From positions 24,470,501-24,534,500 of the forward strand of contig AP031352.1 of the NCBI GenBank assembly GCA_037833965.1: DNA of 64,000 nucleotides, read 5' to 3'. Positions 1 through 64,000 of the stretch are shown here, in pieces. Positions within the stretch are counted from its first letter, which is position 1. Every line of letters starts with the position of its first letter. Source of the stretch: Marchantia polymorpha subsp. ruderalis. Lineage: Eukaryota > Streptophyta > Marchantiopsida > Marchantiales > Marchantiaceae. The notes under the pieces were generated by a model. It was not told where the DNA came from and ran no database searches. It was given only the letters and a program-made list of their open reading frames with translations. A program made the position numbers and the translations under genes.

Positions 1-882
1 TCGAACCCACAGGAACAGAGTCAACACATAGAGTACTAAATGTCACGTTTTAACAGACTATTGAGGAGTTTGAATTCTCAGGTTGCTGTCACTCCCAAAA
101 ATACTGCAGGTGCTCAACTCGGAGGTCACTCGGAGGACGCATAGTGCAACGTATTTCACCCCAACACACACCTGAAACTGGAAAAGCACAACTCAGAGGG
201 CGATTAGAACCTCTACTTAAGATTCAGGGGGAAAGTTTCCCAAGAGTACATTTAGAGGATCTGCAGGTAGTGATCCCAACTCCAAATTTTTAACCCTTCC
301 ACTAGTTACTGCTAGTGCAGGGCATCCAGGTTGGAATTCCTACTTCGGATGCGGTACCTTTGTCAAACCAAAGTCACTCTCACGCGATGAACAACACAAT
401 CAACTCACAAAACGCGTAGAGAATACAGGAACCAAACTAAGAAACCCAATTGAGAAAAGACCTATTGTCACAACTTAACAGTCAATTGACGAGTTTGAAT
501 TCTCAGGCACTAGTCAATCCTAGAAATACTGCGGAGGCTACCCCCGAAGGCACCTCAAGCAGCGTAACATACACAACCTGAATTTTCAACCAAGGCTTAC
601 TCTGAAGTAGCCAAACTTCACTTTGGCATTTAGGAAGAAAAAAGGCGAAGGAGTACAAACAGGGAAAATCGTCCAAAGGTGTAAGTCCGAATTTCAGATT
701 ATGACTAGACTATCTCCTAGCTCAGAACATTCGGCCGAAGGCCTTCAGCTGTAGGCTGCGGTAACTTCAAACTTCGAACTTGTTGAACTGAATTTCCAAA
801 ACTGGAAAATTCCCAAGGCAAAACGCCTTGAACTACTTTATACACTCTAAGATCCTAGCTAACTAACACTCTACTCTATGCC

Positions 883-1884
883 TCATATGCTTTGCCTCCA
901 GTGCGAAGGCCGACTGCGCACTAACTCCCTACCCGACCAATCTTCGGCTCTACTACGCAATCCCAGCCGTCGCAACACCGCGGTCACCTCTGCCTCGAGG
1001 TTCGCAATGGCTTCTCGCGACCTTGATAGAAAGGCATCCAACCGCTTTGCAACGCGCCGCCGACTCCGACTCTCACCCGACATCAAGGCCGCCGCACGAA
1101 TCTCCAACTCGCGCAAGGTCACTCTCTCCAGCGCTGCAATCTCCCAGCGAGTATAACCTCTCACACACCGGTTAACTCGCGCTACTAATTCCTCTCGCGT
1201 GCGATATGTCGCGCGCCGGTTGTCGCCTTCAAACTCCACTAACTGCAGCTCCGCTTCCGCACGCTGCGCTCTCAATTCGTCGCACTGCGATTGCAGGCGA
1301 CGTAGTAACTCCTTATCCGCCTTGCGTGCGATCTGACACTGATCAAGCAACTGTGTCTGCCGCACGAGCTCCTCTACGAAGATGCAATTTTGAGCTCGTT
1401 CAGAATGGAGCTCCGCCTCGATCTTTGCGTGCTGCTTCTCAAATTCGCGTTGGGCCTCGGCCGCTACGTCATCGCGCAGCTGAAGTGCTGTCTTGTGCAG
1501 CCTCCGCGAGAGTGTAACATGTCCCTGCAGGACACTGTTCTTCTCCTCCAACTCTCGATACTTGTGGTCCAGGAAAATCAGCTTGGGATTCGTCGCTACC
1601 TTGATCCGCGTCCGATTCTTGACCAATTTGACGTAGGATCCCCGATGGCGGGGATCCGCATACCTTGCCTTGCGATCAAGGTACCGTAGTAGCGGTACCA
1701 CCTGCTTGCAAAGCACTCCTGTCGGTGTGCCTTGCACCGACTCCACTTTCTCCTCCTCCGATCCCTTATCGTTCTTTGTGTCGAGGATCTCTGTCACTAC
1801 AGAAATCCTCGGCGATTCTCTGGAACTATGTCGCGTAGCTTCTTCTGCCGCGACCGCCGCCCCACTTCCTGCCAACATCTTCAA
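883..1884 (-). pseudogene. C-terminal coiled-coil part of the TIR-element protein, copy B
   Basis: This 333-codon open stretch is the C-terminal half of the copy B protein, separated from its N-terminal half by copy A. It starts with an acidic segment (NDKGSEEEKVESVQG), then the conserved block LCKQVVPLLRYLDRK, then a long heptad-rich coiled coil (LEEKNSVLQGHVTLSRRL, EELVRQTQLLDQCQ, LRAQRAEAELQLVEFEGD), and ends near LRRLGLRSRAEDWSGREL. The same blocks occur in the same order in copies A, C, D and F, so the call as family member is firm. Biochemical function is unknown; a self-association role for the coiled coil is inference. Confidence 0.8.
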
Positions 1885-3016
1885 CGGGGTGGGAGATCCT
1901 GCTTCCGGCAGCCCGCTTCACCTGTCCGATATGCTACCGCCAAAGGCGTCTGTGCTGAAGGCACACATGTTTCCTACTTGTGGTAACCCACTTTTGGTAT
2001 TTATGCGGAATTTAAAACATTTTTGAAAAACTGTACCGCAGCAACAGTGTAAATAGCGATCGGTACATTTAAATAGAGTGAAACTGGATGATCTCGGAGA
2101 ATCTCGTAGAATCCAAGAGTTGGGCGCAATGTCCGGAACAGGCGCCGCCCTGACCGATGGGCTCTGAGGAGTTCTCCTTCGGCGCAAGGCGCATAATCCG
2201 CCTTCGGCAGTGCGCCTTCGGCGCTAGAGGAATCCCTTAGAATCTATGCAATTTCCGAACGCCTTGACTTGGCTAGGATCTCGTTGGAAAGAACTTGACG
2301 CGCTGGTTCTAACGAGCCCAAGAACGCCCGGAACGGATCAGGACTCAGGGAGTTGTGATGGTCGAAAGATACAAAGACTTTCGCCTATGCATAGGCGAGG
2401 GAAGTTCGCCTACGCATAGGCGAATGAGTTGGACATCGGCGGGAAGTCCGCCTAGAATGCCGCCTACGGAGAAGGGAGTTCAGCTTTTGTCCTATGCGCG
2501 GACGAACGCCTTCGGAGGAGCGAGACCAGCCGAGTCGAAGTAAGGATGAGTGCAGCGCGTCGGCGAGAAATCCGCCTTCGGCGCAGCGCGACCATGGCCG
2601 CGGCGTAGTACGCTGGCGGAGTTCAAATTGCCAATTCGAGCGTGTGAGTGAAGACGCGTCGGCGGAGCGTGAAGTTGCGCGTCGGAGAGAAGGCCGTTAT
2701 ACCCCGAGCCGGCGCAGCCATCAAGTGATTCGGCTTTCACGACCGAGAGCCGACCATGACACCCTGCAAGCGGACAGAGGACACCCCATTCTTGAATTTG
2801 CGATTTCAATTCCTTGTGCGAGCTGCGCGCGTCCACCTTCTAGCTGAGAGACGTTCTAGACACCACCGCGCAGAGAATTACTCGGTGGCAGAGAGAGAAT
2901 TGAGTGCGCGACATTTGGAATTGAGAGAGATTAGAGTTTGCAGAGGGAACGAAACCGCGAGCAAGAGGCTTGGGCGTAGCAGAGAGAGAGGTGCGCAAAC
3001 CAATTTCAAGAACGCG

Positions 3017-5749
3017 ATGTCGACATCGGTGAAGCTGCGGATGGTTCCACTCAAGCTCCCGCTGAATGGGTTGCGTACGTTTCAGGACCGGCTGATTGCG
3101 AGGAAACTCAATTTCTTGCTGTGGGGATGGAATTACGTGTGCGCAGACATGATGCGCGAATGGCTGGACGAGGAACGGCAACCTACGCGCGGATTCCGTC
3201 CGCACGTAGATCGATGGACTGTTCACGATTGGGGATAAGCATTGGGAAGGTGTGCAGGCAAGGACGGGTACCTCCTGTTCGATAGTGAGAGCGTCAAGGT
3301 GACGAAGACGGACGAAGCCTCTTTTGTGGAATTGTTCAAGCGGGAGAGGTCCTCCAAGAACGGGTACAGGACCCGGGACTACAAAGATCGTTTCCGCCGG
3401 ACCGTAGCGATGACGCTGCTGCAACTCTTGCAGCCGCACCGCACTACGTACATCACGTTGTGGCAGGTGTCCTTCGTGGAGCTCACATTGGCTGGAGCTC
3501 CAGTTCACTGGTCGCGTATCCTGCATAGGGTGATGCGACAGCATGCGTTTGAGGAGCGGGGAGGAACGCTCAATCACCTCTCCCCCTTCTTGATAAACTT
3601 TTATCGGTCGATGAATTGCTTACCGAGCGTGTTCGATTTCCGCCGTTGTCAATCGACCATCCCGGGAGGTATATGCGGGATAACGAAGTCGACACCGATG
3701 CGGAGGACTCCCCGACTTCCACTCCACCGGGTCAACACGATGCGGGGAGGATAGCAGCGCGAGTGCCGCAGAAGCGGAGATGGAGGGAGGAACCGGAGAA
3801 GGAGCAACAGCAAGAATCAGCTGCTCTCACCCGGAAGCGGCCACTGCAAGAGATCTGCAGCCGGCCGAAGCAGAAGGCGCGCATGCTTATGTTACCTGCC
3901 AGCAGTGAAGAAACGGCGACGATCGCCAGCGAGAAAGGAAGTCCATCCACGGAGAAGAATGAGACTGCGCAGACGGCCGAGGGGTCGGCGTACCACCCTA
4001 CGCCTCCGGCGGAGGTGAGACGACCTTCGGGTCAGGAGCAACAACGTGCGGCACGGATGAGTGTGCCGCCTACGCATAAGCGACTACCTGTGGATAGGCG
4101 ACCCCTTGCGGACGAAGACTTGTGCCTACGCATAGGCAGAGAAAGTTCGCCTACGCATAGGCAGGACTCATCCCCGGTGCAACGCATGAAGGGGAAGGAG
4201 CCGGCGGAAGAACCGCCTTCGGTTCAAGAGCCTTTGGGGCAAGGCCCTTCGGCGGCAAGATCGCCGGGATATGCGCCTTCGGCGCCAGGGCCTTCGGCCC
4301 ACCGAGTTACGAATGGAAAGCAGGCGGGAGCCACGCCTTCGGCGGAAGGGCCTTCGGGCCAAGGGACATCGGGCGGGCCGCCTTCGGCGCTGCGCCCTCG
4401 GCGGAAGAAGCGCCGGGAATTGCGCCTACGCATAGGCCGGACGCATCCCTGGCGCAGTACCTAATGGTGGAGCGGGACCTAACGGAGGAGCGGATTGCCT
4501 GTCCGTAGGGTGAAATTCGTGCGCGCGATGCACAATTACACTCCGCGCAGGTACATTCCGCACGATCGCCTTCGGCGGTAGACGCCGGCGGCGAGGAGGT
4601 TACAGTCGCGGAGGGACAGGCACACGATGTGAATTCGGCACGACCGCATTCACCCACCGCCTTGGAATTTTTAGCAGGGAGCAGCGAGGCTGCAGGAGCG
4701 CCAGCGGCGGCAGAGCACGCAGACATCTCGCAGCCCCGCACAGGCCAGTCGCCGACGAATTCAATGGCGACCGAAATCCTCAGTTCGGAGGATGACGAAG
4801 AAGGAGGATCCACGGAATCGGTGTCGGGATCGGGATCCACCTAGGAGGAGGAGGAGGAGGAAATGGTAGGCGCGCCGATGGCGGCGCTCTGTGAGCAGGT
4901 AGTACCTCTGCTGAGGTACCTGCATCGCAAGATAGAGAAGTACGCGGACCCTTGCCAGCCTGGGTCCTACGTCGAGTTAGTGCGTAGGCGAACTCGCACT
5001 AAAGTCCACACCAGCAAGTTGTTGGCCCATGTGGACCAGGAACTTAAGGATCTGCGGGAGAGGCATGAGTGCCTGTGGGGTCAGTACAACCTCAATAGGA
5101 AGTTGTACAAACACTTCGACAAGACGAAGAACGAGAAGTTGGAAGAGTTCGCCAAGAAGAAGGCGAAGCTCACAGAGGCGCGGGATTCTGAGCAGGCTCA
5201 GAATCAAATTTTGTCAGAGGAGCTCGTGCGACAGACACGGTTGTTAGAGCAGTGTTAGCTCGCACGACAGGCGGATGAGGAATTAATCCGCAGACTGCAA
5301 TCCGAGTGCGGGGAATTGAGAGCACAGCGTGCGGAGGCCGAATTGCAGTTGGTTGTTGTTGAAGACGATCGCCGGCGGGAGGCAGATCGCACGAAGGAAG
5401 AGATGACGAGGCGAGTCACCCACTGTCTCAGGGACTACGCACACTGGGAAGTGGCGGCGCAGGAGAAACTCACACAAGCGAGTTAGAGCTTCGTGCAGCG
5501 GGGTTGTTGGCAGGTGACAGTCGGAGACGGCGGCGAGTGGCAAAGAAGCTAGACTCTTTTCTGTCGAGATCGCGGGACACCATGGCCACCCTCGAGTCAG
5601 AGGTTTCCGCGGTGTTGAGGCAATTGGGACTGCGCAGTCGAGCTGAGGACTTGCAGGGTAGGGAGTTAGTGCGCGGCAGTCCGTCGCGCAGGAGGCGAAG
5701 CACAGGTTCTGCGGAGTGTAGTGTAGCGTGGTTCCGTGCAGGCGTGTAG
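3017..5749 (+). pseudogene. TIR-element protein, copy A, broken by stops
   Basis: The start at 3017 opens the conserved block MSTSVKLRMVPLKLP and is supported by the same position in copies C and F. The N-terminal domain (KLNFLLWGWNYVCADMMREWL, then WQVSFVELTLAG and HLSPFLINFYRSM) is followed by a Pro/Ser/Gly-rich middle with many PSAEG/PSAQG peptides, then the blocks LCEQVVPLLRYLHRK and EELVRQTRLLEQC and a C-terminal coiled coil ending in WFRAGV. Stops fall at 3236 (after VHDWG), 4842 (before a Glu run) and 5256 (after LLEQC), with frameshifts between. The sequence is close to copy F, which has only one such break. Confidence 0.8.
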
Positions 5750-6197
5750 CGTAGTGCAGTGTAGTGCTAGTTAGGAATTAGAAGGTATAAAGTAGTTCAA
5801 GGCGTCTTGCCTTGGGATTTTTCCAGTTTCGGAAGTGCAGATCAGGAACTCATTTTCTCTGCGTGTTTGTGTCCTTAATTCTGTCACCACGCGAGAGGAG
5901 CTACACCTTAGCGATCCGCATTGTGTAGCTGAAGGCCTTCGGCTGAATGTTCAGAGCTAGTACATTGGTTAGAGACTTGAGTAGTTCGGGTCTACACCTG
6001 CGGGTGACTGCCGATGCTCAGAGCCAGTGACGAGTTAGATACTTGAACAGTTTCCCCCTTACACTTTCGAGTGACTGTTCCTGATTGTACTTCTTCGGGA
6101 TTTTCCCCTGAATGCCAAAGTGAAGTTTTGCTACTTCGTGTAAGCCTTGGTTGTAAATTTAGGTTACGCTGCAGCAGGTGTCTTCGGGGTAACTCCT

Positions 6198-6683
6198 GTA
6201 GTATTTCTGGGAATGACAAGTGCCTCAGAATTCAAACTCTTCAATAGACTGTTATGGTGTGTTACTGGAACGTTTCTCAGTGAGTCCTTCCGTGCGGATC
6301 TGTGTTCTCTGAGCGTTTTGTGAGTTGGGAGTGTTGTTCACCGCGTGTGAGTGACTTCGATCCGAAGTAGGAAGTCCAACCCGGGTTCCCTACGCTAGCA
6401 GAAAGCTAGAGGAAGGGTTGTAAAAGCCGGAGTTGGGAGTCACTACCTGCAGCTTCGCTGAGTACTCGCAAGAGACTTTCCTCCTGAAATCTTGAGTGGA
6501 GGTCCTAACCGATCTCTGGGTTGTGTTTCTGTAGTTTCAGGTGTGTGTGTGTGTGTGTGTGTGTGTTGTACGCTGCACTGTGCGACCTCCGAGTGAGCTT
6601 CGAGTGAACACTTGCAGTATTTCTGGGAGTGACAGTCGCCTGAGAATTCAAACTCCTCAATAGTTTGTTAAATGTGACACTTT
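6198..6683 (+). repeat. Direct repeat pair in the right arm of copy A
   Basis: A segment of about 55 bases (starting gtagtatttctgggaatgac and running through gaattcaaactc) lies at 6198-6254 and again, slightly diverged, at 6618-6683, about 420 bases apart. Copy F has the same pair near 43684 and 44098, copy C in reverse near 9130 and 9560, and copies D, E and G also have it. The spacing and conservation suggest a functional subterminal repeat such as a protein-binding or processing site; this role is inference. Confidence 0.7.
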
Positions 6684-6765
6684 GTACACTGTGTGTTCCT
6701 CTGTTCTTGTGGGTTCGACCTTTCTACCACTATATTGCAGTTTTAGCCTTTAGTGGATTATTACA

Positions 6766-8024
6766 CTACTTCCTGCCTTCATCCTTCGCATGTTGCTCAA
6801 GTTGGGTCTGCGCCGAAGGCGCTTCACCCGGAGTCCTCTGAGCCGAAGTCCTCTCCATACACTTCTCCTGCGCCAAAGGCTCTTGACCCAAAGTCGAGTC
6901 GTCAAAAGTTACTTGCTTAGAGGCCAAGCACCTATCCGTCGCTGGCACACTAGTCGGTGCCGCATGCCGTCTTCCTTGAACCGAAGGCCTTCTTGCCTCT
7001 TCCGAAGGCGTCCGTGCCTTTGGTGCATGGAGGTCCGTTGTCCTCTCAAGAACTCTTGCACTCGCATTCTCCCCCGAGGATGGCGAGTTTCTTCTCTCCG
7101 CGGCTCGTCCTGTGTCCGCACTACTCGCCGGCAGAACAAGCTTGCGAGCTTTTTTGCTTCGGCTGACTGGAGGGCTCGTGGGTCGCCCAACTTCGGGCGA
7201 GAGCAGCGGGCACTTCTCGCTGACTCTGGTACGCCTCCCCATCCCATTTCCGCTTCCACGGTTTCGTACTGCCCGCGGTTCTTCCTCTGCTCGCGGTTGA
7301 GCTGGTGGTGTGCAAGCGGGCGTCTCGTCGGTGTCGGTGTCGACCTCGACATCCTTCACGTATCTCTCCGGATTGCTGCGTGACAGCAAGGGAAACTGCA
7401 CACGCTCCGACGCTGTCAAGCACCCTATCGACCGATAGAAGTTAATCAAGAAGGGGGAGAGGTGATTGATCGATCCCCCCTTCTCCTCCAGCGCGTGCTG
7501 TCGCATTGCCTTCCATAGAATCCGAGCCCAATGGATCGGAGTTCCCGGCAACGCCAGCTCCACAAACCCCACCTGCCAAGAAGTCATGTAGGTGGTCCGG
7601 TGCGGCTGTAAAATTTGGAGGAGTGCTACCGCGACATTCCTCCACATCCGATCCTTGTAGTCACGGCTCTTGTACCCGTTCTTACTGGACTTGCTGTTCT
7701 TGAAAAGGGCACGAAGGAAATGTCTTCTTCCTTCGTGACCAGCACACTCTCGCATTCGAAGAGAAGTTCGCCTTCTTCTCCCGCGCACCTTCCCAAGACT
7801 TGTTCCCAATCGCTGACCTGCCATGTCTCCGGATATGGTCAAAAACCGCGCGGAGGTTGGTTCCTCTCCTGCAGCCATTCCCGGACCATCTCAGGGCACA
7901 CCCAATTCCATTCCCATATGAGGAAATCGAGCTTCACCGCCGACAGCTCGTTCTGAAATGCGCGCAGTCCGATCTGCGGCACTTTCAGCGGAACCATCCG
8001 CTGCTGAGTCGACCGGGCCATCAA
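6766..8024 (-). pseudogene. N-terminal and middle part of the TIR-element protein, copy B
   Basis: Reading leftwards from ATG at 8024, this gives the conserved start (RMVPLKVPQIGLRAFQ), the motif WVCPEMVREWL, then after a frameshift the block NGYKSRDYKDR, TTYMTSWQVGFVELAL and GSINHLSPFLINFYRS. A charged Pro/Ser-rich middle follows with repeated PSAE/PSAQ peptides made by the GCC-GAA-GGC microrepeats. The reading is broken exactly at 6766-6770, where copy A is inserted, and resumes at 1978-883. It is therefore a pseudogene broken by insertion as well as by a frameshift near 7850. The function is unknown; the layout of helical N-domain, low-complexity middle and coiled coil resembles the 'putative plant transposon protein' type of ORF, which is an inference. 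Confidence 0.75.
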
Positions 8025-9639
8025 ATTCTTGCAAGTCTCCGCGCACTTTGTTCGCTGCTGACGTAAGCTTCTTGCAACTTCTCTGCACTCGCTACTACGC
8101 GTCGGGAGCTCGGGTGAACTCGCTGCAATTTCTTTCTACACTTCTCGCACACTCTCTTTCAATGTTTCCGCGCGCGCTCAGCGAATTTTCCACAAGACTC
8201 CTGCAAGATTCTACTGCTGCGCACTTCTGCACTCTCAAAAATCCGCACACTCTCCTCAAACTCAGAAATCCCTCCGCAAGATCACCGCAAATTACCCTCC
8301 TGCGCGTCGCGAGCTTTGACAGATGCGAAATTGAAAATGCGAGCGTGAGAGTGAGGGTGAGTTCTTTCCTTCGGCTATCAAGATCGCCCAACGTTCGACA
8401 TTTGGACTGGCTGCGGCCCGCTTGAATGCGATGCCGGCGCGGAGGCGTAACAGCCCAATTTGCACGCTCAAATTTCCGCTCAGCCGTTGTGCGGACTCCC
8501 ACACGTGTACGTTCAATCTTGATTCCGCCGATTTCCGCTGACGCTCTTCTCCGCTCGCGTACCGCCAAAGGCGCATCGCCAAAGGCTTCTTCCGCCAAAG
8601 GTACAGACTTCCGCCGGTTCTTTTGTCTTTTCTTCTTCCGCCGAAGGCGCATGGCCGAAGGCGTCCGAAGTGACGGGGTAGTTTTCCCTGTGACGAAGGC
8701 GTCTACTGTGCATGCTTCGTACGTCTTCAGCGACAGAACCTCTAGAGGCGTCTGTGCTAAAGGCGCTTCCTTCTGCTTGCGCTGAAGGCACCTCACAAAA
8801 GGACTTGTTGCCAAAGGCGCTCTCCCCAGCAGGAACAGTCTGCGCCGTCCAAGGCGCTTGTCCTTGGCCTAAGGCCCCCCCCCCCCCCCCCCACACTCCT
8901 GGATTCTCCGTGACCCGCGATTCTCCCTTTTTATTGTATTTTTCGTTCTGATTACTATTTACAGTTGTTGTCGCGGTACTTATTTTTCAAAAAATGTTTT
9001 AATTCCGAACAAAAAAAAAAAAAAGTGGGTCATCACACATTGACAATGCTGATGTGTAATGACCCATCAAAGGCTAAAATTGCAGTATAGCAGCAAAAAG
9101 GTCAAACCCACAGGGATAGAGGCAAGACACAGACTACTAAATGTCACGTTTTAACATACTATTGAAGAGTTTGAATTCTCAGGCGACTGTCACTCCCAGA
9201 AATACTGCAAGTGCTCAACTCGGAGGTCACTCGGAGGACGCACATTGCAGCGTAGTTCACCCCAACACACACCCAAAACTGGAAAAGCACAACTAAGAGG
9301 TCGATTAGGACCTCCACTCAAGGTTCAGGGGAAATTTTCTCAAGAGTACATTCAGAGGATCTGCATGTAGTGTTCCCCAACTCCGGATTGTTAACTCTGA
9401 CTGCTAGAGCAGAGCACCAGGGTTGGACTTCCTACTTCGGATGCGGTACCTTCGTCAAACCGAAGTCACTCTCACGCGGTGAACAACACACTCAACTCCT
9501 AAAACGCGCAAAGAATACAGGAACCGAACTGAGAAACTCAACTTAACAAAGATCCAGTGTCACACCATAACAGTCTATTGACGAGTTTGAATTCTCAGGC
9601 ACTAGTCATTCCCAAAAATATTGCAAAGGGTAGCCCTGA

Positions 9640-11113
9640 AGGTGTCGTCTACAGCGTAACCTGAATTTACAACCAAGGCTCACTCGAAGTGACAAAACTT
9701 CACGTTGGCATTTAGGGGAAAAATTCCGAAGGAGTACAAACAGGAACCGTCACCCGAAGGTGTAAGACCGAACTACTCAAGTATCTAACCAGTCCGCTAG
9801 CTCTAAGCATTCAGCAATCACCCGCAGGTGTAGGTCCGAACTACTCAAGTATCTAACCAGCACACTAGCTCTGAGTATTCGGCCGAAGGCCTTCGGCCAC
9901 AAAATGCGGTAACTTCGTCAAGCTGTAGCTCATCTTGCGCGGTGACAGAACTAAGGACACAAACACGCAGAGAAAATGAGTTTCTGAATTGCACTTCCGA
10001 AACTGGAAAAATCCCAAGGCAAGACGCCTTGAACTACTATATTCCTTCAAAGTCCAACTACCTAACACTCTACACTACACTACACTCCATGTCATCTGCT
10101 ATGTCTCCTGCGCGACGGACTACCGTGCACTAACTCCTTACCCGACCAGTCGTCGGCTCCGTTGCGCAACCCCAGCCGCCGAAGTACCTCGGTCACCTCT
10201 GCCTCGAGGTTCGCAATGGCATCCCGCGACCTCGACAGAAAAGCAACTAACCTCTTCGCGACCCGCCGTCAGCTCCAACTGTCACCCGACATCATATCCG
10301 CCGCACGAATCTCTAACCCACGCAGTGTGATTCTCTCCTGCGCATACACTTCCCAGTGAGTGTAACCAGGAGGCTACCCCCGAAGGCACCTCAGGCAGCG
10401 TACAACCTGAATTGTTAACCAAGGTTTACTCGAAGTAACAAAACTTCACTTTGACATTCAGGGGGAAAAATCTCAAAGGAGTACAAACAGGAACAATCAC
10501 CCGAAGGTGTAAGTCTGAACTGCTCAAGTATCTAACCAGTCACTAGCTCTGAACATTCGACAATCACTCCAAAGGTGTATGTCCGAACTGCTCAAGTATC
10601 TAACCGATACAATAGCTCTGAACATTCGGCCGAAGGCCTTCAGCTACAAAATGCGGTAACTCCGTCAAGCTGTAGCTCCTCTTGCGCGGTGACAGAACTA
10701 AGGACACAAACGCGCAGAGAAAATGAGTTCTTGAACTGCACTTCCGAAACTGGAAAATCTCCAAGGCAAAACGCCTTGAACTACTTTATACCTTCTAAGT
10801 CCTAACTACCTAACACTATACTCCACGCTACACTCCATGTCATCTGCTATGCCTCCTGTGCGAAGGACGACCGCGCACTGCGTCTCTACTAGACCAGTCC
10901 TCTACTCTACTGCGCAACCCCAGCCGCCGCAACACCACAGTCACCTCTGCCTCAAGGTTTGCAATGGCATCTCACGACCTCGCCAGGAAGGCATCTAACC
11001 GCTTTGCCACTCGCCGCCGGCTCCGACTGTCACCCGACATCAAGTCCGCCGCACAAATCTCTAACTCGCGCAAGATGATTTTCTCCTGCGCAGCCACTTC
11101 CCAGCGAGTGTAA
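9640..11113 (-). repeat. Tandem duplication of about 750 bp in the right arm of copy C
   Basis: The end of the gene and the start of the right arm are present twice in direct order. The marker tacactccatgtcatctgct occurs near 10077 and, with one base changed, near 10830. The reverse-coded C-terminal block around it (coding for RRVAKRLDAF) occurs at about 10210-10260 and 10985-11030. Other copies have this segment once. It makes copy C longer at its right end and would leave a second, detached C-terminal fragment. Confidence 0.65.
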
Positions 11114-13234
11114 CCTCCCAGACAGCGGTTCACTCGCTCACTCAACTCTTCTCGCGTGCGATTTGTCGCACGCCGGTTGTCGCCTTCAACCTCTACCAAC
11201 TACAGCTTTGCCTCCGCACGCTTCGCTCTCAATTCGTCGCACTGCGATTGCAGGCGACACATTAACTCCTCATCTGCTTGGCATGCGATCTAACACTGCT
11301 CCAACAACCGTGTCTGCCGCACAAGCTCCTCCGCCAAAGTCAATTCTGAGATCAATTAGTATCAATTCTTCGGATCAATTCTGAGCTCGCTAAGAATTGA
11401 GCTCCGCCTCGAGCTTCTCCCGCTGCTTCTCAAATTCTCTCTGTGCTTTGGCCGCCTTGTTATTGCGCATCTAGTTTACTGCCTTCTGCAGTTTCCGCGA
11501 GAGTGTGAGATGTCCGTGCAGGGCATCGTTCTTCAATCCAACTCTCTGCACCTGTTGTCCAGGGAACTCAGTACAGGATTCGTCGCGACTTTGCTTCGCG
11601 TCCGATTCAGCACCAATTTGACGTAGGATTCCTGATGGCGGGGATCAGCGTACTTCGCCGCCTTGCGATCAAGGTACCGCAGTAGCGGTACCACCTGCTC
11701 GCACAATACTCCTGTTGGCGTGCCTTGCACCGACTCCACTTCCTGCCCTTCCGAACTCGACTCGTCCTCTTCATAGAGGAATCGAGGATCTCTGTTGCCA
11801 CAGAAATCCTCGGTGATTCCCTGGAATTGGGTCGCGTGGCTTCTGCTGATGCGACCGCCGCTCCACTCCCGGCCAAGATATCCAATGCGGTGGGAGATCT
11901 GGCTTCCGGCAAGTTCGCTTCTCCTACTCGAAGGCGCTTGTGCCGAAGGCAACTGTGCCGAAGGCACACGTATCTCCTCCTTCCGGCCTTCGTCCGTGGC
12001 CGATTTCTCAAGTTGGGCCTGAGCCGAAGGCGTCTGACCCGAAGTCCGCTGAGCCGAAGGCTCTTCCCCACTCTAGTTGTGCGCCGAAGGCTCTTGACCC
12101 GAAGTCGAGTCGTCGAACGGTACTTGCTAAGATGCGAAGCACCTGTTTGTCGCCGGCACACTCGTCGGTGCCTAATGATGTCTTCCTTGGCCCGAAGGCC
12201 TTCTCGCTTCCTCCGAAGGCCTCCGTGCCTTTGATGCAAGGAGGTCCGCTGTCCTCTTGCTAGCTCGTGCATTCGCATCCTCCCCCAAAGATGGCGAGTT
12301 TCTCCTCTCTGCAGCTCGTCCGGTGTCTGCGCTGCTTGCCGGCATGATGAGCCTGCAAGCCTTCTGCTTGGGACGACTGCAGAGCCGTTGAATCGTTTGA
12401 CTTCGTCTCGGAGCAGCAACAGCGTTTTGCTGACTGTGCTCCGCCTCTCCATCCCATTTCCACTTCCGCGGCACTCGTGTTGCGCGCGGTTCTTCCTCTG
12501 CTCTCGGTTGAGCTGGTGGCGTGCAGGCGGGTGTCTCGTCTTCGTCAATGTCGACTTCGACATCCTTCACATACCGGCCCGGATTGCTGCGTGATAGCAA
12601 GGTACACTGCACTCGCTCTGTGGCTTTCAAGCATCCCATCGACCGATATAAATTGATCAAGAAGAAGGAGAGGTGATTGATCGATCCCCCCTTCTCCTCC
12701 TGGGCGTGCTCTGCCATCGCCTTCCTGAGAATCCGAGCCCAATGGATCGGAGCTCCAGCCAACGCCAGCTCCACGAACCCCACCTGCCAAGAAGTCATGT
12801 AGGTGGTCCAGTGCGGCTGCAAAATTTGGAGAAGTGCTACCGCGACATTCCTCCGCAAGCGATCCTTGTAGTCACGGGTCTTGTACCCGTTCTTGCTTGA
12901 CTTGCTGTGCTTGAATAAGGACCCGAAGGAAATCTCTTCCTCCTTGATGACCTGCACACTCTCACATTCAAAAAGTAGACGGCCTTCTTCTCTCGCGCAC
13001 CTTCCCAACACTTGCTCCCAGTCGCTGACCTGCCATCTCTCCGGATGCGGTCGGAATCCGCGCGGAGGTTGATTCCTCTCCCGCAGCCACTCACGTACCA
13101 TCTCCGGACATACCCAATTCCATCCCCATAGGAGGAAAATCGAGCCTCACCGCAATCAGCTCGCGTTGGAATGCGCGCAGACCAATCTGCGGCACTTTCA
13201 GTAGAACCATCCGCAGCTGGGTGGACCGGGCCAT
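10840..13234 (-). pseudogene. TIR-element protein, copy C, frameshifted
   Basis: ATG at 13234 opens MARSTQLRMVLLKVPQIGLRAF, the same start as in other copies. After a frameshift near 13130 the N-terminal domain is open from about 13101 (MVREWLRERNQPPRGFRP, NGYKTRDYKDRLRRN, WQVGFVELALAGAPIHW, INHLSFFLINLYRSMGC). The Pro/Ser-rich middle, the block LCEQVVPLLRYLDRKAAKYADP and the coiled coil (EELSERVNRCLGGYTRWE, RRVAKRLDAFLARS) follow in changing frames. It is a decayed copy of the same gene as in A, B, D and F. Confidence 0.75.
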
Positions 13235-14294
13235 CGCACTTCTTGCAAGTTCCTGCACACTTCTTCTCTCTGCTTTCGCGAACTTCTTGCTTCTCTCTGC
13301 GCGTCAGGAGCTCGAGCGAACTCGCTGCGATTGCTCTCTACACTTCTTGCACACTCCCGCAATATCTCCGTGCAAGTTCTCCGCGAGCTTACTGTAATTG
13401 CACACTCTCCTCACACTCAACGATCACTCCGTGAATTCTCCCCAAGACTCTCGCAAGATCTACTTCCGCGCACTCGATTGTTGCGTGCTCCGCTCACCCC
13501 TCACTCTCAAAATTCTCTCCGCAAGATTGCTGCGACTCAGGTGAATGTGAAATCAAAAATGGAAGAGTGAGAGCGCAGCGAGGTCTTCCCTTCCTTCGGC
13601 GATCAAGATCGCCCAGCGTTTGACACTTGGACTGGCCACAGCTCGCTTGAATGCGATGCGTAACGGCCCAATTCGCACGCTCAAATTCACGCTCCGCTGT
13701 TGCGCGAACTCCTACGCGTGTATATTCAATCTTGATTCCGCCGTTTTCCGCCGAAGCTGCTCTCGCTCGCGTATCGCCGAAGGCGCTCGTGGCAAAGACA
13801 CGTCCTCCGCGACTCCTTTGTCCTTTCTGCTTCCGCCGAAGACACTCCACCAAAGGCGTTGCGGCAAAGCGTCTTGCTCCGTCCGGTTTCTCTTTCACGT
13901 CCTACGCATTGCCGAAGGCGGTTTCCTTCCGCCGAAGGCGCATTGCCGAAGACGTACGGCCGAAGGTGCACGACCGAAGTCACTGCATCTCGCATTCGTC
14001 TGTGTCGTTTGTCGTGCGAATACATATCGCCATACACTCTACATCGCTGACATGCTACTCACATACACATACGCACACATACACACATATAAGGCGCGAG
14101 AGAGTACACACTCAAATGTCACAACTCGCCCCCCTAGCTGGCGGTCAGGTCCCTCTGACTCCCAAGTAGCCCTATCTACAACTACATGCTATACACCTTC
14201 ATGGGTGTGCGAACCAGTAGGCCGGGTGCTATGTCGCCCCATCGTTAGTCGCCTATCTGCAATTCATAACATGTGAAGATCAATTCATCTACCC

Positions 14295-14438
14295 CTATGA
14301 AGTACATCGAGGACAAACCCATCGTCTAGCCGGAATAACATCGATAGGCGGAGTCAGGCACAACATGTGCCATCTCTTAGAACACCTATCACACACCAAC
14401 ATACGGGCCGCCTGACCAGCTAACTCACACAGCATGCA
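14295..14438 (-). other. PHD zinc finger at the integrase C terminus
   Basis: The residues follow the C4-H-C3 pattern: CMLC, twelve-residue spacer, CDRC, then WHMLC supplying His and Cys, and WVCPRC as the last pair. TPPIDVIP before the last pair and the Trp two residues ahead of the last Cys pair are typical of true PHD fingers, which in other proteins bind the histone H3 tail. The finger ends two residues before the stop. Confidence 0.85.
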
Positions 14439-15548
14439 CCTCAAGCAAGCACGTACTATTGCTAAGCTTGGGTCCATAGTGCCATCTACGTTTGGCAGGT
14501 GGCATGGCGCACAATTGCGCACATGATCCTTCCAAACAATGCCGTCACGACTCTCGAACAGGAGAACTCCAGAAGGTAACACCTCCCGCACCCGCAAGAT
14601 TGTGCGTCCCGCCGTCACATCCAATGTCGTCGGTGCAGTCTGCTGTAGATAGATGTAGTCTCCCACATGGAATCTACGAATCGATAGTCGATAACCTCCT
14701 CCCCGAATGATTGCATACCGCAACGTATCTCTATGTTGAGCAATCGCAAGATTCTCAAACGCTGCAGGCATAACTCTCTGAAAGAGCTCTGCACGCTGAG
14801 AACATACTCTCACTCACATATTCGGGTCATCAAGGTTCACCACCTCGCTAGACTCACGACGAATCGATGTTGGCAAGTCTGGATCTCGGCCGTACAATAG
14901 AAAATATGGTGAGAAGGAAGCCAAGGATGCTTGCCGACTGAACCGATATCCCATGGCCAACCACGGTAACTGGATATCCTAGTCCCTAAGATGACATTTC
15001 TGCAGGCCATACTTGCGCAACGCCCTCTTCACTGTCTGTACAACACGTTCAGCTAAACCATCTGCCTCTAGATGATCTCGCGATGTGGTCCGATGATCAA
15101 TCAGTGCCTTGTCGCACAAGACCTGAAACTCACCCTGAAACTCTGTTCCTTGATCGGTCAACACCTCAGCTTGTGCACCATAGTGACTAAGCACTTTGTT
15201 AAGGAAAGCATACGCTACTCCCTCACTTGCCTTGTCAGGTAATGCCATCAACTCAATCCACTTGGAGAAATGCTCCACCATCACCAACACATACCGATGA
15301 TGTCGTACAGTCAAAGGTAGTGGTCCAGCAAAGTCCAAACTCCAACAGTAACCCAACCCCATGATGGGTAATGGATGTAACACTGGTGTCGGGGCATTGA
15401 ATGATGCCCTCACTTGATCACAAACCATGCAATGTGATACCAACTGCTGCACCTGAGTATGCATACCACGCCACCAATACTGACCAAGGAGTAAGCTATA
15501 TGTACGCTTCACTCCAAAATGTCCCAACTCCTCATGAGCATGCCTCAC
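14295..15548 (-). pseudogene. Gypsy integrase ending in a PHD finger
   Basis: The zinc-binding HHCC region (HEELGHFGVKRTY, then CMVCDQ) is followed by the integrase core with its three acidic residues in SLDFAGPLPL, VLTDQGTEFQ and ADGLAERVVQTVKRAL. Stops at about 14982 and 14820 break the frame; between them the typical segment LPWLAMGYRFSRQASLAS is kept. The last frame (14813-14295) has a GPY/F-like small barrel (FHVGDYIYLQQTAPTTLDV) and then a PHD finger in its final 47 codons. Integrase inserts the cDNA into the chromosome; C-terminal readers steer it. Most chromoviruses carry a chromodomain at this place, and this element has a PHD finger instead. Confidence 0.85.
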
Positions 15549-15560
15549 AATGCATGCTCT

Positions 15561-17326
15561 TTAAGCTAGATGTTGTACTACTCGTACCCTACCGTCCTCC
15601 CAGACTCGGAGAATATGTGATCCCTCCAATCGGTATCTCTTCGCCCGTTGGAGAACACGATCTCGCTCCTTGGCACCCACTGTGCCTGGCACCATGCTAG
15701 TCCGTAGGAACTCCAACACCAGTGCATCATCGTGAACATCATGCTGATCCACACCACCATCCTCAACCTCAGGATCTGAAGATCGACCATCTACTCTCTT
15801 ACTAGAGTAAGATGTGAGATAATCCTCTCTGGTGGAGTTTCCACATAGCCAACACATGAAGGCAGATGCATGCAAACCAGGCACCATCTCCTTGTCAACC
15901 TCACCATGCCATCTAGCTCCAGTGTCATCCTCCTGGCTAGTGCATGGGTTTCGACTCAAATCATCGGCATCCAAGTTCGCAAATCCAGGTCTATGCACTA
16001 CCTGAAAATCGTGCTCCTGTAAGATCAGAGCCCACCGTGCAAGCTTCCTTGTGAGCTTGTCAAACTCCATCAACCACTTGAGCGGCTGATGATCAGTAAC
16101 AAGGGTGAACTGCGTACCAAACAAGGAAAACCTGAAGTGTGCCACATGCCACACCGCTGCCAAGCACTCTCCTTTGTCAAACTATACCGCGACTCCGCTG
16201 CATTGTTCGAACGACTAGCGTACGCAAGCACAAACTACTTGCCCTCATCATCACGCTGCGTCAACACCGCTCCAAGTCCCAACATACTTCAATCGGTGTG
16301 CAACTGGTATGGACGAATTCTGATAGGTCTCCTCAAGATGGGAGCGGCCACCAATATGGCCTTGAGGTCAACAAAAGCTCTCTCCTGCTCATCTCCCCAT
16401 TGCCACTCCTAATCTGACTTCAGCAACTGGTTCAAAGGCTTGGCTATAGCACTGAACCCCTTCACACACCTCCGGTAGTAGTTCGCCAAACCCATGAATG
16501 CACGAACTCTACTCACATCCGTGGGACAAGGGATGCGTGCAATAGCCTTCACCTTTGCTTGCTGAACTCCTAAACCACCTGGGTATATCACATGACCCAA
16601 GTACTCAACCTTTTCCTGGAAGATCTTACACTTCCCAGGGTGTAATCTCAAACCATGAGCCCTCAACTACTCAAACACAACCTGCAAATGAATGTGGTGT
16701 TGCTTCACAGTGTCACTAAACACCAAGATATCATCAATGTAACATCTGACAAAATCCAACCCCGCCAAGATTCTGTCCATAACCCTCTGAAATTTGGCAG
16801 GTGCATTCTTCAACCCAAAGGGTAAGAATCGCCACTGATACAAACAATCCTTGCCGTGGAAGTTGACACCCCAGAACGCTGTCTTGGTCTTGTCCTCCTC
16901 TCGAATTGGCAACTGATGGTATCCTGCCCGAAGATCCAAAGTACTAAAAATCCTCGCATGTCCCACCACATCGAAGATCTCCTCGGGTGTAAGCATGGCA
17001 TATTTATCGGACTTCGTCTGCTGATTGATAGGACGGTAGTCTCCACACATGCGCCTATCCGTGTAGTTGTCATGTACATCCTTCTTCACCGGCATGACAA
17101 TGGTTGACGCATACTCACCATGCGATAACTCCACTAGTCCAGCCTCCAGTAGGTCCAACGTCCTACTTCGAATCAAATTACTCTCCATGTCACTGTATCG
17201 ATAAGGACGCCGGAAGATTGGCGTATAACTAGCCAATTCTATCCGTATACCGGGTCCAATCAACGCACCCAACTCCTTCATACTGAAGGAAAAACAACCC
17301 CTATAGTCTCGTAGGAATTGTGTCAA
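15561..17326 (-). pseudogene. Ty3/gypsy reverse transcriptase and RNase H
   Basis: The reverse transcriptase is clear: CGDYRPINQQT, IFSTLDLRAGYHQLPI, WRFLPFGLKNAPAKFQ and the catalytic FVRCYIDDILVF. A stop at 16667-16669 interrupts the thumb, which continues in the same frame (RLHPGKCKIFQEKVEYLGH, VRAFMGLANYYRRCVKGF). RNase H follows after a second stop and a frameshift: LHTDWSMLGLGAVL holds the first Asp and VTDHQPLKWLMEFDK a conserved later block. HRPGFANLDADDLSRNP ends the domain and CWLCGNSTREDYLT is in the linker. Order and motifs are those of Ty3/gypsy Pol; this copy is inactive as read. Confidence 0.9.
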
Positions 17327-17422
17327 TCGTCGCCTCTCTCCTCATGTGATTTGGGAACCAATCAATGGCTCCCATTCCTCCTCCATAGACACATTAGAGG
17401 GAGGCGACACTGTCAATGGTTG

Positions 17423-19197
17423 CTACGCTACATCCTGCAAAGAAGGGTTCTCCCTACACTCCTTCGTAGCCACCTCCACATGAGAATCCTCTCCAACTGC
17501 ATGGGCTCCAACTCTAGCAAGTTCTCTCGTCACGTCCCATGAATTCCAAGGATGACGAATATCTCGCCTGTCGCCCCCAGCCATTGCCACTACCGTCCCG
17601 ATAGGCAATGAGCTAACAAGTGGTGTACTAACCACTAAATCAACGTGCAACCGGCGTTGCTCTGCCAAATCCAAGCTCACAATCCACATCAAGCAGTTCA
17701 GATCCATAGCTTGACCCAAAACTTGATGACGCGAAGCCTCTGAAACTAAAGCAGCTGCGGTCGCACCAGTTATAAATCCCATTGCACGCTCTCTCTCTTA
17801 TCAGCGTTGGGCTCCACCAACTGATGTACTGTACTATCCCACAGTAGCCCAGGTCCACCATCACGATATGCATGTGATGCTGGATAACTAACCAACGTAG
17901 GTAAAGCCATCCGAGGCTGACCTACGCGGTTCACCAATGCCATAGGCGACCTATCAGCAACTCTCACCACATGAGAGTGTCGGAAAACATCCAAGATACT
18001 GTCAACGGTGAGTGTAGGATCACGCTGCACAGAATCATAGGCATGACGCAATATCTCACGTGGCAAAAGGTTGGTCCACCATAAACGTGCACGATGAGCC
18101 CGTGATCCAATTTTCGCAGCATCCAACAATACTGCTGATCCAATCCATCCTCGGACCTGATGGACACTCGCCATCAACGGGGCCCGAGTATCACCCAACA
18201 ATGGTACGTTCTCCAGAATGTATGCTGGAGAACGTGTCTGCTGCACTTGGAGATGACGTAACACTCGCATCATCTCCCAAAACATCTGAGATCTGGGATC
18301 ATGCAACCGTGTCCCATGTCCAGCGCGTGTGTGTCCCTGACATGGCCAGCCCGCAATCACCATATCAATATGGCCAACGCGGTCAAGGTCTGGCGCCCCC
18401 AGCAACGAAATGTCTGAAGGCAACGCCTTCTGGAATCCTCGGACAGCTGATCGCGGCAATAACGAAGGAAAACGCTGCATCAACTGTGCAACATGTCGTG
18501 AAGAGACTCGACGTGCAGTCTTGTCCTTCTCCACATACAAGTATCTCCGTACAAGAATACCCGACTGCAAAACCGCAGCCAAACCAGTGCTGATCCCACC
18601 AAAAAGATCCAGCAAACAAACGCCCTCTAAGGAATACTCCCATGCAATAGGTGTAGTAATCAATGGAGACAATGCGCTAGAACCGGCAACTAACCGATCA
18701 GCTGAAGCCCTCTCTAGCTCTACTGGTAAAGAGGCTTCACTCCAAGACTTCTTCACCAACCTATCAGCCTCTAACTGTAGTGCCTGACAAGAACTCCACA
18801 GTGGAACATCTAAGGGTGAAGTCACCACTGCTGTGAAACTCACAACCTCCTCCACATCCTCGTAGACTGAGGTATCGTCGGCAAACATGTTCCCCTCCAA
18901 CAAGTCCTCGTGCCAGGTAAGCACTTCGCTAAAACCCGCAACGGATGCCAAGACCGTTGATGAAGATCCAAGAGGTCGATCCCGAGAAATAAATCTCACA
19001 GGCAACTGGCTCAGACGTCCATCTCCGGACTGCCAACCAGGACGATAGGTGGCAGTCTCCGTCCAATAGTCCATCCGAAAGCCCATCGGATATAACACAG
19101 CTTCACCAACAAGCACATCATATGACTCTGCTGATGTAACCACAGCACGAACTCCAAATTGCGAGCTATCATGAGGGTGATCATGCCTCAACTGCAC
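17423..19197 (-). CDS. C5-cytosine DNA methyltransferase domain in a gypsy polyprotein (one frameshift)
   Basis: The 475-codon frame from 19197 to 17770 begins with the end of the protease and a linker of about 150 residues, then has a full C5-methyltransferase core. Motif I is LDLFGGISTG (residues 196-205, S-adenosylmethionine loop), an acidic motif II YVEKDK follows at 221, motif IV is AGWPCQGHTRAG with the catalytic Cys at 286, motif VI is YILENVP (326-332), and motif VIII is GSRAHRARLWW (364-374). LPTLVSYPASHAYRDGG precedes a frameshift near 17790 in a short GA repeat. After it, motifs IX and X read on as MGFITGATAA and RHQVLGQAMDL in the frame 17782-17423. All catalytic motifs are kept. 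The enzyme would methylate cytosine in DNA; target choice cannot be told. It lies between protease and reverse transcriptase, so it would be released from Pol by the element's own protease. Confidence 0.88.
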
Positions 19198-19828
19198 CGC
19201 TATGCTCTATTTGGTCATAAAGTAAGATCTGTCGCAAACATCCAAGGGATGTTTGGATCTGGAATGGGCAAGGTTCCAACTCTGACCTTCGAATACCCAA
19301 ACTAATGCATGTAGCCTTGCCCAACATCAAGGGTTGTGCACCAGAATCCAGCAAAACTCTGGCTGGAACATACACTTGTCCGGTAGAACTCACTAACCGA
19401 AATAGACCACTTCGGTTGTCCACCATACATACACCAGGGACAATACTCTCGCGATCAATGGCTGGGCGAGCTGCTAAGGACTCCGACCTCGCCGCTGCCG
19501 CCTGCCAAGTCGTCTCCTCGAACAATGTAGACATTGAGGATGGGTCTTTAACTATATCCTCACGTATCTCGGCACTTGTAGCAGCGACTCTTCCACGTTC
19601 ACACGACGTGGCTGCTACCCGAAATACTCGAGCGAAATCAATACCAGAGTCCATTAACTCCGTGGCTGAAAACAATGGAGATCGCAAGACTGAGGTGGCC
19701 ATCTGCATCACTGCACTAGATGGCACGTCAGCGTCCACAACAGATGATGTAAGAACCTCAGTTCTCACTCTAGTGTCACTAGGCGGTGCAGGTTTCATAG
19801 ATGAACTGCTACCCACTTCCGACAACAA
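19181..19828 (-). pseudogene. Retropepsin-like aspartic protease of the gypsy element
   Basis: The frame ends with the protease active-site strand VYVPARVLLDSGAQPLML, where DSGA is the catalytic Asp-Ser/Thr-Gly triad of retropepsins. The flap and C-terminal half (AESYDVLVGEAVLYPMGF) are found in the next frame at the start of the methyltransferase ORF, so a frameshift near 19190-19210 splits the domain. In the intact element it would cut the Gag-Pol polyprotein. Position between Gag and the methyltransferase fits Ty3/gypsy order (gag-PR-RT-RH-IN) with an extra domain inserted after PR. Confidence 0.75.
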
Positions 19829-19870
19829 AAGGTACTGGGAAAGTCTAGACTGACGTCCACCCTCACCCCT

Positions 19871-21354
19871 CTAAGGGTCCAACTCCACAGTCGCACCACG
19901 TGGCTCTACAGTGCGAGCAGCTCCTCTGGTCACTGCAACTGATGCCTCAACCTGTGCTGCACTGGCCAAATAAGAGAAATCTTCTCCCTCGTAAGATGTG
20001 GAAGTGCTCGCCTCCAGACCAGCCATAGCAGCAAGCCTCTGCTCCAACTGCTCAATCCGAGCAGCCATAGCGCTCTCTGTGGCGGAAGTAGCACTCGTTG
20101 CGGCACGCTCAATGGCACCGGTACCTCTACCACCTCTACCGCCTCTGCCACCTTGGCCTCGTGGAGCATCACCTCCACGACCTCTACCTCTTGATCTCAA
20201 CTCAGGATGAAGGTCAAAACAACGCTCTCGAGGATGACCCGGTCGATGACAATGATCACAGGTCACCTGTGCCGGCTGTGGCCAAGCATGTGGAGTTTGT
20301 CCCTCTCGCTCCTGGGGACAATCCTTCCTCATATGACTACCTCCGCATGTCCAACATAACGGTCCCTGTGGCTGGCCCAAAAATGAAGGCAGTGGTGGCC
20401 GCGCACTAGGCTCTCTGTGACGTGAAGGATGTAGTGTATGACCTCCACGACTCCCACTACCACCACCCATGTGGCGAGACTGTGCTGTGCTATGTGGGAT
20501 ACGCGAAGTAGTGGTTGTGTCCCTTGCAAATGTAGACGTCACCACCCTCTCCTCCACCATGTTAAGCTCAATTCTCTCAGAAAGAGCAAACACATGGGCT
20601 AATGTGGATGATGAGTTGCTCATGAGAGTAGCATCACGCACTCTCCTCCGCAAGTCTATGTCCAGAATCCGATACCAGTACTGGACAGCCTGTGCCTCAG
20701 TCACACCGTGAGTAACTGAGATCAGCCGTCGCATACGAGTGTATGCCTCACGAAGATTCTCATCAGTCTTCCGCTCAAACTCCTGGAGACTCCTCAACTT
20801 CTCCGTCTTCACCCCCTGATAGTTCTTCCTCAACCTCTAGAAGAACTCAGGAATGGGGCTAAACGAAGGTACGCCACTAGCATCTCCCCTCGTGCTGCCA
20901 CCAGCAATGCTAGCAGTACCGTTGTTGGTACTAGTACCAGTTGCGCCAACTGCTCCACTGGTACCCTCGCTGATGCTACTACTCGCACCTCCGCTGATGC
21001 CGATACTCGCACCTCCACTGGTACCCCACCACCCTCGGTAATGGATAAGTAGTTTGGAGACCAATGACGTCTCCATGCATCAATCTCCGCAGCATAATCT
21101 CTCCCAAACTCATGATAATCGTCCATGGGAGGCTCCTCCAAGTGTTGGAATAACCCCTTCCACGCAAAGAAGGGTGTAAACAACGTGGGGTTACGCAAAA
21201 ACTGCATATCACACCACGTGTCAAACTCCTGAATAAAATCATCGAGCTCGATGGTGCCCACTGCACCAGAATAACGTCGAGGGCCCTTCACGGCCCCGTA
21301 CATCCCGTACATGTCCCAAATCAATGGGGTTGGAACACCGGACGATATCACCAC
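19871..21354 (-). pseudogene. Ty3/gypsy Gag with two zinc knuckles and RGG tract
   Basis: Gag of the methyltransferase-bearing retroelement. The N-terminal part opens at 21354 (MVISSGVPTPLIWDMYGMYG) and contains a helical region around DDFIQEFDTWCDMQF and DAWRRHWSPNYLS. A frameshift and an in-frame stop near 20840 (PIPEFF, stop, RLRKNYQG) lead into a capsid-like segment (LREAYTRMRRLISVTHG, AQAVQYWYRILDIDLRRRV). Two CCHC knuckles follow: CWTCGGSHMRKDC and CDHCHRPGHPRERC, then an RGG-rich tract (RSRGRGRGGDAPRGQGGRGG) and a short coiled coil. Knuckles and RGG tract fit binding of genomic RNA. Because of the breaks this copy should not make a normal Gag. Confidence 0.8.
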
Positions 21355-22196
21355 CGAAGACTCTGTGTCTACAACACTCTAGTCCTCCTCCGCAACAACT
21401 GGCGAGATAGGTGAAGGTAGCCGATACCTCAACCCACTCCGTGTAAATCCACCGCGGTCCTCAATAGGACCACTAGACTGCTCCGTGATGACATGACCTC
21501 AACTAGCATCACTGCCAGATCTCCACCCAATAACACTATGTGCACCTGACGTCGTGCGGCACTAAGCTTCTCAAGCCCTACTAACTAAGAGGTATGGGCA
21601 ACCTAACCTGTCATCACAGCAAGAAAACTTTCACGGTCTACTGGTCATCACTCCAGTCTCACCGTGAGAGAAACATAGATAGGCCGGCCGGTGATCAAGT
21701 CTAGCCCCCTATCGACAGCACACATGAGTAAAACTACTCCGGAAATCAGCATCACCCCTACACGGGCGCGCACCAAGAAGCAAAACTGGAGAGGATCCAA
21801 ACACAAGCAAACAGCTAACGACGACTCTCCAGTCTAAAGGAAACACAGCACAAAACAAAACAACACACACTTGACATCGCATCGCTTCGCGATCTCGATT
21901 AATCTCCATCGCCCGCCATCAACGTAGGCCTCCAGCGCTTACGATGCCCTCTTCCATCAAATTGCAAACAAAATTTGTTTGAAAACTTCTTCTTTTTTGC
22001 TTCTTTTTTTTTCTCCTTCACACAGGGGTCATAGCCCCCCTCAACAAACACACTACACACTGAAAGCTCAATATATTGACTAAGTCATATATATATTTAC
22101 AATGCTTTCAAAAAATCACGTTTACAGGTAGTGAGACCGGGTGCAAACTCCCGATCCCTTCAGTACCTCCTGTTTAAAAGCTACAGGTATTTGCTA
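21355..22196 (-). other. Leader region upstream of gag, no gene seen
   Basis: This stretch precedes the gag start of the retroelement and should contain its leader and any 5' LTR. I see no tRNA-complementary primer site, no repeat of the 14010-14290 sequence and no convincing ORF. An AT-rich patch with tatatatatt lies near 22087-22097. Confidence 0.4.
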
Positions 22197-22574
22197 TCAA
22201 TCCTTTGAAAGACTATCAAGAAATTTCTCTAGTACAAGAATTTCTTCTGAGAGACAGTCTTGAACATACTGAACATCTCTCAAATGATCAGCAATATACT
22301 TCGAAAGGTCGAGTAACTCATCCTCACGTATCCGATACTCTAGGCCGGATTCCTCTAGAAGTTTTTCTACGGCTAGTGTCTTGTCCCAATCTAACCCAGA
22401 ATTTTTTTCTTCTACCACAACAATGTTTACCGGATTCTCTTCTACTTGAGGCTGCACCGTCACCTCCTGCTCCTCACGTTCCTTGCTGCTGACAACCTCC
22501 ACTGTCTGGATTTCTTGTACATCATTGTTGTCCGCTTTTTCTCCAAGCGGCATTTTCCCTTCACACGTCAACAC
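22197..22574 (-). CDS. Small acidic ORF, unrecognised
   Basis: A 125-codon frame opens with MLTCEGKMPLGEKADN, has a Glu/Val-rich stretch (VVSSKEREEQEVTVQPQVEE) and a helical, Leu-rich C-terminal part (LLEESGLEYRIREDELL, LSEEILVLEKFLDSLSKD). I recognise no domain. It lies inside the 11.3-kb insertion between the gypsy gag and the La pseudogene and could be a fragment of a captured transcript, a further exon of that pseudogene, or chance. Confidence 0.3.
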   Translation of the reverse strand: MLTCEGKMPLGEKADNNDVQEIQTVEVVSSKEREEQEVTVQPQVEENPVNIVVVEEKNSGLDWDKTLAVEKLLEESGLEYRIREDELLDLSKYIADHLRDVQYVQDCLSEEILVLEKFLDSLSKD

Positions 22575-23715
22575 TTCACTGTATACAAGGATTGTTTACA
22601 GAGTATCTGTAAACTAAATCTGAAGGGAAAACTAAAAATTGTTTAATTCTAAAATTATCACAAAGTTTTAGAGGAGCACCAAAAACTTTTTACTGTAAAG
22701 TATCACTCATGGATATTTACCACAGCAAAAATGAAAGGAACTGTAAAACCTGTATAAAGTTAACCTCCTTCTATGGACAGCTAAAGCAATTTCTTTGTCT
22801 CTACAGGTTTTCAAGCACTGTGCATAGCCTGAAACAATTTCTCTAAAGCAGTTCTCTAAAACTAGGTAGAGCACTCATCAAAAGTTTCCACGTAGATTTT
22901 TGTTTGCAGTCCAAACATTTAGCGGAAGACTGCAAAAACCCTACATTTACCTTGCTCGCTGATTGTGACAAGTAATAACCTCAAGACATTATAGAATGCC
23001 TGATCGAGATAACTTCATACTTTTTTTCACCTAGACTTCTCCCATAGCCTATTACTATGTTTATGAGCTCGAATCAATACTAAAGCAGAAACTCACACTT
23101 GCATTCACATGGTTTCACTTGAAACCAACCTGAATTGACACTTTCACTATAAACATCGCTGCTTAAATGCTTGACACTCATCGCATTTAAGCAAGTTGTG
23201 CAGCCTTGTTTTAGATCACTCCAGATCTGCACCTTCTTCAACGCCTCGGGTTTGTAGACTTCTCGACACAGGAAGGGTCGAGCAAAGCGTTGAGGAAAGA
23301 GAAGGTTTTTATCAAAGGTTCTACTGTCATCACAGAACCTTGCTCCGGTCCTAGGAGATTCGAAGGCGGAACGGAATCTGGTGGTAGATCAGTCAAGAAT
23401 AATTTTCACTAATAGTAGACCTCTCAATGGGGCTAGGACTCCTATACTAACTTGTCTGAGGCGTACTGATTCCCCAACTGGCAGTGATGTTGTCGTGCAC
23501 ACTCCATCAGTGCCAGAAAGGAATTCTTGTTTTGTCGCCGTAGAAGGTTTGCCATACCCAATGCCTATTAGTGCTATCGAGAAGAGATGTCAGCTCACGG
23601 TGAGATTGCCCGATCACCAGAAAATTTTGTGGTACATTGCTCTTCTTCAGCCACACAACCGAATTATGCCTCCACAAATTTACAGGTCTGGTTGATTATG
23701 ACAAACTTGAGGAAA

Positions 23716-24260
23716 CTACAACATTATTTCGACTAAGCTACGCATCAAAGTCTCAATTACCCGTGGGACTTTGATTACCCGATCTTGCAATTCTTCAAAC
23801 GTTTCCGTGGAAACACTTTCCAGCTCGGCACCCTGAAACGAAAGCTTGAGACCCTTCACTCGTTCCGCTCCCTCCTTAGAAGCAAATTCAACAACCGCAT
23901 AGCCAGAAAACTCTACGCTCCGGCTAGCCTGGGCAATCGCACGCTGTTCACCTTGCTGTGATCTTTGAAGAACAGATCCACATCATCGAGGGCAACATTC
24001 CACGGAAACGGATTGATTGCGAGGCTCCGGGCGTCTACTTCAGGTTGAACCTTGTTGAAGATTTCAGATTATCACCGCGTCCGATTGTCACACCATCCTC
24101 AGACAAATAAAGAGTAGAGGACTTTTGCAGGATGTCTGCGACTGCAGAAGTAATTTCAACAAGTACAGTACCACTTCATGTTCTTTCGAACCGAGATGAG
24201 TTCTTATTTGCGAGAAGGAGCAAATCAGAGGCAAAGTGATCAATCCGTCTTCGGCTCTTC
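23716..24260 (-). pseudogene. La-protein (La motif and RRM) pseudogene fragment
   Basis: On the reverse strand the end of a La motif can be read (AVADILQKSSTLYLSEDG, TIGRGDNL), then after a one-base shift VDARSLAINPFPW and DLFFKDHSKVNSVRLPRL, the start of the La-type RRM, and after a second shift FSGYAVVEFASKEGAERVKG and LSFQGAELESVSTETFEELQ, its end. Plant La proteins bind the 3' U tail of RNA polymerase III transcripts and have this order of motifs. Two frameshifts and a short truncation make this a pseudogene. It lies in the 11.3-kb insertion upstream of the gypsy gag, so it was probably carried along. No introns are evident in this part, consistent with but not proving an RNA origin. Confidence 0.6.
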
Positions 24261-25304
24261 AATTCACTTCAGGAAATACCTGTCCCCCGGTAAGATTGCT
24301 ATCATTGAAATAAAACTCGACCTGTCATAAAATCTTGGCCTCTTTGAGATAACCACAATCGGTTCTGTAGTCAAAATTATTGTCTCTCTTCTAAACGTAT
24401 CAACCACATGAATGACTGAAAGGGCCTCCCTCTCTGCGCGCAAAAGCGATAGCGCTCACCCTTTTTATTTCGCCATCATGATTCACAGCGTAGAGTAATC
24501 TCCCTCAATTCTGATCCAATCCGCTGAATTGATCAAACACCTGTATCAAATCTGTCCAGCTCGGCTTTCCGACTCGAACAGTTTTCGCCGTAGCCCAGAA
24601 AATCAACTCCCTTGAACCCTAAAACCGTAAAATTTCAGTCCTGAAAATTTCAATAAACCTTTCCTTGAACTACGTGTATCAAAACCAATTGCTCTGGAAA
24701 ACGAACAATCCGATGACGAAGGTTCAAAGAAACGAAACGAGTACAACCAGAAATCCCTAGATTCTACGATCTTAGAACTCCTTCTTCGATGCACTCACTC
24801 TTGCTGTTTAGTTTTTAACTCCTCGAACCTTCACACTAATGGTATAACCTAACCCCTCTCTGCCACACAATTTACCTCTCGTCAGATCCAGGAAGTAATT
24901 CACGCCCGAACATACACACAGACCAACTCACACACGCGACGGAACACACAGAAACGTAACAAACTTTCTCGTGATCCCGCACTGCAGGACCCCCACTATC
25001 AGTTCTTCGAGTGAAACGAACGGGAGATTCCCCAATGGAATTCCCGTTCGTCAATTACCCTACTGGCAACAAACCGTCACCGTCACAAACATGAGTCAAG
25101 CCCAACCCACTCCACACTCGGAGAATCTAGGTCGACGCAAATGGGAAAGTCGCTCTACGCTCCCAACGCTTCTAGGCTCGACTCGAAGAACTAACGTTCT
25201 TCGAGCCGTCCCCGACTGTATATCCCTCGTGACCCGAACCCTAACTCCACGTCTAAATACAGTAAGTGCCCAGACTGCATGAGCCGACTCGAAACTACAT
25301 GACA
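24261..25304. other. Flank of the La pseudogene, no gene seen
   Basis: No domain is recognisable. Sequence features such as ataaaaagggtgagcgctatcg (reverse strand, about 24450) could be a leader and splice donor of the captured La gene. The stretch ends at the CATGACA edge of the insertion. Confidence 0.3.
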
Positions 25305-25315
25305 CGTTTCTTCTT

Positions 25316-25500
25316 CCGCCGAAGGCGCTCTCATCGTAGGTGCGTCCTTCTGCCGAAGGCGCATGTCTCCACCGAAGGCACTCCACCGAAGGCAAAGTTC
25401 TGACTTTCCGCCGAAGGCGAAACCTAACATCAAAAGCGCTTGCGCCGAAGGCGCTCGGGCGAAGGAGTCTACCGCCGAAGGCGCTCCGCCGAAGGCGTAG
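25316..25500 (-). repeat. Cluster of GCC-GAA-GGC hairpin microrepeats
   Basis: About eight copies of GCCGAAGGC or one-base variants occur in 185 bases, several extended to CGCCGAAGGCG. Each is an inverted repeat with 3-4 bp arms around a 3-base loop. They lie in the left arm of copy C; the same units fill the left arms of copies A, B and D and the coding middle of the element gene. Confidence 0.85.
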
Positions 25501-25879
25501 TCTAGCGACGAAGTCGCTTTCTCTTGAAGAAGGCGCATCCGTCCAAGGCCTCGTACGTCTTCAGCAAAAGCTCTTATACAGGGATCTAGCCGAAGACGCT
25601 CTCTCCTGCTTGCGCCGAAGTCACTTCGCCGAAGACCCCTCAACAAGAAAGCTTTTGCCAAAGGCGCTAGAGGCGCTTCCCTCAGTAGGAACCGTCCGTT
25701 CCGGCCAAGGCGCCTGTCTCCGACATTGCGCCCAACTCGATGATTCTCGATGACCCGTGATCTTCCATTTTTACTCTATTTTAGTGTACCGATTACTATT
25801 TACAGTTGCTGCTGCGGTACTTATTTTCCAAAAATGTTTAAATTCCGCACAAAAGCAAAAAGTGGGTTACCACATGATG

Positions 25880-27485
25880 TACGTAAAATGAGTGACTCAT
25901 CATTCTTTGATTGCAAATAACCTCAAATCAACCATAATATTTCAAAATATACATGAAATTTTTTTGATGTAGCTTATAGAATTTAATCAAAGCTTCAAAA
26001 ATTTGTGCAAAAATTATAGTAACATGAATTTTGTTTGCAAGAGAATTGAAGAATTGAGTTATTTGAGAAGAAAGTTTACGAGTTTTTGCTTTAATTTAGG
26101 CTATGTTTTGAAATTGTTCAAAGATTTAGATTATGTGTGATGATTGTGATTAGTCCAATATGGTTTGAAAAATCATCAAGAAACATGCAATAAAGAAGAT
26201 TCATTTTAGTGATTCATTCAGCCAATCCCTTGATTTCCATATGCTTATGTGACAACACAACAGAATACCAGCTAAAAGCATGTAGTTTTTGTAATGTGAC
26301 GAGTTGAAAGTTCCACGTGGTGGGTCATTGGTTTAGATACTAGGTACAGATTTTGAGAAGACGACAACATATTTGGTGCAATATCTCAAAATTTTATGTT
26401 GTTCCTTCAATCCAAGTAGGAGTTGAATATAATGATCCATTACTTTGACAATAGGTACCTTATGTTGGATAACACACTTGCAACATCCAAATATGATAAA
26501 AATTTTGCTACAATTCTTAAATTATTGATTTTTTTGGTCACTATATAACCAAAAATATTGTACTTATTATATTTGTAAATGCATTTATACACATCACACA
26601 TTAAATTTATGTGTTAATAGATTATTAAATATTGTGTGTTTTATCATTATGCAATATTTATTTTTTACTCTCTATGCTTTTAATTGTCATCAAATTTTAA
26701 TGAGAAAAGATAAACAAAGTATAACAAACATAGTTAGATTTGCGATTCATCCGATTTTGAGCCAAGTCCTTGAAAATAACAAGTCATTTACTCCAAAGAT
26801 TTTACAAGTGTGTACTATTGTTCTATCTAGACTTCTCTCCTACTCGTGTATTTATACATGAGTCTACAATTCCAAACTTAGGGTTTCTTGAATCCTAAAT
26901 AAAGCGGTGACTAATCCTAAATAGAGCGATGACTAATTTTAATTGTATTGGAGACTTGAATTACTCCAAATAATATTATTATTGATGATAAAATTACTCT
27001 TTATGTTATTTGAGAAGTCAAAGAATAGAAAAGAGAGATAACTAGGGAGGAGTTGTTTGGAAATTACACTCAACTGCAGGAAAAATGTGAGTGTAGAACA
27101 ACACAAACTAAATTGAGTAGAAGTTTCTTGTCTCCAACTAGATCTTTGAAGCAAAATGATTAGGTAAAGAGCTTTGTGCTGACACAAATATGATTAGTCT
27201 AAATTACAATGCTGTATAGTGAATTGATTGATTTATAGATGAATGTTAAGTAATCATATTAACACATGTACATATATAATCCAAATTTAAGAAAAAAGTT
27301 TGCTATGTATCTTTTTTCTGAATGTGAAAAAGTATTCTGGATAGGACTCACTATGAGCACAAAATGATGTTTATATGTCTTCTAGTATTACAAAAGCTAA
27401 AAAATTTAGATTTAAATTCTTTAGGAGTTATCTTTTTTAATTTTGGTGGCGGTATTTGCAAACATATAAATTCAAGCAAGTGGTG
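25880..27485. other. AT-rich spacer, no gene recognised
   Basis: A low-GC stretch with no supported coding region. On the reverse strand catgtataaatacacgag near 26855 resembles a TATA region such as found in plant LTRs, but I could not find LTR borders. It may be decayed transposon sequence. Confidence 0.35.
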
Positions 27486-27489
27486 CCAT

Positions 27490-28175
27490 ATATCTCGAGA
27501 GGGGAGAAAGTGAGAATATTTTTGGGAAGTGGTGACAAAAATCTTCGAAGAGAGGAGGAAGTAAGAGTATTTTTGGCGAGTTGGACAAAAATCTCCCGAG
27601 GCGAAGGGAAATAGAGCATTTTTGAAGTGGGACAGAAATCTCACAAGAGGGAAGGAAGTGAGAGCATTTTCAAAGTGGGACAGAAATATTCCGAGAGGGA
27701 AGGAGTGAGAGCACTTTCGGAGTGGAACAAAGATCTTCTGAAAGGGGAGGAAGAGAGAGTATTTTTGGAGTGAAAAAATTGCTCATGAGAGGGGAGGAAG
27801 TGAGAATATTTATTGGAAAATGGTGACAAAATTCTCTTGAGAGGGAAGGAAGTAAGAGTATTTTTTAGAAAATGATGAAAAAATCTTCCAAGAGGGAAGG
27901 AAATGAGAGCATTTTTGAAGTGGAACAAAAATCTCCCGAGACGGGAGGAAGTGAAATTAGTTTTAAGAAGTGATGAAAATCTCCCGAGACGGGAGGAGGT
28001 AAGAGTATTTTCGGGGAGTGATGAAAGAAATCTCTTGAGAGAAAAGGAAGAGAAAGCATTTTTGAAATGAGACAAAAATTCCGAGATGGAAGGAAGTGAG
28101 TATTTTCGAGGATTGATGTCAGAAATCTCTCGAGAGGGAAGAAAGTGAAGGTATTTTTGGAGTGATGATGATTTG
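27490..28175 (-). repeat. Minisatellite, about 14 units of roughly 50 bp
   Basis: Units of 47-53 bases start near 27494, 27541, 27592, 27641, 27690, 27731, 27781, 27832, 27884, 27932, 27983, 28031, 28079 and 28126. The plus-strand consensus is close to aaatctcccgagaggg followed by aggaagtgagagtattttt and a gtggtgac-type end. Units differ at many sites, so the array is not recent. Reading frames on the reverse strand (SHFKNA, SPLGRF-type repeats) are a by-product of the repeat. Confidence 0.85.
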
Positions 28176-28792
28176 GAGTGAGAGACATTTTTTTTAGAGA
28201 AGAACTTCCAAAATGTTTAGTGTTTATCTTATGGCGGCTTAGACCTCCACCCGAACTAGAACGCGCAAGGGTGAAGAGTTAAGGTTGACATAAAATGTGC
28301 GTCTTCTGGGAGCAAAACTACATTAGACACATAACAGTTATGAGAGTAATGTGTAAGCTCTCGGTTTGATTTTGGGAAAAATCAATTGAATTGTTTTTTT
28401 TTTATTGAGAAATGGTATTGTATTGAGTTAAGACCTGCTTTTAGGCTATAGCGTGGCTTGTAGATGTTGTTTTCTTTTCTCTTCTTTCTATTTTCATGCA
28501 TATTCAACCATACTTGGACAAAGTAATACTTTTAGCCTCATGAGGGAAAAGATATGGGTTTAGTAAATGCAGGGTAAAACCAGATCTCATAAGCCAAATC
28601 TTGAATTATGATTGGAAAAAACCGTACTTAGGAAGAGATTATCAAAGAGTGAGAAAGCTAAGAAAGAGACGGAGATTAGACTCAAGAATTGTTTGAATGT
28701 AGACCCTACATAAGATCCTTTGTTAGAAAATATAGAGAAAGAGATTAACTAGACAAAAATATAAACCTTTGCCAATTTGATTTATCAAACCT

Positions 28793-29270
28793 TTGCAAAA
28801 AGAAGAAGTATCTTTAGAAGCTGATAGAAAAATATCACTAGACAAACCTGCCATCATGGCTAAGGACAGAGAGAGATTAGACCCTCATCCTAATCCCCCC
28901 ATTGATTCATTTATGAGATCAAGAGTACTCTCTATTCGGATTCCACAAAACTTGGCGGCGGTGGTTGTACCATCCAATCTTCCTAAGTTTTATGGAACAA
29001 AAGATGAGTACCCTTCAAGGCACATGGAGAGAGATATAGAGAGGTTAGCCAATTCTCTCATTAGTGACCCGGGATATCGTTTGATGTGGTTTCCTACTAC
29101 TCTTGAGGATGAAGCCTATGAGTGATATAGAGATGGAGATTGGGAGCAAATACTAAGAGTTTTTGACCGAATTTAGACCTGAGCTTGGACAGAAAAACTG
29201 CGTTGAGAGCATTAGCTTTGTTAAAATAGGGAAGATAAGAGGAAATTTTAGCATATATTAGAAGATTCGA
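28793..29270 (+). pseudogene. Ty3/gypsy gag fragment
   Basis: The reading LPKFYGTKDEYPSRHMERDI, then ISDPGYRLMWFPTTLEDEAYE, matches the capsid part of plant gypsy Gag proteins (fields-like LPxFxG...TLxGxAxxWY). A stop follows at 29123, and shifted remains of the next block (DFRPELGQK-like) run on to about 29270. No zinc knuckle or Pol is attached. It is an old fragment; related gag-like sequence flanks copy D at 33400-33682 and 46035-46230. Confidence 0.6.
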
Positions 29271-29884
29271 TATGATGCGTGCACTGGGTAATGACTATTT
29301 TTAGAAAAAAAAATATAAGTAGATTTTTTTAGTTTTTTTGCAAAGAATATCTATTATATTAACCTTTATTAGATTAATGGTAGAATAGTTCAGAAATATC
29401 TTTCTTGGATTTGGCCTCTAGTACCTCTCTTGGAAGTAAATCAGATTAAATAATAACTGATGGCACTTGTAGTCTCATGCATATGAAAGTTAGAGTACGG
29501 TTAGGAACTTTTCTTATTTGAGAGTTACAAAATAATTGTAGCTCTCGAATAAACTCGTAAAGGCATAAATGCTTATCACCATAATTTCTCCGGATTTTAC
29601 GGTAAGAGTTTTTTGAAAGCACTGAGAACCAAAGAGGGACAAAATAATTTTTCTCTCGCAAGAAGATGTGCAGATGCTTAATAAGGAGTCAATTTGTGGT
29701 CTACTTCAAACAATTCAGTCTCGTTTGATATTGCATTACGCTGGTATTGATGACTCTTGGACGTGGTTGGGCGATTGAAGTATGATGAAAGAACGTTATG
29801 TTGACCGGTTGCGTTTTGCTAATGTCCGAATCTAGACTTTCTAGAACTCAAGCTCCAAGCTCACCTCACTGAATATCTCCAATG

Positions 29885-30318
29885 TCTACATTAGGGACAT
29901 GGTTGTTAGCCTGGTCATCGCCGGCAAAGACTCATTCTCTTTGACACTCTCTTGGTTCTTTTGGTTCATGTCTAAGAATCCTCAAATGGCATGGAAAATC
30001 ATAGCCAAAGTTGTCGGAGTCATCCAAGACTGAATAAACCCATATGCATGAATACCTTAGTAGTTTAATTTTGAAAAGTTGAAGGACATTCATTATACAT
30101 GCAACTTTGCAGGAGACTCTCAGACTTTACCCAGCAGTTCCAATGAATGGTAAGACGGCGTCTGCCAATGACTTCCTACTCGATGAAACCATTGTTCATA
30201 AGAACGACCGTGTTACTTATAGTTTGTGGGCAATGGGTAGGCTCGAAAGCCTATGGGGTCAAGATTGTCTCGAATACAAACCTGAACGATGGTTTCATAA
30301 TGAAACGCTTGTGTAGGA
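29885..30318 (+). pseudogene. Cytochrome P450 fragment (CYP86 clan-like)
   Basis: Two conserved parts are present. At 29887-30031 the I helix reads YIRDMVVSLVIAGKDSFSLT and LSWFFWFMSKNPQMAWKI, where AGKDS replaces the usual A-G-x-D-T. After a gap of about 70 bases ending in a good splice acceptor (ctttgcag before 30114) comes the K helix with ETLRLYPAVPMNGK (ExxR motif), then YSLWAMGRLESLWGQDC and KPERW. The haem-binding Cys loop and everything upstream of the I helix are missing. Such enzymes hydroxylate fatty acids for cutin or sporopollenin in plants; this piece cannot be active. Confidence 0.75.
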
Positions 30319-30319
30319 G

Positions 30320-31740
30320 TATGCTTAGTAATGAGTTCCTTCAATAAATTACCACATGGCAGCAATTTGCAGCCTGATAGACAGTCGGGCACTGGACATG
30401 GAAGCAATCGATGGGAGCATAATCTATCAATTAGCCGATGATGAACTTTTCACAATATCTTTTACTTCTCCGAGATCTGGACAAATTAGATCTGAAGCCG
30501 TGTGTAGAAAGTCAACAGGGTTCACAAACAAGTAAATCACAAGTAAATTTGAAGACCACATGTAACTAAAATTTTTGTGTAATCACAGACAGGTGGACGC
30601 TAGTCTCTAGCATGGATGTCGGAACACGATACGTTCGAAGCATTCAATTTGCCAGTTTTCTACCAAAAACCTCACTAATAGATACTTGAGTGTTTGTTTC
30701 AAAATTCCTCTGAACTAGAAGGAGTAGGAGGAGTTTCAAGATGTGATATTTATCAACAACCAATCCAAAGTACAACCCAAATGACCCAAGATTGAAACCT
30801 CACAAATGATATTCCAAAAACAGATCTAAACGTCCATGTTAGATATTGTTAGCTTTTCGGACGCCAAGATCAACAAATGTAACAAGTGACAAAATAGAAG
30901 TTTTACCTCTATATCAGAAGGCGCCGGCTGTTGGTATTGTGGACGGATGTCTCCTACCCTTTCAGCAATTAAAGTGACGAAAGAAGCACTATGAAGATAA
31001 AAACAAAAAAAACTAAAACGAGAGGTGCAGTTACTTTCTCACAACTATTCCGGGCTGTTAGATCCAAATCAGCAGGTCACGTAGAAGATCCCCACAAACT
31101 CCAATCAAGGACTACAACGACATTTGGATTTGGACTGAGAGTGGAGGTTCAGTAGTATAGGATAAGTGGGAGCCCCGTGCCATCTCCTAAACTACCCCGT
31201 CCGGGTGTTGTGGAACCTCATCAGAAGGTCGGACTTACTTATATCCGGGGTTCCCCTACTCGGAGCATCCCATCGGATACTACTCATTCCCAACAGTGGC
31301 TAACCCACACAGACGTTATATAGGTAAACGCAATAATGAGGAGATTCTTCCACTACACACTGGAACACGTTCATCGCAAATCTTCCTCTCGAAACGGATC
31401 CTGGCACTTCCTTTCACAAACTTATGGATCCGACCCTACAGCACTGAGAGAACCGGCAAGAATTCAAGCTTGATGTTACACACATAAAAAACAAGAGCTG
31501 CAAAACACAACCAAGTTGCATAAACAAGTGAAAAAAAAATTCCAAACAAAATTCCTAAGAGCAATTAAATATCAAAAACTCTAAACCTAATTGCGGCAAC
31601 TATGATAACTACTCTAACATAGTTTTCTAGTTTTATTTACACTCTGCTTTTACATCAACTTTTCCTAGCAAAGAAGTAGTGTAAACTAATTAGAATGACA
31701 CAATCTAGTGAATTTTGCGTGCGGAGCAATCTTAGCTTTC
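30320..31740. other. No gene recognised
   Basis: Short frames only, none with a recognisable domain. The composition is mixed and the stretch probably consists of decayed transposon and gene fragments. Confidence 0.3.
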
Positions 31741-31761
31741 CAAAATGGCCCGATGCTCTAG

Positions 31762-31986
31762 ATGTACATCATGGATGTTGCAGAGACAGATTGGAGGAAT
31801 GAAACACATATCACTCCTACTTGTACTCTGTTTGATTATATCATTAAGACAGATGTTTATAAAGAGCAATATTTGGAGACCCTCATCGACATCATACTTG
31901 CTTTGGCCGGACCAAAGACAAGAGTGTTGCTAGGGTATGAGTTCGGGTCAAGTGGAGTAGAAGAGCTTCTAGGCCAACTCTATTGA
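31762..31986 (+). pseudogene. METTL21-like protein methyltransferase fragment
   Basis: The reading LFDYIIKTDVYKEQYLETLI, then ALAGPKTRVLLGYEFGS, matches the second half of the METTL21/FAM86 class of seven-beta-strand protein lysine methyltransferases, in which D-Y-I-x-x-x-D-x-x-Y and the strand ILLGYE are conserved. The S-adenosylmethionine-binding first half is not found upstream. A single-exon-size remnant, most likely a pseudogene; the usual V-V-Y is shortened by one residue. Confidence 0.55.
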
Positions 31987-31989
31987 AAG

Positions 31990-33400
31990 CATTTTTTTTA
32001 AACAAATTCTGCATTCAAAGATGGATCCGGAATACCAACATTCCGGTGTTGACCTTTTTATCAAGCGAGTCCTCGACAAGTCGATCAAAGATGAAGAAAA
32101 TTCAGAGGAAATTGCGCAGCATCAAGAGAACGTACACACATTAGATGTGACGTTGATGAACATCTGATGGTGATATTCACAATACTATTGTGATTGAGAA
32201 GAATATGGATATGTTGACGGACGTGGAAGTGATTCTCTAGAGGCATGATGAAACAGTTGACTCTATGTGGATTAGACCTAAGGGTTAGCAAGTTTATTTT
32301 GAAGTTGAGCGGAGTCACTATGGAGGTGGGGATTTAGATCAGGATGTGCGTGCCAGCAGGGTTACTTATCTTGTCAAGCAACTTGCTTGCTTCTTTACTC
32401 CGAGAGATATTTGGAACCAGCTTTGGTGCTTGCGAGGGGACACAACTCTTGCTCACTTGAACTTGTTTTATCCCCCATTCGTATAAGACGTGTTCAGAGA
32501 CCAGATGGAAAACCTGCAAGTAAGTTTGACTTTTCATAGAATTAGATGTATCAAGAACCTTCTAGATGCTTAATTCAGGCGAGCACAAGCAGTTGACGAT
32601 TGTTCGATATCACAAAAGTTCAAGCTATGGACTGAAGTGAAGAATCATGTTGCCACTTGCAAGTTTACCTCAAATTTTGAGGAGGTTAGATAACTATTTT
32701 AGGATAGAATAGAATGTATCAATGTATCATTGAAAGAAATCTCTCTTTGATCCTCAAAGAGAGGCCAAGGATATTTTTCCTTGGTTATGTGTACCTTGAC
32801 CTTTCGGGTTGCTATATAGTTCAGTACTTTGGACTTTAGAAAGAAAATTGCCTTGGAAATTGTACACTTGGAGCCGATAAGTAATGCCGTAGATTGTTCC
32901 TCATGTGCATATGAGAAGTAATTCTGTTGTTCGATCCTCATGTTCTGATGACGTAGCTTATTCAGGAAGTCCAACTTTCACTAAGTTTCTCGTTATCTCG
33001 GACTTTCCTTACGATACATTTGTAAGAGGTAGGCTATGAGATTGTGAGGTGTTCTTGGTGTTTGATTTGTTTAATCTAGGTGAGAGGTAGCATACCCAGG
33101 AGACACCTCAATGACAACAAGGTGTTATTTCACCGAAAGTTGAGTGGACTGAAGGTAGAAGTAGCGATGACATTTCTCAAGTAAATTTGTACTTTCGGTA
33201 ACGAGATTAACTATATCAAATGTAAGTTATTGTATAGCATGTTTATAGTGTTTTTTTTTTCTCCAAGAGCACCATTCTAGTGGATTCGGCTACATGACGA
33301 GGTAATTACTATCAAATAAAGGGTAATTGGTGTTAATACTTCAAGACAAGTTACTGTCATGCACGTTTTGTGGGCACAATGCTCAATGATGACACACTCA
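31990..33400. other. No gene recognised
   Basis: Only short frames without known domains. Possible retroelement remains, as SCTFCGHNAQ-like reading near 33355 hints at a zinc-binding pair, but this is too weak to call. Confidence 0.25.
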
Positions 33401-35308
33401 AAGCTTCAAAGCTGGAAGGGGTATTAGAGGAGTACTGGAGAGAAACCCTCAAACTCTAGTTGAGACCAAGATGGCGGCTAGGGAGATAAAGCACATTGGT
33501 AAGTACTATGATAGGTTGTGGAGAAAGAGTATGAATCCATTTCTTTGTTCATCCCCATTTGTTCTAGAGCAATGGAAGGAGAGTCAGCTAAGCATGTGAG
33601 TCAAGCTCCATATACTTTCATTCAGTAAGTACCAACCCTTAGCAACAAGTGAACCAGCACCTTTGTTAGCATTGCCGGCTCCTGTGGTAACCCACTTTTT
33701 GTTTTTGTGCGGAACTTAAACATTTTTGGAAAACAGTACCGCAGCAGCAACTGTAAATAGTAATCGGTACACTAAAATAGAGTAAAAATGGAAGATCGCG
33801 GGTCGCGGAGAATCCTAGAGAATCATCGAGTTGGGCGCAATGTCGGGGACAGGCACCCAGGCTCGAACAGACGGTTTCAACTGAGGGAGAGCGTCTCAGG
33901 CTCCTTCGGCAAAAGCTTTCTTGTTAAGGGATCTTCGGCGAAGCGCTTTCGGCGCAAGCAGGAGAAAGCGTCTTCGGCTCAGGCCCCTGCAGAAGAGCTT
34001 TCGCTGAGGACGTATGAGGCCTGGGACATCTGCGCCTTTGTTAAGGGAAAGCGAAGTCGTCGCCAGTCACTCGCCTTCGGCGATACGACTTCGGATATAG
34101 ACGCCTTCAGCAATAGAGTGAATTCCTCATAACTTTCTCAATTCGTAACGCCTTGACTTAGTTAAGGTCTTGTTGGAAAGAACTCAACACATTCGTTCTA
34201 ACAAGCCCAAGAACTCTTAAAACGGATAAGGGATCATTGAGTTATGAGTGTCGGAAGTTACTGATATGGGGCGCCTTCGGCGGAAGAACGCCTTCGGGGC
34301 AGCGCCTTCGGCGGTGTACTCCTTCGCCTGAACGCCTTCGGCGCCAGCGCATTGATATTAGGTCAACGCCTTTGGCGGTGTGACTTCAGCCGTACGCCTT
34401 CGGTGGACACGTGTGCCTTCGGCGGAACGGAGCACATGCGGCAAGAGCGCCTTCAGCAGGACAAGAAAGAACATCGGAAACGACAAGACGCATTGACTTT
34501 GGTCAGCGCCTTCGGCTGTACGCCTTCAGCGATACGGAGAAAGTAAATCGGAAACCGGCTAGGGACGAAGTCCTTCGCCGCCACGCGATGCGCGAGCAAG
34601 GCTAAGTCGACGGACAACGGCAGAATCGAATTCAAATTTCAGGCGTGGGAGTTCTCACAACGGCGGAGCGTGAAGCCGAGCGTGCGAAGGTGTAATAACC
34701 CACTAACGGCTAAAACTGCAATATAGTGGCAGAAAGGTCGAACCCACAGGGACAGAGGAACACACAGGGTACAAAGTGTCATGTTTAACAGACTATTGAG
34801 GAGTTTGAATTCTCAGGCGACTGTCACTCCCAGAAATACTGCAAGTGTCCACTCGGAGCGCACTCGGAGGTCGCACAGTGCAGCGTAACACATACACACA
34901 CACACACTTGAAACTACAGAAACACAACCCAGAGATCCGTTAGGACCTCTACTCAAGATTTCAAGGGGGAAGTCTCTCAAGAGTGCACTCAGCGAAGCTG
35001 CGGGTAGTGACTCCCAACTCCGGCTTTTACAACACTTCCACTAGCTTGCTGCTAGTGTAGGAAACCCGGGTTGGACTGCCTACTTCGGATCGAAGTCACT
35101 CATACGCGGTGAACAACACTCTCAACTCACAAAACACACAGAGAACACAGGTCCGCACTGAAGGACTCACTGAGAAACATTCCAGTAACACAATAACAGT
35201 CTATTGAAGAGTTTGAATTCTTAGGCACTTGTCATTCCCAGAAATACTACAGGGGTTACCCTGAAGGCACCTGCTACAGCGTAACCTGAATTTACAACCA
35301 AGGCTTAC

Positions 35309-36312
35309 ACGGCGTCAAAACAAGAAAACACCAAAAAGAGTACCTAAGCCTAGTTCGGCCGACATCCTTGGGGAAACTACCCCCAGTGACTCGGAACCAA
35401 ACCTGGTGCTTACAGTTCTACTAGATATTCCTTGCACGGACCCCCCTCGTGATTTAGAACCGACCGCCCGAGAAACGTCGACAGACACACCGATGGCGGA
35501 CGGACAAGCCAATGCGCGGCTACCTCAGCCGATTACTAAGCATTCCTATCCAAAGTATAAAGGGAGTGGGGATGATGACGACGCAGATTCCTACATTAAG
35601 TTGTTCGAATCAGTGTCCATTGCTAATCGCGAGATCCACGACGAGGACCGACTGCGGATCTTTCCAAGTCTTCTACGGAAGAAGGCACGAAGTTGGTACA
35701 ACCATGAGAGTATCGATCCGACTGGGTTGACAACATGGGCTCAGCTGAAGGAGAAGTTCCTTCGACGCTTCCGCGAGCTCGGCTACGACAGTCGGGTATT
35801 GACAAAGTTGCGTAACCTGCAGCGAGAGAAGAAGGAGAGTCTGCGTGACTACACTGAGAGATTTCTGGACCTCCTTGACAGAATACCGAAAACAGGACCA
35901 GGATCCCCTTTCTCGGTATAGCAAGCTGTGGATTGGTATGTGACCGGCTTAACTCGGGAGATGGAGACCTTTTGCCGACGCAGTAAGTGCGATACTATTG
36001 AGGATGTGATTGCATCGGCCGAAGCCTTCGAAACTTCCACTCTCAACCGAAGGGGGAGAGAGAGACGGGAGTCAAAGGAGCGAAAACCGAAGGGAGGGCG
36101 AAGACGACGCAGAGGTGCAACTCCGTCATCGGAAGAACCATCCTCGGACGAGAACCGTTCCTCATCCGAAGAAGAGGAAACCTCCTCGTCGAAGGAAGAG
36201 AAGAAGAGAAAGAAGCATGGGGCAGCGAAGAAGAAGGGCCCCCGACGAATGACTATGGACAGAGCGCCGGGAGACATAGCATCGAAGATGGAGACCCTTG
36301 TGAAGGACTTCG
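35309..36312 (+). pseudogene. Captured Ty3/gypsy gag segment inside copy E
   Basis: The frame is open from about 35310 to 36312 except for one stop at 35919-35921. It reads QPITKHSYPKYKGSGDDDDA, the retrotransposon gag core (LRIFPSLLRKKARSWYNHES, TTWAQLKEKFLRRFRELGY, TKLRNLQREKKESLRDYTER), then after the stop AVDWYVTGLTREMETFCRRS and a basic-acidic tail (KPKGGRRRRRG, SSSEEEETSSSKEEKKRKKH). It lies opposite to the strand of copy E. No zinc knuckle, protease or Pol is attached. The borders fall exactly where homology to other TIR copies stops, so this is a piece taken up by the element. Confidence 0.8.
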
Positions 36313-36335
36313 CGGATTTCCCACCGACGCCGAAG

Positions 36336-36351
36336 CGCCTGTGCACAGGCG
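36336..36351. repeat. Perfect 16-base palindrome, microrepeat unit
   Basis: CGCCTGTGCACAGGCG equals its own reverse complement. Units of this class (some with gcgcac or gcgtag in the centre) recur in copies D, E and F, for example several times between 39313 and 39445 and at 41520-41590, including inside the coding sequence of copy F. Confidence 0.9.
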
Positions 36352-37118
36352 CACGCCTGTGCGTAGGCGAACTTCGCGCCTACATCAAAACCCTATTTCG
36401 CCTGTGCGCAGGCGAACTTCCTTCGTCCGCGCATAGGACAAAACTTCTCCGCCTGTGCACAGGCAAAGAGTTGAGTATCTTACAACCTTCATAACTCCCG
36501 GATTCCTCATCCGTTGTTGGTGTTCTTGGGCTCGTTGGAATCAGCGCGTTGAGCTCTTTCCAACGAGACCCTAACTAAGTCAAGGTGTTTGGGGGTTGAC
36601 CTAAATATGAAGGATTTCCCTACCGCCGCGGACGCAGCGCCGAAGGCGGATTTTGCGCCTTGCGCCGTAGGGATCATACCTTCAGAGGTCGCAGGGAGGG
36701 TGATGCCCTTCCTCAACACTGCACCCAACTCCTAGATTCTACGAGGACCCTCGAAAATCTCTACGATCTTCCGAATTCACTCTGTCTTGATGCACCGAAG
36801 GCTATTTACATTGCTGCCGTGGTACCGTTTTCCAAAAATGTTTTAATTTCCTCAAAATTACCAAAAGTGGGGTACCACAGAAGGAGGCCGTTACGCCTCC
36901 AAGCCGGCGCTGCAATCAAGTGGGTCGACCCCCACTCCCGAATGTCGAACGGTGAAATCTTGATCGCCGAAGGCAAACGTCTCATTCTTGCAATTTTGAT
37001 TTTGATTTCGCTCGAGCGTCGACCGCGCAGCAGGGAATCGGCGGAGAGAAATTAGAGAGAGTTGTGACGAGCGAGCGTGCAGCAACTGAGTGCGCAGCCA
37101 GGGGGTTCTCACTAGGAA

Positions 37119-38874
37119 GTGGGCCGATTATGTGAAGGACGTCGAAGTCGATACCGACGAAGACGAAACGCCCGCCTGCACGCCACCAGCTCAACCGAGG
37201 GCGGAGGAAGAACCGCTCGCAGCACGAGTGCCGCGGAAGCGGAAGTGGGAAGGAGAGGCGGAGCAGAGCCAGCAATGCGATGCCGCTGCTTCCAATCGAA
37301 AGCGGACGATGCAGGAGCTCTGCAGTCGTCCCAAGTAGAAGGCCCGTAGGCTCGTCCTGCCGGCAAGCAGCGCAGAAACGGGAAGAGCTGCAGAGAGGAG
37401 AAACTCGCCATCATTGGGGGAGGATGCGAGTGCACGAACTTCAGAGAGGTCAGCGGATCCCCCTGCACCGAAGGCACGGACGCCTTCGGCGGAAGTAAGA
37501 AGGCCTTTGGGTCAAGGGAGACAACATGCGGCACCGACGAATGTGCCGACGACGGACACGTGCTTCGCTCCCGAGCAAGTACCAGCTGATGATTCGACTT
37601 CGTGTCAAGAGCCTTCGGCTCGAGTGCCTTCGGCGCAGTAGAGGACTGAGGAGGAGCCTTCCGCTCAACAGACTTCTGGTCAAGCGCCTTCGGCGATAGA
37701 AACCTTGCACGATACGCCTTCGGCATAGGCCCAATGTGAGAGATCGGCGACAGACGAAGGACGGAAGGAGGAGACACGTGTGCCTTCGACACAAGCGCCT
37801 TCGGCGGTAGCAGATCAGGCAGGAGAAGCTGACTTGTCGGGAGCCGGGTCTCCCACCGCATTAGACATTTTGGCAGGGAGTGGAGCGGCGGCCGCGGCAG
37901 CAGAAGCCACGCAACCCAACTCCCGGGAATCGCCGGGGAATACTGTAGCGACCGAGATCCTCAATTCGGAGGATGACGAGGATCAGTCGAGTTCGGAGGA
38001 GCAGGAAGAGGAGTTGGTGCAAGGCACGCCGACAGGAGTCTTATGCGAGCAGGTGGTACCCCTGCTGCGGTACCTTGATCGCAAGGTGGCGAAGTATGGT
38101 GATCCCCGCCATCGGGGGTCCTACGTCGAATTGGTGCGCAATCGGACGTGGACCAAGGTCAGGACAAGTCGTTTGTTGGCTTCCTTGCACGAGACAATCA
38201 AGGATTTGAAGTTGAAGAACGAGGCCCTGCGTGGACACCTCGCACTTTCGCGGAAGTTGCAGAAGGCGGTCAACAAGGTGCGTGATGAGAAGTTGGACGG
38301 AGCGGAGAAGGAATTTGTGAAGCAGCGGGAGAAGCTCGCGGAGGAGCTCGATTCTGAGCAAGCTCAGAATCGCATCTTGTCAGAGGAGCTCGTGCGACAG
38401 ACACGGTTGCTAGAGCAGTGTCAGAGCGCACGTCAAGCCGATGAGGAGTTAATTCGTTGCCCGCAATCGCAGTGAGGCGAATTGAGAGCGCAGTGTGCGG
38501 AGGCAAAGCTGCAACTGGTAGAGGTTGAAGGCGATCACCGGCGCGCGACAGATCGCACGCGGGAGGAGTTGGCAGAGCGAGTGAACTGTTGCCTCAGAGG
38601 TTACACTCACTGGAAAGTGGCTGCGCAGGAGAGAATCACACTACGCGGGTTAGAGATTTGTGCGGCGGAATTGATGTCGGATGACAATCGGAGCCGGCGG
38701 CGGGTCGCGAAGAGGTTAGATGCTTTTCTATCGAGGTCGCGGGACGCCATAGCGAAACTCAAGGCAAAGGTGACAGAGCTACTTTGGCGGCTAGGGTTGC
38801 GCAGCAGAGCCGACGACTGGTCGGGTAGGAAGTTAGTGCGCGGTAGTCCGTCGCGCAGGAGACATACCAGATGA
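37119..38874 (+). pseudogene. TIR-element protein, copy D, N-terminal domain deleted
   Basis: The conserved N-terminal domain is missing: leader sequence runs directly into YVKDVEVDTDEDETPACTPP. The Pro/Ser-rich middle (with PSAEV, PSAQ peptides) follows, interrupted by an in-frame stop near 37336 (RPK, stop, KARRLVLPASSAETG). The block VLCEQVVPLLRYLDRKVAKY, the coiled coil (EELVRQTRLLEQCQSARQ; then after a stop near 38475 EGDHRRATDRTREELAERV) and the end LGLRSRADDWSGRKLVRGSP are present. Copy F is inserted just after the end of the frame. Confidence 0.75.
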
Positions 38875-38901
38875 CATGGAGTGTAGTGCAGTGTAGAGTG
38901 T

Positions 38902-41900
38902 TGTGGTAACCCACTTTTGGTAATTTTGAGGAAATTAAAACATTTTTGGAAAACTGTACCCTGGCAGCAATGTAAATAGCCTTCGGTGCATCAAAACAGA
39001 GTGAATTCGGAAGATCGCGGATATTCTCGAGGGATCTCGTAGAATCTAGGAGTTGGGTGCAGCAGTAAGGACGGGCACCACCCTCCCTGCGAGCTCTGCA
39101 GTTAGGATCCCTACGGCGCAAGGCGCAAAACCCGCCTTCGGAGCTGCGTCCGCGGCGGTAGGGAAATCCTTCATATTTAGTTCAACCCCCGGACGCCTTG
39201 ACTTAGCTAGGGTCTCGTTGGAAAGATCTCGACGCACTGATTCCAACGAGCCCAAGAACGCCAACAGCGGATAAGGACTCCGGGAGTTATGAAGGTTGTA
39301 AGATACTCAGCTCTTCGCCTGCGCACAGGCGGAGAAGTTTTGTCCTATGCGCGGACGAAGGAAGTTCGCCTGCGCACAGGCGAAATAGGGTTTGAGGTAG
39401 GCGCGAAGTTCGCCTACGCACAGGCGTCCGCCTGTGCACAGGCGCTTCGGCGTCGGCAGGAAATCCGCCTTGGGCCCTAGAAATGCGCCTTGTGAGGTAG
39501 AAATTGTACGGCGCCTTCTGCGCCAGCGCAGCGCCGCGGACGAGCAAGGAGCCGCCAGAATAGTAAAATCCGTACAGACCGTACGGACGGGACGGATGGA
39601 TGCGCTCTTGGACGGACGGAGTTGCGGCGGCGGAAGCGCCGACGAAGAGACAAGGAACGGACAGTCTGGACGGGGACGATTGACCGCGGTCAACGCCTTC
39701 CGCGCCAGCGCATCGCCGCGGACGGAATTCGCCTGCGCACAGGCGAGCGCCTGTGCACAGGAGAATGAAGTTCCGCGCCGGCGGAGAATCCGCCGAGGAG
39801 TCCGCCTGCGCGCAGGCGGGAGTTGAACTTTTGTCCGACATGCGGACACACGCGCCGAGGCAGAAGAGGATTGGCTGAGGAGCGGTACGAACGAGTGTAC
39901 CGCGCAAGGCGGAAAACCCGCCTTCGGCGCTGCGCACCCATGTCCGCGGTGTAGTACGCTCGCGGAGTTCAAATTCGCCAATTCGAGCGTGAGAGTTTAA
40001 TCGGCGACGGCGGAGCGTGAAGCCGCGCGTGAGAGCGGAGACCGTTTCAGCGTAGAGCCGGCGTGGCCATCAATTGAGACGTCCTCCACGAGCAAGAGCC
40101 GACCATGACCTTCGACCGGGCGGCGGAGAGCGTCCCATTCTTGAATTTGCGATTCCATTCTCTAGTGTGAGCTGCGCGCGTCCATCTGCTGGCTGCTAAG
40201 CATTCTCGACATCGCCGCGCAGAGGATTTCTTGGTGATTGAGGGAGAAGTGAGTGCGCGTGATTTGGAATTGAGGGCGATTAGAGTTTGCCGAGGAAGAA
40301 AGGAGCTCGAGCGGAGCGGAAGTAGAATGAGCGGGCGGGCGAACTCCAAGAACGCAATGACGAGACCGGGCCGATTGCGGATGCTGCCGCTCCGTCTACC
40401 ACAGAACGGGCTGCGCGCTTTCGAGGAGCGCTTGATAGCATGAAAGCTCGATTTCTTGCTATGGGGATGGAACTACATCTGTGCGGATATGGTGCGCGAG
40501 TGGCTAGAGCCACAGGGACCACCCTCGCGCGGATTGCGTCCACATGTTGATCGGTGGACAGTCCAAGATTGGGCGCAGGCATTGGGGAGATGTGCCGGTA
40601 TGCCAGGGCACCTCCTCTTTGACATTGAGAGCATCAAGGTGACCAAGCAGGAAGAGGCGCAATTTGTGGAGCTGTTCAAGACCGGGAGGTCTACCAAGAA
40701 TGGGTACAGGACCCGCGATTACAAGGATCGATTCCGCCGGACTTTGTCCGCAGCGTTGATGCAATTACTGCAGCCACACCGCGCCTGCTACATCACATTG
40801 TGGCAGGTCTCTTTTGTGGAGTGCGTTATCGAGGGAACTCTAATTCACTGGGCGAGCATCCTGCACAGGGTGATGCGACAGCACGCTTTTGAGGAGAAGG
40901 GGGGAACTCTAAACCATCTCTCTCCTTTCCTCATCAATTTTTATCGACAGCGGAATTGTTTGACAGCGGCAGAGCTTGCGCGTTTTCCGCCGTTGTCCGT
41001 CGACCATCCCGGGAAGTATGTGCGGGAGAACGAGGTCGACACTGATGCAGAGGAGTCACCGACTTCTACTCCGTCAAGGCAGAGGGACGAAGGGAGGAAC
41101 AATCCTGCAGCACGAGCGCCGCGGAAGCGGCGATGGAGAGAGGAGTCCGAAGAGGAGCAGCATCAAGAACCCTCTGCTCCCATTCGACCGCGGCCGTTGT
41201 ACGAGTCATACAGCCGGCCGAAGCAGAAGGCGCGCAGACTGGTGTTACCAGCCAACAGCGCGGACACGGCGACGATTGCGACGGAGAAAGGAAGTGCGTC
41301 GCCAGAGAAGAATGAGGAAGCGCGGACGTCCACAGGAGCAACGGACCACGCTGCAGCCTCGACGGGCGAGAGGCCGCCTACGGGCCAAGGGCCTCCGGAG
41401 TTACCACGTGCGTTGCGGACAGGTGTTCCGTTTGCGCACAGACGAGACTCCGCGGACGGGCGAGCCTCCGCGGACAGACGACCACAAGCGGACGTAGACC
41501 TACGCCTACGCGTGGGAAGAAGCAGTCCGCCTTTGCACAGGCGCTCGCCTGTGCACAGGTCACCTCCACACGTGCCGCCTGTGCACAGGCAGGAATCACC
41601 CCCGTTCCAACGTAGGAAGGGGAAGGAGCCGGCGGAAGAGCCGCCTACGAGACACCGGCCTTCGGGGCCAGACCCTCCGGCGCACAACGCGTCGCGATTT
41701 GCGCCTTCGGCGCCAGGGCCTTCGAGCCGAGTAGATACGAGCAGGGAGCGTGCGGAGGCCGCACCATCGGCGGGTAATCCGCCGGTAGATGCGCCTTCGG
41801 CGGTAGGGCCTCAGGGCCAAGGGACATCGGGCGAGCGGCCCCCGGCCATGTCGCCTTTGGCGATGAACGTCCGCGGCGCTACGCCTGCGGCGGACAAGGC

Positions 41901-44248
41901 GCCGACATTTGCGCCTGCGCACAGGCCAAGCACAGCCCCCGCGGACCGATCGAGGGAGCAGCAACAGGCGGAGGAGCGGAGTGACTGTCCGCGGGATGAA
42001 ATTTCGGTGCGCGATGCGCAATCAAACCCCGCGCAGCCACCCTCCGCTCGATCGCCTTCGGCGGCGGACGTCGGCGGCAGAGAGGATACGGTAGACGACC
42101 AACAAGCGGGTGGCGAGGATGCAGCACGGGCACATTCGCCTACCGCCTTAGACATTTTCGCGAAGAGCAGCGAGGCTGCAGCAGTGCCTTCGCAGGCAGC
42201 ACACGTCGACGACGTGCAGCCCCACTCGGGTCAGTCGCCGACGCAATCAATGGCGACTGAAATTCTCCACTCGGATGATGAGGACGGAGGCTCCACCGAA
42301 GAAATGTCAGGAGCAGGGGACACCGAGGAGGAGGAGGAGGAAATTGTTGGAGCGCCAGCGGCGGCGCTCTCTGAGCAGGTGATTCCGTTGCTGAGGTACT
42401 TGGATCGCAAAGTCGATAAATACGCCGACCCACTTCAGCCGGGATCTTACATCGAGTTAGTGCGCAGGCGGACTCGCACTAAAGTCCACACCAGCAAGCT
42501 ACTAGCTAGAGTGGACCAGGAGTTGAGGGAATTGAAGGAGAAGCATGAATGCTTGTGGGGTCAGTATAAACTCAATCAGAAATTCTACAAGTACTCCGAG
42601 AAGGTGAGTGATGGGAAACTGGAAGAGCTCACCAAGGAGCAGGTGAAGGTCACGGAAGCACTAATTTCTGAGCAGGCCCAGAATCGGATTTTGTCAGAGG
42701 AGCTCGTGCGACAGACGCGGTTGTTAGAGCAGTGTCAGCTCGCACGACAGGCGGATGAGGGTGTAATCCGCGGGCTACAGTCAGAGTGTGGCGAATTGAG
42801 AGCGCAACGTGCTGAGGCCGAATCGCAATTAGTGGTAATTGAAGAGGATCGCAGGCGGGAGGCAGATTGCACAAAGGTGGAGACGGCGAGGCGTGTCGCC
42901 CACTGTCTCAAGGGCTACGCCCACTGGGAAGTGGCGGCGCAGGAGAAACTCACACTGCGTGAGTTTGAACTTCGCGCAGCCGGGTTGTTGTCAGGCGACA
43001 GCAGGAGTCGGCGGAAGGTAGCAAAGAAGCTCGACGCTTTTCTGTCGAAGGCGCGGGATACCATGTCCGCCCTCGAAGTGGAGGTGTCCGCGGCGTTGCA
43101 GCGATTGGGACTGCGCAGTCGAGCGGAAGACTGGCAGGGTAGGGAGTTAGTGCGCGGCAGTCCGACGCGCAGGAGACGTAGCACAGGTTCCGCGGAGTGT
43201 CGTGTAGCGTGGTTCCGTGCAGGCGTGTAGCGTAGTGCAGTGTAGTTCTAGTTAGGACTTAGAAGGTATAAAATAGTTCCAGGCGTTTTGCCTGGGGTTC
43301 TTTCCCAATTTCGGAAGTGCAGATCAGGAACTCATTTTCTCTGCGTGTTTGTGTCCTTAGTTCTGTCACCACGCAAGAGGAGCTACCACTTGGCGTTCCG
43401 CATTTTGTAGCTGAAGGCCTTCGGCCGAATGTTCAGAGCTAGTACATTGGTTAGAGACTTGAGTAGTTCGGATCTACACCTGCGGGTGATTGCCGATGCT
43501 CAGAGCCAGTGACTAGTTAGATACTTGAATAGTTTCGCCCCTACACCTTCGAGTGTTTGTTTCTGATTGTACTCCGTTGGGATTTTTCCCCTGAATGCCA
43601 AAGTGAAGTTTTGTTACTTCGTGTAAGCCTTGGTTGTAAATTCAGGTTACGCTGCAGCAGGTGCCTTTGGGGTAACCCCTTTTGTATTTCTAGGAATGAC
43701 AAGTGCCTGAGAATTCAAACTCTTCAATAGACTGTTATTGTGTTACTGGAATGTTTCTCAGTGAGTCCTTCAGTGCGGACCTGTGTTCTCTGCGTGTTTT
43801 GTGAGTTGAGAGTGTTGTTCACCGCGTATGAGTGACTTCGATCCGAAGTAGGCAGTCCAAACCGGGTTTCCTACACTAGCAGCAAGCTAGTGGAAGTGTT
43901 GTAAAAGCCGGAGTTGGAAGCCACTACCCGCAGCTTCGCTGAGTGTGCTCGCGAGAGACTTTCCCCCCCTGAAATCTTGAGTAGAGGTCCTAACGGATCT
44001 CTGGGTTGTGTTTCTGTAGTTTCAGGTGTGTGTGTGTGTGTGTGTGTGTGTTACGCTGCACTGTGCGACCTCCGAGTGCGCTCCGAGTGGACACTTGCAG
44101 TATTTCTGGGAGTGACAGTCGCCTGAGAATTCAAACTCCTCAATAGTCTATTAAACGTGACACTTTGTACCCTATGTGTTCCTCTGTCCCTGTGGGTTCG
44201 ACCTTTCTACCACTATATTGCAGTTTTAGCCTTTAGTGGGTTATTACA
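38902..44248 (+). mobile_element. TIR element copy F, best preserved, inserted in copy D
   Basis: The left TIR is TGTGGTAACCCAC at 38902-38914 and the right TIR gtgggttattaca at 44236-44248. AGTGT at 38897-38901 and 44249-44253 is a perfect 5-bp duplication, and the restored flank matches the gene end of other copies. Length is 5347 bp: left arm of 1.4 kb with many palindromes, a 967-codon gene with a single stop, and a 1-kb right arm with a GT run at about 44026-44051. It is the youngest-looking copy and the best model for the family. Confidence 0.92.
40327..43230 (+). CDS. TIR-element protein, copy F, open except for one UGA
   Basis: ATG at 40327 (or 40357, the one matching copies A and C) opens a frame that runs to 43230 with a single TGA at 40441-40443, where other copies have Arg (IARKL). 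Domains in order: a conserved N-terminal domain of about 200 residues (LRMLPLRLPQNGLRAFEERL, LDFLLWGWNYICADMVREWL, RTRDYKDRFRRTLS, YITLWQVSFVECVIEG, HLSPFLINFYRQRNCL); a Pro/Ser/Gly-rich middle of about 400 residues with PSAxG-like peptides; an acidic stretch (GDTEEEEEEIVGAP); then SEQVIPLLRYLDRKVDKYAD and a long coiled coil (EELVRQTRLLEQCQLARQAD) to WFRAGV. No transposase triad, helicase or zinc finger is evident. Function unknown; it may be a structural or DNA-binding protein of the element. Confidence 0.75.
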
Positions 44249-44907
44249 AGTGTTAGGTAGTTGGACTTAGAAGGAATAAAGTAGTTCAAGGCGTCTTGCC
44301 TTGGGATTTTTCCAGTTTCGGAAGTGCAGTTCAAGAACTCATTTTCTCTGCGTGTTTGTGTCCTTAGTTCTATCACCGCGCAAGATGAGCTACAGCTTGA
44401 CGAAGTTACCGCATTTTGTAGCCGAAGGCCTTCGGCCGAATACTTAGAGCTAGTGTGTTGGCTAGATAATTGAGCAGTTCGGACCTACACTTGGTGATTG
44501 CTGAATGCTCAGAGCTAGCGGACTGGTTAGATACTTGAGTAGTTCGGTCTTACACCTTCGGGTGACTGATCCTGTTTGTACTCCTTTGGGATTTTTCCCC
44601 TGAATGCCAACGTGAAGTTTTGTCACTTCGAGTAAGCCTTGGTTGTAAATTTAGGTTACGCTGTAGACGACGCCTTCAGGGCTAGCCTCTGCAGTATTTC
44701 TGGAATGACTAGTGCCTGAGAATTCAAACTCGTCAATAGACTGTTATGGTGTGACACTCGATCTTTTCTCAGTTGAGTTTCTTAGTTCGGTTCCTGTATT
44801 CTCTGCGCGTTTTGTGAGTTGAGTGTGTTGTTCACCGCGTGTGAGTGACTTCGGTTTGACGAAGGTACCGCAACCGAAGTAGGAAGTCCAACCCGGGTGC
44901 TCTGCTC

Positions 44908-45678
44908 TGTAAGACCAGATATTGCATGTGTGAAATAAAACTAGAATTAGCCAAGGAATAAATCATGGTTATGATAGTTATGACTAAATCTAGATAGTTA
45001 TGACTAAGTCTAGCTAGTTTAGCTATAATGTCTATACTTGGCGGAATAACTAGAGAAAATCTAGAAGATTTGAGTGAGCACTTCTATTTTGTCTTGTACA
45101 AAAGTCTAGATTCCAAGAGAAAAGACTTTTGAACTTCATGTTTAGTTTTGATTGGTTTGACTAAAGTAATGAGTATTCCATTGGTTAGACTAAGTCTTAT
45201 GTTGACTTAGTGGAAAGTGGAAGTTCTAGAAGTTGGAAATGCACAAATGGCATGTCGCCACCTCAATCTAGGGATTAGTAAACATCTAGAAGGTTTAGGG
45301 GGCCAATGGCATGTTGCCACATATTGATAACTAGTCAACCTTACTATGGTTTATCTTCGTAAAAGTAAGTTAGATAGAAATTACCATTTATTACTATGAT
45401 AAATTCTCAAGTAGTATATATAGAGAGGTAGGGAAGAGCCTCTCAAGCAAGTTTGGAGAGTTCATATGTAGAGACTTGTTTCATATATGAAAGAGTGACG
45501 AATTTTCAGTACCTTGGAGTGTCGATGAGTGTATGAGTTGGAGTGATACCTTGAGAGATTGTGTGAGAGGGTGTTTAGCTTATGAGTATGATGCGGAATC
45601 CTAGTCTTCTAGAATCATGATGAACTACCAAAAAGCCATCTGAGGTAAACCTGAGTGAGAGTCAGCCCGGAGGTTGCA
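44908..45678. mobile_element. Solo-LTR-like insert in the right arm of copy D
   Basis: A 771-base block interrupts the otherwise conserved arm (gctctagcag...ttaacaatccggagttgg in copy C). It begins TGTAAGACC and ends GGTTGCA, of the TG...CA type, and GCTC at 44904-44907 is repeated at 45679-45682. It is AT-richer than the host element, has a TATA-like agtatatatagagag near 45413 and codes for nothing. These traits fit a single LTR left after recombination, with a 4-base duplication; the parent element is not in the window. Confidence 0.6.
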
Positions 45679-46034
45679 GCTCTAGCAGTTAGAGTTAACA
45701 ATCCGGAGTTGGAGAACACTACTTGCAGAGCCTCTGAATGTACTCTTGAGAAACTTTCCTCCTGAACCTTGAGTGGAGGTCATAATTGACCTCTTAGTTG
45801 TGCTTTTCCAGTTTCAGGTGTGTGTTGGGGTGAACTACGCTGCATTGTGCGTCCTCCGAGTGACCTCCGAGTTGAGCACTTGCAGTATTTTTGGGAGTGA
45901 CAATCGCCTGAGAATTCAAACTCTTCAATAGTCTGTTAAACGTGACATTTAGTACTCTAAGTGTTGCCTCTGTCCCTTTGGGTTCGACCTTTCTGTTGCT
46001 ATACTGCAGTTTTAGCCTTTGGTGGGTTATTACA

Positions 46035-46230
46035 GCTCCTACTATAGATCCTAATCTACTAGAAATGGAGAAGAGATTGAGTGATAGCTAGTTAGGATTT
46101 CAAGAAACTATGATGAAACAATTGCAGAGTATGATGAATCAGAAGCTATCAGCCTGATCCTCCTCCTCCAATTGAATTGGGTGACATTTTTCAAGCATGT
46201 GATGTGTCTAGTGTGATCAATCTAGACACA
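46035..46230 (+). pseudogene. Old gypsy gag-like fragment at the insertion site of copy D
   Basis: Across the empty site of copy D the flanks join to read LPAPTIDPNLLEMEKRLSDS and, after a stop, QETMMKQLQSMMNQK, which is like the linker part of plant gypsy Gag. The left flank before 33683 carries related remains. Too decayed for a firm family call. Confidence 0.35.
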
Positions 46231-46523
46231 CTAAGCAATTTTGCACGGTGATGCAAAACCGTGATAACAAAATGAGCGATGAATCACCTCCAACATCAAA
46301 GAGGCTAGGTACCAAATCATTTTGATCAAAATGGTTATAGAGTACCTCATAGAAGTCAAGTCAATCACAACATGGAGAGAAAATAATCGCATGCTTTTTG
46401 AGGCAAATGGTATTATCCAAGTGAGTGTTGGTCTAAAGTTGTCGTTAATGTTACAAGTAAATTATGGATATGTTACAGATGACTTGGTAGGACTACAGTA
46501 CGTCCAGTCAGTCTGTACCTAAG

Positions 46524-46815
46524 TGTAACACTAGGGTTTAGAGAGAAGCTCACTTGAAGATAAAAACGTAAATTCTAAAGATGAGAGATACCAACAATGG
46601 TTCTCCTCTCCCTTATAAATCTCTCACCAACAAGTACAAGGAGATTAGATCTTATCTCCATCATCCATCCCACTCCTAGTGGATGAATGACGTGGCGAAT
46701 AATCCTAACAAGCACACAGATCGCTGAGGTGGCGTTCCCAACTAACACACTAACTAACACACTCAATCCTTACCTACAAGCACACGGATTGCTGACGTGG
46801 CACTGTCAACTAACA
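46524..46815 (-). repeat. Possible 3' LTR of the adjoining gypsy fragment
   Basis: On the reverse strand the block begins TGTTAGTTGACAG at 46815 and ends CACTTACA-like (gtgttaca) at 46524. It lies just after the integrase remains and contains a TATA-like ttataagggagagg. Two diverged copies of a unit with gctgacgtgg/gctgaggtgg are inside. There is no matching 5' copy in the window, so this stays tentative. Confidence 0.3.
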
Positions 46816-48722
46816 CATCCACTCTGTACCTACCAAGTGCAACTTCTCCTTGGCCTGATGTAGTCCTCGGTGAATATGCTCCACAAATTTGTCGACTGCT
46901 GCAACTTTGGTCGAAAACTCCTCTCATCAAACTTGAAGGAGTTATAGGACGAGCTCCATACATAAGAAAAAATGGAGACACTTTTGTGGATGCATTAACA
47001 GAATTGTTATATGCAAATTTCACAAGTGGCAAAAGGTTGTACCACTCTTCTTGCTTTTCTAATCTAAATGCTCGTAGCATATCTTCCACGGTTCTATTTG
47101 CCCTCTCCGTTTTTCCATCAGTTTGAGGATGATAGGTTGTTGACATTGCTAGTTTTGTTTTGAAAAAGCTAAACAAAATATCCAAAATAAACTAGTGAAG
47201 TGAGTACATCTCTCCGTGATTAACACTTTGCTTAAGCCATGATTCACAAAAACTACATCTAGATACAATTGAGCTAGTTGTGGAGCTGTTACTGTTTTTG
47301 TGGTTGGCCTCATGTGAATCATCTTGCTCAATTTGTCCACAAAAACCACCACTGAATCATGTCCTAACGAAGTACTTGGTAACTCACATACAAGATCCAT
47401 TGTGACATGTTCCCACCGCTGTTTGGGAATAGGAAGAGGCTGTAATAAACCCGCTGGTTTTTGATTACTTGACTTGTTTTGTTGACAAGCAACACAACTT
47501 CAAACATAGGACTCCACATCCTCACGTATCTTGGGCCAATAGTGTACTCGTCGTATACTCTCCACAGTTTTCTCCACTCCCACATGACCTGCAATGGCTA
47601 TGTCGTGACTTTCTGCCAAAATCATTGTGCGCAAATTGTGATCTTGTGGAATCCATATACGCTCATTGTAAAACGCCAAACCTCGAGATTTCTCTGCCTT
47701 TCCATTTTGTAGTGCCCGAGTGATCTCTTCATCCTCCTTTATGGCTTGTGTCATCTTGCTCCATCAATCAGCCTCAATTTTCATTTCTGCAACATGATTG
47801 AAACAAGGCATGCGTGTGAGGGCATCTGCAAGTTGCTTCTTTTCCTCCACGTACACAATCTTCATGTTGAAGCGTTGATGCCACTCTGCCCATCAAATTT
47901 GTCGTCTAGACAGATCCTTCTGAGTTTCCAAATAAACCAAGGGTTTATGATCGGTCTCCACCACAAACTCTTTATCACCCAAGTAATGCTTCCAATGTTT
48001 GGTTGCCAACACAATGGCTAGCTCCTCCCAATCTGTGATGTGATAATTTTGTTCCGCCGCCATCAACTTTCGAGAATAGAAAGCAACTGGATGCCATCCA
48101 TCCTCCCATTCTTGTTGAAGTATGCCACCTACTGTTGTACCTGATGCGTTAGTGGCCAACTTGATAGAACGGTTAGGATCATACCACTTGAAAATAGGTG
48201 CGTGTAACAAAGCATCTTTCAGTGCTTGAAAAGCTAACTCTTGAGCTGTTCCCCATCTCCATTTTTTACCTTTCCCTAACATGGAAGTCAAGGCTTGAGC
48301 TAGGCGAGCAAAACCTTTCACAAATCTACAATAGAATCCAGTGAGCCCTAGAAAACTCTTCAATTGAGTTTGATCCTCAGGTGCTATGCATTTCTAAATG
48401 GCATCTATCTTCTCATTCATCACTTGGATTCCTGTAACTGTGACTCTATGACCCAAGTAATCTACTTCTGACTTGCCAAATTCACATTTTGAAGCTTTGG
48501 CATACAATTGATTGTCTCTTTAAACTTGAAGTACCTCTCGTAAATGACTTTTATGATCACTCAAAGTTTTGCTATACACCAAAATATCATCTAGAAAATC
48601 AATGTGAGATTTATCTAGATAAGGGCGAAAGATATCGTTCATCAATCCCATGAATGTAGCTAGTGCATTAGTAAGACCAAAAGGCATCACTAGATACTCA
48701 AAGTGTCCATATCTAGTATGAA
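46763..48722 (-). pseudogene. 5'-truncated Ty3/gypsy pol (RT, RNase H, integrase)
   Basis: Reading leftwards: end of reverse transcriptase ([38 protein letters not shown], where FLDD is a variant of the catalytic YxDD), the connection (FLGLTGFYCRFVKGFARLAQ), RNase H (SIKLATNASGTTVGGILQQE, DHKPLVYLETQ), the integrase zinc region (ESHDIAIAGHVGVEKTVESI), and the integrase core in two frames (MDLVCELPSTSLGHDSVVVF; YHPQTDGKTERANRTVEDML). Frameshifts occur between RNase H and integrase and in the core. The 5' part is missing: at about 48722 the reading joins directly to a coiled-coil gene ([12 protein letters not shown]). This is an ordinary old gypsy copy, not related to the methyltransferase element. 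Confidence 0.85.
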
Positions 48723-48724
48723 AA

Positions 48725-49316
48725 GCTTTCCCTCGGCCTCCGTCAATTTCATTTCTCCCTCGCATAACTGCTCCTCAGCTTGCGACCGTTGCGTCGTTAG
48801 TTTGCTACATTACGTCTCTAGCTTCTCGATAAACTCCAGATCCAAGATCCGCGCAGCTTCGTATTCGGTAAGCTTCTTCGCTCTCACCGTCGATTCGATT
48901 TGGTACTCTTGCTCCTTCTCCGCGGCAGCCAACAACTCATCAACCTTCAATGACTCGGCGTCATACGCGGTCCGACACGACTCCAACCTATTCAAGAGGC
49001 CCACGCTCGCGCACTTGACACTCTCCACGTCCTCTTGAAGACACTCGCAGATCTGCTCCGAATGTCTTCGCTTTTCAACTTCCTCAGCCAGCCTCTTCTG
49101 AAGTGTTTGATGTCTCGCCTCTGTTGGTTGACTCTTTCGTTCTTTCGCGGCGACCTCAGTAGCCACCGCTATCTTCATCCGCGTCCGGTTACGCACTATC
49201 TCCACGTAGGACTCATTGCTGCGTGCATCCGGATATTTCTACCTCTTTCGGTCGAGGTACTTGAGCAACGGATGTACTTGCACACACAACACATCGGCGG
49301 CACTTAAGGCTGACGA
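48725..49316 (-). pseudogene. C-terminal part of a divergent relative of the TIR-element protein
   Basis: The reading VHPLLKYLDRKR, then SYVEIVRNRTRMKIA and a coiled coil (RLAEEVEKRRHSEQICECLQ, SCRTAYDAESLKVDELLAAA) follows the same order as the block PLLRYLDRK and coiled coil of the TIR family, but most residues differ. It is separated from its N-terminal part (52464-53400) by copy G, and its 3' end is cut by the gypsy fragment at about 48722. An older or sister family of the same gene is the likely origin. Confidence 0.6.
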
Positions 49317-49321
49317 CTGTG

Positions 49322-51632
49322 TGTGGTAACCCACTTTTTTTTTGTGCGGAATTTAAAACAATTTTGGAAAACAGTACCGCAGCAGCCGTGTAAATGGTGA
49401 TCAGTACATTTAAATAGAGCGAAGATGGATAATCGCGGGTCTCGTATGATCTCGTTGTATCCAGAAGTTGGGCGCAATGTTCGGAACAGGCGCCCCGACC
49501 TGAACGATCAATTTTGAAGGAGTTCTCCTTTGGCGCAAGACGCATAATCCGCCATCGGCGATACGCCTTAGGCGCTAGGGAAATGCCTTAGAGCTTATTC
49601 AATTCACAACGCCTTGACTTGGTTAGAGTCTCGTTGGAAAGAGCTCAACTCGTTCTAACTAGCCCAAGAACGTCTGGAACGGATGAGGACTTAGGGAGTT
49701 GTGACTGTCGGAAGATAAGAAGACGTGCGCCTTCGGCGGAAGGAGTTCGTCGTCGGCGGAAAGTCCGCCGGAAAATCCGCCTTCGGCGGAAGGAGTTCGC
49801 CTTTGGCGTAGGCACTTCGCCTTCGGCGGGATATCCGCCTTCGGCCCTAGATGTTCGCCTTCGGGGGTGAAGTATTTTGTACGGCGCCTACGGCGCTAGC
49901 GCATCAAGATTAGGTAAGTACCTTTGGGGGTAGCGACTCTGTACGGTCCGCCTGCGGCTCAACGCCTGCGGCGGAACGGACAGGTGCGCCTTCGGCGGGA
50001 CAGAACTCCGGCGGCGAGAGCGACTGCGGAGGGACAAGACAGAGCGACAGACAAGACGAAATCCGTTGACCACGGTCAACGTCTGCGGCACAGCCGCCTT
50101 CGGCGATGCACCTACGCCGACGGACATCTTTAGGGAGACACGCCGACGGACATCTTCGGCGCTGGGAGTCAACGCCCTCGGCGGTATAGACGCCTTCGGC
50201 GCTGCGGGTCAACGCCTTCGGCGGAAGGAGTTCGCCTTTGGCGGAGCGCGTGCGGCAGATTTCGCCTACGGCGGTGCGAGATGGATGCGAGTAGCGAGTC
50301 GGCTAGAGGCGAAAGCCTTTGCCGCAGCACCTTCGGCAAGACGCCTTCGGCGCTGCGCGACCATAGCCAGGGCGAAGTACGATGGCGGAACTCAAATTGA
50401 AATTTTGAACGTGTGAGTGCGGGCGACGGCGGAGCGTGAAGCCGCGCGTGCGAGAGGAGGGCCGTTACACCTCCAAGCCGGCGCAGCCATCAAGTGAGTC
50501 GACACTCACAACCAAGTGACGACCATGACATCCTGCGAGCCAAGGGCGGACACTTCCTTCTTGAATTTGCGATTTCAATTTCTTGTGCAGGCTGCGCGCG
50601 TCCACCTTCTGGCCGAGAGAAATTCGAGACACCGACGCGCAGAGACTCGCAAGGTGACAGAGAGAGAATTGAGTGTGCAACAGTCGGAATTGAGAGAGAT
50701 TAGAGTTTGCAGGAGAATCGCAGTTGCGGGCAAGAAGCTTGAGTATAGCGGAGGAAGGTTCACGAAATCCAATTTCAAGAACGCGATGTCGAAGCCCACT
50801 CAGCTGCGGATGATTCCGCTCAAGATCCCGCAGATTGGGTTGCGCGCTTACCAGGATTCCGTCCTGTCTGTCAATCTCTCTCGCCTCTCCGCAGGCGCTC
50901 TCGCCTCCGGAGTCCGTACCGCCGAGGGCGCACCCGTCCGTACCGCCGTAGGCTGTGAGCCGAAGGCGGACCGTATGGATTCGCTACTCCGTTAGTACTT
51001 ACCTAATCTTGATGCGCTGGCGCCGTAGGCGCCGTACGAGCTCCATCTCCGAAGGCGAACTTCTAGGGCCAAAGGCGGATATTCTGCCGATGGCGGAGTG
51101 CCTACGCGTAGGTGAATTTCTTCCGCCTATGCGTAGGCGAACTTCCTTCCGCCTATGCGTAGGCGAAATTCTCGGCGGACTTCTCGCCGACGACGAACTC
51201 CTTCCGCCTATGCGTAGGCGCTCGTCTTCGCATCTTCTGACAATCACAACTCCCTGAGTCCTCATTCGTTCCAGGCGTTCTTGGGCTCGTTAGAACGAGC
51301 GCGTCGAGCTCTTTCCAACAAGATCCTGAGCAAGTCGAGGTGTTTGTGAATTGCATAAATTCTGAGGGATCCCTCTAGCGCCGAAGGCGTACCGCCGAAG
51401 GCGGATTATGCGCCTTGCGCTGAAGGAGAACTCCTTCAGGATCGATCGTTCAGGTCGGCGCCTGTTCTGGACATTGCGCCCAACTTCTGGATTCTACGAG
51501 ATCCTGTGAGATCCGCGATTATCCATTTACATTCTATTTAAATGTATCGATCACCATTTACACGGCTGCTATGGTACTGTTTTCCAAAATTGTTTTAAAT
51601 TCCGCAAAAAAAAACAAAAGTGGATTACCACA
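49322..51632. repeat. Long inverted repeat within copy G, arms about 745-775 bp
   Basis: Sequence 49322-50065 recurs as its reverse complement at 50856-51632, including a second terminal motif tggattaccaca ending at 51632. Landmarks match in order from the ends inwards: cagtaccgcagcagccgtgtaaatgg, gttgggcgcaatg, agcgcatcaagattaggtaagta, gacagacaagacg. Arms are separated by about 790 bases. A transcript through both would fold into a long hairpin. Confidence 0.85.
50787..50855 (+). pseudogene. Start of the TIR-element gene left in copy G
   Basis: MSKPTQLRMIPLKIPQIGLRAYQDS matches the start of the family protein and then stops at the border of the inverted segment. Another scrap, LLQPHRTTYITSWQVSFVEL, is at about 51633-51700. 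Neither can be functional. Confidence 0.7.
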
Positions 51633-52463
51633 CTCTTGCAGCCGCACCGAACAACATACATCACTTCTTGGCAAGTGTCTTTCGTGGAGTTGGCGTTGGC
51701 CGGAGCTCCGATTCACTGGTCCGTTAGATAGATACTTGAACAGTTCCCCCTTACACTTTCGAGTGATTGTTCCTGATTGTACTCCTTCGGGATTTTTCCC
51801 CTGAATGCCAAAGTGAAGTTTTGCTACTTCGAGTAAGCCTTGGTTGTAATTCAGGTTACGCTGCAGCATGTGCCTTCGGGGCAACCCCTGTAGTATTTCT
51901 GGGAATGACAAGTGCCTAAGAATTCAAACTCTTCAATAGACTGTTATGGTGTGCTACTGGATCGTTTCTCAGTTGAGTCTCTCAATTGGACCTGTGTTCT
52001 CTGCGCGTTTTGTGAGTTGAGAGTGTTGTTCATCGCGTGTGAGTGGCTTCGATCCGAAGTAGGAAGTCCAAACCGGGTTCTCTGTGCTAGCAAAAACTAG
52101 TGGAAGGGTTGTAAAAGCCGGAGTTTGGAGTCACTACCCGCAGATTTGATGAGTGTATTCGTGAGAGACTTTCCCCCTTAAATCTTAAGGAGAGGTCCTA
52201 ACCAACCTCTGAGTTGTGTTTCTATAGTTTCAGGTGTGAGTGTGTGTGTGTTGAGTGAACTACGCTGCACTATGCGACCTCCGAGTGACCTCCGAGTGAA
52301 CACTTGCAGTATTTCTGGGAGTGACAGTCGCCTGAGAATTCAAACTCCTCAATAGTCTGTTAAATGTGACACTTTGTACTCTGTGTGTTGCCTCTGTCCT
52401 TGTGGGTTTGACCTTTCTACCACTATATTGCAGTTTTAGCCTTTGGTGGGTTATTACACTGTG

Positions 52464-53400
52464 CCTCTTCTACTGAGGGTTCCTCATCCGTCTCCAGTAT
52501 GACTATTTTGGTGGAGGTCCGGGGTGAGGCTACCTTCAACGGTCCACTCTCAGCTACTGCCACGTCTTTTACAGCCTTCTCCGCAACTTCCTTTAATGCC
52601 ACAGGGTCTTCCTCAGTGTCCGATAACTCTGTTAGTACCTCAGCGGCCCGTTCCGAGGAGCCTTCATCCAGATGCCCGCCGAAGGAACCTCATTCTGCCT
52701 CGGGGGAACTCGCCAAAACCGCCTTCCTCTTATCTATCTTTGAAGCCCGTTGTGGCTTAACAGGTGTCGGCTGTTCTTCTATAATCCGAGGATTCTTCCC
52801 CACCGATACCTCCTTCTCTCTGGCTGCAATTGCCACTAGTCCCGCCTCCTGCACGGAACGTCCTCTCGGCGTAGCTCTTCTACTCTTCGTGCTGCTATCC
52901 TTTCTAGTATCAACCTCTTGGCCTTTGTCTTTGACCTGGTTCGGAAATCTGGTGATCGTATCTCAATAGGAGCTGCCCGTCGTAACCGTTCTTCTGCTAC
53001 GGTGGCCTCATAGATTCTTTGTTTCTTCCTTGGTTGTGAGTCTTGCTAGCCTTAGGACCGCTTTCTCCTCTACTGGGGCGAATGGCGCGGTTCGCCTTCA
53101 AGGTCCGAGTTGACCTCGTTAGCAAGCACCACCTCTTCTCCTTCCTGTGGCACTTCTCATGATGGAAAGACTCTACTCTTTGCGGGCGTCAGTATTCCCA
53201 TACCCCTGTAGATATTAATCAAGAATGGAGACAAGTAACAGGCGGACCCTCCTTGAATGAGCTGGATGTGTTGCCGGGTGGTTGTCCAGAAGATGCGTGC
53301 CCAATGGATACGATCTCCTCTCAATGCTCTCTCGACGAATCCCACCTGCCAAGTCCTCATGTAGGTAGGTCAAGACGGACGAAGACTCTGCATCAACGCC
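52464..53400 (-). pseudogene. N-terminal part of the divergent TIR-element relative
   Basis: From about 53360 leftwards the reading is MRTWQVGFVERALRGDRIHW, then SACYLSPFLINIYRGMGIL, clearly matching WQVSFVELTLAGAPVHW and HLSPFLINFYRS of the TIR family. A low-complexity charged middle follows down to 52464, where copy G begins. The first part of the N-terminal domain is lost at about 53400, where an AT-rich stretch starts. Together with 48725-49316 it forms one broken gene with copy G in the middle. Confidence 0.6.
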
Positions 53401-53404
53401 ATCA

Positions 53405-55182
53405 AAATTGAATCGCATAAAAACTATTTTTTGAATGAATGAGATAAAAAAAAAATCATTAAATATTTTTGTCAAATTATCAAAAATTTGATTGTCTAGA
53501 TTCTAGAGTAAGATAAGAGAACTCTGCAATATGATGATTATTTACCTCATGTTGAAAATAAATTTTTTCATATTATACGTATATTTAAATAAATAAAAAT
53601 TAATTTTATCAAATTTTCATAATGATTATATAATTTAATTCAAAGAACTATATACATTGTATAGAAGAAAAAAATTATATTTTTGATGATAAATACTATA
53701 ATAAAAGTAAATATTTATTTGAATTTGATTTTTATTCTCAAAATTTACATACATCATATTATTTACATAGTAAATACAACACTTAGTTAATATAACTTCT
53801 CGAAGGAAAATTATATGAATTCACACTACTAAAGCTTAGGAGAAATATCATTAAAGGAAAAGTTTATTGTGGGAAAAATTCACCTATTGTTACTCTACTT
53901 CCTCACTTCTGTTTATAGATAATAAAACAACGATATTGCTGACTCCGATGATGGAAGATGTAATTTGGCGCTTTTCAATCATAACAAAAAAGCCAGCACG
54001 TTACTGTTGAGAAGGTTTGTGAGCTCCGCAAACAACGACAATATCAGTAGATTTCAACTGCAAAGAAAAAACAAAGAAAAAAAAGAAACTGCTGGAGAAA
54101 ATATAAATAATCGTCTATTAATAGCGCATGACCGGGCGGGCGGGCGGGAAACAACCAAGTATACGAGTCTGAATCGTGGTTGTGTAGTGCACGGTGGGAT
54201 AATCCGTCGCAATTGCACCACACTGCGGAAAGCGAGCATTGTTTCTGATTTTCTTGCTCCATGCTCCAACTCCGAAACCGTTTCGATCTCGACCCCTTGT
54301 CACTTAGAATCATGATCGCCTTTGACAGATAACATAATCGACTCGCACACTACGTTGCAGGAAGTACATTGTGGCAGGCGACCACGAAGTAATGGATCTG
54401 TCTGCTTCGACCTGAGGAGACCGCGATGGTCCTGCCCGGTCTTCAAGGAAAAAATCTCGAAGGAAATACAACCTTGAGGATATCCCCACCTCACCAAACG
54501 AAGTATTTTTGCTGCATTGCAAGGAGTCTCTTTCTTCCGTTCATTCAGAGAGTTCATGCAGCCGAGCATCATCTTTGAGGAGACAGAGATGCTTTGCCAA
54601 CTTTCTGAGAAGCGAAACACGCGAAGGAACACATGCGGCTGGGAATCTGCAATCCTAGTTCGATGGATCCAAAAACGTGCTGGCTCATGTTACAAGATTG
54701 GAACTAGAGAGCATAAAAGTTCTGACAGTGAGCTTCGAATGAGCACAAGTTCGTTCGTATGAACACAGTTGTCAGAAAGAGCGTCAACTGGCCCAACAAG
54801 TGGGAACAAGAAAACTGGCGTAAGATGCGGAAGACATACAGGCCAAGACAACATTCAGGAACAGGACAACGTTTTCTGAACCTGGTCCTTGACGCAGCTC
54901 CTTCGTGCTGACTGCACACTGAACACCCAGAAGAGGGCGAGAATCCCTCGAGGCCATCCGAATAACTGGTTGGAGAAATCCATGGTCCTCGACTCCAGAA
55001 GTGATAGCAAGGGATCCATGCTAACTTCATGGACATTGCGCCACCACTACGCAAAGTCTTCTGTTCGTGGAAATACGGCCTTCCTCAAAGGCCCAGAACT
55101 TGTGGATTGAATGTCAAAGATCGGGTGTGTCGTTCGGCTGAGCGTTTCTGAGGAATTTTGACAAGCAACATAGATAAAACCG
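53405..55182. other. Spacer and TauE/SafE upstream region, no gene recognised
   Basis: The first 500 bases are very AT-rich without open frames. From about 54300 the composition is more balanced, but the frames on both strands show no known domain. The last few hundred bases before 55183 should hold the promoter and 5' leader of the transporter gene. Confidence 0.4.
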
Positions 55183-57389
55183 ATGGCAATTCAAAACTGG
55201 GCATCACCCAGGCTGGTGGTGGCGGCATGTTGCTTGTTCTCTACCATGGTCTTTGTCTCCTGCGCGAGAGCTGACGCTGCGATCAGTCCTCATCTTCTGT
55301 CATCGCGCAGGCTGAATGGTATGGTCACAACTGATGGAAGGATGGGTGAAATGCAGTGGTGGGCAAATTTCACGAGCAGCATTACTCGTCCGGATGAAGG
55401 AGAAGATTCTCACTGGCCCGAACTCCAGCTCAACCCTCGTTCGGTAGCGGCCATTATACTAGGGGGAATTGGTGCCAGTCTCTGTACGGCTGCAGGCCTA
55501 GGTGGTGGAGGTCTCTTCGTGCCTCTCTTCAATCTTTTGCTGCAGTTCGATTCTAAAACTTCGGCAGCCCTGTCCAACTTCATGATTGTAGGGGGGCAGT
55601 CTATAACTTTGCTCATGAATCTGGCTCGAACTCACCCCGATCATCCAGGAAAACCTCTTATAGACTTCGATGCAGCTCTTCTCCTTCAGCCGAATCTACT
55701 TCTGGGAATTAGCGTGGGAGTAATCCTGAACTTCATGTTCCCGAATTGGATCATTACTCTATTGCTGATTTTGATGCTCACTTACTTGACCGTGAACTCG
55801 TATAGAAGTGGAGTGAAACGCTGGAACAAGGAGTCAGAGCAATTGGCCTTGTCCAGTCGGACTGCAGGCACGAAGACTGTTGCACAGAGTCCAAATACGT
55901 CTGGTGGACCATCTGGTAGCCTCAGGGAACCTCTGCTCGATCGCCACAGTACATCCAGGTTTCCCACGAAGAAGATTCTAGCTCTGGCGCTAGTGTGGCT
56001 GGCATTTGGTGCCGTGCAAGTTCTAAGGGAAGGAAGAGGTGGACAGGTACAATCTATTTGTGATAGAATTTTGCTAATTCCGTCCGTGATCTAGTAGCAT
56101 ATACTTCTTGTAATGCAAACACGGTAGTATAATGTGTTTTCTCCTTAAGCTGGGAATTTACAAAATCTCGTGGAATAGTTTGCACTGTCTGTACATTGGC
56201 TCAGCAGATGACTGTGGCTTCAGAACTTTGCAACAATAAGTTTATCATATGATATCCTGGTCTTGTTCCAACAGAGATCGCAAGTACCTGAAACTACGTG
56301 TCCATTTAGAAGGCTTGTTGTCTCGCAACTCCTATGTGACAAAGTACTCGTTGCTAGGATGCGAGACGTCTTGCTGATTTGCAATACGTATTTTTGCAGA
56401 GCAAGTGCGGTTTTGGCTACTGGCTACTCACTGCAACTCAAGTACCACTGGCGCTGATCGTGACGTACTTTGTTCTCAAGAATCAGCACTCTGCCGACAC
56501 ATCTAAAAATGCTTTACAGTCAGCGGTAAGCCCCACATGTCCTCCAATGTGGTAAAGAATCATCAAACTACGTATCCTTGTGGATGACGTTCAACGATCA
56601 CACGGTGTAGTCATGGGGAAGCTTTTCCATTACAGTAATATAGACCAAACTGTTATATCCCACATTTCCTCTATAATACAGTCAAAGACTACAATTTTCG
56701 TCTCTTCTCTCAATTTGCACTGAGAACTTTTGATGCTTAAGTTATAGGGAATTCTGTTGTTCCAAGTTGTCTTCAGCCTGAATTTGATCTGTGTTCTCCG
56801 CTTCTGTGCAGGACGATGGTTTTGTGCTGACACCAGAAGCGAGCTCATCGTTCACAAAGATGTCGTTATTAACAGGTATCCTCGGAGGAATGCTAGGAAT
56901 CGGAGGAGCTATGATCATCAATCCCATGCTCATGTCAGCCGGAATGCACCCCCAGGTGATTTGTCGAGCTGATAAACGTTTCCCTCATAAATGCATAAAG
57001 TTGATCTTATTCCGAAGTATCCACTCAGTTCTCCAGAATCGAATGTGCACAACCAACTCAAATGTTCTGTTCTCTGGCAGGTGACGGCAGCGACATCAGG
57101 TTTTATAGTCGTTTTTTCGGCCTCCATGTCTGTGGTTCAGTATTGGATCATGGGCCGTGTCCCAGTAAACTGGGCCCTCACTGCAGCAGCCTTATCGGCA
57201 CTATTTTCTGCTGTGGGTATTTTGGTTGTGCAACGAATTCTTAATAAGTACGGCAGAGCGTCCTTGATCGTATTTGTCGTGGCGTTTGTTATCGGGATCA
57301 GCGCTATTCTTATGGGTAGTCTTGGAGGTTTGCATGTGTGGCAACAGTTCCAGTCTGGGGCTTACATGGGTTTCCACTCTCCATGCTAG
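55183..57389 (+). CDS. TauE/SafE family sulfite exporter-like membrane protein, four exons
   Basis: Exons by GT-AG borders and unbroken phase: 55183-56046, 56400-56525, 56812-56955, 57081-57389, giving 480 residues, normal for plant members. The start MAIQNWASPRLVVAACCLFS opens a signal-like hydrophobic segment. The first TauE half begins near residue 88 with AAIILGGIGASLCTAAGLGG and GGLFVPLFN, followed by helices including QPNLLLGISVGVILNFMFP and IITLLLILMLTYLTV; a soluble loop ends with FPTKKILALALVWL. The second half has CGFGYWLLTATQVPLALI, ILGGMLGIGGAMIINP, MHPQVTAATSGFIVVFSASM, SVVQYWIMGRVPVNWAL and the end GGLHVWQQFQSG. The family exports sulfite or organosulfonates in bacteria; plant substrates are largely unknown. 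Membrane location is clear, substrate is not. Confidence 0.9.
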
Positions 57390-58515
57390 AAGCTCTTTAA
57401 GTTTACCATTTCCAGGCTGTGATCAAGAAAATCTACACAACTGCCTGTCTGGTCCAAAGAATTCAGACTACAATCAAAATTTCGAGAACCATTACATCAA
57501 CTTTATGAATCTCAGAATTTCATCGCAAGTGTTACTATAACCTCAGGTTTTACAGCTGAAGTATCAAAGCTAGTTCAAGTTCATGGAAGGTGATTGGAGT
57601 CTTCAGCTTTATCCTTTGGATAAGTCACGTCTCGCAGCTCCTGACATTATTGTTTGGAAGCAATTGTTTTTCCTGAAAGCCTGCTGTGAATATAGAGATA
57701 ACTTCATGGTCAGTCCTAATTTTCGCTGAAGATACTGCCTTGAGGAGCAGGTTTATGGTGCAGTTTCTAAGGCTCCTTCAGTCCTTGCAAGTTATAAATT
57801 GGGGCCAAACCTGGAAAGCTCGAAACCAACTGGGAACTAACGTTTACAAAATCTTCTGACAAGTGTTCATGAGCTCCATTCGTTTCCTGCGTGACCTTTT
57901 GTTAGTGTCAACGGGCTAACTTGGGTCGAAATGCTCAAAGCCTCGTAGAGATTTCCTAAATTTGTAAGGTTTAGACGTTGAAATCGCAGTCACAATTCAA
58001 GGTTTCTCCTTTGCCGTTGGACCTTGACGAAACAGCTGTGCAGTAGAAAGGAAATTGATGGTTGATGGGTTGCACTTGAACCTCGAGTTATAATGCCCAC
58101 TACAATACCTGCCCCCATAAATCAAAGCTGACCAATATGAAGAAGTCTCGCCCAATACTTTCTTCTTCATTGAGAAGTACACGACGTGTCTCGCGAAATT
58201 ATCTTCTTCACAGCGCCTCTGACACATTGGAAGTAGCGGCACATTCGTTGTTAAACATGAGGAACTGACGGTATCACTAACAAGGGCAGGAGCAAAGCTT
58301 TAGATTTCCAGGATTTGAACGCACATAAAATCCCAGACCTCGAATGTGGCCTGTCGACTACCAGACACATTATGGAAGGCTGCTTGGATCTCAAAGGTCA
58401 CAAAACGAAACGTGCACACTCAACGAGGTCTCGTAGCAATAAATAGGTGTCGATGATCTGTACTCTCCTATTTTTCCAGGTTGTCGAGTTCAAAAGTAAT
58501 AACTCTGCCACAGCT
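57390..58515. other. Intergenic region, no gene seen
   Basis: Follows the transporter stop and should include its 3' untranslated part. No domain-bearing frame was seen. A splice-acceptor-like ttttccag before 58480 suggests that the RPB9-like gene has upstream leader or a further 5' exon here. Confidence 0.35.
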
Positions 58516-58964
58516 ATGAGCATGAAGAAGTTTTGCCCGAAGTGGTAAGCAACAGATTCGGCTTGAGGTATAGTGCTCGATGGGGTGTCAACTTGTCCAG
58601 TTCCAGTCTTAGCTGCACACTACTTCGTCTGACTGAGTATTCTATTCTGCAGCGATGACTTGCTGTACCCGAAGATTTCTGATCGAGGACTGCTTTACGG
58701 GTGCAGCAAGTGCGACCATGAGGTAGGTTTTGTGTTTTGGACTAAACGCTTTTCGATGTTTCTTCTGAATTGTCCCACGAATGACAGCCTCGTCCAGTCT
58801 CTAAGATTTCACTCTTGCAGGAGATGGCAAAGAGCAACGTTGTATATTGCAAGAAACTCAAACCTCCTCGTACACGTTTCAATGCTCACCCCATCGAAGA
58901 CCTTCCACGTTCCAAACCAATGAAATGCCCTAAATGCACCGAAGATCATATCAGATTCTTCGAG
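58516..58964 (+). CDS. RPB9-like RNA polymerase subunit, three exons, C-terminal zinc ribbon missing
   Basis: Exons 58516-58544, 58653-58722 and 58821-58964 join in phase. The product starts MSMKKFCPKCDDLLYPK, with GLLYGCSKCDHE completing the N-terminal C4 zinc ribbon, and goes on with MAKSNVVYCKKLKPP, DLPRSKPMKCPKCTEDHIRF. This matches RPB9 of RNA polymerase II (and is related to A12.2 and C11), a subunit that helps start-site choice and proofreading. RPB9 should continue with a second Cys pair of the type FFVCxxPxCxxRW; no such exon was found up to 59840. The gene may be a truncated copy, or its last exon is lost. The phase-preserving introns argue that it was once a working gene. The source could also be a divergent paralog. 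Confidence 0.65.
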
Positions 58965-59839
58965 GTTGACCACCTTATTTTCATTTTTGACCATTTCTAA
59001 TTGATCATGGAGCATATGCAAACGAAGCTATATTTGGGTTAGGAGGCTTCCACTAAGGACTGTACATGCTTGGAGTATCTAGGTTCATCGAGTATGAATA
59101 TGTTGCATTGAACTCCATAAGTGCTCAAGGTTTCAGGTTGAACTTTTTGAGATCCGAAACCGCAGGCTACAGAGGCGAATGTGTCACTGAAGAGTCGAAG
59201 AATGGATGTTGAACACACGAGTTGTAGTGATGGCGCCGTCCCTACAATCGATCATGATGATGGAGGGAAACGATGCACGGCACCACCCTCTAAATTGGTC
59301 TTCCTTTGTTGCAACAGAGAATGTTGTCACAGTTGGGAAGATTTTCCCGGCAATTGAAGAACTAAGTGACCCACAAGTCTGTAAAAAGGTTTTCGAGACT
59401 ATGGTAGAATGATGTGTGTCACGCTGGACTCTCACAAGATAACATTTACGAATGATGATGATAGAGACCGATGTCATTCACAGTCTTTACGTTCTTGGAG
59501 AATCCAAAGATATTGTGACCACTGTGTTAACAAATGTCGGAAACGAAACATTTCTTCATAAATGCCGCATTCAACAAGTAATTCTTCGTAACATCCTTTC
59601 CTTCTGACGCCAGAAGATCGTTGGGTCCATCTTATGTCCTCGCGTTGAGTTATCCGTCTCATCGTTTTTGCTATGCACTCGGCCCTCTTTTAGCGTCGAG
59701 TAACACAAGGTTCTGGTGTCTTTTGACAACAAGAAGATCATGGTCACCACTAGGCGAGTATGGTTTGTTTCGTTCGGAGGACGGCGAGAAGGAGATGCGT
59801 CGCGAGAGCGAGGACCTTGTCAGGTCAAATGTTCTCAGT
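58965..59839. other. Region between convergent genes, no gene seen
   Basis: No zinc-ribbon exon for the RPB9-like gene and no other known domain in six frames. The right part should hold the 3' untranslated region of the reverse-strand gene that ends at 59840. Confidence 0.4.
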
Positions 59840-62800
59840 TTAGATCCCCTTCAACATCTGATTGATGAGCAGATTTCTGAACTCCGATGGGGAAGCTTTC
59901 ACCAAATTCGTCGCAGGTCCTTCCGAAGGTGGGTCGCCTTTCGTCGAGAAGAGCATTTGTCTGAATTCCATCGGTGACACCTTCACGAGATCCGATGGAT
60001 TCCCAGGCTTCGACTGATTTTCCTCGGGACTGGGGTCCAAAAGCCTCTCCTTGAGCATCCGCTTGAACTGCACCGGCGACACTTTGATCTCGCCCGTCAC
60101 CGGCGGCTCGTCGCCGATCAGCGCCCGCTCAATCATCTTCTTCAACTCCGCCGGCGAGACATTCACCTTGACGTCTGCGCCTTTCGCCGGCAGGGCCGAG
60201 AGGCCGCCGGTGGCTTCATTCATGACGTCCGCCAGCATCCTCTTGAGCTCCTCTGCTGAGATATTCGCCAGTTTCGACGGCGCGGAGGCGTCGTCGCCCT
60301 TCCTTATCATGCCGTGGAGCATCTGCCGGAACTCCGCCGGAGGGATCGGGGCAATGTCATCTCGGGCCGACGATGGATCGTCCAGATCGTCTTCGGGCCG
60401 GAAGAGAGGCCCGGGAGGCAGCGGCCCGAGAGGCCAATGCTTCAGAGCCCGCGGCGCGGAGCCGCTGGGGCGTCCTCGTACGACCTGCTTGATCCGCTGG
60501 CTTAACTCTTCCATTGAGATTTCTACCGGCTGGGGTTTTTTCACCCGCGCGCGGGCCTTGGCGTATCCGCGTTGGACCCGATCGTGGAACATGGGTTGGG
60601 CCTCTTCCAACGAAACTTCCAGGGGCTCTTTAATCGGTTTCCTCTGAGAGGAGCGGCGAGCCGAGGCGGCTAGAACTTCGTGGAGCATCTTGCGGAACTC
60701 CTCCGGTGAGACATTCACCCCTTCAGCCGGGCTTTTCGCCGGCGACGAGGTGCTGAGCCCCTCGCTTTTGTATTCGTTGAACAGCTTTCGGTAATCCGAC
60801 GTCGGGACCTCCACCGCGTCGACGACTGGAGCCGGGACGCGCGACGCATCCGCCATCGCCTTGAGCCGCCGCGAGAACTCGAGCGGTGAGACATTCACCC
60901 CTTCAGCCGGGCTTTTCGCCGGCGACGAGGTGCTGAGCCCCTCGCTTTTGTATTCGTTGAACAGCTTTCGGTAATCCGACGTCGGGACCTCCACCGCGTC
61001 GACGACTGGAGCCGGGACGCGCGACGCATCCGCCATCGCCTTGAGCCGCCGCGAGAACTCGAGCGGTGAGATATTCACCGCTCCCGCTCGGTCCGGCGAG
61101 TCGCTGCCGGACGGGCCACCCATGAGCATCTTCTTGAACGTCGCCGGCGTGACTTTCACCGGCCCGCTCTTGCCCGACGCCTGCCCGGGCGGGTCGCCCA
61201 TCAGCGTCTGCTTCAGCATATCCTTGAACGCCGACGGCGACACTTTCACCGTCGCCGCGTCGCTTCTCGCCCTCTCGAGCAGAATGAAGCGCGAGTCCCT
61301 CGACTTGCCGGCCACGCGCCGAGACGCGGACGTCGGCAGGCGCGGCACCGATCCGACGGGCTGCCGCAGGTCGCGCTTGACGGGCTCGTGATGCGGGATC
61401 TTCATCGCCCTATCGTAGTCCTCCACGTAAGGCTCCGGCGCGGGTCCTCCGAAGAACGTCTTGTCCCGACCTCGGAACACCCAAACCTTCCGATCCCAGT
61501 GGTCGAGGCTGAGCATGTACAGCTCGGCCGTGGCGTTGTACTTGGCGCGGGACAGCGGCCCGGCCGTCTCGAGCCCGGCCCGAAGGATGCAGTCGCCCGG
61601 AACCAGCGGGTACCGTCGGATGTGCTCGGCGCTGAAGGGCACCACCTTCATGACCCGCTTCCAGAACGGGTCGGGGCTGGGGCTCAGCTCGTCGTCCTTC
61701 GTCTCGAAGTACGAGTGCGTCCTGAGGTCGGGCTTGCTTTCCAGCGGCGAGGGCAGCTTCGGCGGAGGCGCCAGCGGTTTCCGAATGACGAGGTCGCCGT
61801 CGCGGGGAATCAGGTCCGCCGCGACGGAGTTCAGCGCGAGCGGGCGCTGCTCGAATTTGTAGTCCGGCCGATTGGTCCACAGGTGCGGCAGCACGACGGG
61901 CCCCAGCGTGTACCAGGCGCCGTGGTTCTCGTGGTAGTGGAAGAGCTGCAGCGCCGCGTGCTCTTCCCAGACCCAGTGCTCGTCGAAGTGGCCGAAGCGG
62001 ACCGCCATGTTCCCGGGCCCGCGGACGTTCACCGTGGCCAGGGGCGGGTTGCCGGGGTAGAAGAACCGGCGCTCGTTGTAAATCTGCACGTAGCTGCCTT
62101 CGTGGTTGGTGTCAGTGATGGGCTTGAGCAGATTCTCGCCCTGCGTGATGAGAATGTCGCCGGGCTTGGGCACGGCGTGAAACCTCTCCTGCGTGATCCA
62201 GTTCTGAGTCGCTTTGACCTTGAAGTTGTGCGCTGCCTGCCCCCCGTACAACCATTTCTGGCTCACGGGATCGCACCAGCAGCAGTCCGCTTCCAAGCGG
62301 AACAAACTCTGTTGTAGTGTGTATGGGGAGTCTCGTTCTTCGGGTCGGCCTCTGAATTCCGGGAAGAAGTGCCCTCGCACGTGCACCACGATGTCCGCGG
62401 GTTGCAGGTCGCTGTCGATCCAGTATTCTTGCAGCTGAAATGGCTTGAAGGCCCATCCCCACGGCCGCGTTGGGTCCGCAATTTTGATCCTCCGCAGGAT
62501 GATGTCGCCGTGGGATTCCTTGAATTTCGGATCCTCTTTGAAGTCTCTGGGCAGCCGGTATGCATCCGGATCGATTATGCCCCTGATTCCTTTCTGGAGG
62601 ACAAACTTTGCCACCAGAAACCAATCGCCTCTCGAGTGGTAGTTGGGCCAGTAGACGTGGAGAGTGGCAAGTTTGAGATCCTTCCAACACCACTCATCTG
62701 TCTGTTCCTGCGTATCCGCTGCCCTTGACAGTTCGAACATCCCTATTCGAAGAATGTAGTCGCCCGGATGAAACTGGCTCTTGTCGAATCCTTCATAGTA

Positions 62801-63100
62801 AAGTGACACGGCTCGTTTGGCCAGCACCGGCGGCTCCTTCTCGGTCTTCTCGTTCTTCTTCACCTTCTTGACTTTCTTCACCGTCTTATCCTTCTTTTCG
62901 AATTCGAGCTTTTCGCACAGGACGATATCACCAGGTAAAGGCTTAAAGTAACGATCGAAGTATGTGTCATTGTCTGTGGCTCGGGAGGGCTTGAAAGCAG
63001 GCGGTGGGGCTGCAGTAGTGGGTGGATTTAATTTGGCTGAAGTGGCACTTGCACCCGAATCTTTGCCAGCAGAGGAGTCCGAGGCCGACAGGTCAGGCAT
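59840..63100 (-). CDS. Intronless 1086-residue orphan protein with PGDI modules and VSPxEF repeats
   Basis: One unbroken, GC-rich frame from ATG 63100 to stop 59840. Residues 1-45 are low complexity. Residues 50-560 have a recurring short motif, hydrophobic around G-D: PLPGDIVL (54), HPGDYILR (111), HGDIILRR (197), PADIVVHV (234), KPGDILIT (312), RDGDLVIR (433) and VPGDCILR (500), each followed by Trp/His-rich beta-like segments such as FGHFDEHWVWEEH. A Lys-rich tract KKVKKVKKNEK lies near 75. Residues 617-1086 hold about 15 units of the type V-x-V-S-P-x-E-F-x-x-M-L, for example VKVSPSAFKDML, VNVSPEEFRKML, VEISMEELSQRI, IKVSPVQFKRML and VKASPSEFRNLL, with unlike linkers. No signal peptide or membrane helix is seen. 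I recognise no family. The repeats look like amphipathic docking helices, so a scaffold role is possible but unproven. Confidence 0.8.
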   Translation of the reverse strand: MPDLSASDSSAGKDSGASATSAKLNPPTTAAPPPAFKPSRATDNDTYFDRYFKPLPGDIVLCEKLEFEKKDKTVKKVKKVKKNEKTEKEPPVLAKRAVSLYYEGFDKSQFHPGDYILRIGMFELSRAADTQEQTDEWCWKDLKLATLHVYWPNYHSRGDWFLVAKFVLQKGIRGIIDPDAYRLPRDFKEDPKFKESHGDIILRRIKIADPTRPWGWAFKPFQLQEYWIDSDLQPADIVVHVRGHFFPEFRGRPEERDSPYTLQQSLFRLEADCCWCDPVSQKWLYGGQAAHNFKVKATQNWITQERFHAVPKPGDILITQGENLLKPITDTNHEGSYVQIYNERRFFYPGNPPLATVNVRGPGNMAVRFGHFDEHWVWEEHAALQLFHYHENHGAWYTLGPVVLPHLWTNRPDYKFEQRPLALNSVAADLIPRDGDLVIRKPLAPPPKLPSPLESKPDLRTHSYFETKDDELSPSPDPFWKRVMKVVPFSAEHIRRYPLVPGDCILRAGLETAGPLSRAKYNATAELYMLSLDHWDRKVWVFRGRDKTFFGGPAPEPYVEDYDRAMKIPHHEPVKRDLRQPVGSVPRLPTSASRRVAGKSRDSRFILLERARSDAATVKVSPSAFKDMLKQTLMGDPPGQASGKSGPVKVTPATFKKMLMGGPSGSDSPDRAGAVNISPLEFSRRLKAMADASRVPAPVVDAVEVPTSDYRKLFNEYKSEGLSTSSPAKSPAEGVNVSPLEFSRRLKAMADASRVPAPVVDAVEVPTSDYRKLFNEYKSEGLSTSSPAKSPAEGVNVSPEEFRKMLHEVLAASARRSSQRKPIKEPLEVSLEEAQPMFHDRVQRGYAKARARVKKPQPVEISMEELSQRIKQVVRGRPSGSAPRALKHWPLGPLPPGPLFRPEDDLDDPSSARDDIAPIPPAEFRQMLHGMIRKGDDASAPSKLANISAEELKRMLADVMNEATGGLSALPAKGADVKVNVSPAELKKMIERALIGDEPPVTGEIKVSPVQFKRMLKERLLDPSPEENQSKPGNPSDLVKVSPMEFRQMLFSTKGDPPSEGPATNLVKASPSEFRNLLINQMLKGI
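60708..61067 (-). repeat. Tandem 180-bp duplication within the orphan gene
   Basis: The block 60708-60887 is followed by a second, almost identical copy at 60888-61067. It codes for 60 residues including VNVSPLEFSRRLKAMADASR and VEVPTSDYRKLFNEYKSEGL, the latter being a variant repeat type. The near-absence of differences marks a recent in-frame duplication. Confidence 0.92.
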
Positions 63101-64000
63101 TGTCGGAATGTTGAAGCAACTACGATTTTACTCTTCTTTCGCTCTTGGGTTTAAGTCGATTTATCTGTATGTTTCGGTTGACCGATTTCACACAACTACG
63201 ACTTCTTCCGACCGCTTACCGGTAAGGAAATTCTAGTTGAAATCGTGGGCCGGGCCTTCGTGATAACAAGGTTTAAACTACGTGTCAGCGCCACGGTACA
63301 ATACGTTTGAGAACATCGATCTGTAGTTCCTCTTCAACCAGGAGGATTCATCGCACGTGATCAGATCGTTTTTCTTTTCTGCCGTGAACTCTCTCAAGAG
63401 CTTTATTCACCCATTGCCTTGGAATGCGGCGGCCTTTATCATCAACCTTGTTACTGTCAGGTATGGCTCCCATATACCCAAACTATCGTTTGACCCTTAA
63501 AAGCTCTCTTTCCATGGACTGTGAGACGAAGATTTTCGAAAAAAGGGATTTCAAAGAGGTTTGGATCTCTTAAATTTTGAGTCCAATTTCGTGAGCTCAT
63601 ATAGAGAAGCTGAAGCGTAGAGCTGGTGGAAAACGCGGTGAGTGCAGGAAATTTCTGCAAGGTGGTTAAATTGATGTGTGCCTGCACTTCTTTCAGATTT
63701 GTCGAAACCCTGTTACGACGATCATGAACGTATTTCAGTGGAGCTCTATCGACAGAGAAGAACCCCGTCGACAGGAGGGAATGATCAGGAGATTTGTTAT
63801 ATTATATGGCATTATACTTGTGAGATACTCGCGAACGATCGTAACGAGTGGCAACTAGTTTATCTTATCTGACTGGATCGAACTATATCACATAATCAGC
63901 AATTAAGATGAAGTCTGCGGCACTGCCTTACTGATATATTGTGACATCACAGTTAGAGAACTTCCTGGAATTGAACCTTCATTGTTTCTCCGCGCAACCG
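63101..64000. other. Upstream region of the orphan gene, no gene seen
   Basis: The reverse-strand promoter of the 59840-63100 gene should lie here. Only short frames are present and none has a recognisable domain. Confidence 0.4.

Follow-up and report, generated by a model that had tools for sequence, protein, structure and literature searches.

Retrotransposons encoding a DNMT3-type methyltransferase (MTase) are known from dinoflagellates and from Klebsormidium, in the latter within the Pol open reading frame of a gypsy element (PMC5890265). Two copies of the dinoflagellate type, SymbioDIRS-Dnmt3, methylated CG sites de novo in yeast; the Klebsormidium enzyme showed no methylation in yeast, a result that its authors call inconclusive, and options for the purpose of retrotransposon methylation are listed in the same article (de Mendoza 2018, PMC5890265). 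Retrotransposon-embedded DNMT3 in streptophytes is also mentioned in PMC12344493, citing de Mendoza 2018, and absence from land plants is stated in one paper. No report of DNMT-bearing retrotransposons in bryophytes was found in searches of open-access literature, including passages of PMC12344493, PMC9998398, PMC5784723, PMC10952607, PMC8616336, PMC6338049 and PMC6453930. The kind of element is already known; new, as far as the searched literature goes, are its bryophyte carriers.

The window, the whole analysed stretch of 64,000 nucleotides, contains on its minus strand an element reaching from about 21312 to 14295, of which the MTase span (17423-19197) is one part only (Table 1). The domain order protease (PR), reverse transcriptase (RT), RNase H, integrase makes it a Ty3/gypsy element. 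The M. polymorpha protein P0152, aligned piecewise, spans 21312 to 17426 of the window; P0154 aligns to PR, MTase, RT and RNase H, and P0009 to the integrase with the PHD end. The N-terminal and C-terminal Gag parts are separated by a frame change, and protein alignment places frame changes in gag, at the PR/MTase junction, inside the MTase and after RT. Since 12 distinct stop codons also lie within the aligned pieces, some of which may slightly overrun a frame change, the window copy is dead. Pfam gave no protease match in the retropepsin piece of the window; aspartyl-protease matches in the relatives P0003 and P0168-P0170 ranged from 2e-5 to 1.2e-3, with P0170 alone above the curated cut-off. 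An LTR pair was not found in the window by direct repeats of 8000-32000 or by window self-BLAST, and a sensitive flank comparison (21300 to 27000) gave short weak matches only, most of them to a motif repeated at 25.3-25.6 kb (best match 56 bases, E 2.6e-4). The copy is decayed or 5'-truncated. Six short primer-site patterns had no occurrence on the element strand in 21000-26500, and Rfam and tRNA scans of the whole window returned nothing.

Table 1. Features of the MTase-bearing element in the window (amino acid identities and E values as evidence)
Feature	Position	Strand	Evidence
Gag, N-terminal part, start near 21312	20830..21312	-	94 % to P0152 residues 1-95 over 21312-21028
Gag, C-terminal part, zinc-knuckle-like cysteines; stops present	19871..20836	-	P0152 gag-PR piece 87 % over 20968-19373; translation
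Retropepsin region, active-site motif LLDSGAQPLMLG	19181..19870	-	91 % to P0154 over 19798-19241
Linker and DNMT3-type C5 MTase, motifs I-VIII and target-recognition region, core from ~18648	17770..19206	-	PF00145; P0152 91 % over 481 aa
MTase motifs IX-X and C-terminal tail, past one frameshift	17423..17797	-	P0152 81 % over 124 aa, to P0152 C-terminus
TAG stop of Gag-PR-MTase frame, then CAACCA	17417..17425	-	homologous C-termini in P0152, P0153, P0159, P0164
Reverse transcriptase, motif YIDD, in-frame stops	16409..17377	-	RVT_1 1.2e-21 and 0.0022; P0154 70 % over 17377-16049, gaps included
RNase H and connection	15561..16408	-	RT_RNaseH 1.5e-14; P0172 pieces 41 % and 49 %
Integrase: zinc-binding, catalytic core, C-terminal domains	14439..15560	-	Integrase_H2C2 2.3e-14, rve 6.8e-13; P0172 45 % over 15740-14292
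C-terminal PHD finger, integrase polyprotein	14304..14438	-	PF00628 9.6e-10; PDB PHD matches
Candidate polypurine tract AGGGGGGCGAG and 3' LTR start TGTGACA	14123..14135	-	read directly; no matching 5' copy found

Another Ty3/gypsy element lies at 46900-48700 on the minus strand of the window (RNase H 3.9e-31; RT and integrase in pieces; nothing matching the MTase), and a Ty3-type gag at 35265-35921 on the plus strand (Retrotrans_gag 7.8e-13). Long dispersed repeats of 82-84 % identity pair 4385-6765 with 41874-44248 and 6766-8154 with 11977-13356. A degenerate CTTCGGCGGA-type repeat, with frames reading SAEGA/AFGGA, is common to the LTR-like stretches at 13600-14050 and 25300-25600, and 27480-28170 is a minisatellite whose repeat unit is about 48 bases long. 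No Pfam match was obtained for a 928-aa frame (40444-43230) or for a single open frame of 1095 aa (59840-63127, minus strand) with repeated V(S/T)P.EF..ML segments.

A 478-codon open frame (19206-17770, minus strand) matches PF00145 with an E value of 3.4e-10 (40.3 bits, cut-off 22). Its translation contains LDLFGGISTG, GWPCQG, LENVP and AHRAR as motifs I, IV, VI and VIII, and the second frame past one frameshift (17797-17423) reads ERERAMGF...GQAMDLN, belonging to motifs IX-X. Both frames align as one protein to P0152 (91 % over 19233-17791, 81 % over 17797-17426). The protease motif LLDSGAQP is situated upstream; RT (1.2e-21), RNase H and integrase follow downstream. From the sequence letters, a preliminary description had claimed a Ty3/gypsy element with a C5-cytosine MTase core (motifs I, IV, VI, VIII) between protease and RT and with motifs IX-X past one frameshift; the domain order, the Pfam match with the translated motifs, the alignment of both frames to a single protein and the flanking domains bear this out. 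New beyond that description are the MTase as part of the Gag-protease polyprotein and the PHD finger on the element.

The best PDB match of the single window MTase sequence is DNMT3A (1.9e-6), and the catalytic domain of animal DNMT3A/DNMT3B is the nearest solved sequence family and fold. The enzyme is accordingly classed, by sequence profile and fold of its catalytic domain, as a C5 MTase closest to DNMT3. DNMT2 was rejected as the class of the domain, and so was DRM, the rearranged DNMT3, for which a permuted order is expected, but the motifs run I, IV, VI, VIII, IX-X. No ADD or PWWP domain was detected by Pfam in two sets of relatives (8 and 7 proteins); these are N-terminal companion domains outside the definition of the DNMT3 catalytic class. 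Motif IV has PCQ in the element MTase, whereas DNMT3A has PCN, and in the alignment the residues of the tetramer (RD) interface of DNMT3A are not kept. A family-profile scan of IMG/VR yielded 54 loci (best-segment identity 26-43 %, best E 7e-14), which were judged, by identity and contigs only, to be methylases of phages or bacteria.

Two protein searches with the MTase (E <= 1e-3, about 8000 candidates scored each), one limited to about 840 aa in length and the other covering about 770-2450 aa, returned 102 and 23 proteins, with P0006 common to both. By printed names, M. polymorpha accounted for 30 of the 102 and 15 of the 23, matches that stem from several annotations of the species and are not all distinct loci, Calypogeia fissa for 4 and 0, and Sphagnum for 5 and 1. 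The names printed for these matches include no vascular plant, no hornwort and no Klebsormidium (63 of the 102 and 7 of the 23 are without a species label), which is no proof of absence. Protease and MTase occur in a single protein in M. polymorpha (P0153, P0154), Calypogeia (P0022) and Sphagnum (P0012), also in P0164 and P0168-P0170. Chance insertion of a piece of a host DNMT3 gene beside a gypsy element would agree with the single MTase copy in the window, but is already refuted by these relatives and has practically no probability left. Two checks had been proposed in the preliminary description, and both favoured the element: other proteins with the domain after the protease are present (e.g., P0153, P0154, P0164, P0168-P0170), and the closest relatives are element-borne. 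Its view of the window as land-plant DNA held as well, the TauE/SafE gene at 55174-56094 having its nearest named matches in M. polymorpha and Riccia. Among the 49 matches of this gene, the highest identities with a species name were 64 % (M. polymorpha), 58 % (Riccia sorocarpa) and 53 % (Riccia fluitans), against 46 % for Calypogeia; a 100 % match stood outside the named records. This makes the host a liverwort, with Marchantia apparently a closer relative than Calypogeia. Identity of the element to M. polymorpha copies reaches 92 %, above that of the TauE gene; one gene is too little to argue for horizontal transfer of the element.

In a tree of 33 rows, the window row groups with five M. 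polymorpha rows (support 100/100). Together they fall within a clade of 16 (99/99) that also holds Sphagnum, Calypogeia and other rows. The deep order is unsure because the sole outgroup, DNMT3A, has a long branch and a pairing of long branches (P0172 with P0091) is flagged by the program. In the distant relatives P0168-P0170, Gag, protease and MTase form one ORF of 1435-1451 aa, with an MTase 50-52 % identical to P0153. In another type the MTase follows RNase H (P0172, P0093) and precedes integrase (P0172, P0173). These metagenome elements thus carry the MTase elsewhere than in the protease/RT interval of the window element; P0172 and P0173 share with it the C-terminal PHD. Identities of P0172 with the window element are 41 % in RT, 45 % in integrase-PHD and 38 % in the MTase; with the other gypsy element of the window they are 31 %, and 25 % and 41 % in two short pieces. 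Since P0172 is nearer to the window element than to that other element in RT and integrase-PHD, the carriers of both MTase placements are related, and the MTase would have either moved or been captured twice. P0172 from about residue 1958 and P0173 at its C-terminus show a second SAM-dependent-methyltransferase-like region after the PHD. In P0172 this region gave MethyltransfD12 at 0.0037, below cut-off, and DPFSGTGAIASEL and TSPWF can be read in the sequence; it is perhaps an adenine-type methylase.

Conservation was compared as protein identity of 13 relatives to P0153 (M. polymorpha), some matches being short pieces. Identity was higher in the MTase core than in gag for all six relatives with a gag match; it exceeded that of the linker in 11 of the 13 and that of the protease in nine, e.g., MTase 74 %, protease 55 % and linker 44 % in P0003, or MTase 52 %, protease 40 % and gag 23 % in P0168. 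The protease was more alike than the MTase in four relatives (P0012, P0022, P0044, P0171), for which lengths and alignment suggest that the matched MTase is incomplete or that the gene model skips parts. By this computation the MTase is strongly conserved, and the elements occur in several bryophytes. Among 32 long-core proteins, 18 had all six motif patterns; the absence of at least one pattern from the other 14 is due to decay, gene-model splicing or divergence past the search patterns. Motif IV of P0172, WECQ, lies beyond the search pattern, and the P0152 gene model is without the protease active-site stretch. The motifs missing in some copies would fit a domain that has lost its role in DNA methylation and survives to bind nucleic acids or to methylate RNA, and RNA methylation has been raised for the LINE type (de Mendoza 2018, PMC5890265). 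Patterns IV, VI and VIII, however, are present in 25, 29 and 27 of the 32 long cores, and the class is DNMT3 and not DNMT2; such a role is quite improbable.

At the end of the MTase, RT lies in the same frame past TAG and CAACCA. The C-termini of the Gag-PR-MTase frames are homologous (window ...NPSLQDVA, P0152 ...NPSLQCVA, P0153 ...NPPLEQVS, P0159 ...SPPLEEVS, P0164 ...PPPEGVA), and the M. polymorpha gene models P0154, P0156 and P0157 extend into RT, apparently spliced round the stop. UAG CARYYA is the readthrough context of tobamoviruses, the hexanucleotide being called essential (PMC2754532; also PMC4132726), and 32 % readthrough was measured in plants for the TMV sequence (PMC2754532). The tobamovirus type, UAG CARYYA with an in-frame polymerase, is matched here as sequence context, noticed after the fact in one dead copy. 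CARYYA follows 5 of the 1516 TAGs of the window versus about 3 by chance, i.e., about 1 in 300 per given TAG, and the RNA fold downstream of the stop is not above chance (z -1.3 versus shuffles). In intact copies the UAG may be read through; if so, the MTase would be made in Gag-like amounts and the polymerase in smaller amounts.

Chromoviruses carry a chromodomain after the integrase C-terminal domain. The element is not a chromovirus: the domain following its integrase C-terminal domain is a PHD finger, and Pfam found no chromodomain in the C-terminal piece, likewise in P0172 and P0173. The best PDB matches of the PHD finger are KMT2D (1.5e-13), then KMT2C, CHD4, PHF12 and PHF21A. At the site of the aromatic-cage tryptophan in H3K4me3 readers, the four aligned element PHD fingers have other residues, so that H3K4me0 would be the better guess for the ligand. 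A literature search found no relevant report on PHD fingers in gypsy integrases.

The window copy is best read as a dead copy of a bryophyte Ty3/gypsy lineage in which a DNMT3 MTase ends Gag-PR, the UAG is read through, the particle-packaged MTase methylates the cDNA and the PHD finger aids site choice; we give this reading a probability of roughly 60 %. Intact copies would make mainly the Gag-PR-MTase product, and readthrough of the UAG by some ribosomes would append RT, RNase H, integrase and PHD. The MTase would enter the virus-like particle along with Gag and methylate the new double-stranded cDNA prior to integration or in its course, probably at CG sites, and the PHD finger would help to select chromatin for insertion. 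We infer packaging, the cDNA as substrate and the context of methylation because the MTase sits in Gag-PR, belongs to the DNMT3 class and is conserved, and because CG activity of SymbioDIRS-Dnmt3 has been published. Counting against this reading are the negative yeast result of the Klebsormidium enzyme, the near-chance stop context, the four relatives with the protease more alike, the P0152 gene model, the cores with missing motifs and the LTR pair that was not found in the window. DNMT3-type enzymes act de novo, and the PHD finger of the integrase suggests contact with chromatin; both count for an MTase acting mainly on host chromatin, where methylation of the insertion region or of other elements would quiet the new copy and its competitors and reduce damage. 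Slower transposition is discussed as one option (de Mendoza 2018, PMC5890265). The bryophyte MTase, however, is located in the Gag-protease frame and not in the integrase-PHD part, which favours a substrate inside the particle, and a main action on host chromatin is possible but rather unlikely. Methylation of the cDNA in the particle, the preferred reading, can be extended to an element that imprints itself: Gag-fused DNMT3 in Gag-like amounts would methylate the cDNA prior to integration, the PHD finger would steer insertion to H3K4-unmethylated chromatin, copies would be born silent, and this would have been selected since before the liverwort/moss split, with the MTase moving between two polyprotein sites. 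This extension is put forward tentatively and is doubtful as a whole. The CpG observed/expected ratio of the element (0.69, with CpA at 1.52) is as expected of methylated DNA; it says nothing special on self-methylation, because the ratio is 0.65 in the TauE gene and as low as 0.46 in the other gypsy element. The purpose of methylation by the element may be hiding as self, protection of the cDNA or an early silencing to the benefit of the host.

The liverwort and Sphagnum elements contradict the stated absence from land plants, for bryophytes. Land plants seem to harbour mobile elements with the means to set the very mark by which such elements are normally silenced. As M. polymorpha is genetically tractable and has many copies, whether and why retrotransposons methylate DNA becomes testable in a plant, with the Gag fusion predicting that the enzyme travels in the particle and acts on the cDNA. 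Surveys of plant methyltransferases could also mistake DNMT3 genes carried by elements for DNMT3 paralogues of the host.

Among the described systems, SymbioDIRS-Dnmt3 of dinoflagellates likewise has a DNMT3-type MTase within a retrotransposon polyprotein, but belongs to the DIRS class with a tyrosine recombinase in place of the gypsy integrase of the bryophyte element (PMC5890265). KnitGypsy-Dnmt3 of Klebsormidium nitens is, like the bryophyte element, an LTR gypsy element of a streptophyte host with an unpermuted, Dnmt3-related MTase and conserved key residues (PMC5890265). The comparison is by published description, and the main text of PMC5890265 contains neither the word 'protease' nor 'PHD'. 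The host of KnitGypsy-Dnmt3 is a charophyte and its MTase lies in the Pol polyprotein ORF, whereas in the bryophyte element the MTase ends Gag-PR before a conserved stop and the integrase carries a PHD finger.
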